DNA of 64,000 bases from Flavobacteriaceae bacterium NBU2977. Lineage in GTDB: Bacteria > Bacteroidota > Bacteroidia > Flavobacteriales > Flavobacteriaceae. A program made the translations under genes and the position numbers. The stretch is from assembly GCA_019931105.1 (NCBI GenBank), contig JAIOUW010000002.1, positions 496,001-560,000 on the forward strand, in the 5' to 3' direction. The notes beneath the pieces were generated by a model. It worked only from the letters and a program-made list of their open reading frames with translations, ran no database searches and had not been told where the DNA came from. This document shows, one piece after another, positions 1 to 64,000 of the stretch; within the stretch, counting starts at the first letter, position 1, and the number at the start of each line of letters is the position of its first letter.

Positions 1-636
1 AAACCCTTCTTTGACCAATGATATAAAACCTACGGCATAATAGCCTTGAAGGTCGTCCATACGCAAATAATATACCTGAGGGGAAAGGTTCACGTGCCAA
101 TCCTTCGATATGCCGAGCTTGGAAAAACTCGAATTGAACACCAAAAAATGCGTCCTCTTGACTCCTTCGTCGAAACCATGCCCGATAAGGTAGTACATGC
201 CGACCCCGACCTTGTCGGAAACCTTATAGTTGGGCGCAAGTTCAGCGGCCACATAGCGGCGTGATTCCAAAATATCCTCTTCCCGGCCATCACGAATTAT
301 ATTGACCGTTCGGAAGTTGAGCGCAGGATGCGCGCCAACCCTAAGTGAAAAGCGCTCCTTTTGAATGGCCTTGTACCTAAACCAAAACAAAAACGACCAA
401 GGTTTCCCTTCAAGGGCAAAACGCATATCGGGCTCAAAGCTCAAGCGACCGGCAGTGAATTTAAGGTCGAAGATCAAGGCCGGGTCGCCCAATGAAAATG
501 AAGGAACAAGCGAAATACCATTATGCGTGACACTGGCCGTTCCCCTGAAATCATCGAGGAACTTTTTCTCTTCCTCTTGAGATTGGCAAAATGTCTTGAA
601 TCCGACCAATAAAAAAATGGTCAAAGTAATTTTCAT
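1..636 (-). CDS. Secreted protein, probable outer-membrane barrel (3' end cut by window)
   Basis: The reverse strand is open from an ATG at 636 to the window edge, giving 212 residues without a stop. The product starts with a hydrophobic signal peptide (MKITLTIFLLVGF, cleavage probably after a Cys-Gln near residue 18). The rest is made of short alternating hydrophobic/polar stretches rich in aromatic residues and in Arg, such as SFLFWFRYKA and RRYVAAELAPNYK. This pattern is typical of a small outer-membrane beta-barrel, but I recognise no named family. The C-terminus lies outside the window. It is separated from the cupin gene by about 50 nt on the same strand and could be co-transcribed with it. 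Function unknown. Confidence 0.7.
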   Translation of the reverse strand, partial: MKITLTIFLLVGFKTFCQSQEEEKKFLDDFRGTASVTHNGISLVPSFSLGDPALIFDLKFTAGRLSFEPDMRFALEGKPWSFLFWFRYKAIQKERFSLRVGAHPALNFRTVNIIRDGREEDILESRRYVAAELAPNYKVSDKVGVGMYYLIGHGFDEGVKRTHFLVFNSSFSKLGISKDWHVNLSPQVYYLRMDDLQGYYAVGFISLVKEGF

Positions 637-686
637 GTTTGCTTTGAATTGTTGGATACACTCAACGAAGTGCTTTTAACAGTTAC

Positions 687-1157
687 CTAGTTTAGCTTTT
701 TTGCCACACTATCGTAATATTCCTGGGTCAAGACTTCAGTCCAAGTCGTAGGATTTCCTCCTCCATACAAAGCCAAGTAGGTCACATCGTTTTCTTTGGA
801 AGACGAATGCCAATGTTCAATGTCTTTTTCGCATCGTATCACATCACCCTCTTTAAGTAATATAGGTTCTTTGCCCCTTTCTTGATAGTAACATTCACCG
901 TCAACGATAATCAGCACTTGAACCGATTCATGCTTGTGCCAATCTAAGGTAGAATTTGCCTTGAACGTTGCTTTGGTAATATTGTAATTCAAATCATCAT
1001 CTGATTGTAAAATGTGATTCAACCATGCCTCGCCAATGTAATGCGTGTTTGGCGCCTTAAAGCCTTCTACCAAGTATGAAGAGACCGCGTAACCGGAATC
1101 TTGGGCAGAAATGCCGACAGATACCGTGAACAATAGAAAACAAATCATTTTTTTCAT
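687..1157 (-). CDS. Secreted cupin-domain protein
   Basis: The 156-residue product has a signal peptide (residues 1-19, ending ISAQD) followed by a single cupin barrel. Cupin motif 1 is visible as WHKHESVQVLIIVDGE, with the HxH metal pair, and motif 2 as GDVIRCEKDIEHWH, with the second His. Such small cupins bind a metal and may act as an enzyme or a ligand-binding protein; the substrate cannot be told from sequence. It is transcribed away from an AraC regulator at 1324, so the pair may form a regulator/target unit. A flavobacterial -7-like element (TATTTTTG on the minus strand) lies at 1191-1198, about 33 nt before the ATG, but no good -33 TTG accompanies it. Confidence 0.85.
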   Translation of the reverse strand: MKKMICFLLFTVSVGISAQDSGYAVSSYLVEGFKAPNTHYIGEAWLNHILQSDDDLNYNITKATFKANSTLDWHKHESVQVLIIVDGECYYQERGKEPILLKEGDVIRCEKDIEHWHSSSKENDVTYLALYGGGNPTTWTEVLTQEYYDSVAKKLN

Positions 1158-1272
1158 GAAAATGTATTTTTGTCAGGATTAACGTAATGCCAAAAATATT
1201 CAACCATACATTAGTAAGTAATACCCAGATTACGGATGTTCATACCATTATTACTTATTTGAGGATTATAGT

Positions 1273-1304
1273 TTGAAGTTTTGGGAATCAGTGCCCTATC
1301 TTTA
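1273..1304 (+). promoter_or_regulatory. Candidate promoter of the AraC regulator gene
   Basis: TTG at 1273-1275, a 21-nt spacer and TATCTTTA at 1297-1304 fit the Bacteroidota consensus TTG-N17-23-TAnnTTTG except for the last base. The ATG follows 19 nt later. Assignment is by pattern only. Confidence 0.45.
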
Positions 1305-1323
1305 GATAAAGTTACTATAATAA

Positions 1324-2226
1324 ATGGAAATGGTATACCACATAAAAACCGTAGCCGATTACTTTAGATGGCGAAGTTCCAAACCTTCCCATCCCTTGGT
1401 GGGTATTTTGGATTACGAAAGCACTGAGGCGCTTCCAGATTATTCATACGATGGATTGCATTTTGATTGTTATGCCGTTTTACTGAAGGATGCCAAGAAC
1501 TGCAAATTGAAATATGGTGGCGGGGAATATGACTTTGATGAGGGTTCCATGGTCTTTATGGGGCCGGGACAGCAGGTGGAAATTAGTTATGATCCTGATT
1601 ATGTACCCAAAGGATATGCCTTGATTTTCCATCCTGATCTGCTATTGGGAAGTACGTTGGGACGCAAAATGAATACCTATAACTTCTTTTCCTATTCCGT
1701 AAAGGAAGCTCTACATCTATCGCCACGGGAACGCGAATTGATATTGAGCGTATTGGACAAGATTCAATACGAATTGGAGCAAAACCTAGACAAGCACAGT
1801 AAAAACCTAATTGTCAGCAACATAGAGTTGCTATTGGATTACTGTTTGCGTTTTTACGATCGGCAGTTCTTGACAAGGGAAATTGCGCACCAAGGCTCGT
1901 TGGAACGTTTTGAAACCTTGTTGTCCGACTATTTTACCTCGGGCAAGCCCCAAGAATATGGGCTGCCATGCGTTGGATACTTTGCTGATAAGCTCAACCT
2001 TTCCCCAAACTATTTTGGTGACTTGGTCAAAAAGGAAACAGGGTATTCTGCCCAAGAATATATTCAGAACCGACTGATCGATGTAGCCAAGGAAAAGGTG
2101 TTCGATCCCCAAAAATCGGTCAGCGAGATTGCCTACGAGCTTGGGTTTAAATATCCCCAACATTTTAGCAGGCTCTTTAAAAAGCGTGTGGGCCACTCAC
2201 CCAATGAGTTCAGGATGCTGAATTAA
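1324..2226 (+). CDS. AraC family transcriptional regulator
   Basis: The 300-residue product is a DNA-binding activator. Residues about 30-165 form a cupin-like sensing region (for example FDEGSMVFMGPGQQVEISY). Residues about 205-298 carry the two helix-turn-helix motifs of AraC proteins: LNLSPNYFGDLVKKETG, then SVSEIAYELGFKYPQHFSRLFKK, ending with the usual GHSPNEFR. The ATG at 1324 is used; a second in-frame ATG two codons later is also possible. It is divergent from the secreted cupin gene (687-1157), which makes that gene the first candidate target. It converges on the esterase gene with only 25 nt between stops. Confidence 0.9.
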   Translation: MEMVYHIKTVADYFRWRSSKPSHPLVGILDYESTEALPDYSYDGLHFDCYAVLLKDAKNCKLKYGGGEYDFDEGSMVFMGPGQQVEISYDPDYVPKGYALIFHPDLLLGSTLGRKMNTYNFFSYSVKEALHLSPRERELILSVLDKIQYELEQNLDKHSKNLIVSNIELLLDYCLRFYDRQFLTREIAHQGSLERFETLLSDYFTSGKPQEYGLPCVGYFADKLNLSPNYFGDLVKKETGYSAQEYIQNRLIDVAKEKVFDPQKSVSEIAYELGFKYPQHFSRLFKKRVGHSPNEFRMLN

Positions 2227-2251
2227 TTCTACAAATAAAACCAAATAAACG

Positions 2252-3529
2252 CTATTTACTTTTGCCGGCCATCCACTCCATTACGGTAACCTCTTGTCCA
2301 TCGATTACTTTTGAGGCGTGGTTGCGATGGCTGTACACCCAAGAAAAATGTCCGTTCAGATGATAATCGTTTCCGCCGTAGACTCCATATAAATCGACAA
2401 CATGGTCATATAACGATAAGTGCACATCCTTAGCGCCCGCTTTCATTAATAAGTCAAATGTCGGAATCACCGTTACATCTGCTTTGGTCACGGGGTCATC
2501 TTTTGAATGCATGTACCAGATAGATTGTTTTGCCAGCGATCTTATATCATCTTCCGATAAAAATTCCGCAAAAAATGCCAGTGCCGAAGGATACGCGGCC
2601 GCAAAATAATCAGGATTGTTCAAAAGTAATTCCTGGGTCATATAACCCCCATTGGAGCAACCGCCAACGTATATTCTGTTACTGTCAATATCAGGATGTT
2701 TCGAAACAAAATCCTTAATTAAATCCATTAATGTTTCACTATAAATATCGGGTTCATTACCTCTAGTAGTTTCCCCGCTAATGCCGTGCATCCAACGGGT
2801 CGGGGTCTGTGGCGTCAATACATAGGCACCTCCAAATATTTTTTGAATTTCATTTGAGGCATAATTTGCGGCGCGATTGGCCAAGAGAACGATACTGGGG
2901 TCGGTGCCACCCTCGCCACCACCGTGCAGCCATATAATCAAGGGCTTTTTACCTTCTCCCATTTTTGGTGAGAACGAAGCGTACGTAAGATCCACGTTAT
3001 TTGAACTGAATTTACCCGATAAATCGAACTCATCGACAAGTGGCATGATTCGGTCGCTTTCTTTGTTCCAAATACTCTTATTTTTCGAATTTGTGATGGT
3101 CAGTTGGTAATTCGTCCATTGGTTTCCGCGGCAACCTTCGGTAAAGAAGTATACGATGGGAGACCCGATTTGAATATGTGGGCCGACCCCGACATGTAGT
3201 GTTATGTTCTTGCCGGTTTCCATTTTATTCCCTTCGGCATCTGAAACATATGCGGTAACGACTTGCAATGTACCCTTCGAACGAGGTGAATTTGCATCAA
3301 GGCAATCTGATTCGCGCAGAACGTCTATCGAATAATTGGCGCCCTCTGCCACTGAAGTGGTGTCGCTAAGATGTAAAATCACCTTGCTCGTTGCGGGGCC
3401 CCAATCGTAACCTTCGACTACTAAGGTATAAGATTGGTCAGCGTTTGATTCTTGGGCTTCGGCCAATTGCATGCCATTAAAGGCGAGTACAACAAGCATG
3501 AAATTCTTAATCATGGATAATTTTTTCAT
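2252..3529 (-). CDS. Secreted alpha/beta-hydrolase (esterase/peptidase type)
   Basis: The 425-residue product has a signal peptide ending near residue 26 (LAEAQ). Residues 27-190 form an N-terminal beta-rich region of unknown role. The C-terminal half is an alpha/beta-hydrolase: the oxyanion-type motif LIIWLHGGGEGG, the nucleophile elbow GGCSNGGYM with Ser in G-x-S-x-G position, a likely acid at HSKDDPVTKAD and a likely His near HFSWVYSHRNH. The arrangement resembles PHB-depolymerase-like or prolyl-oligopeptidase-like esterases that act on polysaccharide esters in marine Bacteroidota, but no carbohydrate-binding module or PUL neighbour is present. Substrate unknown. Confidence 0.8.
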   Translation of the reverse strand: MKKLSMIKNFMLVVLAFNGMQLAEAQESNADQSYTLVVEGYDWGPATSKVILHLSDTTSVAEGANYSIDVLRESDCLDANSPRSKGTLQVVTAYVSDAEGNKMETGKNITLHVGVGPHIQIGSPIVYFFTEGCRGNQWTNYQLTITNSKNKSIWNKESDRIMPLVDEFDLSGKFSSNNVDLTYASFSPKMGEGKKPLIIWLHGGGEGGTDPSIVLLANRAANYASNEIQKIFGGAYVLTPQTPTRWMHGISGETTRGNEPDIYSETLMDLIKDFVSKHPDIDSNRIYVGGCSNGGYMTQELLLNNPDYFAAAYPSALAFFAEFLSEDDIRSLAKQSIWYMHSKDDPVTKADVTVIPTFDLLMKAGAKDVHLSLYDHVVDLYGVYGGNDYHLNGHFSWVYSHRNHASKVIDGQEVTVMEWMAGKSK

Positions 3530-3698
3530 TTTTTTCTTTCGTATTATGGTTCGAGTCGGTCTGTTTCAAGTTTTTCGTAACTAATATAATCTATTAGTTC
3601 GGGATTAAAATAATCCGCTATGCATTTTAAAATCAATACCGATCCATTTTCTGACAACCTCCAGAACCAAATTTTTCCGTATTTCCTAACTTGCGCCC

Positions 3699-4706
3699 AT
3701 GCAACAACCGTTGGTCAGTATTTTAATCCCTTTTAAAAACACCGCGCAATATTTGCCCGAATGTATTGCGTCAATATTGGACCAGACCTATACGCATTGG
3801 GAAATATTGGCCGTCAATGACCATTCTACCGACAAAAGTCTTGAGATTTTACAAGAATATGCCAAGAACGATAAACGCATCAAAATCTTCGGCAACGATG
3901 GATCGGGAATCATATGCGCTTTGCGAAAAGCCTACAAGGAAAGTAACGGTAATTTGATTACCCGAATGGACTCCGACGATATCATGACGTCCAACAAATT
4001 GGAGGTCATGGTCGATTCGTTGGCCAAAGCCGGAAAAGGCCACCTTGCCGTGGGCCAGGTAAAATACTTTTCGCATAGAGGTATCAGTGATGGTTATGAC
4101 CGCTATGAAAAATGGCTCAACCGCCTCACCGAAAAAGGCGAGAATTATTCAGAAATCTACAAAGAATGTGTTATCCCCTCCCCTTGTTGGATGGCCTTTC
4201 GGGATGATTTTGATACTTCTGGCGCATTTATTCCCGACAGTTATCCCGAGGATTACGACCTTACCTTTCGGTTCTATGAAAATGGATTGAAATGCATTCC
4301 CTGCAATCAGGTCTTGCACTTATGGCGGGATTACGACACACGAACGTCGCGAACGAGCGAGCACTATGCACAGAATTATTTTTTGGAAATCAAGCTCCGC
4401 TATTTCCTAAAATTGGAATATGACAAAACCCGACCATTGACCATTTGGGGCGCAGGAAACAAAGGCAAGGAAATTGCAAAAGGACTTTTGGACCGCGATA
4501 TCGATTTCTATTGGCTGTGCGACAATCCGAAGAAAATAGGCAAAAAAATATACGGAAAGCCGATGATGCACTTCTCAAAACTTAACGAACTCGATAATAC
4601 CCAAAGCATAGTTACCGTGGCCAATGAAGAGGCCCAAGCAATGATCCGCAGCTATTTTTCCGGGTTGGGGCAAAAACATATGTTGGATTATTTCTTCTTT
4701 TGTTAA
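3699..4706 (+). CDS. Family 2 glycosyltransferase with C-terminal Rossmann-like domain
   Basis: The 335-residue product begins with a typical GT-A fold (VSILIPFKNTAQYLPECIASIL). The nucleotide-sugar/metal motif MDSDD is at residues 90-94, and an acceptor-side catalytic region is seen as PEDYDLTFRFYE. It should transfer a sugar to a surface glycan or lipid carrier. After about residue 245 comes an unusual extension starting LTIWGAGNKGKEIAKGLL, a GxGxxG nucleotide-binding loop followed by WLCDNPKKIGKKIYGKPM. This looks like the N-terminal Rossmann half found in PglD-like and sugar-modifying enzymes. No signal or membrane segments are evident, so it is probably cytoplasmic. The gene stands alone, not in a glycan cluster. 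Confidence 0.88.
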   Translation: MQQPLVSILIPFKNTAQYLPECIASILDQTYTHWEILAVNDHSTDKSLEILQEYAKNDKRIKIFGNDGSGIICALRKAYKESNGNLITRMDSDDIMTSNKLEVMVDSLAKAGKGHLAVGQVKYFSHRGISDGYDRYEKWLNRLTEKGENYSEIYKECVIPSPCWMAFRDDFDTSGAFIPDSYPEDYDLTFRFYENGLKCIPCNQVLHLWRDYDTRTSRTSEHYAQNYFLEIKLRYFLKLEYDKTRPLTIWGAGNKGKEIAKGLLDRDIDFYWLCDNPKKIGKKIYGKPMMHFSKLNELDNTQSIVTVANEEAQAMIRSYFSGLGQKHMLDYFFFC

Positions 4707-4737
4707 GCGGTCACAAACTCTAAATAAAACCTAAACT

Positions 4738-4769
4738 TTGAACTTTAAGCCCTGAATTAACTATCTTTG
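4738..4769 (+). promoter_or_regulatory. Promoter of the batA-pyrC-like operon
   Basis: TTG at 4738-4740, a 21-nt spacer and a perfect TATCTTTG at 4762-4769 match the flavobacterial housekeeping consensus. The ATG of the BatA gene follows 17 nt later, a short leader usual for this group. Confidence 0.65.
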
Positions 4770-4786
4770 CCCAATCTTATATAGGA

Positions 4787-6706
4787 ATGCAGTTTAGACA
4801 TCCAGAACTTCTTTGGGCCCTTTTATTACTGTTGATTCCCATTTTTATCCATCTTTTTCAGCTTCGTAGATTCAAGAAAACGCCTTTTACGAACGTTAAG
4901 GTACTGAAGCGCGTACAATCGGAATCACGCAAAAGCAGCACCCTGAAAAAATGGTTGTTGTTGCTGAGCCGGCTATTGCTGTTGGCGGCGTTGATATTCG
5001 CTTTTGCGCGACCGTTTTTTGCCGCAAAGACCGCTTTAAAAAAGAAAGAGACCGTAATATACCTTGATGATTCGTTCAGCACACAGGCCAAATCGGAAAA
5101 TGCCACCCTTTTTGAAAATGCCGTTCAAGATTTGATGAAATCGATACCGGTGGGAGAAAACTTCTCGCTTTTCACGAATGAGAAAACCTATAGCGCCGTT
5201 ACCGTACAAGATATTCAGAACGACCTTTTGACGCTTGAACACAGTGCTAAACAATTAAGGCTTGACGAAATCTTGTTGAAGGCCAATACATTTTTCGGTA
5301 CCGATGAAAGCACTGAAAAAAACCTGATCCTTGTTTCCGATTTTCAGCAACGAATGGCCGCAACGGAAATCGACACATCGAATGCCGTAAGAAAACACCT
5401 GGTACAACTAAGGGAACCCGACCTTGTCAATGTCGCCGTCGATTCGGTTTTTTTGGAAGATGTAGCTTCTGAAAACATCGAATTAACAGCCTTGCTCTCG
5501 TCGAAAGGGCGTATAGAAAATATTCCTGTTTCGCTGTTCAATACAGATAAACTCATAGCAAAAACATCTGCCACCTTTGATGAAAACGGAAATGCCAGTG
5601 TTCGGTTCACGGTTCCGGCAAATGAAAGAATAGAGGGTATCGTGGAAATTTCGGATACGGGATTGCCCTACGACAATAAGCTCTACTTCAATATTGACAA
5701 AAAGGAAAAAATAAAGGTCATGTCCATTGGGCCGGCAGATGCCAATTTTCTAGAACGGATTTTTAATCCCGACGAGTTTATCTACGGTAATTTCGGTCTT
5801 CAAAATTTGGATTACGCCCGAATCGCCGACCAGCATACCATTCTTTTGAACGAATTGCCCTCTATTCCGAACGCGTTGACGACCAGTTTAAAATCCTTTT
5901 CGGATGAGGGCGGCAGCGTCATCGTAATTCCTTCGACCGATAGCGACTTTGATTCGTATAATACATTCTTGATGAACGTTATGGGCACATCGTTTACCCA
6001 AAAAATAGAACTCGAGCGAAATATTACGAACATCAATTTTGATCACTCTCTCTACCGTGATGTATTTGAAAAAAATGTGACCAATTTTCAGTATCCAAAG
6101 GTCTCACGGCACTATCGCATCAAGACCTCGTTGCCGCAAGCCCTTACATTGCAAGACAATTCTCCTTTATTGGTCGGTTCGGGCGGCAAATATCTCTTTA
6201 CGGCAGCTTTGAATACCGATAACTCCAATTTCAAGAATTCTCCTTTGATCGTTCCGACGTTATATAATATGGCGGCCTCTAGCCTTAAATTGCCCGAATT
6301 GTATAGGCAAATAGGGTCCGATAGCGGCATCGATATCCCTATCAAGCTGTCGAAGGACGAAATTGTCAAAGTATCAAAATCCGGTTACGAATTCATTCCG
6401 CTTCAGCGTTCATTGGCCAATAAGGTGAATCTATCGTTTCAGGAAAATGACATTCCCGATGGCATCTATCAAATCTTGAACGACGAAAAACCCGTAATGA
6501 ACATCAGCTTTAACTATCCGCGCGATGAAAGCCAGTTGAATTATTTAGATCTGGCGACGATACATGCCCAAAGTAACCAGACCTCTTTGGTTTCACTGTT
6601 TGACGATATGCAAAAAGACAATGCGATAAACGAGCTTTGGAAATGGTTTGTTATTTTAGCGTTGTTGTTTCTGCTGGTCGAAATACTCATTCAAAAATAC
6701 CTTTGA
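4787..6706 (+). CDS. BatA domain membrane protein
   Basis: The 639-residue product has the N-terminal BatA signature: two membrane helices joined by a basic loop (FRHPELLWALLLLLIP at residues 3-18, then LLLLSRLLLLAALIFAFARP around 58-77). A von Willebrand A-like periplasmic region follows, with a MIDAS-type LDDSFS at about residue 93 and a later SDFQQR. A C-terminal helix (WFVILALLFLLVEILI) re-anchors it. BatA-type proteins occur with Bat/MoxR systems linked to envelope stress tolerance in Bacteroidota, but no MoxR ATPase or other bat genes are near. Its stop overlaps the next start (ATGA), indicating translational coupling with the dihydroorotase homologue. Confidence 0.88.
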   Translation: MQFRHPELLWALLLLLIPIFIHLFQLRRFKKTPFTNVKVLKRVQSESRKSSTLKKWLLLLSRLLLLAALIFAFARPFFAAKTALKKKETVIYLDDSFSTQAKSENATLFENAVQDLMKSIPVGENFSLFTNEKTYSAVTVQDIQNDLLTLEHSAKQLRLDEILLKANTFFGTDESTEKNLILVSDFQQRMAATEIDTSNAVRKHLVQLREPDLVNVAVDSVFLEDVASENIELTALLSSKGRIENIPVSLFNTDKLIAKTSATFDENGNASVRFTVPANERIEGIVEISDTGLPYDNKLYFNIDKKEKIKVMSIGPADANFLERIFNPDEFIYGNFGLQNLDYARIADQHTILLNELPSIPNALTTSLKSFSDEGGSVIVIPSTDSDFDSYNTFLMNVMGTSFTQKIELERNITNINFDHSLYRDVFEKNVTNFQYPKVSRHYRIKTSLPQALTLQDNSPLLVGSGGKYLFTAALNTDNSNFKNSPLIVPTLYNMAASSLKLPELYRQIGSDSGIDIPIKLSKDEIVKVSKSGYEFIPLQRSLANKVNLSFQENDIPDGIYQILNDEKPVMNISFNYPRDESQLNYLDLATIHAQSNQTSLVSLFDDMQKDNAINELWKWFVILALLFLLVEILIQKYL

Positions 6707-7959
6707 TGAACATACTGCTAAAGTCCGCCAAAATTATAGACGCCAGTAGCGAATTCCATTTAAAAAAGAGGGACATTCTCATTGTCAATGGAAAAATCGA
6801 AAAAATAGCCGGTAAAATAGATGCGCCCAACAAGACGACCAAAGTCATCGCGCTAAAAAATCTCCATGTATCGGTAGGATGGTTCGATAGCGGTGTCTGT
6901 TTCGGTGAACCGGGTTATGAAGAAAGGGAAACCATTGCAAATGGATTGTTGACCGCTGCCAAGAGCGGATATACCGATGTGGTCTTAAACCCCGATACCA
7001 ACCCCGTGCCCGATAGCAGTTCTGATATTGTATTTCTCAAGAATGCGTCACGTGGCCATGCAACTAATCTGCACCCGCTGGGAACACTTACCGCCAAGGC
7101 CGAGGGAAGTGACCTTGCCGAGCTTTTTGACATGAAAAATGCCGGTGCGATCGGATTCTATGATTTTAAAGGCCCAGTGGAAAATCCGAACCTGCTGAAA
7201 ATCGCCTTGCAATACGCCCAGAACTTCGATGGTCTGGTGTATTCTTTTCCCTTGGATAAAAATATTGCCGGAAAAGGCATCGTCAACGAAGGGCATGTTT
7301 CAACAAAGTTGGGTTTAAAGGGAATTCCTGCCTTTGCCGAGGAAATACAAATTGCCAGAGATCTTTTCGTCCTCGAATATACCGGGGGCAAATTGCATAT
7401 TCCGAACATTTCTACCGCCGGTTCGGTCAAACTGATCGCCGAGGCCAAGAAAAAAGGGTTTGACGTTAGCTGCAGCGTGGCCGTACATAACCTACGGTTT
7501 ACCGATACGGTTTTAGAAGAATACGATTCGAAATACAAGGTAATACCTCCCCTACGGACCAACAACGACATCAAGGCTTTGATAAAAGGAGTCAAAGACG
7601 GCACGGTCGACTTTGTAACTACGGACCATAGGCCCATGAACATCGAAACAAAGGCAGTGGAGTTCGATAATTCGGCTAACGGAACCATCGGACTTGAAAG
7701 TGCCTTCGGAACATTGAACCAATTTTTTGATTTGGAAACCACGATTCGCGTAGTGACTTATGGCCGAGAACGATATGGCCTTCCTTCCGAATCTTTAGAA
7801 GAAGGTTCGAGGGCCTGTCTTACACTGTTTGACCCGACAACTGAATATGTTTTCGAAGAGTCGCATATCGCTTCCGCTTCGAAGAACAGCATGTTTTTGG
7901 GGAATCGCCTAAAGGGAAGGGCATTGGGAATAATCAACAACGGCCAAGCAGTTCTATAA
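6706..7959 (+). CDS. Dihydroorotase homologue lacking the HxH metal motif
   Basis: The 417-residue product aligns by eye with class I dihydroorotases (PyrC), which close carbamoyl-aspartate to dihydroorotate in pyrimidine synthesis. The start is the ATG that overlaps the BatA stop by one base, giving the family-like N-terminus MNILLKSAKIIDA. The usual D-x-H-x-H-x-R-E-P-G segment reads DSGVCFGEPGYEE, so both metal-binding His and the substrate Arg are replaced. The later catalytic-Asp region is kept as TTDHRP. Loss of the HxH pair suggests that it is non-catalytic or uses another chemistry. As far as I remember, related flavobacterial proteins share this replacement. It sits second in a four-gene operon. 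Confidence 0.85.
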   Translation: MNILLKSAKIIDASSEFHLKKRDILIVNGKIEKIAGKIDAPNKTTKVIALKNLHVSVGWFDSGVCFGEPGYEERETIANGLLTAAKSGYTDVVLNPDTNPVPDSSSDIVFLKNASRGHATNLHPLGTLTAKAEGSDLAELFDMKNAGAIGFYDFKGPVENPNLLKIALQYAQNFDGLVYSFPLDKNIAGKGIVNEGHVSTKLGLKGIPAFAEEIQIARDLFVLEYTGGKLHIPNISTAGSVKLIAEAKKKGFDVSCSVAVHNLRFTDTVLEEYDSKYKVIPPLRTNNDIKALIKGVKDGTVDFVTTDHRPMNIETKAVEFDNSANGTIGLESAFGTLNQFFDLETTIRVVTYGRERYGLPSESLEEGSRACLTLFDPTTEYVFEESHIASASKNSMFLGNRLKGRALGIINNGQAVL

Positions 7960-8283
7960 ATGGAAAACGGCAACCAAGGAAAGACGACCGCAATCATAGC
8001 CTATCTGACCATGGTCGGTGCGCTTATCGCCATCACCATGAATATCGAACCTAAGAACGATTTTGCACGTTTTCATACACGGCAGGCTTTTGGGCTTCAC
8101 CTGTTTTTTTTAGGATTCGCCATCTTTCTCAGTCAATGGTTCAACGAATATGCCTGGTACGGACTCTACATTTCCTATATCGTTTTATGGGGATACGGTT
8201 TTATCGGTGCACTTCAGTATAAGAAACAATCAGTGCCGGTATTAGGCCCCTATTTTCAAAAATGGTTTACTTTTATTCCATAG
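7960..8283 (+). CDS. Small polytopic membrane protein (Tic20/DUF4870-like)
   Basis: The 107-residue product has about three to four membrane helices: IAYLTMVGALIAITMN (10-25), FGLHLFFLGFAIFLSQW (44-60), LYISYIVLWGYGFIGALQY (68-86) and a short C-terminal tail. The motif FARFHTRQAFGLHL resembles the FHARQSL-type loop of the DUF4870/Tic20-like family. It starts on the base after the dihydroorotase stop, and the esterase gene follows 3 nt after its own stop, so the three are surely co-transcribed. Function unknown. Confidence 0.8.
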   Translation: MENGNQGKTTAIIAYLTMVGALIAITMNIEPKNDFARFHTRQAFGLHLFFLGFAIFLSQWFNEYAWYGLYISYIVLWGYGFIGALQYKKQSVPVLGPYFQKWFTFIP

Positions 8284-8286
8284 CAA

Positions 8287-8946
8287 ATGACCACCGCCCC
8301 TTTATCTTTAGAACATCTTATCAAACCTTCATCGTTGACTTCGGGAAAAATACCCGTCGCTTTTCTGTTCCACGGATATGGCAGTAATGAGGAAGACCTC
8401 TTTTCATTCGCCCCCGAGCTGCCGCCAGAATTATGTATTATTTCGGCCCGGGCACCTTATCGTCTAGAACCCTTCGGTTTTGCTTGGTACGCCATAAATT
8501 TTGATGCACAGCAAGGCAAATGGAGCGATAACGAACAAGCTATCGCTTCACGTGAAAAAATCATAACCTTTATTGACGAAGCTTGCGCCGCCTATGGTCT
8601 CGATGACGAACAGATTACTTTGATCGGCTTTAGCCAAGGTACCATTCTAAGCTATGCCGTTGCACTATCGTATCCGGAGAAGATAAAGAATGTTGTTGCC
8701 TTGAGCGGATACATCAATGAAGATATTCTTGCCAAAGGTTATCAGGACAAAGACCACTCGACCCTTCAAATTTACGCATCGCACGGACAGGTCGATCAGG
8801 TAATACCCCCTGAATGGGCCCAGCGAGCGCCCGATTTTCTAAAAAATCTTAAGGTAGAACATGTTTATGAAGAATTTCCGGTCGGTCACGGTGTAGCTCC
8901 CCAGAATTTTCATTCCTTCAAAAAATGGCTTGAAGATCGCATTTAG
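8287..8946 (+). CDS. Phospholipase/carboxylesterase family alpha/beta-hydrolase
   Basis: The 219-residue cytoplasmic hydrolase has the nucleophile elbow GFSQGT (Ser near residue 119). The probable acid is in HGQVDQVIP near residue 165 and the catalytic His is in PVGHGV near residue 200. The early VAFLFHGYGSNEEDLFSF forms the oxyanion hole. The length and motifs fit the YpfH/acyl-protein thioesterase-like carboxylesterases, which hydrolyse short acyl esters. It is the last gene of the operon beginning at 4787. Its TAG stop interlocks by 4 nt with the stop of the convergent gene at 8943. Confidence 0.88.
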   Translation: MTTAPLSLEHLIKPSSLTSGKIPVAFLFHGYGSNEEDLFSFAPELPPELCIISARAPYRLEPFGFAWYAINFDAQQGKWSDNEQAIASREKIITFIDEACAAYGLDDEQITLIGFSQGTILSYAVALSYPEKIKNVVALSGYINEDILAKGYQDKDHSTLQIYASHGQVDQVIPPEWAQRAPDFLKNLKVEHVYEEFPVGHGVAPQNFHSFKKWLEDRI

Positions 8947-9437
8947 TTACTTCGGGAGTATAACAGGTGATCCAACATGGTAAAATCGATTCCCATATCG
9001 TCTTTCAGTTCGTATTTGATCAATAACTCGCCCCAATACTTTCCATCTGAAAAATCGGTCAAAATCCACTTATGGTTCAAGACCTTTATCTTATTGATCT
9101 TGAAGTCGCTTTCCATTCCCTCATAGGGTACCAAAGGGTTATCACCTTTTTGCTCATTGGTTTCCAAGAGTTTATCGGCAATATAGCGCGAAGGGTCCTT
9201 TAGCCCCAAATGATCATAATAGGCCAAAGCATCATCATTGTTCTCGAGAGAGAAATATTGCATGTCCAATACCTTCAATTGGGTACTTTGAACCGAATCT
9301 TCCAATTGAACGATCTGTTTTTCAAGCTTATCGATTTTAGCATCCTTGGCGGTGCTCATCTTATTGTTGCTCACAAAAAGATAAAGGCAGATCAGTGCCG
9401 TAAATACAAATAGATACATAAAAATTCTGCTCTTCAT
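8943..9437 (-). CDS. Membrane-anchored coiled-coil protein of unknown function
   Basis: The 164-residue product has an N-terminal membrane helix (FMYLFVFTALICLYLFVS, residues 6-23). It is followed by a short coiled coil (KIDKLEKQIVQLEDSVQSTQ) and a C-terminal globular region with alternating strands (NKIKVLNHKWILTDFSDGKYWGE). It is probably anchored in the inner membrane and faces the periplasm. I recognise no family. It lies 11 nt downstream of the metallo-hydrolase gene on the same strand, so the two probably form an operon. Confidence 0.75.
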   Translation of the reverse strand: MKSRIFMYLFVFTALICLYLFVSNNKMSTAKDAKIDKLEKQIVQLEDSVQSTQLKVLDMQYFSLENNDDALAYYDHLGLKDPSRYIADKLLETNEQKGDNPLVPYEGMESDFKINKIKVLNHKWILTDFSDGKYWGELLIKYELKDDMGIDFTMLDHLLYSRSN

Positions 9438-9448
9438 AAACTTTTGAT

Positions 9449-10213
9449 TTAAAGATTGAGTATTAAGTTGTCATAGGCTAAATGCACGTTATCGGGCAGG
9501 GATTCTTCTACATCGGCATGAAACCCCATATGATGGCTGATATGGGTAAAATAGGCTTTTTCTGGTTTTACCGAATCGACAAAAGTCAAAGCTTCCTCCA
9601 AATTGAAATGCGAATGATGGGCTTCTTTTCGCAATGCATTGACGACCAAAATCTTAGACCCCTCGATCTTAGTCTTTTCGCTTTCAGAGATGGACTTCAC
9701 ATCGGTCAGATAGGTAAAGTCCTTGATACGAAAACCAAAGACTTTTAATCGATTGTGATTTGCCTCGATCGGAACAATCGTTTGTCCGCATACCTCGAAA
9801 TTTCGATTTTTTTCGATTTCGTTGACGGCTACTGCAGGGGCACCGGGGTATCTGTTCTCATCGGTAAAAATGTAGTCAAAACGTTTACGCAATGCCGTAA
9901 CCACCCTTTCGTGGGCATATATCGGAATATCACCTTGTCTAAAAAAATAAGGTCTTATATCATCTAACCCCGCAATATGATCAGAATGCTCATGCGTGAA
10001 TAGAATTCCGTCAAGCTTGGTAACTCGATGGGTCAACATCTGCTGCCTAAAATCAGGGCCGCAATCGATGACAAGATTATGGCCGTTCCATGAAAGTAGT
10101 ACCGATACGCGCAATCTTTTGTCCTTCGGGTCCGAACTTAGGCAAACCGGATGTTCGCTGCCTATAACAGGGATTCCTTGCGACGTTCCCGTACCCAAAA
10201 AAACAATTTTCAA
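9449..10213 (-). CDS. MBL-fold metallo-hydrolase (PhnP-like), TTG start
   Basis: The 254-residue product is a metallo-beta-lactamase-fold phosphodiesterase-like enzyme. Metal ligands are visible at HEHSDH (residues 74-79), at SHFN/AHH near residue 195 and in a C-terminal THISHHMGFH. The N-terminus KIVFLGTGTSQGIPVIG is the usual start of this family. The only start codon giving it is a TTG at 10213: the upstream codons AAG, GAG, GGC and ATA are preceded by a stop, and the next ATG lies far inside the fold. The PhnP branch acts on cyclic phosphodiesters, but no phn genes are near. A TAATTTTG element on the minus strand at 10232-10239 may be its -7 box. Confidence 0.85.
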   Translation of the reverse strand: MKIVFLGTGTSQGIPVIGSEHPVCLSSDPKDKRLRVSVLLSWNGHNLVIDCGPDFRQQMLTHRVTKLDGILFTHEHSDHIAGLDDIRPYFFRQGDIPIYAHERVVTALRKRFDYIFTDENRYPGAPAVAVNEIEKNRNFEVCGQTIVPIEANHNRLKVFGFRIKDFTYLTDVKSISESEKTKIEGSKILVVNALRKEAHHSHFNLEEALTFVDSVKPEKAYFTHISHHMGFHADVEESLPDNVHLAYDNLILNL

Positions 10214-10303
10214 CTTCTCGCCTATTTATTTCAAAATTATAACTTATTTATTTAAAAGATTAAGCTATCTTTTTAACTTTGCTTCTTAGCAAAACCATTA
10301 AAA

Positions 10304-11764
10304 ATGGCTTCAGTTCTAGATAAGGATACCTCATTTGAGAATATTCCCTCCATCAAGTCAAAAACGCTTAGAATCAACCTTAATCCTGATATCTACGGAA
10401 CCTTTGCCGAGATAGGTGCAGGCCAGGAGACTGCCCGCCACTTTTTTAGGTCTGGGGGCGCCTCGGGCACGATAGCGAAGGCCATGAGCGCCTATGACAA
10501 GGATTTCAGCGATGCCATATATGGGGTCGAAGAAGACGGCCGTTATGTAACCCAGCCGCGACTCAAGAAAATGCTCGCCCATGAAATGAAGTTAATGGAA
10601 GAGCGTATTACCCGTGATAGACACCCTGATAGATTATTCTTTTCATACGCAAATACGGTTGCGACCATCGATTTTTCGAAACGTTACAAGGGCCATGGTT
10701 GGGTCGGAATTCGTTTTCAATTGGATCCAAAGCAAAAAGAATACGATGAGATTATTCTACATATCAGGTTCAAGCAGAACGAGGCCAGATTGCAGCAAGA
10801 AACCTTGGGCACTGTCGGTGTAAACCTTATTTATGGCGCTTTTTACAAGTACCACAAACCTAGAAAGCTTCTTAAATATCTATATGACCACATTGACAAG
10901 GACACTATCGAAATCGATATGATCAATTTTTCAGGGCCGAACTTTAAGGGTGTCGACAACCGATTGATGAGTCTGCAGTTGATCAGAAACGATATGACCG
11001 ATGCCGTTATGTTCGGTTCCGATGGAAACAATTTGTTACCGGCCACGGTACTTTACAAAAAGAATATTCTGGCCTTGCGCGGAAGTTTTAGACCGGTGAC
11101 CAAGGTCAATATGGATATGTTCGAAAAATCACTCGATATCTTCATTCGCGACCCATCGGTAGAACAAGAAAACACGATTGTTATTTTTGAGATTACGCTC
11201 TCAAACCTAAAAGCTTCGGGTGAGATTGACGAGCAAGACTTTATGGATCGGGCCAAATTGCTTTGTTCACTGGGCCACACGGTAATGATCTCTAAGTTTC
11301 AAGAGTATTATAAATTGGTCGAATACTTCAACAATTACACCAAGGCCAAGATCGGCCTGACCATGGGCGTCAATAACCTCGTCGATATTTTTGATGAAAA
11401 ATACTACCGCCATTTAAGTGGTGGAATACTTGAGGCCTTTGGCAAGCTCTTTTTCAAAGACTTACAGGTATACCTGTATCCCATGAAGAATGCAGAGACC
11501 GGGCAAATCATGACCAGCAACAATATCAAGGTACACCCAAGAATGAAGGAATTATACAAATTCTTCAAGTACAATGGTAAAGTAATGGATATTATAGATT
11601 ACGATCCTGAGATCATGCATATTTTCTCGCGCGACGTATTAAAGAAATTGATAAACGATGAAGAAGGTTGGGAAGAAATGCTTCCAGAAGGCCTTGCCGA
11701 AATGATCAAAGAAAACCATTTGTTCACTAGAAAACTAGTCAAAGACACTGAGGATAAAGTGTGA
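10304..11764 (+). CDS. Conserved bacterial protein of unknown function (486 aa)
   Basis: The product is a soluble 486-residue protein without signal peptide or membrane segments. Notable stretches are TLRINLNPDIYGTFAEIGAG and ARHFFRSGGASGTIAKAMSAYD in the first 70 residues, DRLFFSYANTVATIDF near 110, and a middle region with two alpha/beta stretches (DAVMFGSDGNNLLPATVLYKK and NTIVIFEITLSNLK). I recall closely similar proteins in Bacteroidota and other phyla carrying unrelated automatic names (TonB receptor, adenylyltransferase); nothing here supports those names. A TAACTTTG element at 10274-10281 may be its -7 box, and a strong terminator follows. It is probably monocistronic. Confidence 0.8.
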   Translation: MASVLDKDTSFENIPSIKSKTLRINLNPDIYGTFAEIGAGQETARHFFRSGGASGTIAKAMSAYDKDFSDAIYGVEEDGRYVTQPRLKKMLAHEMKLMEERITRDRHPDRLFFSYANTVATIDFSKRYKGHGWVGIRFQLDPKQKEYDEIILHIRFKQNEARLQQETLGTVGVNLIYGAFYKYHKPRKLLKYLYDHIDKDTIEIDMINFSGPNFKGVDNRLMSLQLIRNDMTDAVMFGSDGNNLLPATVLYKKNILALRGSFRPVTKVNMDMFEKSLDIFIRDPSVEQENTIVIFEITLSNLKASGEIDEQDFMDRAKLLCSLGHTVMISKFQEYYKLVEYFNNYTKAKIGLTMGVNNLVDIFDEKYYRHLSGGILEAFGKLFFKDLQVYLYPMKNAETGQIMTSNNIKVHPRMKELYKFFKYNGKVMDIIDYDPEIMHIFSRDVLKKLINDEEGWEEMLPEGLAEMIKENHLFTRKLVKDTEDKV

Positions 11765-11780
11765 GCCCCATAAAAAATGA

Positions 11781-11822
11781 AGGGCCCTGTGACCATTTGG
11801 TGGTTCAGGGCCTTTTTCTTTT
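11781..11822 (+). terminator. Intrinsic terminator after the 486-residue protein gene
   Basis: The arms GGCCCTGTGACCA (11783-11795) and TGGTTCAGGGCC (11801-11812) pair with one bulge and are followed by TTTTTCTTTT. The site lies 17 nt after the stop at 11764. Confidence 0.85.
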
Positions 11823-11839
11823 AGGTAGTCATTAAAAAG

Positions 11840-12292
11840 CTATTCCAATAATTGGGCGGCGTGATCTTTTGTTTTTACCTTATCTATAACCTTGACGACT
11901 ACACCATTTTCATCGATTACAAAGGTCTTTCTATGAATGCCGTCAAAGGTGCGCCCCATGAATTTTTTCGGCCCCCAAACCCCAAAAGCATTGATTACGG
12001 TATGCTCGGTATCGGCCAATAACGGAAACGGAAAATCAAACTTCTTCTTAAAACCATGTTGTTTCCGCTGCGTGTCGGCGCTGACCCCCAATAGGTTATA
12101 GCCTTGCGCCTTAAGTTCGGCATAGTTATCCCTTAAATTGCAGGCCTCTGCCGTACAGCCTGGCGTATTCGCACGCGGATAAAAAAATACTATCAATTTC
12201 TTTCCCACGAAATCAGCGAGTCTCACTGCGTTGCCATCTTGATCTTCTACCGTAAAATCGGGTACTTTATCTCCCACCTTCAATGTATTCAT
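11840..12292 (-). CDS. bcp: Thioredoxin-dependent peroxiredoxin (Bcp/PrxQ type)
   Basis: The 150-residue product reduces peroxides with a peroxidatic cysteine. The motif ANTPGCTAEACNLRD gives Cys46 (peroxidatic) and Cys51 (resolving), the spacing of atypical two-cysteine BCP/PrxQ enzymes. Also seen are the FYPR strand before it and a C-terminal RKTFVIDENG. I chose the internal ATG giving MNTLKVGDKVPDF, the usual family N-terminus; an upstream ATG at 12319 would add nine residues (MSENNQISI). It is divergent from endonuclease III with a short shared intergenic region, so the two protective functions could be co-regulated. Confidence 0.92.
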   Translation of the reverse strand: MNTLKVGDKVPDFTVEDQDGNAVRLADFVGKKLIVFFYPRANTPGCTAEACNLRDNYAELKAQGYNLLGVSADTQRKQHGFKKKFDFPFPLLADTEHTVINAFGVWGPKKFMGRTFDGIHRKTFVIDENGVVVKVIDKVKTKDHAAQLLE

Positions 12293-12346
12293 AATTGAAA
12301 TTTGATTATTTTCGGACATTAAAATTTTGAGCGAAACTAAGGAATA

Positions 12347-13012
12347 ATGACCAAAGCCGAAAAAGTAGATTTTACGATAAAGACCTTGTATAGACTTTAT
12401 CCTGAGATTCCGGTTCCGCTAGCCCATAAAGATCCGTATACACTTTTGATCGCAGTACTATTATCGGCACAGAGTACCGACGTTCGCGTAAATCAGATTA
12501 CGCCCCTGCTATTCGCCAAGGCCGATAATCCTAATGATATGATAAAACTGTCGGTGGATGAAATACGGGAGATTATTAAACCGGTCGGGCTCTCGCCAAT
12601 GAAATCAAAGGGCATTTACGGGCTGTCTAAAATATTGATAGAAAAATATAATGGTACCGTGCCCAAACAACTTGAGCTGCTGGAAGAACTCCCTGCCGTA
12701 GGTCATAAGACGGCAAGCGTTGTGGTCTCACAGGCATTCGGTATACCAGCCTTTCCGGTTGACACGCACATTCACCGGCTCATGTACCGTTGGGGATTAA
12801 GCAATGGCAAAAATGTAGTACAGACTGAAAGGGATGCCAAACGATTGTTCCCAAAAAAGCTATGGAACGACCTTCATTTACAAATTATTTGGTATGGACG
12901 CGAATACTCACCTGCCCGGGGCTGGGACCTTGAAAAAGATATTATTACAAAAACCATCGGTAGAACGACGGTATTGAAAGAATACCATAAAAATAAAAAG
13001 ACCCGCATTTAG
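12347..13012 (+). CDS. nth: Endonuclease III-like DNA glycosylase without iron-sulfur cluster
   Basis: The 221-residue product has the helix-hairpin-helix of Nth (LEELPAVGHKTASVVV) with the catalytic Lys and, downstream, the catalytic Asp in VDTHIHR. It should remove oxidised pyrimidines from DNA and cleave abasic sites. The last 40 residues normally carry a C-x6-C-x2-C-x5-C cluster for [4Fe-4S]; here the segment reads WYGREYSPARGWDLEKD. The whole protein contains no cysteine at all. The stop codon lies inside the loop of the terminator that follows. Start: ATG at 12347, giving MTKAEKVDF. Confidence 0.92.
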   Translation: MTKAEKVDFTIKTLYRLYPEIPVPLAHKDPYTLLIAVLLSAQSTDVRVNQITPLLFAKADNPNDMIKLSVDEIREIIKPVGLSPMKSKGIYGLSKILIEKYNGTVPKQLELLEELPAVGHKTASVVVSQAFGIPAFPVDTHIHRLMYRWGLSNGKNVVQTERDAKRLFPKKLWNDLHLQIIWYGREYSPARGWDLEKDIITKTIGRTTVLKEYHKNKKTRI

Positions 13013-13023
13013 CGGGTCTTTTT
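12996..13023 (+). terminator. Bidirectional terminator shared by nth and the first 47-residue gene
   Basis: The arms AAAAGACCCGC (12996-13006) and GCGGGTCTTTT (13012-13022) are perfect and flanked by A-rich and T-rich runs, so the hairpin works in both directions. The nth stop codon is in the loop and second arm, and the convergent small gene ends at 13025. Confidence 0.85.
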
Positions 13024-13024
13024 A

Positions 13025-13168
13025 TCAGTTCATAACATTTTCAAACTTGAATTGCTTATGCTCTAAAATGTACAGCGACTTCGAGTAATCGAGTAAAAAG
13101 CGTACTGTTTCAGGGCCAACTTTGAAAAGTCTGTTCTTTCCTAACTGTTCAGCGTAAATTTTTTCCAT
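13025..13168 (-). CDS. 47-residue conserved small protein, copy A
   Basis: A 47-codon frame encodes MEKIYAEQLGKNRLFKVG, continuing through TVRFLLDYSKSLYILE to KFENVMN. It is not noise: a second 47-codon frame at 14244-14387 encodes a clearly related protein (shared MEKIYA, TV-FLLDYSKSL, I-E and KFE-N-N). Each copy lies directly downstream of one of two paralogous sigma factor genes. The protein is soluble, with a predicted central helix; no known domain is recognised. A role next to the sigma factor, such as a small regulator, is inference. Its start codon lies inside the stem of the hairpin at 13165-13212, and the bidirectional hairpin at 12996-13023 terminates it. Confidence 0.8.
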   Translation of the reverse strand: MEKIYAEQLGKNRLFKVGPETVRFLLDYSKSLYILEHKQFKFENVMN

Positions 13169-13212
13169 ATTAGTAATCGTATAGTTATGTTAAGATAACG
13201 CAACTAATATGG
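13165..13212 (-). promoter_or_regulatory. Start-codon-sequestering hairpin of small gene A
   Basis: On the minus strand CCATATTAGT (13212-13203) and ACTAATATGG (13174-13165) form a perfect 10-bp stem with a 28-nt loop. The second arm contains the ATG of the 47-residue gene. The loop contains GCGTTATC (13201-13194), which recurs in the matching hairpin of copy B although the stem sequence differs. This suggests conserved RNA structure controlling translation; a DNA operator is the alternative. Confidence 0.55.
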
Positions 13213-13243
13213 AAATATTGTTTCTATCTCATTTAACGAAATC

Positions 13244-13825
13244 TTAATTGGTAAGAACGATATTGTGTTTTTCGATTATTTTTCTGAGGTTGATCAGTGC
13301 ATATCGCATCCGACCTAAGGCAGTATTTATGCTAACCCCTGTGTTTTCTGAAATTTCCTTAAAGCTCATATCCTTATAGATACGCATTAACAAAACTTCC
13401 TTTTGATCATCAGGCAATTCTTCGATTAGTTCTCTCAAATCAGAATCGATTTGATCCTTGATAATTTGTTTCTCTATATTTAATTTATCGTCACCAATTA
13501 CTGAAAAAATATTAAAGTCGTCGTTTCCTTCGAACATCGGCATTCTTTTATTCTTTCTAAAATGATCGATGATAAGGTTATGTGCAATGCGCATTACCCA
13601 TGGCAAGAATTTTCCTTCTTCGCTATAAGATCCTTTCTTCAGCGTTTTGATGACTTTGATAAAGGTGTCTTGAAATATGTCTTCGGTAATGTCGCGATCT
13701 AAAACTTTCGAGTAAATAAAGCTAGAGATTCTTTGATTGTGACGGTTGATTAAGATTTCAAGGGCTTTTTCATCACCGCTGATATAATCCCTTACTAGTT
13801 CTGAGTCTTCGATTTGCAATTCCAT
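13244..13825 (-). CDS. Sigma-70 family (ECF-type) RNA polymerase sigma factor, copy A
   Basis: The 193-residue product has region 2 at residues about 24-95 (ALEILINRHNQRISSFIY, ITEDIFQDTFIKVI, FLPWVMRIAHNLIIDHFR). After a linker comes region 4 at about 130-185 (ELPDDQKEVLLMRIYKDMSF, then the helix-turn-helix KEISENTGVSINTALGRMRYAL). It directs RNA polymerase to alternative promoters. No anti-sigma gene with a membrane helix adjoins, unlike most ECF loci. Instead, a 47-residue gene follows 75 nt downstream. The copy at 14492-15073 is roughly 80% identical by eye and the same length, so this is a tandem duplication. Confidence 0.93.
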   Translation of the reverse strand: MELQIEDSELVRDYISGDEKALEILINRHNQRISSFIYSKVLDRDITEDIFQDTFIKVIKTLKKGSYSEEGKFLPWVMRIAHNLIIDHFRKNKRMPMFEGNDDFNIFSVIGDDKLNIEKQIIKDQIDSDLRELIEELPDDQKEVLLMRIYKDMSFKEISENTGVSINTALGRMRYALINLRKIIEKHNIVLTN

Positions 13826-14187
13826 ACAAACTACTTTTGGTTAAAATTGGCTTTCAATTAGGAAAGCACGGTTAGTGTTTTTTTTTGAGCTTTATTCAAC
13901 AAAGGCCTTTTAATAAAGACTTTCATCGCTTTTGAATTATGATATAAAACTAGATAAAAGGGCCAGTGTGTAAAAAACTATGTTGTCAAACCGTCGGTTT
14001 TTGATGTGAAACAGGCAATTCCAATTGCAAGCCCATTTTGACTGACCGATTCGATCATTAGTTTTGAAAAAAAATTAGCGTATGATTACGAGAACGATTC
14101 CTTTTCTCAGCGGTTTTGAAAAAATACTTTATAGTACCCTAAGAAAATATCAATCATATGGTAGGGATAAAGAAGTACGGTATGGGC
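13826..14187. other. Intergenic region between the two sigma units, no gene seen
   Basis: This 360-nt AT-rich stretch separates sigma copy A from the terminator of unit B. I see no credible frame, RNA gene or exact CAAAnnTA (minus-strand TAnnTTTG) box here. The last 25 nt before the sigma A start resemble the leader of sigma B (both contain TTTTAACC followed by AGTA and a GT just before the ATG), so the leader was duplicated too. Confidence 0.6.
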
Positions 14188-14223
14188 AAGAAAAAACCCT
14201 CATAATCCGTAAATCATGAGGGT
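14188..14223 (-). terminator. Intrinsic terminator of sigma unit B
   Basis: ACCCTCAT (14223-14216 read on the minus strand) pairs with ATGAGGGT (14203-14196) and is followed on the minus strand by TTTTTTCTT. It lies about 20 nt after the stop of the second 47-residue gene. Confidence 0.8.
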
Positions 14224-14243
14224 ATAAAAATTAGCGATCAATT

Positions 14244-14387
14244 TTAGTTGATGTTCCCTTCGAACTTGATTCCCTGAATCTCGGTTATTCTCAAAGATTT
14301 TGAATAATCCAATAAGAACTTCACAGTTTGAGGTTTGGCCTTAATAAGCTTACATCGATCTTGATCTTTAGCGTAAATTTTCTCCAT
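14244..14387 (-). CDS. 47-residue conserved small protein, copy B
   Basis: The frame encodes MEKIYAKDQDRCKLIKAKP, then TVKFLLDYSKSLRITE and a C-terminus KFEGNIN, exactly 47 residues like copy A. The differences from copy A are mostly conservative and both ends are kept, which argues for a translated and selected protein. It lies 104 nt downstream of sigma copy B and is followed by its own terminator. There is no signal peptide or membrane helix. The start codon is at the foot of the hairpin at 14384-14436. Function unknown; a small effector made together with the sigma factor is the simplest idea. Confidence 0.8.
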   Translation of the reverse strand: MEKIYAKDQDRCKLIKAKPQTVKFLLDYSKSLRITEIQGIKFEGNIN

Positions 14388-14436
14388 ATTTATTTCAGAA
14401 TTGTTTCACTAGGATAACGCTACTTGAAATAAATAT
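14384..14436 (-). promoter_or_regulatory. Start-codon-sequestering hairpin of small gene B
   Basis: On the minus strand ATATTTATTTCA (14436-14425) pairs perfectly over 12 bp with TGAAATAAATAT (14397-14386), whose last two bases are the A and T of the start codon. The 27-nt loop carries GCGTTATC (14420-14413), as in copy A. Stem sequences differ between the copies while pairing is kept. Confidence 0.55.
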
Positions 14437-14491
14437 AATGGATCTGTTCGACCTGACGTTGAATAATTCGTTTATTAGACCTAAGGTTCGA

Positions 14492-15073
14492 TTAGTTCGT
14501 TAAAATTATATTGTTCTCTTCAATAATTTTTCTAAGATTGATCAATGCATAACGCATTCTGCCCAGAGCCGTGTTGATACTGACACCGGTATTTTCAGAA
14601 ATCTCCTTAAAACTCATATCTCGGTACATGCGCATAATAAGCACTTCTTTTTGGTCTTCGGGAAGTTCATTGATCAACAGGGTCAAATCTGAATCTATCT
14701 GATCTTTGATGATTTGCCCTTCGACATTAAGTTTTTCATCGCCGATGACCGAAAAGATGTTAAAACTATCGGCACCGCCGTACATAGGCATTCTACTATT
14801 CTTTCTAAAATGGTCGATTATCAGGTTGTGGGCTATACGCATGACCCAAGGCAGAAACTTGCCCTCTTCGCTGTAACTGCCTTTTTTAAGGGTTCTGATT
14901 ACCTTAATAAAGGTATCTTGAAAAATATCTTCGGTTATACCTCGATCATTTACCTTGGAATAAATAAAACTGCTTATTCGTTGGTTATGTCTATTGATGA
15001 GAATTTCAAGGGACTTCTCGTCTCCAGAGATGTAATTTTTTATGAGTAAGGAATCGTCAACTTGTAGGTCCAT
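14492..15073 (-). CDS. Sigma-70 family (ECF-type) RNA polymerase sigma factor, copy B
   Basis: This is the 193-residue paralogue of copy A. Region 2 (SLEILINRHNQRISSFIY, ITEDIFQDTFIKVI) and the region 4 helix-turn-helix (KEISENTGVSINTALGR) are the same as in copy A. Differences concentrate in the linker (MYGGADSFNIF against MFEGNDDFNIF) and at the N-terminus. I use the ATG at 15073 (MDLQVDDSLL), which gives the same length as copy A; an in-frame extension to 15115 is possible but unlikely. A TATATTTG box on the minus strand at 15201-15194 could be its -7 element, about 120 nt upstream. It is divergent from uvrA. Confidence 0.92.
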   Translation of the reverse strand: MDLQVDDSLLIKNYISGDEKSLEILINRHNQRISSFIYSKVNDRGITEDIFQDTFIKVIRTLKKGSYSEEGKFLPWVMRIAHNLIIDHFRKNSRMPMYGGADSFNIFSVIGDEKLNVEGQIIKDQIDSDLTLLINELPEDQKEVLIMRMYRDMSFKEISENTGVSINTALGRMRYALINLRKIIEENNIILTN

Positions 15074-15270
15074 AACAATTACTTTTTTATAGGTTAAAAC
15101 TAGGGGGCCTCTCAAGCAAGAGGTCGTTTTCGTTCGTAAACTAGATTTAAAAAAGTAATGTTGCGCTATAGGCGTGTGACGTTAAAGTAAGTTCAAATAT
15201 AGAAAAAATTATATACTCCCGTAAATTTTATGTTCTGAACCACAGAATTTTGATTGCCGGCCATGCAATA

Positions 15271-15302
15271 TTGGGTAGTGAAAAAGGCTTGCCGTATCTT
15301 TA
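15271..15302 (+). promoter_or_regulatory. Candidate promoter of uvrA
   Basis: TTG at 15271-15273, a 21-nt spacer and TATCTTTA at 15295-15302, 17 nt before the uvrA ATG. It differs from the consensus TAnnTTTG only at the last base. Confidence 0.5.
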
Positions 15303-15319
15303 CGCAATCAAAGTAAACA

Positions 15320-18097
15320 ATGTCAACAATCTTAGATGTAAACCCTAAACAGAACATCATTATCAAGGGTGCGAAGTTGCATAACTTGAAGAATATAGAT
15401 GTCGTTATACCTAGAAACAAGCTGGTGGTCATTACCGGTCTGTCGGGATCGGGAAAGTCAAGTCTGGCTTTCGACACCTTATACGCCGAGGGACAACGCC
15501 GCTATGTTGAAAGTCTTTCTTCTTACGCAAGACAGTTTTTGGGGAAATTGGACAAACCGAAAGTAGATTACATCAAAGGAATCGCACCTGCAATAGCCAT
15601 TGAACAAAAGGTCAATTCGACGAACCCCAGGTCTACCGTAGGAACGACGACCGAGATATATGATTATCTTAAGTTGTTGTATGCCCGCATCGGCAAGACC
15701 ATCTCGCCGATTTCGGGTCAAGAGGTCAAAAAGAATACCGTTACCGACGTTGTAAACCATGTGAGGGATTTCTATTCAGGGTCAAAATTACTTCTATTGG
15801 CCCCAATATCAGTTAAGCAGAATAAGGATACACTTAAATCGTTACAGCTTTTATCGAAACAGGGCTATGCGCGAATAAAGTATAAAGGGGAAGTGATTCG
15901 AATCGATGCCGCTCCAAAGCATATCGGCAAAGACTTCGAGCTTGTGGTAGATCGTATCGTAAAGGCCGATGATGAAGCCTTTTATAATCGCTTGGCCAAT
16001 GCCGTCGACACCGCTTTTTTTGAAGGCAAGGGCGAATGCATAATCGAAGAATTGTCAACTTTGAGACAGACTGTGTTCAACAATAAGTTTGAACTTGATG
16101 GCATGTCGTTCATGGAACCGAATGTGCATCTGTTCAGTTTCAATAATCCATATGGGGCGTGCCCAAAATGCGAAGGGTATGGAGATGTCATCGGAATCGA
16201 CGAAGATCTCGTAATTCCGAATACGGCCCTATCGGTATACGAGAACGCCATATTTCCATGGAGGGGCGAAAGTATGGGCCAGTATCGCGACCAACTGGTA
16301 AATTCGGCCTACAAATTCGATTTTCCAATTCACAAACCATGGTTCGAACTGGCCGAAGAGCAAAAACAATTGGTCTGGGATGGCAATTCACATTTTACCG
16401 GACTCCATGATTTCTTTGGAATGTTGGAGGAAAAAAGTTACAAAATACAGAATCGGGTCATGCTTTCGCGCTATCGCGGAAAAACCAAGTGCAATGTTTG
16501 CCAAGGAAAACGACTTAGAAAAGAAACCGACTATGTAAAAGTGGGCGGCAAATCGATTTCGGATCTGGTCGAGCTTCCCATAAAAAAATTAATCGCGTAC
16601 TTCGGCGAAATTTCCCTGAATGACCATGATAATAAAATAGCCTCCCGATTATTAAAGGAAATAAACACTAGGCTTGAATTCCTCGATAAGGTCGGATTGA
16701 ACTATCTCACCCTTAACCGAAAGTCGAATACCCTGTCAGGAGGTGAAAGCCAGCGAATAAACCTGGCCACTTCGCTGGGCAGTAGTCTGGTCGGATCCAT
16801 GTACATTTTGGACGAACCCAGTATTGGCCTGCACCCAAAGGACACCGAGAACCTTATAGAAGTTCTGAAATCACTGCGCGATTTGGGCAATACCGTCATT
16901 GTGGTCGAACATGACGAAGATATCATGAAAGCGGCCGATGAAGTTATCGATATAGGTCCAGAGGCGGGCACCCATGGTGGCGAAGTGGTCGCACACGGAA
17001 CTTTGGAAAAGGTATTACGATCCACATCGTTGACCGCAAGTTATTTGAACGGCACGATGGAAATTTCGGTTCCGGAAGTGCGGAGAACCTCCAAGAACCA
17101 TATAACGATCAATGGTGCCCGAGAGAACAACCTAAAAAACATCAATGTTACGTTTCCATTGAATATGTTGACGATTGTCACCGGCGTTTCCGGTAGTGGC
17201 AAAAGTACCTTGGTAAAGAAGTTGCTATACCCGTTAATTTTAAAGGAAATCGGGGGGTACGGCGAAAAACCGGGACAATTTACTTCGATCGACGGAAAAT
17301 ACCAGTTTCTAAAACACGTGGAATTCGTTGACCAAAACCCGATCGGAAGGTCTTCAAGGTCAAACCCAGTAACGTACATTAAGGCCTATGACGATATCAG
17401 AAATCTTTTCGCGTCGCAAAAATTGAGCAAGATAAGGGCATATCAGGCAAAGCATTTCTCTTTCAATGTAGATGGCGGCAGATGCGAAAAATGCAAGGGA
17501 GAGGGTGAGATTACCGTAGAAATGCAATTTATGGCCGATGTACATCTTGAATGTGACGCTTGTGAAGGAAAACGCTTCAAGAAAGAAGTCCTTGAAGTTA
17601 AATTTGAGGATGTCTCCATCGATGATGTTCTTAACATGACGATCGATGATGCTATCGCTTTTTTCGAAAAACACAAACAGACTAAACTGACCGCAAAGCT
17701 CAAACCGCTTCAAGATGTGGGGCTGGGCTACGTAACGCTAGGGCAATCTTCTTCCACCCTATCGGGCGGAGAGGCACAACGTATCAAATTAGCTTCTTTT
17801 CTAGTCAAAGGGAATACAAAAGACAAGGCACTCTTCATTTTTGACGAACCTACTACGGGCCTTCACTTTCATGATATCAGAAAACTGCTCAGGTCGTTCA
17901 ACGCTTTGATCGCCCGCGGGCATTCAATAGTGGTGATCGAACATAATATCGAACTGATCAAGTGCGCGGATTATATTATTGACCTTGGACCGGAAGGCGG
18001 GGAAAATGGCGGACACTTAATCGCGGAAGGAACACCTGAGGAAATTGTCCAAAATATCGATTCGGTAACGGCTAATTACCTGAAAGAAAAATTATAA
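15320..18097 (+). CDS. uvrA: Excinuclease ABC subunit A
   Basis: The 925-residue product is the damage-recognition ATPase of nucleotide excision repair. It has two ABC modules: Walker A GLSGSGKSS at about residues 40-48 and GVSGSGKST near 625, with signature LSGGESQR and LSGGEAQR. The C-terminal zinc module is intact (CEKCKGEG ... CDACEGKRF), and a CNVCQGKRL segment is present in the first half. The first zinc module, however, has only its second pair (ACPKCEGYG near residue 283); the place of the usual first CPxC reads FELDGMSFMEP. The length is close to normal UvrA (about 940), so this is a local replacement, not a truncation. No uvrB or uvrC is near. Confidence 0.96.
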   Translation: MSTILDVNPKQNIIIKGAKLHNLKNIDVVIPRNKLVVITGLSGSGKSSLAFDTLYAEGQRRYVESLSSYARQFLGKLDKPKVDYIKGIAPAIAIEQKVNSTNPRSTVGTTTEIYDYLKLLYARIGKTISPISGQEVKKNTVTDVVNHVRDFYSGSKLLLLAPISVKQNKDTLKSLQLLSKQGYARIKYKGEVIRIDAAPKHIGKDFELVVDRIVKADDEAFYNRLANAVDTAFFEGKGECIIEELSTLRQTVFNNKFELDGMSFMEPNVHLFSFNNPYGACPKCEGYGDVIGIDEDLVIPNTALSVYENAIFPWRGESMGQYRDQLVNSAYKFDFPIHKPWFELAEEQKQLVWDGNSHFTGLHDFFGMLEEKSYKIQNRVMLSRYRGKTKCNVCQGKRLRKETDYVKVGGKSISDLVELPIKKLIAYFGEISLNDHDNKIASRLLKEINTRLEFLDKVGLNYLTLNRKSNTLSGGESQRINLATSLGSSLVGSMYILDEPSIGLHPKDTENLIEVLKSLRDLGNTVIVVEHDEDIMKAADEVIDIGPEAGTHGGEVVAHGTLEKVLRSTSLTASYLNGTMEISVPEVRRTSKNHITINGARENNLKNINVTFPLNMLTIVTGVSGSGKSTLVKKLLYPLILKEIGGYGEKPGQFTSIDGKYQFLKHVEFVDQNPIGRSSRSNPVTYIKAYDDIRNLFASQKLSKIRAYQAKHFSFNVDGGRCEKCKGEGEITVEMQFMADVHLECDACEGKRFKKEVLEVKFEDVSIDDVLNMTIDDAIAFFEKHKQTKLTAKLKPLQDVGLGYVTLGQSSSTLSGGEAQRIKLASFLVKGNTKDKALFIFDEPTTGLHFHDIRKLLRSFNALIARGHSIVVIEHNIELIKCADYIIDLGPEGGENGGHLIAEGTPEEIVQNIDSVTANYLKEKL

Positions 18098-18253
18098 GCC
18101 TAAAACCTCGAAGATAGGCCAATTCAGAAAATGACCGTTGCATATACCATTCTTGAATTGGGCAAGATTACTTCATTGAAAACATTGGAAAAAGCTCTCA
18201 CAAGTTGACCTTTATCGATGGTCAACCAAATTTACCATTGTACAATATGGATT

Positions 18254-18280
18254 TTAAATATCTGATTTTCAGATATTTAA
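18254..18280. repeat. Perfect 12-bp inverted repeat upstream of the Arg/Ser-rich protein gene
   Basis: TTAAATATCTGA (18254-18265) and TCAGATATTTAA (18269-18280) are exact complements with a 3-nt spacer. The site lies 156 nt after uvrA and 86 nt before the next ATG. It could be a regulator-binding site for the gene at 18366 or a weak AT-rich terminator of uvrA (TTGTATTTTATCTTTTTT follows). Confidence 0.6.
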
Positions 18281-18365
18281 TTGTATTTTATCTTTTTTGG
18301 CACGCTGTTTGGTATATACCTATCGAATGTAAATAGTTGCATTCAGGAACTTAAAACCTTATATC

Positions 18366-19577
18366 ATGAGAAATCTAGTACTTTTATTTACGGCCCTCAT
18401 TTTAGGCACCTCGGGTGTCATGGCCTCCGGTACAACAAACGAAGATAAGGTTGCAACACGCAATGCTTATAGATACAACAATTCGTTCATCTTTGTTGAA
18501 AGTGGCATTACGTTTTCGGTATATCCTGATGGCGAGTTCGACTTTTACATTGACAACTATGTAAACGGAAGAAGAAACAAAATTACATTCAATTCAGGTT
18601 TTGATTATAGTCCTTATGCCCAATATGATGACTATGGCGCCGTAATTCAAGTAGAAAACGTTCCCATCTATTACGACTACTATGGCCGCGTGAACCAAAT
18701 CGGAAACGTCGATATTGCCTACCGAAACGGAAGGGTCTTTAGAATGGGAGGCATGTACGTATACTATAACAATAGAGGGTTCTACGATTATCATACGGGC
18801 TATATCAATGTTTACAACAGGTACTATGTATATCGACCATTTCACAGGTGGTTTGTTAGACCCGCTATAGGCTTCTGTTTGGTCTTCGACCACCCCTATA
18901 GAAGGTATTACAATCCTTTCCGATACACTTATTATAGGCCTTACTTGAACAACCGTAGATGGGCTTACGCCAAAATCGGAAGAGAATATAGATATAATAA
19001 AGTTCGACGTGAAAGAGCAACGGTCTATCGCAATGACAAGAGGGTCGCAGTTCGTGAAAACAATACCAGAAGAGGAGCTGTTGCGCGAAGCAATAGAACG
19101 GTAGAAAGTAGAAGCAACACGGCAAGAAACTCCAATATCTCAAGAAATAGCCAGAGTGTGGAAAGAAATGTAGCGGTCAGATCAAATCGTTCAAGGTCAA
19201 AAATTGCCGGAAGAACCGCGGTGGATCGTTCTCAAAGAATAGAAAGTAGAAGTAACGACAAAGGTAATGTTCGATCCAACTCTAGGAAAACCGTGACAAA
19301 ACGTTCAACGGCCGTGAATACGCCAAGACGTAGCGCGGTTGGCAAAAGAACAGTGGTCAGAACCCCAACAAGTCGTGAGGTCACAAGAAATGCCAATACG
19401 TATAGAAAGCCTCAAAGTAGTTCGCGAAGCCAATCTGTTGGCAAAGCACCTGCTAGAAGTAGAAGTACGGTAGCAAGAAGTACGGGTTCAAGAAGTCGAA
19501 CAAGCAAGGCCATTAGTTCAAGAAGTGGCGGTAAAAATGCAAGGTCGGCAACCGTAAGAAGTAGTAGAAGGCAATAA
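18366..19577 (+). CDS. Secreted protein with Arg/Ser-rich basic tail
   Basis: The 403-residue product has a signal peptide (MRNLVLLFTALILGTSGVMA). Residues about 35-215 are Tyr/Asn/Asp/Arg-rich with repeated strand-like segments (FDFYIDNYVNGRRNKITF, YYDYYGRVNQIGNVDIAYRNGRV). Residues 215-403 are low-complexity and extremely basic, made almost only of Arg, Ser, Thr, Asn, Ala and Val (SRSRTSKAISSRS). The tail uses AGA/AGT codons in runs. No named domain is recognised. A periplasmic or surface polyanion-binding role (LPS, DNA, sulfated glycans) is inference from charge alone. The gene stands alone between a palindrome and a strong terminator. Confidence 0.8.
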   Translation: MRNLVLLFTALILGTSGVMASGTTNEDKVATRNAYRYNNSFIFVESGITFSVYPDGEFDFYIDNYVNGRRNKITFNSGFDYSPYAQYDDYGAVIQVENVPIYYDYYGRVNQIGNVDIAYRNGRVFRMGGMYVYYNNRGFYDYHTGYINVYNRYYVYRPFHRWFVRPAIGFCLVFDHPYRRYYNPFRYTYYRPYLNNRRWAYAKIGREYRYNKVRRERATVYRNDKRVAVRENNTRRGAVARSNRTVESRSNTARNSNISRNSQSVERNVAVRSNRSRSKIAGRTAVDRSQRIESRSNDKGNVRSNSRKTVTKRSTAVNTPRRSAVGKRTVVRTPTSREVTRNANTYRKPQSSSRSQSVGKAPARSRSTVARSTGSRSRTSKAISSRSGGKNARSATVRSSRRQ

Positions 19578-19605
19578 AAATAGTTTTTAGGTTGGTTAGT
19601 TGTTT

Positions 19606-19646
19606 GGCCCCGTAATGGATTCGTTCATTGCGGGGCCTTTTTTTTT
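19606..19646 (+). terminator. Strong intrinsic terminator after the Arg/Ser-rich protein gene
   Basis: GGCCCCGTAATGGA (19606-19619) pairs with TCATTGCGGGGCC (19625-19637), followed by nine T residues. The A/T flanks may also terminate the convergent gene ending at 19653. Confidence 0.9.
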
Positions 19647-19652
19647 GAACTA

Positions 19653-20534
19653 TCAATATTCACAACTACCATTATCCTCATGCACATAATACGACTTATA
19701 GTTCTTTGCCTTCTTGTCCATACAGCCGGTAAGATCCAATAACTCTATCGATTTGAAGTCTATAGGATGTGTTTCGGCCTGAATCGAAATATACCCTTCC
19801 TTTAGCGGTGCACCTTCGATATAGGCACTTTCTTTGTAACCACTAATGGCCCCACCGCCAATTGTTGGGTTTCGGTATTCCATAACCACTTGGTCATTCA
19901 AAATATGTTGGATAAGTGAATCGCCCAAAACCAATGCTTCGACTTCTACCCATTGGTCTCCATGATAGGTTTCAGAGGTCGAATTGACGCAATGTGGCGT
20001 GAACAACGAGTCGTTCATGACTACATTGGTTCCGGGCGTACAAAGGTTGGCATTGGTACGCTCGTTTACGCCATCTCCACCAAGCAACTGTAGTTCCAAC
20101 GAAATCGGAAAGTCTTGATCTAGGCCAATGGTGGAAGGTTCTTGACAATGAAGCATCAGTCCGTTATTACGTATGGCCCACCCTGGTCCCCCGGTCATTT
20201 GGTCACCCACAAAACGATATTTGACCCTTAAGCGATAATGCGAAAACTTTTCCTTGAAATATAGATGCCCGAAATTACCTTTAAAGGTGTCCTTTACATC
20301 ATACCGAACACTCAACAGACTATCTTTTAGAATGAAGGTGTCATGATAATTTACGCCTAGATCGTAACCGGCAAATTTTGGAGTCCAATCGTTCATCGAC
20401 CCACCGTCGAACAAGGCAATCCATTCTTCACCATCAGGGTTTTCGTTAACCGGGCCACAAGCACTTAAAAGAAGGGTCGTAACCAGAATTTGAAAACTTC
20501 GGCTTATATAAAATTTAGCATTTGAAAAGTACAT
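19653..20534 (-). CDS. DUF1080 family lipoprotein
   Basis: The 293-residue product starts at the ATG giving MYFSNAKFYIS; an upstream TTG at 20552 is less likely. A lipobox LLLSAC near residue 27 marks it as a lipoprotein. The body is a DUF1080 (3-keto-disaccharide hydrolase/concanavalin-like) domain: EEWIALFDGGSMNDW at the start, then YFKEKFSHYRLRVKYRF, WAIRNNGLMLHCQEP, QWVEVEALVLGDS and GYISIQAETHPIDFKSIEL. This family acts on sugars or glycosides at the cell surface. The last 25 residues (GCMDKKAKNYKSYY ... NGSCEY) resemble the GC-D-A-NY-DGSC-Y motif repeated in marine Bacteroidota surface proteins; here one copy forms the C-terminus. Confidence 0.85.
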   Translation of the reverse strand: MYFSNAKFYISRSFQILVTTLLLSACGPVNENPDGEEWIALFDGGSMNDWTPKFAGYDLGVNYHDTFILKDSLLSVRYDVKDTFKGNFGHLYFKEKFSHYRLRVKYRFVGDQMTGGPGWAIRNNGLMLHCQEPSTIGLDQDFPISLELQLLGGDGVNERTNANLCTPGTNVVMNDSLFTPHCVNSTSETYHGDQWVEVEALVLGDSLIQHILNDQVVMEYRNPTIGGGAISGYKESAYIEGAPLKEGYISIQAETHPIDFKSIELLDLTGCMDKKAKNYKSYYVHEDNGSCEY

Positions 20535-20612
20535 AGATTTTGGTTTTATCAATATTGTAAAAAGATATAAAAATAGTCATTAACCCCAATGGCCATTATT
20601 ATCCTGTATCTG

Positions 20613-22067
20613 CTATTTCCTCAAAAATTTGGAAAGCACACCGAATACATCCTCGGAAATCTTGAACCGATAGAGAACACCAAGATACATGGCAATCATC
20701 AAAAGACTTTTTAGAATTATGTTCAAAATCGGGTGAAAAGAAAATTGTAAAGAATAGAACAAAATGGCAATCATCGCTAATAGGCCAAAGACCTTAAAAG
20801 TCTCGCTGGTAAAGGGGCTAATATCAAATTTTTTTTGAACATAAATCAGTTTGATCGTATTGTAAATAAAAAAGGCTGAAAAACTGGCGATGGCGGCACC
20901 GTTCAGTCCGTATTTGGGAATAAGCCATAAATTGAAAAGTACGGCCATTATTGCCAACAATACACCAAAGGTTAGAACAGACAGGTAGAAGTTCGAATTA
21001 TATAGAATTGAATTATTGTTGCCCAAAAGAGAATCATATACCTTGGCCAGTCCGATCCAAAAGACGATCATGAAACCTCCACGGTAATCATCGGGAAGCA
21101 TAACGTACAAATCGTTCAGGTTCAATAGAATGAGTAAGAACAAAATTCCGGCAACGATAAAAAGAGTCAAGGAACTTTTTTCATAGAGCCTTTTTAGCGA
21201 GGCCCTGTCATTTTTGTTCAAATATTCCGCTGTCAACGGATAGGTAATTTGATGCATCGACCGAGAGGGTACCGCAATTACCATAGCGATAAACCCTGCT
21301 ACACTGTAATAGGCCACGTTTTCTATTTTGATGAAATTATTGATCATGACCTTGTCTATTTCCAAAAGAATGATTGCCGTAGAGCCTCCTACAATGATCA
21401 AAGCACTATACTTGAGAATATCCTTGACATTTTTGGGAAAGTCAAACGACAACTTGGGCATTCGTAAACTATAGGCATATAGTTTCATGATCAACATACG
21501 AATAACGTAGAAGCCCATTAGTGCCATTATGAAAAAATCGACGGTTATGATTTCAAGCATAAGTAAAATCAATAGAACCGTCTGCCCTACCCTGCAAAAT
21601 ATTTCCTTCATGAAATTGCCGAAAACCGATTTCATCTTGATACGTGCCCAAGCGTAAAAAACCTCAAAATAGGCCATGGCCATTCCGATAATGAAAATAT
21701 GCCAAACATAATCTTTGACGATGGGGTTTTCCCTTGACAGCAAATTACCGATGGTGTCATTGGCCAGGTAGCTTATTAGCGCCACGGGTAAAATCAACAT
21801 AAATGGAAGTAAAAGCATCAGGGTCAAAAAACCGTCTTGCCCATCATTCTTTTCAAAGCTACTATAAAATTTGACCAAGGTATTTGGAACACCAAAGGCC
21901 AGCAGTGGCATTAATACGGCTGAAGCAGACAATATGACCTGAATGAGTCCATAATATTTGGGATCCATAAAATTCGTGTACAAAAACAACGTATTCACCG
22001 CACCGATGGCAAAGCCAATATAGGTAATCAATGTATTTTGAAAAGATTGTTTTAGTACGATTCCCAT
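20613..22067 (-). CDS. Polysaccharide flippase (Wzx/MVF-type)
   Basis: The 484-residue product has 12-14 membrane helices, with the N-terminal signature IGFAIGAVNTLFLYTNFMDPKYYGLIQ... typical of oligosaccharide flippases of the MATE/MVF superfamily. It should move lipid-linked glycan units across the inner membrane. Its start ATG overlaps the stop of the upstream glycosyltransferase (TAATG), so translation is coupled. It is the last gene of the run DUF4834 protein, YfhO, glycosyltransferase, flippase. No polymerase or ligase gene is adjacent. Confidence 0.9.
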   Translation of the reverse strand: MGIVLKQSFQNTLITYIGFAIGAVNTLFLYTNFMDPKYYGLIQVILSASAVLMPLLAFGVPNTLVKFYSSFEKNDGQDGFLTLMLLLPFMLILPVALISYLANDTIGNLLSRENPIVKDYVWHIFIIGMAMAYFEVFYAWARIKMKSVFGNFMKEIFCRVGQTVLLILLMLEIITVDFFIMALMGFYVIRMLIMKLYAYSLRMPKLSFDFPKNVKDILKYSALIIVGGSTAIILLEIDKVMINNFIKIENVAYYSVAGFIAMVIAVPSRSMHQITYPLTAEYLNKNDRASLKRLYEKSSLTLFIVAGILFLLILLNLNDLYVMLPDDYRGGFMIVFWIGLAKVYDSLLGNNNSILYNSNFYLSVLTFGVLLAIMAVLFNLWLIPKYGLNGAAIASFSAFFIYNTIKLIYVQKKFDISPFTSETFKVFGLLAMIAILFYSLQFSFHPILNIILKSLLMIAMYLGVLYRFKISEDVFGVLSKFLRK

Positions 22068-23338
22068 TAGAGGTGATTGACAAGTTGCTTGGTGAGTGCC
22101 CTGCGACTGTACTTTTCAATATCTTTTGACACAACGTGCAAGGTTCCTTCCTTAAACGCTTTGAACCAACTTAAAATTACTTCTTTAAGCTCATCGCCCG
22201 AAGCATAATCAAAAACTTTTCCGGTATCGGTCTCTTCAATAATGGCGCCGGCATCCCATTTTTTGGGTCCGACCGCCAGAATAGGGCGACGGGCGGCCAT
22301 GTACTCGAATAACTTTCCAGGTATGATGCCTTGGGTCTCTCTCGAATCGATTTCCAACAAAAGCAAAAGTTGTGCACGTTGCTGCCTTCTAAGTGCCTCT
22401 GCGTGCGAAACATAACCTTTGATCTTAACATAAGGCCCAAGTTCAAAACGGTACATCGTATCAAGTACATCTTGTGCGACCACACCTATAAACTCCAATC
22501 GCAGGTCAGTTCTAAAAACTTCGTTCTCACGGGCAATATCCGATATTGCCTTCCATAGATTTTTCGGATTTCTGCCCGTGAGCAATGAACCGATATGTGA
22601 TATGGTAAACTGGCTGTCCACATTTGCGCCACCTTCATAATCGGAGTCATATCCATTGGTGATTACTGCAATCGGTTTGTCAGTCAATTGTTCGAACTCT
22701 TTTTTCGTCGTTGGGCTGGTCACAATGATTTTATCAGCATTTTGCAAAACCATTCTTTCCAGTTCTTCGTGTTTCCTCTGTGATGCTTTGGTTAACCGTA
22801 ATTTTTGGTGGTATCCGATCGAGGTCCATGGATCCCTAAAGTCCGCCAACCAAGTTAGGTCATGCCGTTGTTTTAACCGGTTTCCGATAAGATGGACGCT
22901 ATGCGGCGGCCCTGTGGTTATGATCGTATTTATGTTTTCTTTATCCAAAATATCCGAGAGAAAGTTTACCGAAGGTCTTACCCAGCTTTTTCGCGCATCG
23001 GGAATGAAAAAATTTCCCCGGATCCAAAGCATCGACTTTTCTAGAATTGTTTGGTTCTTGGTCTGAATGATCCCCGAACTGATCCGGTTAGTTTTTTTGG
23101 GGAATAACAATCCGGGCAGACCGTAGGGTTCTTTTATGGGGTATCGGTAAATTTTAAGGCCTTCGGGTACTTCATTTAGAAACGATGAATCCTGTATCGG
23201 ATAATGTGGGTTTTCAGGCACATACAAAACAGGGTCAACGTCAAAATCATGAAGGTACTTCACAAATTTCAGCCATCGCTGTACCCCCGGACCACCGGCC
23301 GGTGGCCAGTAATACGTAATGATAAGTACCTTTTTCAT
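22067..23338 (-). CDS. GT-B fold glycosyltransferase
   Basis: The 423-residue product begins MKKVLIITYYWPPAGGPGVQR, the usual start of this glycosyltransferase group. An in-frame ATG eight codons upstream (23362) is also possible. The N-terminal donor/acceptor domain continues to about residue 190 (TIITTGPPHSVHLIG). The C-terminal nucleotide-sugar domain has ISHIGSLLTGRNPKNLW and GIIPGKLFEYMAARRPILAVG, the glycosyltransferase group 1 sugar-binding site. It lies between the YfhO gene and the flippase gene that its stop overlaps, which points to cell-surface glycan assembly. Sugar specificity unknown. Confidence 0.9.
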   Translation of the reverse strand: MKKVLIITYYWPPAGGPGVQRWLKFVKYLHDFDVDPVLYVPENPHYPIQDSSFLNEVPEGLKIYRYPIKEPYGLPGLLFPKKTNRISSGIIQTKNQTILEKSMLWIRGNFFIPDARKSWVRPSVNFLSDILDKENINTIITTGPPHSVHLIGNRLKQRHDLTWLADFRDPWTSIGYHQKLRLTKASQRKHEELERMVLQNADKIIVTSPTTKKEFEQLTDKPIAVITNGYDSDYEGGANVDSQFTISHIGSLLTGRNPKNLWKAISDIARENEVFRTDLRLEFIGVVAQDVLDTMYRFELGPYVKIKGYVSHAEALRRQQRAQLLLLLEIDSRETQGIIPGKLFEYMAARRPILAVGPKKWDAGAIIEETDTGKVFDYASGDELKEVILSWFKAFKEGTLHVVSKDIEKYSRRALTKQLVNHL

Positions 23339-23392
23339 ACGATCAAATACTAGGTTAGACATTGGGGATGTCTTTTGAGCAATGGTTCATCT

Positions 23393-25849
23393 CTAGGATG
23401 CTGGCGATTTCGCAGTCTCTTCTTCCCTTTTACGGACATGCCAAAAATTGTACGCCAGACCACCCAAAACGACCAATCCTAAAAGAATTGAACTTGCCAT
23501 TGCTATTTTGCTTCCTTTTTCGACGACCGGTGGTTCGAACTTGAATTCTATAGCATGTTTGCCGGCAGGTATTTTTAAGGCACGCAGTACGTAGTTCGCC
23601 TTAAAGTGTTCGACCTGTTTTCCATCGATATAGGCATTCCACCCTGGTTGGTAATACATCTCGGAAAACACTCCAACGCCCATTCGTGAATTACGCGATT
23701 CATAGGTCAAATGATTCGGTTTATATGTGATAAGTTGAATGGTGGCCGCGGAATCGACCTGAAAATTAAACTGGTTCACCGTTGGAAACTTTTCGGTGTT
23801 GACAATCGCCTCGTTCTTCTCGTCAAAATCTTTGAGCCCCAAAAGCTCATCGTTGGCATTTTTAACTTCCACCATTTTTTTTATGAACCAAGCATTTCCG
23901 TTCGCATCGGTGTTTACGGCCGGATATCGCTGTCCATCTTGATCCTGTTGAATTACATATTTAACATTGAGCATATTCAGAACCTTGATATTGCCCTGGG
24001 CAATATGAAAATAAAAGAGATCTTCCATGCCTGCAGGCTTTGCGGCATGATACCCTGAAATAGCCTGATGAAAATAAGAGGTTTCAGCCCCTTCGAATCC
24101 CTGAGTTTGATCGAAGACCCTGAAAATACTGTCATCTTTTAAAATTTCTTGATGCACAGGTGTTTCCTGAAAAGGCTGTGTCATCCTTCTTTTTGCTACA
24201 AAATCTTCTTTATTGACGTAGCGGAGGTTTACCCCGACCAAATCGAAAACGATTAGCGCGCCCAATGTGATGATCAGTACATTTTCCTTGATTTTTTCCT
24301 TTAGATAAACCCATAGGACCGCAGCCGCAAGCAATACGAAAAGTAGGGATCGGAAAAGGTCGCTATTGTAAACAGCTTTTCGGTCAAGTTGGATCACGTC
24401 GGGCAATCCCTCAAGTCCTGTCATTTTCAAACTTTCATCTCCCGGAGCGATAAAATCGAACATTCCCTTTGCCAAAAACAACAAAATACCGATACCTAAA
24501 ACAGTGAAAAATGAGATTTTGAGCGCCTTTACTTTCCGGCTTTTGGAAACGAACTCGTTGAGGAGCACGCTCAAGCCCAGTATGGCAAGTATCGGTGCAC
24601 AAAGCTCCAAAATCACCTGTATTGACGATACGGCGCGAAACTTGTCGTATAGTGGAAAATAGTCGATCATGAAATCGGTCACCAGACTAAAATTCTTGCC
24701 CCATGACAGTACCAAAGACATCAGGGTGCCACCCAAAAGCCACCACTTGGCACGACCCTTGACCAAAATCAACCCCAAAATGAAAAGGAAGAAGACAATC
24801 GCGCCAATATAGGCTGGGCCTGAGGTTCCTGGTTGGTCGCCCCAATAAAGGGGCAAGGTGCTAAAATATTTTAGTGCCGTACTTCTTGGGATTTCCTTGT
24901 CAATCACATAGGCAAACGTCTTGGAATTCTCTCCCAATTCTTCACCACTGGCCCCTCCGAATAGTCGGGGGACGAACAGATTCAATGATTCGGCAATTCC
25001 GTAACTCCATTGCGTAATGTATTCCTTGCTCAGCCCACCCGTGCTCTCTTTGGGGGAACCATCGGGATTGATGGTTATATCGGATTTCCCTCTTGTACTC
25101 CAATCGGCATATTCCTTGGTGGCCATTAAACTCGTGGCGTTCGATGCGATTCCTAGGGCAACGGCACCCAATAGTATTGCTATCGAGATGAAGTAATGTT
25201 TTAATTTCTTTTTACGAACGGCATCGATTAAATAAGCAATTCCTAAAATCAGAGCCAGCAACATAAAATAATAGGTCATCTGGTAATGATTGGCCCCGAT
25301 TTCCAAAGCCATGGCTACGGCGGTCAGAACGAATCCCCACAGGTATTTCTTTCTGAAGACGAGAACAATGCCGGCCAGTACCAAAGGCAGATAACCGATC
25401 GCATGGGCCTTTGCATTATGGCCTGCGCCAAAAATGATAATCAAATACGTGGAAAAGCCAAATGCCAAAGCTCCCACGACCGCCAGGCGATAATCCACCT
25501 TAAGACAGCATAGAAGAATGTAAAAGCCGATAAAATACAAAAAAAGATAGTCGGCGGGCCTGGGCAAGAAACGAACAAGGTTATCGAGCTTCTTTACATA
25601 ATTGTGCGGGTAATAGGCCCCAAGCTGATAGGTGGGCATTCCGCCAAATGCACCGTTCGTCCAATAGGGCTCCTCTCCTGTTCGCTTCCTGAAATCGTTC
25701 TGCTCTTTGGCCATGCCGGTATACAGAATAATATCGGATTGTTCGATGACCTTTCCCTGAAGTACGGGGTAAAAATAGGCCAAGGCGGCAATGACGAAAA
25801 ATACGGCAACAAAAAAATGGACAAAAAGGGCTTTTAAACCGGTTTGCAT
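23393..25849 (-). CDS. YfhO family membrane protein
   Basis: The 818-residue product has about 13 membrane helices. It begins with VHFFVAVFFVIAALAYFYPVLQGKV, followed by the periplasmic motif EEPYWTNGAFGGMPTYQLG that is common in YfhO proteins. The C-terminal 200 residues form a large external domain (VFSEMYYQPGWNAYIDGK, then VLRALKIPAGKHAIEFKF) before the last helix. YfhO proteins are GT-C-like and have been linked to glycosylation of teichoic or lipid-linked glycans in Gram-positives; the substrate here is unknown. It is the first large gene of the glycan-type operon. Confidence 0.9.
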   Translation of the reverse strand: MQTGLKALFVHFFVAVFFVIAALAYFYPVLQGKVIEQSDIILYTGMAKEQNDFRKRTGEEPYWTNGAFGGMPTYQLGAYYPHNYVKKLDNLVRFLPRPADYLFLYFIGFYILLCCLKVDYRLAVVGALAFGFSTYLIIIFGAGHNAKAHAIGYLPLVLAGIVLVFRKKYLWGFVLTAVAMALEIGANHYQMTYYFMLLALILGIAYLIDAVRKKKLKHYFISIAILLGAVALGIASNATSLMATKEYADWSTRGKSDITINPDGSPKESTGGLSKEYITQWSYGIAESLNLFVPRLFGGASGEELGENSKTFAYVIDKEIPRSTALKYFSTLPLYWGDQPGTSGPAYIGAIVFFLFILGLILVKGRAKWWLLGGTLMSLVLSWGKNFSLVTDFMIDYFPLYDKFRAVSSIQVILELCAPILAILGLSVLLNEFVSKSRKVKALKISFFTVLGIGILLFLAKGMFDFIAPGDESLKMTGLEGLPDVIQLDRKAVYNSDLFRSLLFVLLAAAVLWVYLKEKIKENVLIITLGALIVFDLVGVNLRYVNKEDFVAKRRMTQPFQETPVHQEILKDDSIFRVFDQTQGFEGAETSYFHQAISGYHAAKPAGMEDLFYFHIAQGNIKVLNMLNVKYVIQQDQDGQRYPAVNTDANGNAWFIKKMVEVKNANDELLGLKDFDEKNEAIVNTEKFPTVNQFNFQVDSAATIQLITYKPNHLTYESRNSRMGVGVFSEMYYQPGWNAYIDGKQVEHFKANYVLRALKIPAGKHAIEFKFEPPVVEKGSKIAMASSILLGLVVLGGLAYNFWHVRKREEETAKSPAS

Positions 25850-25883
25850 GAAGTAGACTAACGGATTGAAGCTGCTAATTTAA

Positions 25884-26147
25884 TCAATCTACCTCCTCAA
25901 AATCAATATACTCACCAACTTTTTGCGAAGAACTGTCCTTTCGCTGCGGTTTTTTATTGATTATCACGTCGTCGACCTGCTGCTCTCTATGTTGATTCTG
26001 GTTCACGAACTCGCCGAATTTTTCCTGAAAATGTGCCTCGGTCTTCTTGGCCGCATAACTGAATAGTTTCGGGGCCAATAAACGCAACACCATTTTCAGT
26101 AGGTAGTATACCAGAAAGATTGTCAATATCGTCTTTAAAAAAGCCAT
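25884..26147 (-). CDS. DUF4834 family small membrane protein
   Basis: The 87-residue product has one N-terminal membrane helix (FLKTILTIFLVYYLLKMVLRLL, residues 3-24), an amphipathic stretch (YAAKKTEAHFQEKFGEF) and a polar acidic tail. This matches the DUF4834 pattern as I remember it. The start at 26147 gives MAFLKTIL; a longer frame reaching 26210 has no typical N-terminus. A TATTTTTG box on the minus strand (26175-26168) lies about 20 nt upstream. It precedes the YfhO gene by 34 nt and probably shares its transcript. Confidence 0.8.
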   Translation of the reverse strand: MAFLKTILTIFLVYYLLKMVLRLLAPKLFSYAAKKTEAHFQEKFGEFVNQNQHREQQVDDVIINKKPQRKDSSSQKVGEYIDFEEVD

Positions 26148-26251
26148 TTTATTTAAATAGTATATATCAAAAATACAATTCTCACGTTGTAATAGCAGGG
26201 CCAAAGTCATAAAATAATAATAAAATCACCATTATGGGGCATAACTTCGAA

Positions 26252-27334
26252 ATGAAAAGAATACGGCAATTGATACGCATTCTTCCTCTATTTTTGCCTT
26301 TTTTTGGAATCTCGCAGTACACGGATGTCATTAATTCTAACCGCCCCGGACTATCGGTCAGCGCCTATGCGGTAGGAAAAAATGTGATTCAAGCCGAGTT
26401 GGGTGCTTTCTATGAGCAGAGCGACCATAGCCTATTGAATACCCAATCAAATATCTGGGGCACCGATCTTTCTTTGCGTTACGGATTGTTGTTCGAACAA
26501 TTGGAGATCAACTACGAAGGTACTTTTCAGAATCGCAAAACAACCTTCGCGAACATCGGCGTGGAGCAATCGTTTACCGATTTCTCGCGAAACCGATTGG
26601 GACTGAAGTTTCTTATTTATGATCGTTATAAAGATCCCGAACGAAACAAACCCAACCTCTATAGTTGGAGAAAGAACAACCTCTTTCAACTCAAAAACCT
26701 GATTCCCTCGGTATCGATCTATGGCGGCGCTACCTTCAATATCGGTGACAATCCTTTTCATATTGGTGACCCGACGGTTTCATATCGCGGCATGGTGGCC
26801 ACTCAAAGTAGATTGACGCCTCGCTTCGTGTTGATCACCAATTTTGCGTATGACCGTATTTCTACCGACTTTCCTGAAATGAGCTATCTAGTCTCTATAT
26901 CGCACGCCTTTCGCAATCCTAAATGGAGTGCCTTCATCGAAAATCAGGGGATAAAAAGCGATAGATATTCCGACGTACTTTTACGGGGAGGCGTTGCACA
27001 TTTGTTAAGCGAAGATCTTCAATTTGATGTGAATATGGGTGCCAGTTTTAAGAACACACCCTCTCGTGTATTTGTTACCCTAGGTGGATCCTACCGTTTT
27101 GACCTTCACAAGGATCCCAAACCGAAAGCCATCGACGAACAAAATGCAGGAGAAAACGGTGGGGCGATCAAAAAGAATGCAATGAAAAAGAAAGAGCGCA
27201 GGTCCAAAAAAGCAAAAAATAGGGGCACGGGCGCCGAAGATATTGATCTTGGCCCTACTAAAAAACAGCTTCGCGAATTAAAACGGGCCGAAAGAAAAAA
27301 GAAAAAAGACAGCCAGAGCGAATATGATTTCTAG
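26252..27334 (+). CDS. Outer-membrane beta-barrel transporter-like protein with Lys-rich tail
   Basis: The 360-residue product has a signal peptide (IRQLIRILPLFLPFFGIS) then DVINSNRPGLSVSAYAVGKNVIQAELG, a start typical of the barrel family related to phenol-degradation MetA-like transporters. About twelve amphipathic strands follow up to residue 290 (for example FDVNMGASFKNTP, FVTLGGSYRFDL). The last 70 residues are unusual: a highly charged extension (KKNAMKKKERRSKKAKNR and ELKRAERKKKKDS), which would lie after the barrel in the periplasm or outside. The ATG at 26252 is preferred; 26234 is an upstream alternative. Confidence 0.8.
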   Translation: MKRIRQLIRILPLFLPFFGISQYTDVINSNRPGLSVSAYAVGKNVIQAELGAFYEQSDHSLLNTQSNIWGTDLSLRYGLLFEQLEINYEGTFQNRKTTFANIGVEQSFTDFSRNRLGLKFLIYDRYKDPERNKPNLYSWRKNNLFQLKNLIPSVSIYGGATFNIGDNPFHIGDPTVSYRGMVATQSRLTPRFVLITNFAYDRISTDFPEMSYLVSISHAFRNPKWSAFIENQGIKSDRYSDVLLRGGVAHLLSEDLQFDVNMGASFKNTPSRVFVTLGGSYRFDLHKDPKPKAIDEQNAGENGGAIKKNAMKKKERRSKKAKNRGTGAEDIDLGPTKKQLRELKRAERKKKKDSQSEYDF

Positions 27335-27415
27335 ATTACAAGGCTCAAATTTTAACCGTAATCTTTAGTATTACCATTGTAATTATTCATAATATTGACC
27401 TTACAAAAAATCTGT

Positions 27416-28534
27416 ATGGTCACGCTCAAAGAAGCTACTACCAAGAATGAATTAAAGCAATTCGTCAAATTTCCATTTTCGCTTTATCGAGATAGTCCCT
27501 ATTGGGTGCCACCTATTATCAATGACGAATTGGAATCTTTCGATAAGGATAAGAACCCAGCATTCAAAAACGCCGATGCCCGGTTCTTCCTTGCTTACAA
27601 GAATGGGGTCATTTCTGGTCGAATCGTGGTCATCATCAATTGGCTCGAAGTCAACGAGCAAAAAATCAGTAAAGTCCGTTTCGGCTGGTTCGATTTTATC
27701 GACGATGGCGAGGTTTCCGAAGCATTATTGCAAAAGGCCGAAGAAATAGGCAAAAAACACAATCTGGACTATATGGAAGGGCCTGTTGGTTTTTCCAATC
27801 TCGACAAGGTCGGTGTGCTCGTCGAAGGTTTCGACCACATTGGCACCATGGTCACTTGGTACAATCATCCATACTATCAACGACATTATGAACGCCTGGG
27901 GTTTGTAAAGGAAAAGGAATATATGGAGAATAAATTCCCGACCAGTGCCGCGGATCCCGCGCTTTTCACAAAATTGAACGATCTGGTCAAGCGACGTTAC
28001 GGACTAAAGGAAATCAATTTCACCAAAACCAGCGAGGTTTTGCCCATGGCCGATCAAATGTTCGACCTATTCAACGAAACCTATTCAAAACTATCCTCTT
28101 TTGTGCCGATCACCGAGGTACAAAAGGCCTATTTCAAGAAAAAATATATCAGTTTTATCAATCCTGAATACATCAAGTTTATTGTGGACAAGGATGAAAA
28201 CCTGATTGCCTTTGCCATAGTTATGCCGTCATTTTCGAAGGCTTTGCAAAAGGCGAAGGGCCGATTGTTCCCTTTTGGCATATTTCATCTTCTAAAGGCC
28301 AAAAAACATAGCAAAGACGTTATTTTCTATCTTATCGGAATACGCCCCGACTACCAGAACAAAGGGGTGACCGCGATTATTTTCAACGAATACTATAAAA
28401 CCTTTAAGGCAAAGGGAATCGATATGTGCTACCGTACACCAGAACTAGAAGAAAACGTGGCGATTCGTCAAATGTGGAAACATTTTAATCCCGTTATCTA
28501 CAAACGTAGACGAACGTATCGAAAGAGCTTATAA
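27416..28534 (+). CDS. GNAT-like N-acetyltransferase family protein (372 aa)
   Basis: The 372-residue product belongs to a group common in Bacteroidota, often called hypothetical or N-acetyltransferase. The N-terminal segment FPFSLYRDSPYWVPPI and KNPAFKNADARFFLAYKNG is its usual signature. Two acetyltransferase-like halves follow; the second has VIFYLIGIRPDYQNKGVTAIIF, which is the acetyl-CoA loop (Q-x-x-G-v), and GIDMCYRTPELEENVAIRQMWKHF. It should transfer an acyl group to an amine; the substrate is unknown. ATG at 27416 chosen over an upstream TTG. It converges on the aminotransferase gene. Confidence 0.8.
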   Translation: MVTLKEATTKNELKQFVKFPFSLYRDSPYWVPPIINDELESFDKDKNPAFKNADARFFLAYKNGVISGRIVVIINWLEVNEQKISKVRFGWFDFIDDGEVSEALLQKAEEIGKKHNLDYMEGPVGFSNLDKVGVLVEGFDHIGTMVTWYNHPYYQRHYERLGFVKEKEYMENKFPTSAADPALFTKLNDLVKRRYGLKEINFTKTSEVLPMADQMFDLFNETYSKLSSFVPITEVQKAYFKKKYISFINPEYIKFIVDKDENLIAFAIVMPSFSKALQKAKGRLFPFGIFHLLKAKKHSKDVIFYLIGIRPDYQNKGVTAIIFNEYYKTFKAKGIDMCYRTPELEENVAIRQMWKHFNPVIYKRRRTYRKSL

Positions 28535-28549
28535 ACTGAAACAAAATCC

Positions 28550-29809
28550 TTATTCCCCCATTGCGGCCGCCACAGCTGCCGACAATCGCTTGTAGGTACC
28601 GTTCTGAAGACGTTCGCGAATCGCGGAAAAAGCATCCAAAGTTTCTTCTATATCTTCCAACGTATGGGTAGCGGTAGGTATCATTCTAAGTAAAATCAAC
28701 CCTTTAGGTATAACCGGGTAAACAACTATGGAGCAGAATATTCCATAATTTTCACGTAGGTCTTTTACCAACGCCATCGCCTCTGGAATACTTCCGTTCA
28801 AATAGACCGGAGTAACGCAACTAGTGGTTGTACCGATATCGAATCCTCGTTCTTTCAACCCATTTTGGAGGGCGTTTACATTCTCCCAAAGCTTTGCCTT
28901 TAATTCGGGCATTGTACGCAACATATCAAGACGCTTCAAAGCTCCCTTCACATAGACCATCGGCAAGGATTTTGCGAACATTTGAGAGCGCAGATTGTAT
29001 TTTAGATAATCGATGATTTCTTGATCGGCGGCCACAAAGGCACCGATACTGGCCATGGATTTGGCAAATGTGGCCAAATAAACATCGATATCATCTTGAA
29101 CGCCTTGCTCCTCACCTGCACCTGCACCGGTCTTGCCCAGAGTTCCGAAGCCATGGGCGTCATCGACCAATAATCTGAACTTGTATTTTTTCTTGAGCGC
29201 AACAATATCCTTTAAGATGCCTTGTTCGCCCCTCATGCCGAATACACCTTCCGAAATCACCAAAATACCGCCACCGTGCTGCTCGGCCAATCGGGTGGCA
29301 CGTTCCAAGTTCTTTTCAAGACTTTCAACGTTGTTGTGGGTAAACGTAAAGCGTTTGCCCATATGCAAACGTACCCCGTCGATGATACAGGCGTGACAAT
29401 CAACATCATAAACGATGATATCATCTTTGGTGACCAACGCATCGATTACCGACATAAAGCCTTGATACCCAAAATTGAGTAGATACGAAGCTTCCTTCTT
29501 GACAAAAGCAGCCAACTCACGCTCCAACTGCTCATGATAATCTGTATGACCGCTCATCATTCTTGCTCCCATCGGATAGGCCGCACCGTGCTCATGTGCT
29601 GCTTCGCCATCGACCCTTTTTATTTCTGGAAGATTGGCCAGGCCCAAATAATCATTGATACTCCAGGTAATTACGTCCTTACCTTGAAATTTCATCCGGT
29701 TTGAAATGGGGCCTTCCAATTTTGGAAAAACAAAATATCCTTCAGCTTGTGAGGCCCATTTTCCCAAAGGGCCTTTGTTTTCAATTATTCTATCGAATAG
29801 GTCTTTCAT
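28550..29809 (-). CDS. Alpha-oxoamine synthase (candidate cysteate acyltransferase of sulfonolipid synthesis)
   Basis: The 419-residue product is a PLP enzyme of the KBL/AONS/serine palmitoyltransferase family. It has DVDCHACIIDGVRLHMG with the cofactor-stacking His, LLVDDAHGFGTLGKTGAGAGE with the PLP Asp and His, and ATFAKSMASIG with the Schiff-base Lys near residue 260. Such enzymes condense an amino acid with an acyl thioester and lose CO2. In gliding Bacteroidota a homologue makes 3-ketocapnine from cysteate (from memory of work on Flavobacterium and Capnocytophaga). The neighbour at 29941 is a beta-synthase-like enzyme that could supply cysteate, which supports this role; glycine or serine as substrate remains possible. 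Confidence 0.85.
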   Translation of the reverse strand: MKDLFDRIIENKGPLGKWASQAEGYFVFPKLEGPISNRMKFQGKDVITWSINDYLGLANLPEIKRVDGEAAHEHGAAYPMGARMMSGHTDYHEQLERELAAFVKKEASYLLNFGYQGFMSVIDALVTKDDIIVYDVDCHACIIDGVRLHMGKRFTFTHNNVESLEKNLERATRLAEQHGGGILVISEGVFGMRGEQGILKDIVALKKKYKFRLLVDDAHGFGTLGKTGAGAGEEQGVQDDIDVYLATFAKSMASIGAFVAADQEIIDYLKYNLRSQMFAKSLPMVYVKGALKRLDMLRTMPELKAKLWENVNALQNGLKERGFDIGTTTSCVTPVYLNGSIPEAMALVKDLRENYGIFCSIVVYPVIPKGLILLRMIPTATHTLEDIEETLDAFSAIRERLQNGTYKRLSAAVAAAMGE

Positions 29810-29878
29810 GAATTCTGGTTGAATCTACCTGCAAAAATATGTAATTTTAACATGCCTTCATAATAATTAACAAGCCAT

Positions 29879-29913
29879 AAAAAAAAACGATGGGCCAACC
29901 TAAAAGGCCATCG
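29879..29913 (-). terminator. Intrinsic terminator after the beta-synthase-like PLP gene
   Basis: On the minus strand CGATGGCC (29913-29906) pairs with GGCCCATCG (29896-29888) and is followed by nine T residues. It separates the two PLP enzyme genes, so the downstream gene likely has its own promoter (a TATTTTTG box on the minus strand lies at 29839-29832). Confidence 0.85.
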
Positions 29914-29940
29914 CTTTCTAAAACTATTGAAGTACTTAAA

Positions 29941-30981
29941 TTATTTAACGAATTGGGCTTGTTGTGTCCCTTCCACCGATTGGCTATCGAAAAAGCCCTG
30001 ATCTTCCATCCATTTATCACTATAGATCTTGCTCATATAGCGTGATCCATGATCGGGGAAGATAACGACCACCTTACTGTTTTCGTCAAAAGTTCGTTTC
30101 GCACTAAGTTGTTTTATGGCCTGCATCACAGCACCACTGGTATAGCCTACGAACATACCTTCGGTTTTAGCTATTTCTCGAGCCGCATGGGCACTTTCTT
30201 CGTCGGTAACCTTAATGAATTTATCGATTACTTCGAAATCGGTAGCAGTTGGAATCAGGTTCTTGCCCAGACCTTCGATACGGTACGGATAGATTTCATT
30301 GCTATCGAACTCACCTGTCTCATGATATTTTTTGAGAACCGACCCAAAGGCATCCACACCGATGACATTGATGTTCGGGTTCTGCTCCTTTAGATACCTG
30401 GCCGTGCCCGAAATGGTGCCTCCGGTACCACTACAAGCTACCAAATGGGTGATTTGCCCGTCGGTTTGGCCCCATATTTCAGGGCCGGTGGTATTATAGT
30501 GGGCATCGATATTCAATTCGTTGAAGTATTGGTTTATGTATATAGACCCCTTGGTCTCTTCGTGAAGCCTTTTCGCCACTTGATAATACGATCTTGGATC
30601 GTCGGCGCTAACATGCGCAGGGCACACATAAACCGTAGCTCCCATGGAGCGCAGCATGTCTATCTTATCTTTTGACGATTTCGAACTTACCGCCAAAATA
30701 CACTCATATCCCTTAATAATGCTGACCATGGCAATGCTGAAACCCGTATTGCCCGATGTAGTCTCGATTATCGTACTACCTTTTGTCAATATACCTTTGC
30801 GCTCGGCCTCTTCAATAATATATGCCGCCACCCTGTCTTTAGACGAGTGACCGGGATTAAACGATTCTAACTTGGCATAAAAATTTCCGGGGAGCTTCTC
30901 GGTAATTCGATTAAGTTTTACTAGGGGGGTGTCTCCTATAAGTTCAAGGATATTGTTGTAAGCTTTAATCTTATTTTCCAT
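29941..30981 (-). CDS. Fold-type II PLP enzyme (cysteine synthase/CBS family; candidate cysteate synthase)
   Basis: The 346-residue product has the cysteine synthase/cystathionine beta-synthase core: [17 protein letters not shown], the PLP Lys in GHSSKDRVA near residue 48, TTSGNTGFS, and the glycine loop [13 protein letters not shown]. Two substrate-side positions are unusual: [10 protein letters not shown] for the common NPGGSVKDR, and ETTSGNTG for EPTSGNTG. There is no C-terminal CBS regulatory pair. Default activity would be beta-replacement with sulfide or homocysteine. Adjacency to the alpha-oxoamine synthase suggests cysteate from O-phosphoserine and sulfite, as in capnine synthesis; this is inference. 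A TAATTTTG box (31045-31038, minus) and a long inverted repeat precede the gene. Confidence 0.85.
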
Positions 30982-30999
30982 AAAGGCTATATAAGTTAA

Positions 31000-31033
31000 A
31001 GAATATTACAGAATGTTGATTCCGTAATATTCT
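31000..31033. repeat. 15-bp near-perfect inverted repeat before the PLP enzyme gene
   Basis: AGAATATTACAGAAT (31000-31014) and ATTCCGTAATATTCT (31019-31033) pair at 14 of 15 positions around a GTTG loop. It lies between a minus-strand -7-like box (31045-31038) and the start at 30981, at the expected transcript 5' end, and 26 nt after the peptidase stop. It could be a leader hairpin, an operator or a terminator for the peptidase gene; the T-run after it is poor. Confidence 0.6.
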
Positions 31034-31059
31034 AGCGCAAAATTACTATTTTTTTCGGA

Positions 31060-33198
31060 TTATTCGGTTTTGCCCTCCAAATCAAGCAAAAACGCATATT
31101 CCTTGGCCACCTCCTTCAATGCCTCAAAACGACCTGAGGCACCGCCATGACCTGCGTCCATATTTATATCAAATAGCAATAGGTTTTTGTCGGTTTTCAA
31201 TTCACGTAGTTTGGCCACCCATTTGGCCGGTTCGAAATACTGTACCTGCGAATCGTGCAATCCCGTGGTCACCAACATATTCGGGTATTCCTTGGCCTCG
31301 ACATTATCATACGGGGAATATGATTTCATGTAATCATAATATTCCTTTTCGTTCGGATTGCCCCATTCATCGTATTCCCCCGTAGTCAATGGAATGGAAT
31401 CATCGAGCATGGTCGTAACGACGTCTACAAAAGGAACCGCTGCAATCACACCGTTATAAAGTTTCGGGGCCATATTGACCACGGCACCCATTAAAAGTCC
31501 GCCTGCCGAACCTCCCATAGCGTATAGGTGGTCTGCACTCGTGTAATTACTTTCGATCAAGAATTTAGAGCAATCGATAAAATCGGTAAATGTATTTTTC
31601 TTTTTAAGCAATTTGCCGTCCTCATACCATGGACGGCCCAAATATTGCCCGCCACGAATGTGGGTCAAGGCGTAGGCGAACCCACGATCCAATAGGCTTA
31701 AACGGACCGTTGAAAAATACGGGTCGATAGTTGCCCCATAAGACCCATATGCGTACTGAAGAATTGGCGTGTCGGGACTTAGCTTGGTGTTTTTGTGATG
31801 AATTATCGACATGGGCACTTTCACCCCGTCTCGCGCCGTGGCCCAAACCCTTTTTTCAACATAATCGGCCTTGTCGAATTTACCACCCAGTACTTCCTGT
31901 TCTTTTTTAATTTCTTTTTCTTGGGTACGCATATTGAAATCGATGACCGATGCGGGCGTTCCCAAAGAATTGTAGGAATAACGTAAAATCTCCGTGTTAA
32001 AATCCGGATTGGTACTTACATTGGCGGTATAGGTCTCGCTTTCAAAAGGGAGGTAGTACGCGTCTTTTCCATCCCAACGATTGATTTTTAGTCTATTGAG
32101 ACCATTTTCTCTTTCCGACAATACGAAGTACTCTTTGAAAATCTCTACATCTTCCAAAAGTACATTTTCGCGATGAGGAATAAATTCTTCCCAGTTTTCG
32201 GAAGATGTATTGACTTCCCCCAGTTTCATAAGTTTGAAATTGGTCGCTTCGTCTTTATTGGTCAACACATAAAAAGAATCGCCGTAATGCGATATGGAAT
32301 ACTCCAGACCTCTGCTCCTCGGAGAAAACACCTTGAACTTTCCATTGGGGTCATCGGCGTTCAATATCTGATATTCGCTCGTCAATGTACTGTACGAGCC
32401 TATTATGATATACTTGTCCGATTTTGATTTGTAGACAAAGGTGCCAAAAGTTTCGTCGGCCTCGTGAAAGACCAGTTCATCTTCAGAGGTAGGGGTGCCC
32501 AGTCTATGTCTGTAAATTTTATCGCTGCGCAAAGTGACCGGATCCTTTTTACTATAGAACATCGTCTCGTTATCATTGGCCCAGACCGCTCCGCCCGTGG
32601 TATTGTCTATTTTGTCGGCCAATACCTCACCGGTATCCAGATTCTTGATCTGAAGCGTATACTGCCTGCGTGAAACCGTATCTACACCAAATGCCGCCAA
32701 TTTATTGTCGGGGCTGACCCCGATACCGCCAAGATTAAAAAACTCGTGCCCTTCGGCCATTTCGTTACAGTTGAAAATGATTTCTTCCGGGGCATCCAAA
32801 GATTCCTTGTGGCGGCTATAGATCGGATATTCCTTGCCGGTTTCATATCGCGTTACATACCAATATCCGTTTTCTTTATAAGGCACCGAAGCGTCATCCT
32901 CTTTGATCCTGCCCTTCATTTCTTCAAAAAGAACGGTTTGAAATTCTTTGGTATGGTCTGTTAAGGCCGCGTAGTACGCATTTTCTTTTTCAAGATGCGC
33001 TATGACCTCGGGGTCTTCGCGATCGTTCATCCAGTAGTAGTCATCGACCCTTATATCGCCATGTTTCACCAATTCTTTAGGGGCTTTTTTGGCCACAGGG
33101 GCTTCAACAACCTTCATATCCTTATTTTCATTTTTGCAAGAGAGCGCTAAAATAAGACTTAATGCGAGAACCGATTTGTTTTTTTCGAACTGTATCAT
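31060..33198 (-). CDS. Oligopeptidase B-like S9 peptidase, lipoprotein
   Basis: The 712-residue product starts with a lipoprotein signal (LALSLILALSCKN, Cys near residue 22). A seven-bladed propeller follows (from PKELVKHGDIRVDDYYWMNDRE to about 430), then an alpha/beta-hydrolase domain. The catalytic Ser is in MGGSAGGLL near residue 560, with the Asp likely in the TTGLHDSQV region and the His in DAGHGGASG near the end. PtrB-type enzymes cut short peptides after basic residues. E. coli PtrB is cytoplasmic, so the lipobox suggests a periplasmic or outer-membrane form, as often seen in Bacteroidota. Confidence 0.93.
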   Translation of the reverse strand: MIQFEKNKSVLALSLILALSCKNENKDMKVVEAPVAKKAPKELVKHGDIRVDDYYWMNDREDPEVIAHLEKENAYYAALTDHTKEFQTVLFEEMKGRIKEDDASVPYKENGYWYVTRYETGKEYPIYSRHKESLDAPEEIIFNCNEMAEGHEFFNLGGIGVSPDNKLAAFGVDTVSRRQYTLQIKNLDTGEVLADKIDNTTGGAVWANDNETMFYSKKDPVTLRSDKIYRHRLGTPTSEDELVFHEADETFGTFVYKSKSDKYIIIGSYSTLTSEYQILNADDPNGKFKVFSPRSRGLEYSISHYGDSFYVLTNKDEATNFKLMKLGEVNTSSENWEEFIPHRENVLLEDVEIFKEYFVLSERENGLNRLKINRWDGKDAYYLPFESETYTANVSTNPDFNTEILRYSYNSLGTPASVIDFNMRTQEKEIKKEQEVLGGKFDKADYVEKRVWATARDGVKVPMSIIHHKNTKLSPDTPILQYAYGSYGATIDPYFSTVRLSLLDRGFAYALTHIRGGQYLGRPWYEDGKLLKKKNTFTDFIDCSKFLIESNYTSADHLYAMGGSAGGLLMGAVVNMAPKLYNGVIAAVPFVDVVTTMLDDSIPLTTGEYDEWGNPNEKEYYDYMKSYSPYDNVEAKEYPNMLVTTGLHDSQVQYFEPAKWVAKLRELKTDKNLLLFDINMDAGHGGASGRFEALKEVAKEYAFLLDLEGKTE

Positions 33199-33257
33199 AT
33201 TTCTTTAGTATGGGTACAATTTAGTAATTTTGGAGGCATCAAAATAAAAAAAAGGAT

Positions 33258-33584
33258 ATGTTCGGAGATATGATGGGAATGATGGGGAAACTCAAGGAAA
33301 CCCAAAGAAAGGTCGAGGAAACCAAAAATAGATTGGATACGGTATACTTGAGGGAGAGTACTTCAGATGAACTGTTGGAGGTCACGATTTCCGCGAACCG
33401 GGTCGTCAAGGAAATCAAGATAGATGATTCTTTGTTGGATGACAAAGAACAATTGGAAGACTATTTGGTACTGACACTCAATAAGGCCATCAAGAAGGCC
33501 ACCGAGGTCAATGAGGCAGAGCTTGCAGCCGTCGCCAAAGAAGGGATGCCCAACATACCGGGTATGGATTCTTTGTTCAAATAG
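33258..33584 (+). CDS. YbaB/EbfC family nucleoid-associated protein
   Basis: The 108-residue product begins [19 protein letters not shown], the Met/Gly-rich start of this family. It contains [21 protein letters not shown]-type strands (from [15 protein letters not shown]) and a C-terminal helical segment. EbfC proteins are dimers that bind DNA; in many bacteria the gene accompanies dnaX and recR, which are not here. A TAATTTTG -7-like box at 33225-33232 lies 25 nt upstream. The YegP-like gene follows 34 nt downstream on the same strand. Confidence 0.92.
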
Positions 33585-33618
33585 ACTATCTTTAAGGATA
33601 CAACCGTTATACCACTGC

Positions 33619-33933
33619 ATGATCGAGATAAAAAAATATAAACGTAACGGATACACTTTTAGCCTAAAGGCCGAAGACGGGGCCAATTTGCTGAGCAGCG
33701 TGCCGTTTTCCAGTCATGAAGAGGTAAAAAAGACCGTCGAACAATTACAAGCAGTACAAAATACCCAACATGTTTTTGAAAGGAAAACCAATCACGAAGG
33801 AAAATTTCTTTTCAGTGTCAAAGGTCTCGATGGAAGGTTGATCGGAAAAAGTGAGCTTTATACTTCTGAAGCAGGTATGGAAAACGGAATCAAAAACGTT
33901 AGAAACCGAATTGCCTCCCTAACAACTCTATAG
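33619..33933 (+). CDS. DUF1508 (YegP-like) protein with two repeats
   Basis: The 104-residue product starts at ATG 33619 (MIEIKKYKRNGYTFSL). It holds two tandem DUF1508 units: NGYTFSLKAEDGANLLSS with EEVKKTVEQLQA, and GKFLFSVKGLDGRLIGKS with GMENGIKNVRNR. Each unit is a beta-beta-beta-alpha module. A longer frame from 33511 would overlap EbfC and lacks a family-like N-terminus, so I reject it. The function of the family is not established. The stop is 3 nt from the stop of the convergent threonine aldolase gene. Confidence 0.88.
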   Translation: MIEIKKYKRNGYTFSLKAEDGANLLSSVPFSSHEEVKKTVEQLQAVQNTQHVFERKTNHEGKFLFSVKGLDGRLIGKSELYTSEAGMENGIKNVRNRIASLTTL

Positions 33934-33936
33934 AAA

Positions 33937-34971
33937 TTATATTGAGCCGAGAATATCAAGAAAAGCTTGGTGCTTGGTATCCGTATAGTCCAAATGTGTT
34001 ACGATCCTCAATTTTCCCTGTCCCATTCCAATCAACCGAACACCTTTTTCATTCAATTTTTGAACGAACCCATCAGAATCGTAAAGGCTTTCATCGATTT
34101 CGAAAATTATGATATTCGTCTCTATGGGTTCTACTTTTTTAATGAAGGGCAACTTTTTTAGCAAATCACCTATTTCGATGGCTTTCTTATGGTCTTCGGC
34201 CAATCTTTCAATATGATTGTCAAGGGCATAACTGCCAGCTGCAGCCAAATACCCTGCCTGTCGCATACCGCCACCAAGTATTTTACGTATTCGAAGCGCT
34301 TTATCCATCATTTCCGAGCTACCTGCCAAGACCGAGCCTATGGGGCAGCCCAGTCCCTTGCTCAAACAAACACTAATGGTATCGAATAGCTCACCGTACT
34401 GTTTTGGGGTTTCATGTTTTGCGACGAGTGCGTTCCACAAGCGGGCCCCGTCCAAGTGATATCCTAAACTATGTTTCTCGCAAACCGCCTTAATGCGTTT
34501 TAGTTCCTCGAAGTCCCAACAGGCTCCCCCACCTTTGTTCGTTGTATTTTCGATGCAAACCAATGATGTAAAAGGACTGTGGTAAAAATCCGGAGGATTG
34601 ATGGCCGCTTCGACCTGTTCAGCGGTCATCATGCCCCGATGGCCATCGATCAACCTACAGGATACCCCACTATTGAAACTGGCCCCTCCCCCTTCATAAT
34701 TATAGACATGGGCATATTTGTCACAGATCAATTGATCCCCAGGATTGGTATGAAATTTAATCGCCGTCTGGTTCGCCATACTTCCCGAGGGGAAGAACAA
34801 AGCGGCCTCCTTACCGAACATTTCGGCCACTTTTTGTTCCAGCGCATTGACCGATGGATCCTCTTTGAAAACATCATCGCCCACTTCTGCAGACATCATG
34901 GCATTCAACATTGCGGATGTTGGTTTTGTAACCGTGTCGCTAATAAGGTTTATATCCATTTCAAGTTTCAT
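33937..34971 (-). CDS. ltaE: Low-specificity L-threonine aldolase
   Basis: The 344-residue product is a fold-type I PLP enzyme that splits threonine or allo-threonine to glycine and acetaldehyde. The N-terminus has NLISDTVTKPTSAMLNAMMSAEVGDDVF with EDPSVNALE, all typical of LtaE. HLDGARLWNA gives the PLP Asp/Arg region, and the Schiff-base Lys is in SVCLSKGLGCPIGS near residue 205. Start MKLEMDINL at 34971; a second ATG four codons later is equally plausible. It follows the metalloprotease and its own leader is short (62 nt between genes). Confidence 0.93.
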   Translation of the reverse strand: MKLEMDINLISDTVTKPTSAMLNAMMSAEVGDDVFKEDPSVNALEQKVAEMFGKEAALFFPSGSMANQTAIKFHTNPGDQLICDKYAHVYNYEGGGASFNSGVSCRLIDGHRGMMTAEQVEAAINPPDFYHSPFTSLVCIENTTNKGGGACWDFEELKRIKAVCEKHSLGYHLDGARLWNALVAKHETPKQYGELFDTISVCLSKGLGCPIGSVLAGSSEMMDKALRIRKILGGGMRQAGYLAAAGSYALDNHIERLAEDHKKAIEIGDLLKKLPFIKKVEPIETNIIIFEIDESLYDSDGFVQKLNEKGVRLIGMGQGKLRIVTHLDYTDTKHQAFLDILGSI

Positions 34972-35033
34972 ATTCAGGCATGCGGTGCAAGTTTAAGCTC
35001 AAATCATCAGGTTTATGATATTAAACGGCAAAC

Positions 35034-37436
35034 TTAATGAAAACAATCCATGCCAATCGGCGAACCATCCGGAATCTTAGGTGCGGGCACGACTTTGAAC
35101 TGCTCCGGATGCTTGTAAAAATCATCGATACGCCGCATTATTTCCATTTTATAATCATTCGATAGGGCATCGCCAAGGTTTTTTGTCACCAAACCCCTTA
35201 ATTTGGCATTGGCGATCGCATTGACCTGAGGATGCACGTCTTCGCTACGGGCCAAATTCATCAAATGGTAGACAACCCTGAAATCAATGCTACGCTGTAC
35301 CTCTTCTATATAATCATTCTTGTGCTGTTTCCCTAAAGTGTTTTTGATAACGGTTTCGAGTACTTCGCCCAGGCCTATGTTTTTAGCATCCAGACTTTTT
35401 TGCTGTACCAACCGTGACGCCCTTTCAGGGTGCAATAGTAGACCCAAAGTCATATCGGCCACCGTTTCCGCCGCGGAAAGCGCATCGAAGGAAACACCTG
35501 TCTTACCCTTTAAGGACTCCCGCGTTTTTCGATACCCAAAGGCACGGGGCGGGAACAGGGACAGTTTTTCATGTGGGATTGCAATTTCGGCAGCATCCAA
35601 AGTCTTTAAAATGCTTTGCAGGGCTTTCTGCTGCATAGCCTTGTCAACAATCTCAACAGTTGTTTGGCCGTCGCCTTTTACGGCATAATTGTATTCCATA
35701 CCACCAACCACCTTGGCAACGGCCTCGGTCTGATACCGATGTAGGAGGTACAGCGGCACAAAGACATCCTCTAAAACGGTATTGGGTTCCCCGGTGCGGA
35801 TATTGTCGATAGAAAAATTATCGATTGCCGTTCGGCGCACTTTTAGAAGCGCATCGAGCTCCTCGCTTACGCTTTTACCGTTATCCCATAAATGTGCTAG
35901 AACGTGTGAGCTACCCTGTGGCCGTGCATCTTGATCCGTAATGTAACGCAACCCGTCATCTTGTGCTTTCTTTAAGATTGCGTCCAATACTTCCTTTTCA
36001 TTTTGACCTTTCGGAATCCCGGAATACGAATAGGCAACCATAACCTTGTCCCAGTCCCCAATTCCTGTGGCATAGGCATTCGTGAAATCGATTTCATCGT
36101 TTTTGACCGAAAACTGTGGGTGCGGATAATCCATCACAGATGCCCTATTATTCGTGCTGGCCGCATAATTATGTGCAAACCCCAAGGTATGTCCTATTTC
36201 ATGTGCCGATAGTTGCCGAATTCGCGCCAAGGCCAAGTCGAGCATGGGTTGATAATTATCGTCGCGTTCGGCAAAAGGTTTGTTCATCAGGGCTTGGGCG
36301 ATCAAAAAGTCTTGTCGAATGCGAAGACTGCCCAGACTGACATGCCCCTTTATGATTTCGCCCGTGCGTGGGTCGGTTATGCTACTGCCATAGCTCCATC
36401 CGCGTGTAGAACGGTGGACCCATTGAATTACATTATACCGTACATCTAAAGGGTCGGCATCGGCAGGAAGCATTTTCAATTGAAAGGCGTTCTTGTACCC
36501 TGCGGCCTCGAAGGCTTGGTTCCACCAACGACCCCCATCCAAAAGTGCCGACCGAACAGGCTCGGGAGTACCATTGTCCAAATAATAAACGATAGGTTCT
36601 ACCGCTTCACTTTGCGTCGCGGAAGGGTCTTTTTTCTTCAATCGGTGTCTCGTGATGAACCGTTTCAAGATAGGTTCTTGAACGGGAGTCGAATAATCAT
36701 AGTATGAAAACGGATACGATCCGCTTCTTGTATCGAACTCCCTCATTTCGTAACCGTTATCGGGCAACTCGATAAAGGAATGGTGTTGCGCGACCGTAAC
36801 CAGACCGGGGTTAGGAGTTACCGAACGAATGTATCCGCCTTTGGGCTCCCCTTTGAATGTCAAGGCCACATTGAATTCCACATTTTTGGGGAACGCTTTG
36901 GTACGTTCCAAATCAATTGCGCTTTTCTCCTTATCCAAGCTGTAGGTACCTTGATCGGCTTGCTTCAATCTTCCTATGACCCCATGGGCATCCTGCATCA
37001 GGAAATCGGTAATATCGATAACATATTTTCCATCTTTTTCTTCCTCTATCTTGAATCCTCCCAAAATAGACTTGGCAAAAGCTTGTTCAACAGATTTTCT
37101 TTCCAGATCATTGTCGGTCAAAGCCCTAAAAGTCATATTCGGCTGCACCAAAAGAAGTTTTCCACCCGCCTTTTTAAAGAAAACAACTTGTTCGTTTCCA
37201 AGTTGGCCCCTATCTAAACCGATGTCATTGCTACCGATACCACTACTTAAAGAATAGACATACAAGAACTCTTTGTTCAAATCTTCGACTTCGAGATAGA
37301 CCTTATCGTTTTTATCGTCGTACAGAAAATTAAAAAGTCCGTTAAACCGCTGAAAATCCTTGCTTTTTTCGGCATACTGCGAAGTTGCGAACTGTAGTGA
37401 TAAAAGGGCGGTTACGAATAGTATCTTTTTGTTCAT
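35034..37436 (-). CDS. Secreted zinc-dependent metalloprotease (DUF5117/DUF5118 type)
   Basis: The 800-residue product has a signal peptide (MNKKILFVTALLSLQFATSQ). A DUF5118-like start (KDFQRFNGLFNFLYDDKNDKVYLEVEDL) and a DUF5117 region follow. A metzincin-like catalytic site HEIGHTLGFAHN near residue 417 is followed by SVMDYP, the usual Met-turn. Proteins of this family are large secreted zinc peptidases of Bacteroidota and other groups; the substrate is unknown. It has a 150-nt upstream leader region next to prfB on the other strand. Confidence 0.92.
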   Translation of the reverse strand: MNKKILFVTALLSLQFATSQYAEKSKDFQRFNGLFNFLYDDKNDKVYLEVEDLNKEFLYVYSLSSGIGSNDIGLDRGQLGNEQVVFFKKAGGKLLLVQPNMTFRALTDNDLERKSVEQAFAKSILGGFKIEEEKDGKYVIDITDFLMQDAHGVIGRLKQADQGTYSLDKEKSAIDLERTKAFPKNVEFNVALTFKGEPKGGYIRSVTPNPGLVTVAQHHSFIELPDNGYEMREFDTRSGSYPFSYYDYSTPVQEPILKRFITRHRLKKKDPSATQSEAVEPIVYYLDNGTPEPVRSALLDGGRWWNQAFEAAGYKNAFQLKMLPADADPLDVRYNVIQWVHRSTRGWSYGSSITDPRTGEIIKGHVSLGSLRIRQDFLIAQALMNKPFAERDDNYQPMLDLALARIRQLSAHEIGHTLGFAHNYAASTNNRASVMDYPHPQFSVKNDEIDFTNAYATGIGDWDKVMVAYSYSGIPKGQNEKEVLDAILKKAQDDGLRYITDQDARPQGSSHVLAHLWDNGKSVSEELDALLKVRRTAIDNFSIDNIRTGEPNTVLEDVFVPLYLLHRYQTEAVAKVVGGMEYNYAVKGDGQTTVEIVDKAMQQKALQSILKTLDAAEIAIPHEKLSLFPPRAFGYRKTRESLKGKTGVSFDALSAAETVADMTLGLLLHPERASRLVQQKSLDAKNIGLGEVLETVIKNTLGKQHKNDYIEEVQRSIDFRVVYHLMNLARSEDVHPQVNAIANAKLRGLVTKNLGDALSNDYKMEIMRRIDDFYKHPEQFKVVPAPKIPDGSPIGMDCFH

Positions 37437-37621
37437 CAGAATTGGTTTTGCCGTTAAATTTAGATAAAAAGGATCAAAAATTACGAAGGTCTTTCTATAA
37501 CATATTTAGGGCCATCTCTTTGTCCATCTCGAAAAAAAAACGCCTCTACATGATAAAATCTATAATCAACCCTAGCTTTTTTAATTGGAAAGAATGGTAT
37601 TTTTGTCGAAAATTTCACTGA

Positions 37622-38720
37622 ATGACAATTACGACGGACCTTTATAAAAGTCTTCATGATCGCCTTGGTGCGTTAAGGAGGTATCTTTGACGTCGATGCG
37701 AAACTCATCGAAATAGAAAACGAGCAGGAAAAAACCCTGGCTCCTGACTTTTGGGACAATCCGCAAGAGGCCCAGGCGCACATGAAGTTCATCCAATCCA
37801 AAAAACAGTGGGTAGATGATTTCAATGCGGCCAAGACCTTGGTCGGAGATCTTGAAGTATGGCTTGAATTTCAACAAGAAGGCGATGTTGGGGAAGATGA
37901 GGTGATAGCCCATTACCAAAAGACCTTGAACCAGATCGAGAAATTGGAGTTCAAGAACATGCTCTCTGAAGAAGGCGACGAACTCCCCGCTGTGCTCCAG
38001 ATTACCGCAGGTGCGGGAGGCACCGAAAGTTGCGATTGGGCCTCCATGTTGATGCGCATGTACATCATGTGGAGCGAGAAGAACGGGTATAAGGTAAAAG
38101 AACTGAACTATCAAGAAGGCGACGTGGCGGGTATCAAGACCGTGACCCTTGAAATCGATGGCGAATTTGCATTCGGGTGGTTAAAAGGTGAAAATGGCGT
38201 ACATCGTTTGGTACGCATATCGCCTTTTGATAGCAATGCCAAGCGGCATACCTCTTTTGCCTCGGTATATGTATATCCCTTGGTCGACGATAGTATCGAA
38301 ATCGATGTCAATCCTGCCGATATTACAATAAACACTGCCCGATCTAGTGGTGCCGGGGGGCAGAACGTGAACAAGGTCGAGACCAAAGTACAACTCGTAC
38401 ACCACCCCACGGGAATTCAGATATCGTGCTCTGATTCCCGCAGCCAACATGACAACAGGGCAACGGCCATGAAGATGTTAAAATCGCAATTGTATGAAAT
38501 CGAATTGCGAAAAAAAATGGAAGCCCGAGAAGAAATCGAGTCCTCGAAGAAAAAAATCGAATGGGGTTCGCAAATTCGAAATTACACCATGCAGCCTTAC
38601 AAACTCGTAAAAGATGTTCGTACCGGTGAGGAAACCGGAAATGTCGATGCGGTCATGGATGGTGAAATCGACGCCTTTTTAAAAGCCTATCTTATGATGA
38701 TGGGACAAAAAGAAGAATAA
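37622..38720 (+). CDS. prfB: Peptide chain release factor 2, programmed +1 frameshift
   Basis: RF2 ends translation at UGA and UAA. The gene is read as 37622-37687 joined to 37689-38720: 22 codons, then a +1 slip over CTT TGA C, then the main frame, giving 365 residues, the usual RF2 length. The second frame begins [11 protein letters not shown]. It contains the stop-recognition SPF motif ([12 protein letters not shown]) and the catalytic GGQ loop ([13 protein letters not shown]). Starting at the first ATG of the main frame (37782) would drop about 53 residues. A TATTTTTG -7-like box is at 37598-37605, only 16 nt before the ATG. RF2 level is presumably autoregulated at the UGA. Confidence 0.96.
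37676..37691 (+). promoter_or_regulatory. prfB programmed frameshift site
   Basis: AGGAGG (37676-37681), then TAT CTT TGA C. The Shine-Dalgarno-like element is three bases before the slippery CTT and the stop is followed by C, the same layout as in E. coli prfB. The peptidyl-tRNA slips from CTT to TTT and GAC is read next. Confidence 0.95.
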
Positions 38721-38731
38721 AACGGCTTGAA

Positions 38732-38780
38732 GTCGGGTGCGCGATGCTCGATGGAAGTCATGGCGCACCCGACATCGCGC
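38732..38780. repeat. GC-rich inverted repeats with two exclusive stems
   Basis: GTCGGGTGCGC (38732-38742) and GCGCACCCGAC (38763-38773) form an 11-bp perfect stem. GCGCGATG (38739-38746) and CATCGCGC (38773-38780) form an overlapping 8-bp stem, so the two cannot form together fully. The element is far more GC-rich than its flanks and has no T-run. It lies between prfB and the ArsC-like gene (ATG at 38796). Confidence 0.65.
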
Positions 38781-38795
38781 ATCAAACTACATTAC

Positions 38796-39137
38796 ATGAT
38801 CAAAATATACCACAATCCCAGATGCACCAAGTCTAGAGAAGGACTTGCGATTCTTGAAAGTTCTGGAAAGGACTTTGAAATAGTGAAATATCTGGAAGAT
38901 ATTCCCACTAAAAAAGAATTAAAGGAAATCGTCAAATTGCTTGGCATCAGACCAGAACAATTGATTCGCAAGAACGAGGCCGTTTGGAAGGAAAATTACA
39001 AAGGCAAAACCTTAACCGATGAAGAACTTTTGGAGGCCATGGTTGCACATCCGAAACTAATCGAACGTCCTATTGTCATAAATGGGGGAAAGGCCGCGAT
39101 CGGTAGGCCGCCTGAAAAAATTGAAACCATTATATAG
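38796..39137 (+). CDS. ArsC family (glutaredoxin-type) reductase
   Basis: The 113-residue product starts MIKIYHNPRCTKSREGL; Cys10 corresponds to the catalytic Cys of R773-type ArsC. Further family signs are LIRKNEAVWKE in the middle and ERPIVINGGKAAIGRPPE near the end, with the Arg residues that hold the oxyanion. True arsenate reductases of this class need glutaredoxin. With no ars genes near, arsenate may not be the substrate; members with unknown thiol-related roles exist. A longer frame from 38727 passes through the inverted repeats and is rejected. Confidence 0.9.
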   Translation: MIKIYHNPRCTKSREGLAILESSGKDFEIVKYLEDIPTKKELKEIVKLLGIRPEQLIRKNEAVWKENYKGKTLTDEELLEAMVAHPKLIERPIVINGGKAAIGRPPEKIETII

Positions 39138-39227
39138 AAAAAACAAGGGTTATGGTCATTTAACAAAGATTTAACCAAAATGGCTTAAACCATCTTCTAA
39201 TTTAGTAGTCATTAAAACCAAGACATT

Positions 39228-39749
39228 ATGAAAATCAACGTTACGCACATAATTGCCTTTTTTGCAATTCTATTGTTAAGTGCTGAAATACAGGCCCAAT
39301 ACGGATATGGTAGAGGTTATGGGGGGCGAGGGTACGGATACGGGAGTGGATACGGTTACGGATATGGCAGACAAAGAAGTGCCATACCCCAGGTGCAGGA
39401 AAACCAAAAAGAGCCTGAGCCGATGACGGCCGATCAGATTGTCGATGCCGAAATGCCCGGTATTGCAGAGACCTTGGAATTGAACGATTTCGAAACAGCA
39501 GTATTAAGCAGTATTCTAAAAAAATATGTGCAGCAGCGTATCGAGATGCAAATCTTGAAATTGGATGCCGATCAGATGCGAGCGGGCATGGAAAAGATAA
39601 CCAAGCTTCAAGATGAAGAACTTAAGGCAGGACTACCCCTCGAAAAATACGAGGCCTTCGTAGAAATGCAGAAAAACGGACTTCAAAAGGCGAAGAAAGA
39701 AAAGAAAAAAGAAAAAAAACGAAAGCAAAAAAAGAAATCTAAAGACTGA
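39228..39749 (+). CDS. Secreted Gly/Tyr-rich protein with Lys-rich C-terminus
   Basis: The 173-residue product has a signal peptide (VTHIIAFFAILLLSAEIQAQ). A compact repeat region of Gly, Tyr and Arg follows (YGRGYGGRGYGYGSGYGYG, residues 27-46), then a helical region (MTADQIVDAEMPGIAETLEL ... AVLSSILKKYV) and a lysine-only type tail (KKEKKKEKKRKQKKKSKD). The helical part loosely recalls small periplasmic Spy-like helical proteins. It ends 2 nt before the TonB-type receptor gene starts, so the two are one operon and may work together at the outer membrane. No function is known. Confidence 0.8.
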   Translation: MKINVTHIIAFFAILLLSAEIQAQYGYGRGYGGRGYGYGSGYGYGYGRQRSAIPQVQENQKEPEPMTADQIVDAEMPGIAETLELNDFETAVLSSILKKYVQQRIEMQILKLDADQMRAGMEKITKLQDEELKAGLPLEKYEAFVEMQKNGLQKAKKEKKKEKKRKQKKKSKD

Positions 39750-39751
39750 AT

Positions 39752-42271
39752 ATGAAGAAACTATTCCCGATTGCACTTTTGGTTCTTATTACATTATCCA
39801 CAAGTGCCCAAAGACCTCAAGGGGGTCGACCAGAACCCATAAAGATTACGGGAACAGTTTTAGACAACGATACAAATCAGCCACTTGAATATGCCACCTT
39901 GGTACTGCAAAATATTCGAAACCCTGATAGAATAACGGGTGGCGTGACCAATGCCGAAGGCAAATTTGAAGTAGAGACCATGCCCGGGCGCTACAATGTG
40001 AGTGTCGAATACATCTCTTTTCAGACCTACAAAGCCGAAAATCAACAATTTACAACATCAACCGATTTAGGTGTAATCAAGCTCAAAGTCGACGTTGAAC
40101 AATTGGAAGCCGTCGAGGTCGTTGGTGAACGCACCACTGTTGAACTCAGGCTGGACAAAAAAGTGTATAATGTCGGTAGCGACCTGACCGTAAAAGGAGG
40201 TTCGGTCACCGATGTTCTTGACAATGTGCCTTCGGTATCGGTAGACGTAGAAGGCAATATAAGTCTTCGTGGCAATGAAAGTGTTCGTATACTTATCAAT
40301 GGTAAGCCCTCTGCCCTATCCGGTCTCAGTCCGGAAGCATTGCAACAGTTACCTGCCGAAGCGATCGAAAAGGTCGAAGTGATAACGAATCCATCCGCCC
40401 GCTATGATGCCGAAGGAACTGCCGGTATTTTGAACATTGTACTCAAACAAAGTAAAACCGCTGGCCTGAATGGTTCGTTCGGCATTAATGTAGGTGATCC
40501 AAAAACTTATGGGGGCAATGTCAGTTTGAATCTGCGCCGCGACAATTTCAACATTTTTACCAATACCTCTTACCGTTATCGAAGCGGACCGGGCAATGCA
40601 TTGTTCGAACAGGAGAATTTTAACCCAGATGGCACTACGGCCAGCTTTCAAAACGAATATCGCGACTATCAGCGTCAAAATGATGGTTTCAATACGAATA
40701 TAGGTTTTGAATACTTTATCGATTCTACAAGTAGTATCACGAACTCCTTTGTCTATAGAAATGGAGGGGGGAACGATGAAACGGATATCGATTTCTTCAA
40801 TTTTGATGCTGTTCGCAATCCGACAATCCAAAGAAATAGGTTCACCAATGAAAGTGATGAGGATGAAGACGTGCAGTATTCCCTCAATTACGTTAAAAAA
40901 TTCGGTGAAGACGACGACCATAAATTGACCGTCGATTATCAATATTCGAGCGGTTCAGAATTGGAGAATTCTATCATCAATGAGGTGATTCTCGGAGAGA
41001 ACATCAACCTTCCCACCGAACAGACCATCAACGATGAAAGCCAAAAAAATCAATTACTCCAATTCGATTATGTCAGGCCTTTCGGCAAGGACAATGAATC
41101 TCAATTCGAATTCGGCTATCGTGGCACTTTCAATAGGTTCAACACTGATTTTGATTTTGGAATACTTGAAAACGGAATTTTGGATAGTGATCCCAATTTT
41201 AGTAACGAACTGAATTACAAAGAATACGTCAACGCCCTTTACACCCAATTGGGAAGCAAATTCGGAAAGTTCAGTGTTTTGGGAGGACTTCGCATGGAAG
41301 CTTCCGATATCGGCGTTGAACTGGTCAATACGAACGAAGTGACCGATAAGGATTATGTAAATTGGTTTCCATCGATATTCTTGGGTTATGAACTTTCTGA
41401 AAAAGAACAATTTAACTTAAGCTACAGCAAGCGCCTGCGAAGACCAAGGTCACGTTTTATAAACCCTTTTCCGTCACGCAGCAGCAATACCAATTTGTTT
41501 CAAGGAAACCCTGATCTTGACCCGACATTTACCGATGCCTACGACCTGGGTTATTTGAAGCGATGGGATAAAATAAGTTTCAACACCTCGGCCTATTTCA
41601 ATCGCTCGACAGGTGTATTTCAATTCATTACGCGAGAACGGGGTGATTTCGTCGAAATAGAAAACCCCGATGACCCCGCAAATCCCGTACTGGTTCCGGT
41701 ACAGGTTCGCAGTCCTATTAACTTGGCCACCGAGAAAAGATATGGAGCCGAATTCACGACTACCTATACACCAAAAAGAAATTGGCGCCTGACCTGGAAT
41801 GTAAACCTTTTTCAAAGAGAACTACGAGGAGATTACACCTATATTAATTTTCGTGACGAGGAGATTACCCAAGTTTTTGATGCCGACAATTTTAGTTGGT
41901 TTTCAAGATTAAGCGCAAAATTACCGCTACCGGGCAAAGTCGATTTTCAGACCAACTTGTTCTATATGGGCCCCCAACAAGATGCCCAATCAAAAAGTAA
42001 GGGCATGTTGTTCACCAATTTGGCATTGAGCAAAGATGTGTTAAAGGACAAGGGATCCATCTCATTGAACGTTCGCGATATTTTCAATAGCGGTAAACGC
42101 AAAAGCGAGACAAGAACAGAAAACGTCTTTACCTATAGTGAATTTCAATGGCGTCAAAGACAAATTACGCTTTCATTTCTTTACCGCTTCAACCAACAGC
42201 AGAACCAGCGGCAACGTAATGGCCAACGAGGAGGGGGAGACGACGATGGAGATCCCGAATTCGAGGGATAA
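39752..42271 (+). CDS. TonB-dependent outer-membrane receptor-type beta-barrel
   Basis: The 839-residue product has a signal peptide (LFPIALLVLITLSTSAQ). A CarboxypepD_reg-like beta-sandwich follows (ITGTVLDNDTNQPLEYATLVL, residues 30-110), then a plug domain (VTDVLDNVPSVSVDVEGNISLRG ... VRILINGKPSAL, residues 120-230). The large barrel is of the OMP_b-brl_3 type with alternating strands to the end. Such proteins import large substrates with TonB energy; the substrate is unknown. No SusD gene adjoins, so this is not a standard polysaccharide-utilisation pair. The small Gly/Tyr-rich protein is co-transcribed upstream. A terminator follows at 42298. Confidence 0.93.
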   Translation: MKKLFPIALLVLITLSTSAQRPQGGRPEPIKITGTVLDNDTNQPLEYATLVLQNIRNPDRITGGVTNAEGKFEVETMPGRYNVSVEYISFQTYKAENQQFTTSTDLGVIKLKVDVEQLEAVEVVGERTTVELRLDKKVYNVGSDLTVKGGSVTDVLDNVPSVSVDVEGNISLRGNESVRILINGKPSALSGLSPEALQQLPAEAIEKVEVITNPSARYDAEGTAGILNIVLKQSKTAGLNGSFGINVGDPKTYGGNVSLNLRRDNFNIFTNTSYRYRSGPGNALFEQENFNPDGTTASFQNEYRDYQRQNDGFNTNIGFEYFIDSTSSITNSFVYRNGGGNDETDIDFFNFDAVRNPTIQRNRFTNESDEDEDVQYSLNYVKKFGEDDDHKLTVDYQYSSGSELENSIINEVILGENINLPTEQTINDESQKNQLLQFDYVRPFGKDNESQFEFGYRGTFNRFNTDFDFGILENGILDSDPNFSNELNYKEYVNALYTQLGSKFGKFSVLGGLRMEASDIGVELVNTNEVTDKDYVNWFPSIFLGYELSEKEQFNLSYSKRLRRPRSRFINPFPSRSSNTNLFQGNPDLDPTFTDAYDLGYLKRWDKISFNTSAYFNRSTGVFQFITRERGDFVEIENPDDPANPVLVPVQVRSPINLATEKRYGAEFTTTYTPKRNWRLTWNVNLFQRELRGDYTYINFRDEEITQVFDADNFSWFSRLSAKLPLPGKVDFQTNLFYMGPQQDAQSKSKGMLFTNLALSKDVLKDKGSISLNVRDIFNSGKRKSETRTENVFTYSEFQWRQRQITLSFLYRFNQQQNQRQRNGQRGGGDDDGDPEFEG

Positions 42272-42297
42272 TTTTATAACAAAGAGGATTAAAAACA

Positions 42298-42324
42298 AAA
42301 AGGAAGCCCTTCGGCTTCCTTTTT
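42298..42324 (+). terminator. Intrinsic terminator after the receptor gene
   Basis: AAAAGGAAGCC (42298-42308), loop CTTC, GGCTTCCTTTT (42313-42323). A runs and T runs on both sides allow use in both directions, including for the small gene ending at 42327. Confidence 0.85.
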
Positions 42325-42326
42325 GT

Positions 42327-42503
42327 TTATGATTCCAATCGTTTGGCCCTTTTGGCCTCACGACGCTCTTTCCAGATTTCGAGTAAATTTCCACCCAACC
42401 AATACGGAACAACAAAAAGCAGTAAAAACATCATTAGCCAAAAACCGATTGTCAAAATGGTCAAGAAAGCTAAAAAACCCAAATATTGGTCGAATTCGAA
42501 CAT
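42327..42503 (-). CDS. 58-residue membrane protein
   Basis: A short minus-strand frame encodes MFEFDQYLGFLAFLTILTIG, continuing with FWLMMFLLLFVVPYWLGG and a basic C-terminus (KERREAKRAKRLES). It has one long or two short membrane helices and obeys the positive-inside rule. It fills the gap between two genes, has an ATG start and ends at the bidirectional terminator. The hydrophobic-then-basic design is typical of real small membrane proteins. Function unknown. Confidence 0.7.
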   Translation of the reverse strand: MFEFDQYLGFLAFLTILTIGFWLMMFLLLFVVPYWLGGNLLEIWKERREAKRAKRLES

Positions 42504-42629
42504 GAGTGTGAAAATTTATTTCAACAAAGATACTTTGAAATTGACAAAAAGTGCAAATCAAAAAATAAAAAAATATGTGTACGCCTCAAATCCATGGCAA
42601 ATCCGTTTTCAAATATACCACTCCCCTAT

Positions 42630-42658
42630 TTGATTAAGCCTTCAAAACCATACCTTTG
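42630..42658 (+). promoter_or_regulatory. Promoter of fumC
   Basis: TTG at 42630-42632, an 18-nt spacer and an exact TACCTTTG at 42651-42658, 22 nt before the fumC ATG. It fits the flavobacterial consensus TTG-N17-23-TAnnTTTG fully. Confidence 0.7.
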
Positions 42659-42680
42659 TAAGACACTTAAATTTTAAAGA

Positions 42681-44078
42681 ATGAGTTTTAGAATAGAAAA
42701 AGACACAATGGGTGAAGTTCAGGTACCTTCCGACAAATATTGGGGTGCCCAAACCGAGCGATCTCGAAATAATTTCAAAATCGGGCCATCGGCTTCCATG
42801 CCGATAGAAATTGTTTATGGTTTTGCATACTTAAAAAAAGCGGCAGCGTATACCAATCATGAGCTAGGGGTCTTACCGATAGAAAAAAGAGACCTTATAG
42901 CCCAAGTCTGTGATGAAATTTTGGAGGGAAAACACGATGGTCAATTCCCTTTGGTGGTTTGGCAGACCGGTTCCGGTACGCAGAGCAATATGAATGTAAA
43001 CGAGGTCATTGCGAACCGAGCTCATGAAATCGCGGGCAAAAAAATTGGTGAGGGAGAAAAAACAATCCAGCCCAATGACGATGTCAATAAGTCACAATCG
43101 TCAAACGATACCTTTCCAACGGGTATGCACATCGCGGCATACAAAAAAATCGTTGAGACCACGATACCGGGAGTCAAGCAATTAAGAGATACCTTGCACA
43201 AGAAATCAATGGAATTCAGCAAGGTCGTAAAAATCGGACGTACTCATTTAATGGATGCCACTCCCCTAACTTTGGGTCAAGAATTTTCGGGTTACGTTTC
43301 GCAGCTCGACCACGGCCTTAAGGCCCTTGAAAACACTTTGGGCCACCTCAGTGAATTGGCCCTTGGGGGAACTGCCGTCGGCACGGGCCTGAACACTCCG
43401 AAAGGATACGACGTTCTTGTGGCCAAATACATTGCCGATTTCACCGGTTTACCATTTAAGACCGCAACCAATAAATTTGAGGCATTGGCCTCCCACGACG
43501 CCATTGTTGAAAGTCATGGCGCCCTTAAGCAATTAGCGGTATCATTAAACAAGATCGCCAATGATATTCGCATGATGGCCTCGGGCCCGCGTTCGGGTAT
43601 TGGTGAAATAATCATTCCGGCCAATGAACCGGGAAGCTCTATCATGCCGGGTAAGGTGAACCCGACACAATGCGAGGCCCTGACCATGGTCTGCGCCCAA
43701 GTATTGGGCAATGATGTTGCGATTGCCGTGGGAGGAACCCAAGGCCATTACGAACTGAACGTTTTCAAACCCATGATGGCCGCGAACATATTGCAATCAG
43801 CGCAGTTGTTGGGCGATGCCTGTGTGAGTTTCGATATAAACTGCGCCGTGGGCATAGCGCCCAATCATGGCGTCATCAAAGAACTTTTGAACAATTCTTT
43901 GATGCTTGTAACCGCTCTTAATACCAAAATCGGCTATTATAAAGCTGCGGAAATAGCCAATACCGCACATAAAAATGGTACTACCTTAAAGGAAGAAGCG
44001 ATTAATCTAGGGTATGTTACCGCCGAAGAATATGATCAATGGGTAAAACCAGAAGATATGGTCGGAGGACTTGGGTAA
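42681..44078 (+). CDS. fumC: Fumarate hydratase class II
   Basis: The 465-residue cytoplasmic enzyme hydrates fumarate to L-malate in the TCA cycle. It is the iron-independent class. The fumarase/aspartase signature [16 protein letters not shown] is at about residue 315. Other conserved blocks are [19 protein letters not shown] near 100, [16 protein letters not shown] near 135, and [20 protein letters not shown] near 185 with the catalytic His. Length and the N-terminal [20 protein letters not shown] are normal. It is monocistronic, with its own promoter and terminator. Confidence 0.97.
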
Positions 44079-44099
44079 AAAAAACTTGATAGTATAAAA

Positions 44100-44128
44100 A
44101 AAGGGCCACTCTTTGGAGTGGCCCTTTT
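44100..44128 (+). terminator. Bidirectional terminator between fumC and the coiled-coil protein gene
   Basis: AAAGGGCCACTC (44100-44111), loop TTTG, GAGTGGCCCTTTT (44116-44128). A-rich and T-rich flanks on both sides suit both convergent genes. Confidence 0.88.
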
Positions 44129-44147
44129 ATTGTTAATGGATAGTATC

Positions 44148-45035
44148 TTACTTCAAGGTAAATTCTGAAGTAGCCAATAACTTCAATTTGTCATCATAAA
44201 CGTTGACCATGTAATTTCCTTTTTGAAAATCGCTGGCTGGCTTGTTTATGTAGTCGCAAACATCCAAAGTGCTATTTTCATAGTAAAAGTTGGTTCCTTT
44301 GCTATAGGTTATCGAAGCACCATTTTCATTGGTTTTTGAATAGCTTTCGCCCATAACGTTACCTTGTGGGTCAAGAACCTCTACGAAGAACTCGCGATCA
44401 CCGGCTTGCGCAATCGTATTGTTCGCAACGGTAAAACATACTTTTAATTTGTCAGTTCTACCAGCTCTTTGCGTAGAAACCAATTTACCGCTGTTACGCT
44501 CCCTAACGGCATCAACGTTCATAGTCACCAAGTTCAAAGCCGAACCTTTCTCGACAACGTCGGCCAATTGGGTATTCTGAACGACCAAAGAATCGTTGAA
44601 CACCGTTTGTTTTTCCAACTCGACGTACGTACTATCACGTTGCATCGCGATCATGGTGTTCGAACGGGTAAGTGAATCAACCTGCTTCAATAATTGCTCC
44701 CTTTCCGCTTTAAGAACACTCACTTGCCTTCTATATCTTGAAAGACTGGCGATATCACCTTTCATGTTCTTTACGGAATCAATGTACTTCGCAATGTTGT
44801 CCCTTGCCTCGACAAGCTCTTCATTGGTCGCATTGCTTTCCAAAATAGCCTTATCGTATTCAGATTTCAAGCTATTAAGGTCCTCGACCACTAATTGCTT
44901 CTCTTGGGTAAGCACCTTTTCGGTCTTCTGCTTGTCTTGATAAAGACTTACGGTATAGATAATCGTACCGATCAGTATTACACCTAGAAGACCGGCCAAT
45001 ACTTTTAATCCATTGTTATTCTTTGTTTCAGTCAT
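44148..45035 (-). CDS. Membrane-anchored coiled-coil protein
   Basis: The 295-residue product has an N-terminal membrane helix (VLAGLLGVILIGTIIYTVSLY, residues 11-31). A coiled coil of about 100 residues follows (KVLTQEKQLVVEDLNSLKSE ... LKAEREQLLKQVDSLTRS). The C-terminal domain is beta-rich (KLKVCFTVANNTIAQAGDREF, then GNYMVNVYDDKLKLL) and resembles an Ig-like fold. It is probably fixed in the inner membrane with the body in the periplasm. Similar flavobacterial proteins are sometimes called chromosome-partition proteins because of the coil, which nothing here supports. Confidence 0.8.
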   Translation of the reverse strand: MTETKNNNGLKVLAGLLGVILIGTIIYTVSLYQDKQKTEKVLTQEKQLVVEDLNSLKSEYDKAILESNATNEELVEARDNIAKYIDSVKNMKGDIASLSRYRRQVSVLKAEREQLLKQVDSLTRSNTMIAMQRDSTYVELEKQTVFNDSLVVQNTQLADVVEKGSALNLVTMNVDAVRERNSGKLVSTQRAGRTDKLKVCFTVANNTIAQAGDREFFVEVLDPQGNVMGESYSKTNENGASITYSKGTNFYYENSTLDVCDYINKPASDFQKGNYMVNVYDDKLKLLATSEFTLK

Positions 45036-45192
45036 AATGTTAGAATTAATTAACTTTTGTTTTTCTGTTTAATACAGTGTTTGTTTGTGTCGTTCTATAT
45101 ACGGTTCAAGATTCGAATTGGATTTTTTGATCAAAGAAATATTTTTTACCGATCTTTAATACTTGTCAAGTATAATCAGTGGCAGACCATCT

Positions 45193-45657
45193 ATGGATAT
45201 AAAGATAATTCCGTTTGAACCAAAGTATGCTGGTCGCTTTAAGGATCTTAACCAAGCTTGGCTCGAAAAATTTTTCTTTGTAGAGCCTAAAGATGTACTA
45301 CTTTTAAGGGACTGCGAAAATTCGATAATCGACAAAGGAGGATATATTTTTTTTGCTGAACATGAAAAATCCATTATTGGCTGTTTTTCATTCATAAAGA
45401 TCGAAAACGATGTGTTCGAACTCGGAAAGATGGCCGTGGACGAAAATTACCAAGGGATGAAAATCGGACAACACCTACTGACCTTTGCAATAGATTTCGC
45501 GAAAAAGGGAGGTTGGAAAAAAATTATACTTTATTCAAGTACAAAATTAGATGCCGCACTACATATTTACCGAAAATACGGTTTTACGGAAATCCCTTTG
45601 GAAAAAGAAAATCCGTATGTACGTAGCGATATAAAAATGGAACTTTTACTAAATTAA
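45193..45657 (+). CDS. GNAT family N-acetyltransferase
   Basis: The 154-residue product starts at ATG 45193 (MDIKIIPFEPKYAGRF); an in-frame TTG at 45163 is rejected. It is a standard GNAT fold: LLLRDCENSIIDKGGYIFFAE, the strand VFELGKMAVDENYQGMKIGQ with the acetyl-CoA pyrophosphate loop (Q-G-M-K-I-G), then KKIILYSSTKLDAALHIYRKYGF. The acceptor is unknown. It is 7 nt upstream of the metallo-hydrolase lipoprotein gene and may be translated from the same message. Confidence 0.9.
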   Translation: MDIKIIPFEPKYAGRFKDLNQAWLEKFFFVEPKDVLLLRDCENSIIDKGGYIFFAEHEKSIIGCFSFIKIENDVFELGKMAVDENYQGMKIGQHLLTFAIDFAKKGGWKKIILYSSTKLDAALHIYRKYGFTEIPLEKENPYVRSDIKMELLLN

Positions 45658-45664
45658 ATCGATC

Positions 45665-46486
45665 ATGAAAAAAATATTTATTGCTCTAGTAGCGGTTAAC
45701 CTCACTTTTTTTGCATGCAAGGAAAAAACCAAATCTGGGCCGTTTATCGATTCGGATATAGAAAATGCTGTTACATCGCCAGAATCTTTTAAGGTATTAG
45801 AGTTGTCAACCAAAGAAAATTTGAAAATCGTACCCATCGAGCACGCCACCGTCGTTCTTGAATGGAAAGATTTGACCATATATGTCGATCCCGTAGGCGG
45901 CGCGGAAGCTTTTGAGGGCCAAAAAGCCCCCGACCTTATTTTGATCACCGACATTCACGGGGATCATTTAAACGTGGAGACCCTTCAGGCACTTGATACC
46001 GAAAAAGCCAAAATAATCATGCCCCAGGCCGTGGCGGACAAGATGCCCGATGCTTTTGTACCCCAAATCGATATTCTGAACAATGGCGATTCGAAAGAAC
46101 GTTACGGAATCGTGGTAGAGGCCGTTCCCATGTATAACCTTAGGGAAGAAGCCTTGAAATTCCACGAAAAAGGGCGCGGCAATGGCTACATACTTAACCT
46201 CGGCGATCAACGCATCTATTTTTCGGGCGATACCGAAGATATACCCGAAATGAGGGCACTTGAAAATATCGATAAGGCGTTTATCTGTATGAATCTGCCC
46301 TACACAATGACCGAAGAAAGTGCGGCCGACGCCGTATTGGATTTCAAACCGAAACAAGTCTATCCCTACCATTACAGGGGCAACCCAGACGTAAGCGATG
46401 TTTCAAAGTTTAAAGAAATCGTCAATGCAGGAAATCCTGATATTGAGGTGATACAACTCGATTGGTATCCAAAAGATGACTTCTAG
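45665..46486 (+). CDS. MBL-fold metallo-hydrolase lipoprotein (UlaG-like)
   Basis: The 273-residue product has a lipoprotein signal (IALVAVNLTFFACKE, Cys near residue 18). The metal site is visible in LITDIHGDHLN, in YFSGDTED and in the C-terminal YPYHYRG. The early HATVVLEWKDLTIYVDPVGG is typical of the UlaG/UPF0173 branch. It should hydrolyse a lactone or phosphodiester-like substrate in the periplasm; the exact substrate is unknown. Its TAG stop interlocks with the ettA stop over 4 nt (46483-46486). Confidence 0.88.
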   Translation: MKKIFIALVAVNLTFFACKEKTKSGPFIDSDIENAVTSPESFKVLELSTKENLKIVPIEHATVVLEWKDLTIYVDPVGGAEAFEGQKAPDLILITDIHGDHLNVETLQALDTEKAKIIMPQAVADKMPDAFVPQIDILNNGDSKERYGIVVEAVPMYNLREEALKFHEKGRGNGYILNLGDQRIYFSGDTEDIPEMRALENIDKAFICMNLPYTMTEESAADAVLDFKPKQVYPYHYRGNPDVSDVSKFKEIVNAGNPDIEVIQLDWYPKDDF

Positions 46487-48174
46487 CGCACCAACTTCTT
46501 GTATTTCAAACGTTTAGGAATCGTATCGGCTCCAAGGCGTTTTCTCCTATTTTCCTCATAATCGGAAAAAGAGCCTTCGAAGAAATACACTTGGGAGTCA
46601 CCCTCGAATGCCAAAATATGGGTACATATACGATCCAAGAACCAACGGTCGTGGGAGATGACCACCGCACAGCCGGCAAAATTCTCAAGACCTTCTTCAA
46701 GGGCCCGTAATGTATTTACATCAAGATCGTTGGTAGGTTCGTCCAAGAGCAATACGTTGCCCTCTTCCTTCAAGGTCATTGCCAGATGTAGCCTATTGCG
46801 CTCACCTCCTGACAGCATATTGACTTTTTTGTTCTGCTCGCTACCCGAAAAATTAAAGCGGCTCAAATAGGCACGCGAATTGACCTGCCTGCCACCCATC
46901 ATTACCAATTCTTGTTCATCGCTGAAGTTTTGCCATATCGTCTTGTCGGGATCGATGTTCGAATGGCTTTGGTCGACATAGGCTATTTTCGCCGTGTCTC
47001 CCACCTCAAATTCTCCCTTATCAGGGGTCTCCTCCCCCATTATCATTCGAAATATAGTGGTCTTACCTGCGCCGTTAGGGCCTATGATCCCGACAATACC
47101 CGCCTGTGGTAATTTGAAATTCAAATCTTCGTACAACAACTTATCACCGTAGGCCTTGGCTACCCCTTTCGCTTCGATCACGTTCGTACCCAATCGCGGT
47201 CCGTTCGGAATGTAGATTTCAAGTTTTTCATCAAGCTGCTTCTGGTCCTGGCTCATGAGCTTGTCATAATTCTTCAAGCGTGCCTTTTGCTTGGTCTGGC
47301 GCCCTTTGGCGCCCTGACGTACCCATTCAAGCTCACGTTCCAAGGTCTTTTGTCTTTTAGAGGCGGACTTGCTCTCCTGGGCCAATCGCTTTGATTTTTG
47401 ATCCAACCAGCTTGAATAGTTCCCTTTCCATGGAATACCTTCTCCCCTATCAAGTTCAAGGATCCATCCGGCCACGTTATCCAAAAAATAGCGGTCGTGA
47501 GTAACCGCGATTACCGTTCCTTTATATTGCGCCAAATGGTGTTCCAACCAATGCACGGACTCTGCATCCAAATGGTTGGTCGGCTCATCGAGCAATAAAA
47601 TCTGTGGTTCTTGCAAAAGCAATCTGCACAATGCCACCCTCCTTCTTTCACCCCCCGAAAGAACGCCTATTTTTTTATCGGCTTCGGGAGTACGCAGCGC
47701 ATCCATGGCTATTTCGAGCTTTGTATCAAGCTCCCATGCATTCGCGGCATCGATCTTGTCCTGCAACTCGGCCTGTTTGTCCATGAGCATTTGCATCTTA
47801 TCGGCATCCTCATAGACTTCGGGCAACCCGAACATGTCATTGATCTTGTTATACTCATCGAGAATGGCGACGGTTTCTGAAACACCCTCGCGAACGACCT
47901 CGATCACGGTTTTGGTTTCGTCCAGTTGTGGCTCCTGCTCCAAATAGCCTACTTGATATCCTGGAGAAAAAACCACATCGCCCTGATAATTTTTATCAAC
48001 GCCCGCAATGATTTTCAATAGTGTCGATTTACCGGAACCATTTAGCCCCAGGATACCGATTTTAGCCCCGTAGAAAAAGCTCAGATAAATATTCTTTAGT
48101 ACGGGAGTATTGGCATTTTTATAGGTTTTGGTAACCCCGGCCATTGAGAAGATTACCTTCTTGTCGTCGCTCAT
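46483..48174 (-). CDS. ettA: Energy-dependent translational throttle protein EttA
   Basis: The 563-residue ABC-F protein binds the ribosomal E site and adjusts translation to the ATP/ADP ratio. The start SDDKKVIFSMAGVTKTY and the two ATPase modules (Walker A GLNGSGKST near residue 43, GPNGAGKTT near 355; signatures LSGGERRR and LSGGERNR) are as in E. coli EttA. The arm region between Walker A and signature is long, as required for EttA. The linker KRQKTLERELEWVRQGAKGR is also characteristic. Convergent stop overlap with the metallo-hydrolase. Confidence 0.95.
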   Translation of the reverse strand: MSDDKKVIFSMAGVTKTYKNANTPVLKNIYLSFFYGAKIGILGLNGSGKSTLLKIIAGVDKNYQGDVVFSPGYQVGYLEQEPQLDETKTVIEVVREGVSETVAILDEYNKINDMFGLPEVYEDADKMQMLMDKQAELQDKIDAANAWELDTKLEIAMDALRTPEADKKIGVLSGGERRRVALCRLLLQEPQILLLDEPTNHLDAESVHWLEHHLAQYKGTVIAVTHDRYFLDNVAGWILELDRGEGIPWKGNYSSWLDQKSKRLAQESKSASKRQKTLERELEWVRQGAKGRQTKQKARLKNYDKLMSQDQKQLDEKLEIYIPNGPRLGTNVIEAKGVAKAYGDKLLYEDLNFKLPQAGIVGIIGPNGAGKTTIFRMIMGEETPDKGEFEVGDTAKIAYVDQSHSNIDPDKTIWQNFSDEQELVMMGGRQVNSRAYLSRFNFSGSEQNKKVNMLSGGERNRLHLAMTLKEEGNVLLLDEPTNDLDVNTLRALEEGLENFAGCAVVISHDRWFLDRICTHILAFEGDSQVYFFEGSFSDYEENRRKRLGADTIPKRLKYKKLVR

Positions 48175-48210
48175 TTTCTTATTTTACTAGGTTGGGAAGT
48201 TTTTGTTGTT

Positions 48211-48393
48211 TCAAACCCTGCCCTTCAAGGCATTGAATACCCATGCTATGGCAAAAAAACCGATTCCGACGGAGGCAAAACCCCAGCCAGCTACTTCGTT
48301 ATACCGAAATGCCCCAAGTGCAATGAGGCCGAGACCCACGATTATCATTATATATGTAGCCCAAGCAAGTACGGTATTTTTGTTCATTCCCAT
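48211..48393 (-). CDS. CAL67264 family small membrane protein
   Basis: The 60-residue product starts MGMNKNTVLAWATYIMIIVG, with two membrane helices (VLAWATYIMIIVGLGLIALG and GWGFASVGIGFFAIAWVFNAL) and a short C-terminal ALKGRV. From memory this is the flavobacterial CAL67264 membrane family. A ten-residue longer N-terminus (MGLLQTNLNT) is possible but adds nothing typical. It lies 36 nt after ettA on the same strand and may be its upstream partner in the operon. Function unknown. Confidence 0.8.
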   Translation of the reverse strand: MGMNKNTVLAWATYIMIIVGLGLIALGAFRYNEVAGWGFASVGIGFFAIAWVFNALKGRV

Positions 48394-48524
48394 GGTATTC
48401 AGATTGGTTTGTAGTAACCCCAAATATCGGAATTTTTACGCGATAATCGAGATTTAAATGCTGAGATCGTACTAAAAAGGATTGACAGGCATGGTAAGAC
48501 ACCCTGAAGTCGTTCAATGACGAA

Positions 48525-49505
48525 TCAGGTATCGAATGGAAACGTAATACCTGTTTTCGAACGAACGGCATCTAGTAGGTCGATAAGGTCCAGACTGTTT
48601 TGATGGTTCCATAGGTCACTTTGTAGTCCGCCATTTCGAATGCATTTATGGACCTCGATAATTTCGTGGGAATACCCTTTTCCTATCTTGGGGACATCAT
48701 AACACTTGATTTCGTCGTTTTTTTCGATTGAATATGATTCCGCTTCATGCCAACATGGGTTGATATAAAGAGTACCCTTGCTTCCTGAAAGTTCGGCCCG
48801 CATGGATGATTTTGAAGTGAATCCGCTGTAAAGCACGGCTTGCGCGTTTTTGTATTCAAAAATAATGGAGGTCTGAATCTCGGCCCCGGTGGAATGAAAT
48901 TTGGAGCTTGCCTGTATTTTTTCGGGATTGCCCAACATCAAATAAGATAAAAAAACCGGATATATACCAATATCCAGCAATGATCCCCCCGCCAGTTCAG
49001 GATTCAAGACCCTTCCCTTTTCATCTCGATCCATGGCATAAAAGGCAAAATCGGCATTCAAATAACCTAGAGTACCAATTTGTCCTTCATCGATTAGTTT
49101 TTTGACTTCGATTATGGTAGGATTGAATCGGCTCCATAAGGCTTCCATTAAAAAGACATTGTTCTCGGTAGCCGTTTTTATCATGCGACGCACCTCTGCC
49201 CCATTAACGCCCATAGGTTTTTCACAAAGTACATGCTTGCCCTTCTCCATGGCCTTGATGGCCCATTCGGCATGGCCGGTATGAGGGGTAGCGATATAAA
49301 TGACATCTACATTGTTCGAATCGAGCAATTCTTCATAAGAGCCGAAATATTCCGATGCACCAAACGCTTGTGCAAAGGTTTTGGCCCTTTCGATATCTCG
49401 GGATCCAACGGCCGTCAATTCACCCCATTCTACCAATTTTAAATCCTTTGCAAAACTATGCGCTATCTTTCCCGGGCCTAAAATTCCCCATCTGATACTA
49501 TCCAT
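48525..49505 (-). CDS. Gfo/Idh/MocA family oxidoreductase
   Basis: The 326-residue product has an N-terminal NAD(P)-binding Rossmann domain: WGILGPGKIAHSFAKDL, and VDVIYIATPHTGHAEWAIKAM, then GKHVLCEKPMGVN with the catalytic Lys/Pro segment (EKP). The C-terminal half is the substrate domain (GGSLLDIGIYPVFLSYLMLG). It oxidises or reduces a sugar or sugar alcohol; the substrate is unknown. ATG at 49505 is used; the longer frame starts at a GTG. A TACATTTG box on the minus strand (49532-49525) is a possible -7 element. It is divergent from the carboxylase gene. Confidence 0.93.
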   Translation of the reverse strand: MDSIRWGILGPGKIAHSFAKDLKLVEWGELTAVGSRDIERAKTFAQAFGASEYFGSYEELLDSNNVDVIYIATPHTGHAEWAIKAMEKGKHVLCEKPMGVNGAEVRRMIKTATENNVFLMEALWSRFNPTIIEVKKLIDEGQIGTLGYLNADFAFYAMDRDEKGRVLNPELAGGSLLDIGIYPVFLSYLMLGNPEKIQASSKFHSTGAEIQTSIIFEYKNAQAVLYSGFTSKSSMRAELSGSKGTLYINPCWHEAESYSIEKNDEIKCYDVPKIGKGYSHEIIEVHKCIRNGGLQSDLWNHQNSLDLIDLLDAVRSKTGITFPFDT

Positions 49506-49581
49506 AAATACCGTCACCTTTGCCCAAATGTAATCAAATTTTACTCCTTATCTTTAGCAACATCAATGAAAGCATACCGTA

Positions 49582-51210
49582 ATGGATATCAAATTCAACA
49601 AGAACGAAGACCACAATAAACTACAGCTGTCGGAGCTGAACAAAAGACTTGCAAAAGTTAAAATGGGCGGAGGAAAAACCCGTATTGAAAAACAACATGC
49701 CCAAGGTAAACTGACAGCTCGTGAAAGAATCGACTACTTATTGGACGATGGAAGCGACCGAATCGAAATCGGTGCTTTGGTGGGCGAAGGTATGTACGAA
49801 GACCATGGTGGTTGCCCTTCTGGCGGTGTGGTCGTCAAAATCGGTTATGTTTCTGGGAAGCAATGTATCGTTGTAGCCAATGACGCGACGGTCAAAGCCG
49901 GAGCCTGGTTTCCTATAACCGCAAAGAAAAATCTACGGGCCCAGGAAATCGCCATCGAAAACCGACTTCCGATAATTTATTTAGTGGATAGTGCGGGCGT
50001 ATATCTACCCATGCAAGATGAAATCTTTCCTGACAAAGAACATTTTGGGCGAATTTTTCGAAACAATGCCATAATGAGCAGTATGGGAATTACCCAGATC
50101 GCCGCCGTCATGGGAAGCTGTGTTGCAGGTGGGGCCTATCTACCCATCATGAGTGATGAGGCGTTGATCGTCGATAAGACCGGAAGCATTTTTTTGGCCG
50201 GAAGCTACCTCGTCAAAGCTGCCATAGGCGAGAACATAGATAACGAAACCCTGGGTGGTGCAACAACGCATAGTGAAATCAGTGGAGTAACCGACTACAA
50301 GGCCAAAGATGACGAAGATGCTCTGGATACCATAAAAAATATCGTCGGTAAAATCGGTGATTTTGACAAAGCAGGTTACAATCGAACAAAATCACAAAAA
50401 CCAATAGAGAATCCAAAAGATGTTTATGGAATTCTCCCCGCTTCAAGAACGGACCAATACGATATGTTGGAAATCATAAAACGCTTGGTCGACAATTCTG
50501 ATTTCGAAGAATACAAAAAAGGATATGGAAAAACCATTTTAACGGGCTATGCCCGCATCGATGGCTGGGCGGTCGGTATTGTCGCCAATCAGCGCAAAGT
50601 CGTGAAGACCACCAAGGGCGAAATGCAGTTCGGAGGGGTCATATATTCCGATTCGGCGGACAAGGCTACCCGTTTCATCGCCAACTGCAACCAAAAGAAG
50701 ATTCCGTTGGTATTTCTGCAGGATGTTACTGGCTTTATGGTCGGCAGTAAAAGCGAGCATGGTGGAATCATCAAAGACGGTGCGAAAATGGTCAATGCCG
50801 TAAGTAATTCGGTCGTACCCAAATTTACGGTGGTAATCGGTAACAGTTACGGTGCAGGAAACTATGCCATGTGCGGCAAGGCCTATGACCCTCGTTTGAT
50901 AATGGCTTGGCCAAGTGCCGAACTTGCGGTTATGAGTGGTAACTCGGCGGCCAAGGTATTGCTACAGATCGAAAAATCATCCTTAAAAAAGAAAGGTGAG
51001 GCAATAACGGAAAAAAAGGAAAAAGAACTTTATGATCAGATCAAGGCCCGGTACGACAACCAAATTTCGCCTTATTATGCAGCTTCCCGACTTTGGACCG
51101 ACGCCATTATCGATCCTTTAGATACCCGTAAATGGATATCAATGGGCATCGCGGCGGCCAATAATGCCCCCATTGACAAACCCTTTAATATGGGGGTTCT
51201 ACAGGTTTAA
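49582..51210 (+). CDS. Acyl-CoA carboxylase beta subunit (methylcrotonyl/propionyl type)
   Basis: The 542-residue carboxyltransferase moves CO2 from biotin to an acyl-CoA. The N-terminal half has RTARERID-like KLTARERIDYLL, GGCPSGGVVVKIGYVSGK and VDSAGVYLPMQDEIFPDKEHFGRIF. The next block AAVMGSCVAGGAYLPIMSDE with SIFLAGSYLVKAAIGE is closest to methylcrotonoyl-CoA carboxylase beta. The C-terminal half has LVFLQDVTGFMVG and NSYGAGNYAMCGKAYDPR. No biotin-carboxylase subunit is nearby, so its partner lies elsewhere. TATCTTTA at 49550-49557 may be its -7 box. Convergent stop overlap (4 nt) with the gene at 51207. Confidence 0.93.
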   Translation: MDIKFNKNEDHNKLQLSELNKRLAKVKMGGGKTRIEKQHAQGKLTARERIDYLLDDGSDRIEIGALVGEGMYEDHGGCPSGGVVVKIGYVSGKQCIVVANDATVKAGAWFPITAKKNLRAQEIAIENRLPIIYLVDSAGVYLPMQDEIFPDKEHFGRIFRNNAIMSSMGITQIAAVMGSCVAGGAYLPIMSDEALIVDKTGSIFLAGSYLVKAAIGENIDNETLGGATTHSEISGVTDYKAKDDEDALDTIKNIVGKIGDFDKAGYNRTKSQKPIENPKDVYGILPASRTDQYDMLEIIKRLVDNSDFEEYKKGYGKTILTGYARIDGWAVGIVANQRKVVKTTKGEMQFGGVIYSDSADKATRFIANCNQKKIPLVFLQDVTGFMVGSKSEHGGIIKDGAKMVNAVSNSVVPKFTVVIGNSYGAGNYAMCGKAYDPRLIMAWPSAELAVMSGNSAAKVLLQIEKSSLKKKGEAITEKKEKELYDQIKARYDNQISPYYAASRLWTDAIIDPLDTRKWISMGIAAANNAPIDKPFNMGVLQV

Positions 51211-53030
51211 AAGGATATCTTCTTGCCCGATGTATCGATAGTGGCCAAGTGAAAACTCGATTGCAAATCGTACAACCTAAACACCTTGGACTCGCTTTTT
51301 TGCGTAGGGAGTCCATAATCCAAAAAAGTAGTAACCTTCAAGACTGCGGGCACCTTGTTTTCTTCGTACCGATAATTCAAGTTAAGCTTCCAATCACCTT
51401 CCAAGGAATCGTCCAAAAAAAACTGCTTGCTAGAATATCCCTTTTTTTGTGCCATTTCCATTTCTGGCGTCGATTTGTCATAATTGTTCCAAAGTACAAA
51501 AAGGTCTTCGGGGTCGGTCAATTGTATTTCGAATTCAAAATCGTCTAGATTCCATTCCAATAAAACCCTTGTCGTCGCGACTTCGAGTTCTTTGTTAATC
51601 TGATTTTCCGATATATCTAGTTCTTTACGTCTTTGCCTTAGAATATTGTTCGTCTCTACCGAAATGAGCAAATCGGCACCAAAGGGGTCAAAAGCAATGG
51701 AATCGAATAACACAATGGCCTTTTCGTACCTCGCGTACCTCAAAAGGGCTTTCGTATAATCGCCCACTTCATTTTGAGCATTGGCGACGTCTCGATTCGA
51801 TTGGGCCGCACTAGACCTAAGTTTGAGTATGTCGAGATAGTGCTGAAGGGCCAGCCCATACTGTCCCATTTCTTCCAAAAAATATGCGATTGCCTTTCTT
51901 ACGGCAACATTGTCAGCGAAACTTTGCTTCGCCATTTCAAGGATGGCAATTGCATTTGTTTCGTCTTGCCATCGTTTTAAAAAATATCTGGAGGTCTCAA
52001 AAAAGTAAACCGGTGAGTCCAAATGGTTTTCCTTGTCTTCATTAAAAATTGTCCATGCCTTTTGCCTCGATTTCGCTTCTTCATATTTCTCGATAAAATC
52101 AAACTTTTTTGGCGTATACCTTGTCGGTTTGTTGGATTCTTTAGTTAAACTATCTACCAAACCCCTGTTATTATAGACTCTTTCTACATCAAGCTCGTCA
52201 ATACGCGTCTTTTCTTTTGTATTGATAATGATTACCCCTCCTGCCCCTTGCGGGCCGTATTTGAAAGCCCCATTTCTTTTCATCACGGCTATACGGTCAA
52301 TTTCGCTAGGAATCAACCACGTAGGAGTCTGCTCATATATTATACCATCTACATCGAAAATTGCAGCTGGCGGCGGGCTTTCGTTATTAATAGAACCGGG
52401 GTTCCAAAGATAAACTCTTGGCGGAGTTGTATCCCTGTGAACGACCATATTCGGAAAATGAGATCGTAATGAGGTCAAAAAATCATTACCTGTCGGAAGT
52501 ATCTGATCACCGTCAACTATCCGCATTGAAAATGAAGTGCGATCTTTATCCAAAATGCCCCTCGAAGTCTTTATCAAATTCTTATTGGTAGGGTATTCGG
52601 CCAGTAGGTCTTTTTGGGTCTTTACCCTCCTTTTCTTCACTTGTACCTCGTCCAATTCTTGAACGTTTATGAACAATTGCACATTCAAGCGGTCTATATG
52701 ATCCTCAATGGCAATCTGTTTCGTATGCATACCCACATGTGAAAAAACAAGTGTATCAGCCACTTTTACGTCAATCTCATAAAAACCCCTCTTATCTGTC
52801 TGGGCACCCTCTAAAGTTCCCTTGAGCGTAATGGAGACACCTTCCAAAGGCCGATTTTCATAATCGGTAACGGTTCCGCTTAGGCTTATGGTCGATTCTT
52901 GTGCCGAAAGTGAAAAGCTAATGATGGCAAGGGACAGGAAAATGGTTTTTTTTAAGCCTAAAATATATCCTAGGTCAAAAAATGGGGCTTTGCCGAACAC
53001 CAGAAATAGTTCTCTATCGAAATACCCCAT
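51207..53030 (-). CDS. Barrel-less TonB-plug/TPR/DUF2135-like protein, paralogue 3
   Basis: The frame gives 607 residues. Reading order: hydrophobic export segment (IFLSLAIISFSLSAQ), CarboxypepD_reg-like sandwich (ISLSGTVTDYENRPLEGVSI to IAIEDHIDRLNVQLFINVQELDEVQVK), a Lys-rich linker, a plug-like domain (DGDQILPTGNDFLTSLRSHFP ... GAGGVIIINTKEKT), two to three TPR-like helices (LQHYLDILKLRSSAAQSNRDVANAQ) and a C-terminal beta domain (VLLEWNLDDFEFEIQLTDPEDL) like DUF2135. There is no barrel. The first ATG (53030) leaves 28 residues before the export segment, and no nearer start codon (ATG, GTG or TTG) exists, so the start is uncertain. It is last of a three-gene tandem array. Confidence 0.8.
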   Translation of the reverse strand: MGYFDRELFLVFGKAPFFDLGYILGLKKTIFLSLAIISFSLSAQESTISLSGTVTDYENRPLEGVSITLKGTLEGAQTDKRGFYEIDVKVADTLVFSHVGMHTKQIAIEDHIDRLNVQLFINVQELDEVQVKKRRVKTQKDLLAEYPTNKNLIKTSRGILDKDRTSFSMRIVDGDQILPTGNDFLTSLRSHFPNMVVHRDTTPPRVYLWNPGSINNESPPPAAIFDVDGIIYEQTPTWLIPSEIDRIAVMKRNGAFKYGPQGAGGVIIINTKEKTRIDELDVERVYNNRGLVDSLTKESNKPTRYTPKKFDFIEKYEEAKSRQKAWTIFNEDKENHLDSPVYFFETSRYFLKRWQDETNAIAILEMAKQSFADNVAVRKAIAYFLEEMGQYGLALQHYLDILKLRSSAAQSNRDVANAQNEVGDYTKALLRYARYEKAIVLFDSIAFDPFGADLLISVETNNILRQRRKELDISENQINKELEVATTRVLLEWNLDDFEFEIQLTDPEDLFVLWNNYDKSTPEMEMAQKKGYSSKQFFLDDSLEGDWKLNLNYRYEENKVPAVLKVTTFLDYGLPTQKSESKVFRLYDLQSSFHLATIDTSGKKISF

Positions 53031-53065
53031 ACCATCAATCTTTTGATAAATATCGCCGTTTAAAC

Positions 53066-54817
53066 TTAATTTCGAACCAATCGATTCTGGACCACAAGTT
53101 TTAGAAATTCTATATTAATATTCTTTTCCACCAATGGCAATAGCGTCACTTTTTTGGTCTGTGATGGGCGGCCATAGTCATTATAGGTGGTTGCTTTGAT
53201 GTAGGTAGGATTGAAACCCTTATTGCCAAAATACGTAATATTGATTCTCCAAACTCCCGGCATATTCTCGTCTATAAAAAATTGTTCGCAACTATACCCT
53301 TTGAGCTTTTCGTCTTTGATCATGTCTGCACTGTTCTGCAGTGTATGGCTCGATATAAAATAATGATTTTCGGGATTGACAAACTGCAAATCAAATTCGG
53401 CCTCACTATTGTTCCATTCAAAAAGTACCCTTGTGCCACCTATATCGGCATCTAATATATCGCCATTAGAAATCGACATCTCGTCACCTTTTTGTGCAAT
53501 GAGATTGGTTGATTCAACCTCTATTATACCGTCAATACCTTCAAAGTCACTGGTCGTTGTATCCAATTTTCGCAATTGTTCGTATCGTGCGTATAGTGAC
53601 AATGCCTTTTTATAGAATCCGTTTTCGGTATAACTATTGGCAAGGTCACGATACGACTGTGCGTATCGCGGTCTTTGCTTGAAAATAGCAATATAGATGT
53701 CCATAGCATCTTTTAATTGTCCCCTTTCTTCATAGGTATAGGCCAATGCCTTTAAAACATTCGGGTTATCTGCAAACAACTCCTTCATTTCGTTCAATAT
53801 TCCAAGAGATCTCTCAGTATTTTTCCATTTGTTCAAAAAGACATTGGACGACTCTATAAAAAAATAGGCCGAATTACCGAACAACTTCTTCTGTTCTTCA
53901 TAGATCCGAAATGCATCATCGGCCGAATCAGCCGAATCGATTAAGCCGATATAGTTGGGCGGTTCTCTGGTGAGTTTGCTGACACCGGTCTTTTCGTCAA
54001 AAATATTGTTGCGAAGTTTTGCATGATCGTACACTTTGTTCGTGCCCTCTTCGCGAATCACATTTCCTCTTTTGGTATTAATGATTATTACCCCTCCTGC
54101 AGCAATCTGCCCATATCTTATGACGCCCGCCAGGCCAGGTATGGTGGCTACGCGATCAATATTGTCGATTTGCAAAAAATCAGGTGCCGTTTCGAAAATG
54201 GTACCGTCGACCTCATAGATAACCGGTCTCGGATTATTAGCAGAACTTCTGCCACGCATATAGATTACCCTTTGGGAACTTCCATTGACTCCATCTGCCG
54301 TTGCCACGGTAATCCCCGGAATTTTTCCCTGTAATGCCGTGATCAAGTCTATGGCACTGGGATTTAAATCGGCGCCATCGATGCTAGACATGGAGTATCC
54401 TGTCTTTGTCGCATCGATATAACCATAAGCCGTTCTAAAGATATTCTTATTTGAGGCATAATCAAGCATCAAGCCGCGCTGTCCTTCTGGCTTCTTTTGC
54501 TGCACAACAACTTCATCAAGTTCTTCAACTTTTGGTACCATATCAATATTGAGGATCGAGGTAACATCCTCAACGATGATTTCAACCGTGTGCATACCAA
54601 TGTAGCTGAAGACCAGAACATCCCTAGGTCTTGCCGTTATTTCGTATCGGCCCTTCGAGTCGGTTTGAACCCCTTCTCCAAGGCCCTTTATTGCAATGTT
54701 GGCATTGGCCAAAGGGTAGCCCATGTCGGACACTACACCACTTATCATGTTGACCTTGTCTTGGGAAACTGCAAAAAAACCAATGAATAATAAGAAAAAA
54801 GTAACTGATAGTCTCAT
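53066..54817 (-). CDS. Barrel-less TonB-plug/TPR/DUF2135-like protein, paralogue 2
   Basis: The 583-residue product has a clean signal peptide (MRLSVTFFLLFIGFFAVSQ). A CarboxypepD_reg domain follows (ISGVVSDMGYPLANANIAIKG ... VLVFSYIGMHTVEIIVEDV, residues 23-95). The plug domain is the most canonical of the three (AIDLITALQGKIPGIT, VIYMRGRSS, PVIYEVDGTIFE, IDRVATI, GGVIIINTKRG, residues about 150-265). TPR helices follow (VLKALAYTYEERGQLKDAMD, YAQSYRDLANSYTENGFYK), then the C-terminal DUF2135-like sandwich (VLFEWNNSEAEFDLQFVNPEN ... GVWRINITYFGNKGFN). With no barrel it cannot be a pore; it is probably periplasmic and may dock on other receptors. Gaps to both paralogues are under 60 nt. Confidence 0.85.
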   Translation of the reverse strand: MRLSVTFFLLFIGFFAVSQDKVNMISGVVSDMGYPLANANIAIKGLGEGVQTDSKGRYEITARPRDVLVFSYIGMHTVEIIVEDVTSILNIDMVPKVEELDEVVVQQKKPEGQRGLMLDYASNKNIFRTAYGYIDATKTGYSMSSIDGADLNPSAIDLITALQGKIPGITVATADGVNGSSQRVIYMRGRSSANNPRPVIYEVDGTIFETAPDFLQIDNIDRVATIPGLAGVIRYGQIAAGGVIIINTKRGNVIREEGTNKVYDHAKLRNNIFDEKTGVSKLTREPPNYIGLIDSADSADDAFRIYEEQKKLFGNSAYFFIESSNVFLNKWKNTERSLGILNEMKELFADNPNVLKALAYTYEERGQLKDAMDIYIAIFKQRPRYAQSYRDLANSYTENGFYKKALSLYARYEQLRKLDTTTSDFEGIDGIIEVESTNLIAQKGDEMSISNGDILDADIGGTRVLFEWNNSEAEFDLQFVNPENHYFISSHTLQNSADMIKDEKLKGYSCEQFFIDENMPGVWRINITYFGNKGFNPTYIKATTYNDYGRPSQTKKVTLLPLVEKNINIEFLKLVVQNRLVRN

Positions 54818-54871
54818 AAAAACAATTTGTGCTAAATATATTACAAATTAAAATTTTGCGACTATTATAGG

Positions 54872-56674
54872 CTAAATCTTCACCTTATAACAGAAATTTA
54901 CCAAATCAAACCGATTCTTAGTTCGAAACAACTCTTGAAGCGTTCTTAATACTAAAAAGTTCTTGGTTACGTTTCGTAATCCCAGTTTATATACTTTGGT
55001 TTCCTTGCGCTGAGAGACGCGTCCGTAGTCATAATATCTTGTTGCCTTCATATAGGTCGGGGTCAATTTTTTATTACCCAGATACTTTGCATTCACCAAC
55101 CAAGTGCCAGGCAATGATTCATCAATCAGAAATTCTTCGCAAGAGTACCCAAGAAGTTTTTCATCGCGAATACGAGCTGCATTTGCGATCAATGCATGCA
55201 TTGAAGTATAATAGTGATTCTCAGGGTTTACAAACTGTAATTCGAATTCCGCTTCACTATCGTTCCATTCAAAAACCAAACGGGTCCCTTTGAAATCTTC
55301 CTCCAGCACGGACTTTTTGACTTCATTCTTGAAAAGTATGTCTCTTCCGTTCAACGTTATAAGGTTATTAAACTCGCGATCCATGATTTTACCAAATGCC
55401 AGGGTATCTTTTTTCAAGAAATCATGGGTTACCAAATAATTATATCGGGCGTATAATGAAGCTGCACGTTTGGTATCATCAATTTCTCTATAACTATTGG
55501 CCAAGTCAAGGTACGATTGGGCATAATTCGGTCTCTGAATAAAAATTTCTTTATATAGTCTATTGGCACCCTCAAAATCAGCATAGCTTTGAAGATAATA
55601 GGCAAGTGCTTTCAAAGCTACAGGGTTAGATGCGAAAGTTTCGATATAAACTTCTAAGATATGGTCCGAAAATGCCAATTCATCGAATTCTTCGCGAAAA
55701 ATTCGAAACATGTCGAGTGTAAAGAAGTAAGAGTCTCCGTAGATTTTACTTTGATCGAGATATATACTCTTGGCTGTTTCAAAATCTTTGGCACGATGTA
55801 AGGCCTTGATGTAATTTGGTTCATTTCTGATTATGTCATCGCCACTAATGGCATCACCTTGATAAATATTTCCCCGAAGTCTGGCCAAATCGAAAGGGCG
55901 GTTGCCATCTTCGTCAGATCCGTGATTGATGTCACTTGTGTTGATAATCACCATTCCTCCAGGTGCAATATCTGGGCCGTACCGACGCGCTGACTGATCG
56001 GGGGGAATGACCCCTATTCTAACTACCTTTCTAATATCCAACTCCACAGGGGCTTCTTTCCAAATATGTCCATCTAGCTCATAGGCTACAGGAGGCTCAC
56101 CCCGTAATGATCCATAACTTGAGACATAAAGAAAACGCTCCCCTCTGATGGTACGAACCGTGAATCCAGGTAATTGTTCGGCAATGGCATCCAATATATC
56201 ACGGGCCTTTCTATTCAAATTTTTGCCGTCAACGACTCGAAGCTCGTAACCGACCAATTCAGGACTGAGGTATCCGAAATTGGAATTAATGATACTCGAA
56301 TCCCTGTAATATTCTCTAGCAAAATATTGCTGCGTTCTACGCTTGCGTTTTGCAACGGTCACCTCTTTTAGCTCTTCGACCTTCTCGAACATCGTAACGT
56401 TCAAGACCCTAGTGACATCTTCGACCTTTATTTCGATAGGTAGCATACCCATGCGCGAAAAAACCAGAACATCACCCTTTTTGGCCTGAATACTATACTT
56501 TCCTTGATTATCTGAAGTTACACCAATATCGCTCCCTTTGACAATAACATTTACACCCTTGAGAACATCATAATCATCTGATATGGTTCCAAAAATAGTT
56601 TTGGTCAACTCTTGGGAAAACACCGAAGCGCAGAAAAGAAAAAAAACCAGCGAACAGATAGATTTTTTCATCAT
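54872..56674 (-). CDS. Barrel-less TonB-plug/TPR/DUF2135-like protein, paralogue 1
   Basis: The 600-residue product starts at MMKKSICSLVFFLFCASVFSQ (ATG 56674 or 56671). CarboxypepD_reg: IFGTISDDYDVLKGVNVIVKG ... VLVFSRMGMLPIEIKVEDV. A basic linker (KRKRRTQQYF) follows, then a degenerate plug (ARDILDAIAEQLPGFTVRT ... VAYELDGHIWK ... GGMVIINTS), TPR helices (ALKALAYYLQSYADFEGANR, YAQSYLDLANSYREIDDTK) and a DUF2135-like domain (LVFEWNDSEAEFELQFVNPEN ... GTWLVNAKYLGNKKLT). The C-terminal part is very close to paralogue 2, while the plug is more divergent. It is the first gene of the array, 55 nt after the M24 peptidase gene. Confidence 0.85.
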   Translation of the reverse strand: MMKKSICSLVFFLFCASVFSQELTKTIFGTISDDYDVLKGVNVIVKGSDIGVTSDNQGKYSIQAKKGDVLVFSRMGMLPIEIKVEDVTRVLNVTMFEKVEELKEVTVAKRKRRTQQYFAREYYRDSSIINSNFGYLSPELVGYELRVVDGKNLNRKARDILDAIAEQLPGFTVRTIRGERFLYVSSYGSLRGEPPVAYELDGHIWKEAPVELDIRKVVRIGVIPPDQSARRYGPDIAPGGMVIINTSDINHGSDEDGNRPFDLARLRGNIYQGDAISGDDIIRNEPNYIKALHRAKDFETAKSIYLDQSKIYGDSYFFTLDMFRIFREEFDELAFSDHILEVYIETFASNPVALKALAYYLQSYADFEGANRLYKEIFIQRPNYAQSYLDLANSYREIDDTKRAASLYARYNYLVTHDFLKKDTLAFGKIMDREFNNLITLNGRDILFKNEVKKSVLEEDFKGTRLVFEWNDSEAEFELQFVNPENHYYTSMHALIANAARIRDEKLLGYSCEEFLIDESLPGTWLVNAKYLGNKKLTPTYMKATRYYDYGRVSQRKETKVYKLGLRNVTKNFLVLRTLQELFRTKNRFDLVNFCYKVKI

Positions 56675-56729
56675 CGGTGCTTGAAACAGTTGCAATTTAT
56701 GGACTGAACCTAAGCGTCATACGATTGAC

Positions 56730-58073
56730 CTAATTTCCTAATTGTTCTTTTTGCCGTGGTATAAGCAATAATTCAGTTTGTCGGCCATTTACGTATCGAA
56801 AGCCATTTTCGCCGAAGAAACCCGCCTCCTCGAACATAATACGAATATCTCTCTTCCACTCCCGAATGTTAACCGTTGTATTCAGTTCAATGGCATAAAC
56901 CGTATTCGGATTCAACGGATAGTTTTCGCCATCATCTTTCATGACACCACCTTGCGCGTCCCACATGCCAATGGTCGTACCGGCAGAGTGTCCATAGAGC
57001 CCCAATGGATGCGTATATATCGCAGGGCGCAGCCCTGCAGCCTTTGCCTCCCCTAAAGCTTTGGCCAAAATCTCGTTGCCTGTACGGCCTTCGGTCATAT
57101 TCTTGGTCAGAAAATCCTGCACTCGATTTCCATCCTTAAAGGCATCGATCAAAAATTGGGGCGCGGTTTTTTCGTTTGGTTTCAGAACATATGCCAGTTC
57201 TTGACAATCGGTGTTCAACCGTAAATAGGTAATGCCAAAATCACAATGCAGCAAATCGCCGGGCAAGATGACCGTATCGCTCGGCCGACCTGAAAACGAA
57301 TAGAGGTGACCGACCAATTCTTCGCTGCTCCTTTGCACATCTACCGTAGGGTGAAACCATGTTTCCAATCCCAAATCGGTTACTTTCTGGCGCATCCACC
57401 ACTCCACTTCCGAGGTTGTCGTAATACCGGGCGTAATCACTTTTTCAGAAAAAGCCTCCGAAATAACGTCATGTGTTATGTCGACCAGTTGGTTGTAAAT
57501 CACCATTTCACGTGGTGTTCTGGTTTCTATCCATCGTACCGCCAATTGTTCGGCCGAACCTACTTTTGAATGGTATTTTTTTGGCAAATATGCCATGAAT
57601 TCATCATGGTCGGTCTTATCAAGCCCGTCGGCAATGTTGTGGTCCTTTGAATAATTAAGACCTATTTTCTTAGGATTGCGCTCTTCTATCAATTGGATCA
57701 GACGTTTCCATTGATCGGGTTCTTCCTCTTTGTTCCAGGCCGATTTGATATTGTCGCCCACATCGTATCTGGCAACTGCCAATTTCTCGATTGTATTCTT
57801 TACCTTATCACGATAAAAAACCAGGATCGTTCTTCTTCGTGCATTCAACCAAGTAGCTGGCAACATAGTCCTCAACACCGGGTCTTCGTTGTATTCCCTG
57901 GAAATTAGAATCCACATATCGATATCGGTATTGTCCATCAACTTGGGAAGCAAATTATCGAACCGGTCGGCCAAAATCTCATCAACGACCCTTGCCCTTT
58001 CATTTTCGGGAAGTATTTGCTGGGCAGAGACCATCATCGTAAAGGCGAACATTGAAAATATGATTTTCTTCAT
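56730..58073 (-). CDS. Secreted M24 family (Xaa-Pro-type) aminopeptidase
   Basis: The 447-residue product begins with a signal peptide (MKKIIFSMFAFTMMVSAQQ) at the ATG 58073; a longer frame to 58121 has no typical start. Residues about 20-190 are the creatinase-like N-terminal domain. The M24 catalytic domain has the metal ligands: two Asp in CDFGITYLRLNTDCQ, His in THPLGLYGHSAG, Glu in YAIELNTTV and Glu in IMFEEAGFF. All five positions are present, so it should be active as a metallo-peptidase in the periplasm. It lies between menE and the plug/TPR array on the same strand. Confidence 0.92.
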   Translation of the reverse strand: MKKIIFSMFAFTMMVSAQQILPENERARVVDEILADRFDNLLPKLMDNTDIDMWILISREYNEDPVLRTMLPATWLNARRRTILVFYRDKVKNTIEKLAVARYDVGDNIKSAWNKEEEPDQWKRLIQLIEERNPKKIGLNYSKDHNIADGLDKTDHDEFMAYLPKKYHSKVGSAEQLAVRWIETRTPREMVIYNQLVDITHDVISEAFSEKVITPGITTTSEVEWWMRQKVTDLGLETWFHPTVDVQRSSEELVGHLYSFSGRPSDTVILPGDLLHCDFGITYLRLNTDCQELAYVLKPNEKTAPQFLIDAFKDGNRVQDFLTKNMTEGRTGNEILAKALGEAKAAGLRPAIYTHPLGLYGHSAGTTIGMWDAQGGVMKDDGENYPLNPNTVYAIELNTTVNIREWKRDIRIMFEEAGFFGENGFRYVNGRQTELLLIPRQKEQLGN

Positions 58074-58135
58074 ATACTTTATGGATTTTGCATTAAAATA
58101 CGAAAAAACACAATTTGACAAATTTCAAAAATGAA

Positions 58136-59215
58136 TCACATTCTGTCCAAAGCGATCTGGACGGTTTTCTTCCTGGCAATTTTATTGTTGGGCGTAAAAA
58201 CAAACTCGGGCACCCCATATATTTCTTTGGGCACCTCAAACTTTTCAAGGTTCGATAGTTCCTTCAGTTTTCTGTCCAATTTCTGGGTATCATGGACGCC
58301 TTCCACGATCAGCACCAATTTTTCACCTAAATCCTCATCAGGAAGTCCCGTTACGAAAAACGGCTTAGGAATAGTTTCTTCCAATTTGGATTCAATCTGC
58401 TCAGGAAACAATTTTATTCCACCTGAATTAATGATATTATCATAGCGGCCCAACCATTCAAATTCATTTTTCGAGATTAACCGAACTACATCATTGGTCA
58501 TGATAATTTCTTCGCAAATGTGCGGAGCATCTATAATCAAACAACTTCTTTTATCTTGAGATATATTGATTTCCGGAAGGACCTTAAAATGGGCATCGGC
58601 CTCGGTAGATCTGATATTACCCATCTTTCTTGCCGCGATATGGGTTATGGTCTCAGTCATTCCGTATGTTTCGTAAATCTCGCAATCAACACTTCGTAAC
58701 TTCGTTCTTAAAGCATTGGAAATGGGCGCGCCACCTACGATCAACGTTTTGATGTTATTCAGTTTTTTCAGGGAATTAGCGACCTGAATCGGAACCATTG
58801 CACAAAAGTCATAGCGCTTTGAAAGCAATTCGAGCGGATTTGAGGAGGGTTGCAAATAATCAAGTTCAAGACCGAGTACCATTGCCCTTACCAACATCAT
58901 TTTACCCGCTATAAACTCGGCAGGCAAACAATGTAAGGCCTTATCTCCCGGTCTCAATCCAAAGAACTTACTGGTGGCCAGGGCCGAATTGACCATATGC
59001 TGCTTCTTTAATAGAATTTGCTTCGGCTTTCCGGTAGAACCCGATGTTCTGACAGATATATGGGGGGTCTCGTTGCACCAATCGAGCAGAAAATCGCCTA
59101 TCGCATGTTCATAAGGGTCCCCCTCCTTGACGAGACTATACCCGACTTCCTTTAGGCCTTCCTTGGAAAAATGAATGCCGTTGAGTTTAAATTGCGGGTG
59201 AATTTCATTCGTCAT
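58136..59215 (-). CDS. menE: o-Succinylbenzoate-CoA ligase
   Basis: The 359-residue AMP-binding ligase activates o-succinylbenzoate in menaquinone synthesis. Adenylate-forming motifs are ISVRTSGSTGKPKQILL near residue 55 (P-loop), a QV-N region (PIQVANSL), YETYGMTETITHIA near 190 and GRYDNIINSGGIKLFP near 270 with the hinge. The C-terminal catalytic Lys is in NNKIARKK. The protein is shorter than many MenE enzymes because it lacks about 80 N-terminal residues, usual in Bacteroidota. Its start overlaps the CPBP protease stop by 11 nt. Confidence 0.93.
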   Translation of the reverse strand: MTNEIHPQFKLNGIHFSKEGLKEVGYSLVKEGDPYEHAIGDFLLDWCNETPHISVRTSGSTGKPKQILLKKQHMVNSALATSKFFGLRPGDKALHCLPAEFIAGKMMLVRAMVLGLELDYLQPSSNPLELLSKRYDFCAMVPIQVANSLKKLNNIKTLIVGGAPISNALRTKLRSVDCEIYETYGMTETITHIAARKMGNIRSTEADAHFKVLPEINISQDKRSCLIIDAPHICEEIIMTNDVVRLISKNEFEWLGRYDNIINSGGIKLFPEQIESKLEETIPKPFFVTGLPDEDLGEKLVLIVEGVHDTQKLDRKLKELSNLEKFEVPKEIYGVPEFVFTPNNKIARKKTVQIALDRM

Positions 59216-60143
59216 CTATTGGTGCTGTATTTGTCGCTAGAAAAACTTCTTTGGTTTCGACTCTTCCGGTCAACCTATCTTTCCAATCGGTCCATCCATA
59301 TTTACGTGCAAAAACAAATAATAAAATAGGAAATATTACGAATACGGGAACAAAGGCATCGAAGCCCAAAGTTGGCTCGGCCACATATTTATATGCAGCA
59401 TCTACCTGAAAGGCGGTACTGTCGGCCGTAACCAACAAAGCGGTCACCAAATTATTGGACGCATGAAAGCCAAGGGCCAATTCAAGACCTCTATCCATTA
59501 AGGTCATTATTCCCAAAAAGAACCCTGTGCCAATATAATAGACCATGATACCGGCACCCATTTTTTCCACTTCGGGGTTGCCAATATGCATAAGGCCGAA
59601 CAATACCGATGTCACTACCAATGGCACCCATCGATTTTTGGCCATAATACCCAGCCCTTGAATCATATACCCCCTAAAGAGATATTCCTCGAAACTGGTC
59701 TGAATCGGAATCAACAGCAAAGCGATTATCATAAGGTATAGAAAGGGCTCGGGTTTAAAATTGAAAACATAATCTTCTGGAGAAAAATACATGTCTATCG
59801 CGGTCAACGAAATGGTAATCGCCGCCCAAAGACCAAAGGCAAAAAATACTCTTTTCCAATCAATTTTTCTTCTTGACGTGGTCAACGAAGTCAATGTCTG
59901 CTTATGTATGTACTTTACCCAAAGAAACAACAATACGATACCCACCACAAAAGGCACCAACATTTCGACCAAAAAACGATTGGCCCCTTTTTTCGCTATT
60001 TCAGAGGCCATTAGGGCCTCTACATCAATATTCAAAAATTTGATCACGGCATAGTTCAATGCCATCAAACCGATAAATCCCATGGGGATCAAAAAATATT
60101 TCCAAAGGCCCAATTCGCCTTTATAACCCTGTTCTACGTACAT
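59205..60143 (-). CDS. CPBP family intramembrane metalloprotease
   Basis: The 312-residue protein has about seven membrane helices and the CPBP (Abi) signature: FEEYLFRGYMIQGLG near residue 155 with the catalytic Glu pair and Arg, and later FGLMHIGNPE and LGFHASNN with the His. CPBP proteases cut transmembrane proteins or act in prenyl-protein and bacteriocin-immunity contexts. It is embedded between menC and menE with overlaps of 10 and 11 nt, so it is co-translated with the menaquinone genes. Whether it acts on the pathway is unknown. Confidence 0.9.
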   Translation of the reverse strand: MYVEQGYKGELGLWKYFLIPMGFIGLMALNYAVIKFLNIDVEALMASEIAKKGANRFLVEMLVPFVVGIVLLFLWVKYIHKQTLTSLTTSRRKIDWKRVFFAFGLWAAITISLTAIDMYFSPEDYVFNFKPEPFLYLMIIALLLIPIQTSFEEYLFRGYMIQGLGIMAKNRWVPLVVTSVLFGLMHIGNPEVEKMGAGIMVYYIGTGFFLGIMTLMDRGLELALGFHASNNLVTALLVTADSTAFQVDAAYKYVAEPTLGFDAFVPVFVIFPILLFVFARKYGWTDWKDRLTGRVETKEVFLATNTAPIDDE

Positions 60144-61186
60144 AGAATTCTTATTAAGTTAACGTTCCAAGTCTTGTTTTGTCTGTAATATAGGTTCCCT
60201 TTTTCAACTTGCAAAGGGGAATCGAAATTGTTTTTGTAGAGACTGCCGGTGCCCAAACCTTGGGGTATCTTGCTGCCGGCCGTATATGCCCATTGCGCGA
60301 TGGCATTTAGACCAATATTGCTTTCCAAGGCACTCGTGACCCACCATCCTATTCCATATTTATCGGCCAGATCGATCCACTCTTGGCTTCTTTGGCATCC
60401 TCCGATCAAACTTGGTTTCAAAATAATGTGTTGTGGTTTAATGGTTCGTATCAAACTTTCTTTCTGCGTAACATCTGAAACCCCTATCAGTTCTTCATCC
60501 AGAGCGATGGGCAACGGAGTGTTTTTACAAAGTCTTTGCATTGTCTTCCAATCACCCGGTGCAATTGGCTGTTCAACGGAATGTAAATCTAATTCGGCCA
60601 AAACGGAAAGCCTTTCGAAGGCTTCATCGCTCTTAAAAGCACCATTGGCATCGACCCGAAGTTCAATCTGCTCCTTGGAATATTCATTTCTTATCGAACG
60701 CAACAACTTGAGTTCGGTCTCAAAATTCAAGGCACCGATCTTCATCTTGATGCATGTGAAGCCGTCATTTATTTTCCGCTGGATCTGTTCATGCATAAAG
60801 CGTTCATCGCCCATCCAAACCAGTCCGTTAATATTGATAGGCTGCTCCTTTTCAAGAAAATCAGAGGCGAAAAGCCGAAAAGGATGATCCGATGCAAAGG
60901 AGAGAAAAGCCTGTTCGATTCCGAATTGGATACTAGGAAAATCCTGCAGTTGGCTCAAAAGCGATGTTTTGCCCACCGCTATGTTGTCACAAACCCAGGC
61001 AAGACGTTTTTCATAATCAGGCACATCGTCAATACTGAGGCCTTTTAACAATCCGCACTCGCCAATTCCAAACTTCCCTTGTTCCTCCAAGATGATGAAC
61101 CAGGTTTCTTTTTGTAGCATTACCCCGCGAGAAGTACCGCTAGGTCGTTTGAAATCGAGTATATATTTTTTATAGGAAGCCTTCAT
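60134..61186 (-). CDS. menC: o-Succinylbenzoate synthase
   Basis: The 350-residue enolase-superfamily enzyme dehydrates SHCHC to o-succinylbenzoate. Catalytic residues are visible: KMK in CIKMKIGALNFE near residue 145, the Asp in RVDANGAF, Glu in HSVEQPI, Asp in LDEELIG and the final Lys in HIILKPSLIGG. The start at ATG 61186 gives MKASYKKYILDFKRP; a TTG 12 nt upstream is rejected. It is the first gene of the menC-CPBP-menE operon. TAAATTTG (61203-61196, minus) may be the -7 box. It is divergent from the dehydrogenase at 61233. Confidence 0.93.
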   Translation of the reverse strand: MKASYKKYILDFKRPSGTSRGVMLQKETWFIILEEQGKFGIGECGLLKGLSIDDVPDYEKRLAWVCDNIAVGKTSLLSQLQDFPSIQFGIEQAFLSFASDHPFRLFASDFLEKEQPININGLVWMGDERFMHEQIQRKINDGFTCIKMKIGALNFETELKLLRSIRNEYSKEQIELRVDANGAFKSDEAFERLSVLAELDLHSVEQPIAPGDWKTMQRLCKNTPLPIALDEELIGVSDVTQKESLIRTIKPQHIILKPSLIGGCQRSQEWIDLADKYGIGWWVTSALESNIGLNAIAQWAYTAGSKIPQGLGTGSLYKNNFDSPLQVEKGNLYYRQNKTWNVNLIRILCT

Positions 61187-61232
61187 CGATGCGTTCAAAT
61201 TTAACTATATTTTAGGTCTGAAAGCTATATAA

Positions 61233-62042
61233 ATGAACAGGATAAACGGGAAAACAGTTTGGATCACGGGTGCATCTTCTGGAATCGGCGAAGCTTTGGC
61301 CTATGCCTTATCTGCAAGAGACTGTAATCTTATAATCTCATCGAGAAAGGAAGTGGAACTGCTGCGGGTAAAAAACAAGTGCCATAATCCAGAAAAGGTA
61401 AGCGTAATTCCTCTGGATCTCGAGATAACTGAAACGATGACCGAAACCGCTTCAAAGGCTATAGCCGAATTTGGCAAAATCGATATCTTGATAAACAATG
61501 CCGGAATCAGTCAAAGGTCATACATCATCGATACCAAATTAGAGGTCTATAAGAAATTAATGGAAATCAACTACTTGGGCACGGTAGGCATAACCAAGGC
61601 CGTGCTGCCCCATTTTATTTCGCAACAAGCCGGTCATTTTGTGACCGTTACCAGTTTAATGGGAAAATTCGGGGCACCCCCGCGGTCCGGCTATTGCGGA
61701 TCAAAACACGCACTACACGGTTTTTTTGACGTACTTCGGTTGGAGCATGAAAAAGACGGTATCGATGTTACCATGGTTTGCCCCGGTTACGTAGACACCA
61801 ATGTGGCCAAAAATGCCTTGACCGGAGATGGAAGCGCTCAAGGAACGGATGATATTGAAAACAAAAATGGACTTCAAGTCGACCTTGTTGCAAAAAAAAT
61901 GATTTTGGCAATCGAAATGAAAAAGCATGAAAAGTACATGGGTGGAAAAGAAGTAATCGGTGTTTATCTCAAGAGATTTTTTCCGCGATTATTGCATCGG
62001 TTCGTATTAAGAAAAACCGAAAAAAAAAGCCGGCAGCAATGA
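61233..62042 (+). CDS. Short-chain dehydrogenase/reductase
   Basis: The 269-residue product is a classical SDR. The NADP(H) loop is TGASSGIGEALA at residues 11-22, NNAGIS is near residue 88, the catalytic Ser is in TVTSLMG and the Tyr-x3-Lys is in SGYCGSKHALHG near residue 155. The C-terminus is basic and hydrophobic (KRFFPRLLHRFVLRKTEKK), which suggests membrane association, as in the DHRS7-like group. Substrate unknown; a lipid or ketone role is possible and a link to the sulfonolipid genes 30 kb away would be speculation. Confidence 0.92.
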   Translation: MNRINGKTVWITGASSGIGEALAYALSARDCNLIISSRKEVELLRVKNKCHNPEKVSVIPLDLEITETMTETASKAIAEFGKIDILINNAGISQRSYIIDTKLEVYKKLMEINYLGTVGITKAVLPHFISQQAGHFVTVTSLMGKFGAPPRSGYCGSKHALHGFFDVLRLEHEKDGIDVTMVCPGYVDTNVAKNALTGDGSAQGTDDIENKNGLQVDLVAKKMILAIEMKKHEKYMGGKEVIGVYLKRFFPRLLHRFVLRKTEKKSRQQ

Positions 62043-62140
62043 GGTTTCGATCAGGGTGTTTTCTTGATTTAGCACCTATTGCCTAACAGCAACACATTCG
62101 GTAAAATCAACTTGTATCATTTTGGCATTGGCGTGAGAAC

Positions 62141-64000
62141 TTACACGAAGTTGAACCAGAACCGAACTCCTTCCTTGGTGTTGTCTACGTTCAATTTAGT
62201 CTGCAATTGGTTGGCCAAACGGTTCATTAGGCGAATACCCATTGAAGAATTGGCCCTTTCATCGGTATCGTCGGGCAGCCCGACACCATTGTCGGTATAC
62301 TCGAAGTAACCTTCCTTATCACCTATTTTACGAAGATGTATATATATTTTGCCATTCTCATCATCAAGAGGAAAAGCATATTTGAACGAATTAGATACAA
62401 GCTCGTTCAAAATCAGGCCAAAGGGAATCGCACGATCGATATCAAGTTCCACTCCTTCGGCATCAATTGTAATGTTGATATTATGCCCCCCTTTTTTGTA
62501 AACCGATTGAACACTGTTGATCAAACTTTCGATGTACCCCTGCATTTCGATTACCGAAAGATCATCGTTCTGATATAGTTTCTGATGGATCAAGGCCATC
62601 GCCTTTACCCTACTCTTACCTTCTTCTAAAGCCTCAATGGCCGCCTTGCTTCGCGTATTCTTGGTCTGAAGGCTCAGCAAACTTGAAACCATTTGCAAAT
62701 TGTTCTTAACCCTATGGTGTATCTCTTTCAACAGAGAATCTTTCTCAATCAATGAATTTTCGATAATATGCTTTTGCTCGGCAATAAGTCTTTGGTTCTT
62801 TATACTTCTTAGATATGCATAGACCAGACCTGAAAACAAGAGCAAGGTGAATACCAGCGATATCAATACTATGTTGGTACGCTCATCTTGGGCGATCATT
62901 TCGCTTCTCTGTCGTTCAATATCCTCCTTTTGAGCGTCCATTATTTTCTTTGTGTTCTTTTTTTCTTCGTCCATCACTGCGGCCAGTTGTTGTGTACGCA
63001 ACTCCGATTCATTGGCATTGATGGAATCTTTAATGCGAATTATACGTCGCAGATAAAATGCGGAATTTTCATAATCTGAAGTTTTACTATAATACAGAGA
63101 AAGTAATCGGTTCTTGTTGATTAGGTTGTCCAGCTTTTTAGTTGTAAGATTATCGCTCAGGTAATCCGTTGCTTTTTCAAGATCGTTCAACTGCAGGTAA
63201 CATTCTGCGATCGCCAATCTATTCTCTATGATCTCAGAAGAGAATGTCCCTTTTCCGTATTCCTCCAAAGTCTCCAAACTCGTTTCTAGATTTGGAATGG
63301 CGTCTTCATACTGTTGAAGCTCAACATAGCACTTACCGATATTACCCAAGATTTCGGCATTGAGAAGTTTACCCTCGATAATCTCTTTCTCAGTTTTGAC
63401 CTTGGTCACATCGATCATATTAAGATCACTATAGCTTCTGGCCTCCTTGAAGCGTGTAAGGGCGGTTGGTATAGACTTATCTAGTCTAAGGTATGTTCCA
63501 ACGGTATTTTTGTGCGCCGCAACCTGATAATAATTCTTTTCATCCAATGTCTTTTTGGCATAATCTATATAATCTTCCATTGCTTTACGATATAGGCCGA
63601 GATTAGAATAGATATCGTAAAATGCAATGTTATCGGTAAGGCCTAAATCTTTCTCTTCTTTTCGAATTTCGATTTGTTCAGTATACAATCCTAATTTACC
63701 ATAAACATCGTCCATTAGCTCGAGAAGAACCGCTTTGAGGTCGGCATCTAGCTTTTCGTCTCTTTGATAAATTTCTTTTGCAATGGCCAAGCTTCTATCA
63801 TACTCACCCAAATCATGGTATAATCGTGACTGCATGAGCCCATAACGGGCCATTTCGGTGGAGTCATTCGATCTTTGTGCCGAATTAAGATATTGGTTGA
63901 CCACTTCGAGCCAATCATATGCCGAATTCTCGCTATACCTGTTCGGAGTTTCAAAGAACAAGGTAAATCGAGCTGCAGATGAGTCGGCATTTTGAAAGAC
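62141..64000 (-). CDS. TPR sensor histidine kinase, HisKA_2 type (5' end cut by window)
   Basis: The frame is open from the window edge to 62141, giving at least 620 residues; the codons before 63961 are also open, so the true start and signal peptide lie outside. Residues up to about 330 hold TPR-like helices (AECYLQLNDLEKATDYLS, NIGKCYVELQQYEDAIPNLE). One membrane helix follows (TNIVLISLVFTLLLFSGLVYAYL), then a coiled coil. The HisKA_2 dimerisation helix has the phosphorylated His in EIHHRVKNNLQMVSSLL. The ATPase has NELVSNSFKYAFP, DNGVGLPDD and SMGIRLMNRL. The cognate regulator is not in the window. Confidence 0.93.
   Translation of the reverse strand, partial: VFQNADSSAARFTLFFETPNRYSENSAYDWLEVVNQYLNSAQRSNDSTEMARYGLMQSRLYHDLGEYDRSLAIAKEIYQRDEKLDADLKAVLLELMDDVYGKLGLYTEQIEIRKEEKDLGLTDNIAFYDIYSNLGLYRKAMEDYIDYAKKTLDEKNYYQVAAHKNTVGTYLRLDKSIPTALTRFKEARSYSDLNMIDVTKVKTEKEIIEGKLLNAEILGNIGKCYVELQQYEDAIPNLETSLETLEEYGKGTFSSEIIENRLAIAECYLQLNDLEKATDYLSDNLTTKKLDNLINKNRLLSLYYSKTSDYENSAFYLRRIIRIKDSINANESELRTQQLAAVMDEEKKNTKKIMDAQKEDIERQRSEMIAQDERTNIVLISLVFTLLLFSGLVYAYLRSIKNQRLIAEQKHIIENSLIEKDSLLKEIHHRVKNNLQMVSSLLSLQTKNTRSKAAIEALEEGKSRVKAMALIHQKLYQNDDLSVIEMQGYIESLINSVQSVYKKGGHNINITIDAEGVELDIDRAIPFGLILNELVSNSFKYAFPLDDENGKIYIHLRKIGDKEGYFEYTDNGVGLPDDTDERANSSMGIRLMNRLANQLQTKLNVDNTKEGVRFWFNFV

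Follow-up and report, generated by a model that had tools for sequence, protein, structure and literature searches.

Descriptions of the plug domain usually treat it as belonging to a barrel protein. In SusC/RagA transporters (TIGR04056; BT1763, BT3090), an NTE, a Ton-box-like motif, and a plug follow each other in the same order as in three tandem genes of the window (the whole 64,000-nt stretch of DNA that we analyzed), whose products differ from these transporters by having no barrel, a longer linker between motif and plug, a lost plug Lys/Arg, and a rear end made of TPR helices and a DUF2135-like domain. The Ton box of BT1763 is VDEVVV, at the same place after the NTE, and is flexible by NMR (PMC7782687). 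BamP shares other features; it is periplasmic, as our family probably is, and begins with a CTD followed by LxEVxV, but this 249-aa protein has a three-helix C-terminal domain and a loop into BamA and lacks plug, TPR, and DUF2135 (PMC12611786, 9n2d). YfbK-type VWA proteins with an NTE-plug (the c16 group, e.g., L039:6333-8477) are also barrel-less and lie near the same site in 14 of 61 loci, but their plug is followed by VWA and YfbK_C rather than by TPR-DUF2135. Finally, the VIT-VWA-TPR-DUF2135 proteins of Bacteroidota have a rear end homologous to that of our family (40 of 40; E 5e-55 to 1e-21), but are longer (935–1220 aa) and contain VIT in 36 of 40, which proteins 1 to 3 do not. Among the papers listed, our literature searches aimed at the NTE-plug-TPR-DUF2135 architecture found none describing it by title or abstract, and none on DUF2135 or on orphan or barrel-less plugs.

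A SusC-type front end on a TPR and DUF2135-like rear end, without a barrel

All three reading frames are intact, open, and on the same strand. The earlier note had read each product as signal, CarboxypepD_reg domain, plug, TPR helices, and a DUF2135-like domain, and Pfam, profile comparisons, and AF2 models of proteins 2 and 3 (the two predicted; mean pLDDT 86.6 and 86.5) bear this out. PF13715 (CarboxypepD_reg, the NTE) was over its cut-off in all three proteins (E 1e-10 to 2e-14), and the modeled NTEs of proteins 2 and 3 superimposed on 9hfj with Z 14.4 (rmsd 1.6, 79 aligned) and Z 14.9, respectively.

Table 1. Coordinates and layout of the array, its flanking genes, and the Ton-box-like motif of protein 2
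Feature	Position	Strand	Description	Source
Carboxyl transferase (acyl-CoA carboxylase) gene	49582..51210	+	Convergent, at the other end of the array	Pfam
Protein 1	51207..53030	-	607 aa; signal, NTE/CTD ~res 48-125, LDEVQV motif, plug 164-273, TPR helices, DUF2135-like C-terminal domain	ORF list
Protein 2	53066..54817	-	583 aa; signal 1-20, NTE 23-99, LDEVVV 100-105, family-specific insert ~106-137, plug 138-250, TPR ~285-455, DUF2135-like domain 456-576	ORF list
Ton-box-like LDEVVV of protein 2	54503..54520	-	Res 100-105; pLDDT < 50 at res 102-108	Motif
Protein 3	54872..56695	-	607 aa from TTG, 600 aa from ATG at 56674; layout as proteins 1 and 2; LKEVTV motif; plug missed by Pfam	ORF list
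Peptidase M24 gene	56730..58121	-	Just upstream of the array	Pfam

The plug had to be established by several routes. PF07715 was over its cut-off of 23.9 bits in protein 2 only (32.1 bits), with a partial match of 13.3 bits in protein 1 and no Pfam match in protein 3. A SusC plug profile recovered 100 of the 106 members of the family with E < 1e-3, whereas none of 106 shuffled copies matched, and it did not match protein 3. Profile–profile comparison of the three subfamilies with SusC plugs, using small profiles of 5, 6, and 6 rows, gave 97.7%, 99.2%, and 98.1% for proteins 1, 2, and 3. The plug topology that the earlier note had expected was predicted in both models, with its elements in the same order; the plug of protein 2 aligned with 6z9a_B (Z 10.2, rmsd 2.5, 103 aligned), and the protein 3 model matched SusC 8aa4_A in Foldseek (E 3.7e-3, rank 49), with no SusC row among the 50 matches listed by VIA-align 2. 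We conclude that a plug is present in all three, in protein 1 by the partial match and the profile–profile comparison, and in protein 3 only by the profile–profile comparison and the predicted fold.

No barrel family was found in proteins 1 to 3 at E ≤ 1 (Pfam and NCBIfam), and in the two models the chain continues after the plug as TPR helices followed by a small beta domain; as the earlier note had read, there is no 22-strand barrel. These TPRs are weak in Pfam and clear in the models. VIT and VWA were likewise not found at E ≤ 1 (Pfam). The DUF2135 assignment of the C-terminal domain fared less evenly: protein 2 scored 13.9 bits for PF09906 against a cut-off of 22 and proteins 1 and 3 were unlisted, but 27 of 34 scanned family C-terminal regions matched at E ≤ 0.1 (best 3.1e-8), and two relatives passed the cut-off (L062:12739, 23.2 bits; L018:17444, 22.1 bits). 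At the family level, this supports reading the domain as a probable divergent DUF2135. The structure-match lists for the models were filled by TPR matches, masking the fold of the C-terminal beta domain.

Proteins 1 to 3 have no lipobox-like pattern (5 of the 106 family members do), and their NCBIfam matches at E ≤ 1 include no type IX sorting tail, so that a soluble periplasmic state is the simplest location, and we infer from these sequences that the proteins are probably periplasmic.

A further difference from the transporters lies within the plug. Eight residues before the plug YG, a Lys/Arg is kept in 10 of 10 SusC plugs (one read by eye), in 11 of 11 located members of a 730-aa class (14 in all), and in 15 of 16 located members of the long class (26 in all), but in only 4 of 111 located members (117 in all) of the short class to which proteins 1 to 3 belong. 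The scan did not locate the motif in 3/14 of the 730-aa, 10/26 of the long, 4/9 of the fused (~840–890 aa), 8/11 of the c16, and 6/117 of the short proteins. Taking the role of this residue from general background, its loss may reflect release from the barrel and could be a residue signature of barrel-less life. The same loss bears on the idea that the soluble plug enters another receptor's barrel in trans; the retained plug fold would suit such a mobile plug, but with the Lys/Arg gone and a bulky TPR-DUF2135 portion fused to the plug we find it very improbable.

Conservation, selection, and divergence of the array

Flavobacteriaceae conserve this family, in most cases as an array of one to six genes between the same two housekeeping genes. 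Of 61 loci, counting that of the window and many that are cut by contig ends, 45 have the peptidase M24 gene next to the array, always co-directionally (45 of 45), and 50 have the carboxyl transferase gene. Menaquinone-type, peptidase, and carboxylase genes surround the array, and no candidate partner was identified among these neighbors. The alignment of 106 members comprises the three of the window and 103 of 106 loci members of 560–640 aa, from 133 C-terminal matches; one relatives search kept the best 80 matches, and the counts from two genome searches for the family are lower bounds, since no more than 9 or 6 first-look candidates were scored per genome and one of these searches listed only some of its matches.

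Barrel-less plugs could in principle be decayed transporters that lost their barrel, and a plug under the Pfam cut-off in two of the three proteins is what such degeneration might leave. However, the 106 aligned members (560–640 aa) share the architecture with open frames, the family has a usual site, and dN/dS is well below 1. The orthologue of protein 1 (L009:9986-11818) is 84% identical with dN/dS 0.196; the values for proteins 2 and 3 against close orthologues were 0.064 and 0.10, the last with a saturated dS of 2.6. As judged from these sequences, the family is under purifying selection. Because it is conserved at its usual site under such selection, the genes are not remnants of full receptors, a reading we rejected and consider hardly credible; the outcome that the earlier note named as refuting, broken genes without conservation in relatives, was not observed.

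That note had also held that the plug diverges faster than the C-terminal domain and took this to suggest partner specialization. The first part stands for the family means (pairwise identity 0.373 for the plug vs 0.520 for the C-terminal domain) and for two of three window pairs (26 vs 30% and 40 vs 56%), but the third is reversed (36 vs 30%), and close orthologues gave 91 vs 95, 95 vs 89, and 65 vs 67%. The TPRs (0.359) diverge as much as the plug and the CTD is similar (0.391), so that plug-specific fast evolution is not borne out. Other sequence signals were of little help: terminators numbered 10 vs 10.0 in shuffled sequence, promoter-like sites 38 vs 24.6 (sd 5.6) with no clear use here, and Rfam had no match in 46000-62000.

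The Ton-box-like motif and its possible partners

The LxEVxV motif has pLDDT < 50 in both models. Of the 106 members, 92 retain LxE[VI]x[VIL] and 14 break it, with the Leu present in all. Motif plus linker ranks first in conservation among the parts of the protein for two of the three orthologue pairs (97 and 89%) and second for the remaining one (92%). The linker to the plug is 32 residues in 82 of 106 members vs 10–11 in 9 of 10 SusC proteins, the short class having gained about 20 residues there.

Does this peptide engage TonB? TonB could bind LxEVxV and pull, passing force on to whatever partner the TPR and DUF2135 domains hold, or the proteins could be decoys that limit TonB for transporters. 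The widely kept motif resembles, in sequence and position, the Ton box tested in BT1763, the genome encodes four TonB_C proteins, and in L085, a long relative, TonB_C stands at the place that the NTE-plug takes in its kin. However, this swap occurs in just one of 44 long proteins (L085, L086, L089, and L090 plus 40 others); among the 40, phmmer found TonB_C in none, nor is it among the 25 of 28 Pfam families listed, and we rejected the idea that TonB_C regularly takes the plug's place. Nor did we find an outer-membrane anchor against which TonB could pull. The motif is also not confined to plug proteins. In this genome, the loose form [LIVM]xE[VIT]x[VIL] ends 23 of the 30 CTDs that have a plug next to them and 8 of the 15 that do not. 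Protein 3 is among these eight, as is the MG2-like L094 with its first CTD, which is not the one beside its plug; a third match, MMEVSV, may be spurious. By the Ton-box-like motif, 7 of 14 CTDs with no plug beside them are followed by it, and two of the seven belong to BamP-like proteins. Since it also follows plug-less CTDs, including that of BamP, the motif is no proof of TonB contact, and we set aside a reading of such contact from the motif alone. Weighing both sides, we regard this TonB-driven role as unlikely, and we are equally doubtful of a related reading, in which soluble periplasmic proteins with a working Ton box would carry NTE and plug on TPR-DUF2135 scaffolds as non-transporter clients, the motor acting on periplasmic or outer-membrane partners with no pore involved.

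The resemblance to BamP raises another option, in which a BamP-like CTD docks on the BamA POTRA, the flexible segment reaches BamA, and plug and TPRs serve outer-membrane protein assembly. The CTD regions of proteins 1 to 3 match the BamP profile (NF053692) at 33.8–50.4 bits and 9n2d_E at 38.3 bits (Z 11.0 with the protein 3 model), and BamP has LKEVLV after its CTD. These scores are far under the cut-off of 230 bits and cover only the first 114–135 of 251 profile positions; moreover, the CTD is common (44 over-cut-off matches in this genome), and our rear end is TPR plus beta domain rather than three helices. We consider an accessory role at BAM improbable.

Long relatives, origin, and a proposed role

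Among the 40 long relatives, Pfam at E ≤ 0.01 found VIT in 36, DUF2135 in 36, CTD in 22, Plug in 16, and VWA_2 in 9, and a SusC box-to-plug profile matched the middle of 26. A quick FastTree tree of 146 rows, each 480 aa or longer, suggests that the rear end came from VIT-VWA-TPR-DUF2135 proteins that already held an NTE-plug, with later loss of VIT and VWA and multiplication of the gene at its site. In this tree, however, several long branches meet, class labels changed 11 times vs a least possible 4, and two short proteins fell outside their class: L090:701-2374 grouped with the long outgroup and L056:55-1794 with the 730-aa class. These outliers and extra changes imply that the short form had more than one origin or that the order of losses was less simple. 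A barrel-less plug is not unique to this family, since plugs over the cut-off without a barrel family also occur in this genome on MG2-like (L094) and M56-like (L096) proteins, whose other domains are unrelated to ours (MG2 itself is under its cut-off, 24.3 vs 32.8 bits).

This looks like a conserved flavobacterial family at the same genome site. The joint reading that we lean toward is that its members are exported, soluble periplasmic adaptors in which the plug is reused as a binding module; among the roles offered in the earlier note, we infer that the periplasmic scaffold fits best. In such adaptors, the plug would have ceased to gate anything and would serve, still folded, for binding. 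One docking site would consist of the NTE and the flexible LxEVxV peptide, with TonB as its plausible target and BAM or a further envelope machine as a less likely one; a second partner would be held by the TPR and DUF2135 domains, and the paralogues of an array may serve different partners or conditions.

The plug here travels as a module onto soluble scaffolds, and its history is partly traceable through long VIT forms, 730-aa forms, and the short form. Should TonB bind the Ton-box-like peptide, its motor would also act on proteins other than transporters; if it does not, the family shows what a plug and NTE do without TonB. With four TonB C-terminal domains and these three proteins in one genome, the TonB question is directly testable.

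Three tandem plug proteins and their missing barrel

Proteins 1–3 are intact open reading frames arranged in tandem on the minus strand, separated by intergenic gaps of 54 and 35 bases, and the M24 peptidase gene is 34 bases from protein 3 if the latter begins at its TTG start or 55 if it begins at ATG. Because the menE-like, Rce1-like and menC-like genes upstream of the M24 gene overlap or almost touch, the array appears to form the end of a single transcription unit. In all three, an export signal is followed by a CarboxypepD_reg domain of NTE type (also CTD), the LxEVxV motif, a plug-like region, helical repeats and, at the C terminus, a beta domain. The plug-like region closes with GGVIIINT in proteins 1 and 2 and with GGMVIINT in protein 3.

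Positions of the array, its usual flanks and related genes (L-numbers are the loci or contigs compared)
Feature	Position	Strand	Remark
Protein 1	51207–53030	−	
Protein 2	53066–54817	−	
Protein 3	54872–56695	−	
M24 peptidase gene	56730–58121	−	upstream
Acyl-CoA carboxylase (carboxyl transferase) gene	49582–51210	+	convergent
CTD-jellyroll-CTD gene	L018:16232-17443		free-standing example
MG2-like protein	L094:918-4655		plug C-terminal
M56-like protein	L096:23-1420		plug short and C-terminal
NTE-plug-VWA-YfbK_C protein (YfbK-type)	L039:6333-8477		215.6 bits against SusC positions 2-208
Plug-domain protein, 229 aa	L049:5899-6588		plug 43.5 bits, no other family over cut-off; cluster near array in 4 loci
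Two tandem BamP-like genes	L103:785-2312		NBU2977, contig C11; 145 and 101 bits, cut-off 230
VIT-VWA-TPR-DUF2135 protein	L085:1244-4480		Flavobacteriaceae; TonB C-terminal domain (25.0 bits, cut-off 24.6) replaces relatives' NTE-plug
Short member in long outgroup	L090:701-2374		
Short member in 730-aa class	L056:55-1794		

Pfam detected a plug in only one of the three, protein 2. The earlier note had claimed a plug-like domain in all of them, and tests other than Pfam agree, by models for proteins 2 and 3 and by profiles for all three. The AF2 model of protein 2 (mean pLDDT 86.6, from the family alignment of 106 rows) has a plug fold; residues 138–250 superpose on the BT1763 plug (6z9a_B; Z 10.2, rmsd 2.5, 103 aligned) and residues 21–100 on the BT3090 NTE (9hfj; Z 14.4). 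The model of protein 3 (pLDDT 86.5, alignment of 96 rows) has the same order of elements; Foldseek matched it to SusC 8aa4_A at E 3.7e-3 (rank 49), and VIA-align 2 gave no SusC row among the best 50 matches listed. Against SusC plugs of NBU2977, the small subfamily profiles of proteins 1, 2 and 3 reached 97.7, 99.2 and 98.1 %. A SusC plug profile matched 100 of the 106 family members at E < 1e-3 and 0/106 shuffled copies; it gave no match to protein 3. The claimed absence of a barrel also held, as Pfam and NCBIfam searches returned no barrel family in proteins 1–3 at E ≤ 1.

The same note had called the C-terminal domain DUF2135-like. This is right at the level of the family, because the Pfam cut-off is passed by some relatives, 27 of 34 scanned rear ends (the TPR-DUF2135 part) match at E ≤ 0.1, and the family rear end aligns to 40/40 long relatives fetched, 36 of which carry DUF2135. 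In the array itself, DUF2135 is under cut-off in protein 2 and not listed for proteins 1 and 3.

Conservation, genomic site and divergence

A contig scan gave at least 60 family loci (L009–L068), with 133 rear-end matches, under titles naming Flavobacteriaceae genera, Flavobacteriaceae or plain Bacteroidia. With the window included, the M24 gene is present in 45/61 loci and the carboxylase gene in 50/61, counts in which many loci end at contig boundaries; the array is co-directional with M24 in 45/45. The 43 loci with both flanks hold one (9 loci), two (19), three (8), four (5), five (1) or six genes (1). A few loci, such as L030, L045 and L060, lie at other sites with no usual neighbours shown. 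Rear-end matches at E ≤ 1e-10 occur in at least 87 of 249 Flavobacteriaceae genomes drawn, and at E < 1e-80 in at least 29, as ORFs of 540–645 aa. The phylum draw gave matches in at least 33/345 genomes; in at least 18 beyond Flavobacteriaceae, every match listed is an ORF of ≥ 749 aa. Within NBU2977, only the three array proteins align to protein 2 past residue 268.

The nearest of the loci is L009, from a Bacteroidia MAG; relative to it, dN/dS is 0.196, 0.064 and 0.10 for proteins 1, 2 and 3 (dS saturated for protein 3) and 0.065 for the adjoining M24 gene. Identities, in the same order, are 92, 97 and 89 % in motif and linker, 91, 95 and 65 % in the plug, and 95, 89 and 67 % in the C-terminal domain. 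A FastTree phylogeny of 146 rear ends places proteins 1–3 in three separate starred groups, each with its L009 counterpart, and clusters the four members of Croceitalea dokdonensis together as local duplicates.

None of the component domains is new, and proteins outside this family also carry barrel-less plugs. PF07715 scores above cut-off 34 times in NBU2977; besides the match in protein 2, two of these are on the MG2-like and M56-like proteins. The YfbK-type proteins, near the array in 14/61 loci, are a further barrel-less plug family. Searches of one open-licence library gave no description of the NTE-plug-TPR-DUF2135 family, of the site where it usually lies and how its copy number varies, or of its plug's history and residue signature.

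Relatives and possible origin of the short class

Long-class proteins (935–1220 aa) consist of VIT (36/40), a VWA-like part (VWA_2 match in 9/40), in many an NTE-plug module (plug in 16/40 by Pfam, 26/40 by the SusC box-to-plug profile), then TPR-DUF2135. The 730-aa class (about 720–744 aa) has a front termed VWA-like (VWA_2 match in 1/5 scanned, under cut-off), then NTE, plug and rear end; the short class, to which the array belongs, is without VIT or VWA-like fronts. With the long class as root, the FastTree phylogeny places the 730-aa class between the other two, which suggests that the short class arose by stepwise domain loss. Some points of the tree argue against a single simple path: long branches meet, the long outgroup includes one short member and the 730-aa class another, and the full set of labels requires 11 changes (minimum 4).

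Two sequence marks separate the short class: loss of a Lys/Arg and a longer motif-plug linker. The Lys/Arg, 8 residues ahead of the plug YG, presumably faces the barrel wall in transporters. It is present in 10/10 SusC proteins (a script located it in nine; the tenth, offset by one residue, was read by eye), 11/11 located 730-aa members and 15/16 located long members; it is found in 4/111 located short and 0/5 located fused members. Motif-to-plug spacing is 32 residues in 82/106 family members, compared with 10–11 in 9/10 SusC, and the linker holds Tyr120 (101/106), Thr129 (97/106) and Gly132 (102/106).

The CTD-jellyroll-CTD gene ('jellyroll' being a label by eye) is free-standing in 18 loci, and a relative is fused ahead of family members of about 840–890 aa, suggesting that the two proteins act together. 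Compared with the free L025 copy, three of eight fused versions are 83–91 % identical, three 45–47 % and two 27–32 %, and, given the starred branches (FastTree), the fused form requires three or more label changes.

The Ton-box-like motif and a proposed working

In BT1763, the Ton box VDEVVV directly follows the NTE and is flexible by NMR, and its deletion or replacement impairs growth on levan like loss of the SusD lid (PMC7782687). The corresponding position reads LDEVQV, LDEVVV and LKEVTV in proteins 1, 2 and 3. In the models of proteins 2 and 3, pLDDT is < 50 at the motif, and in protein 3 additionally at 254–266 and the C-terminal end. A 2025 study mentions the CTD of B. theta transporters as implicated in TonB contact (PMC12204202). 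TonB contact of proteins 1–3 stands as a good hypothesis rather than a result, because a loose form of the motif also ends 7/14 CTDs with no adjacent plug in NBU2977 (protein 3 set aside) and F. johnsoniae BamP has LKEVLV at the corresponding place after its CTD. BamP binds POTRA 4 and 5 of BamA through its N-terminal domain and inserts its linker into the BamA barrel (PMC12611786). Both BamP-like genes of NBU2977 encode LDEVV[VI] following the CTD.

We read proteins 1–3 as periplasmic adaptors, in which the NTE and motif would provide one docking face and TPR-DUF2135 a second, with the plug redeployed as a putative binding module.
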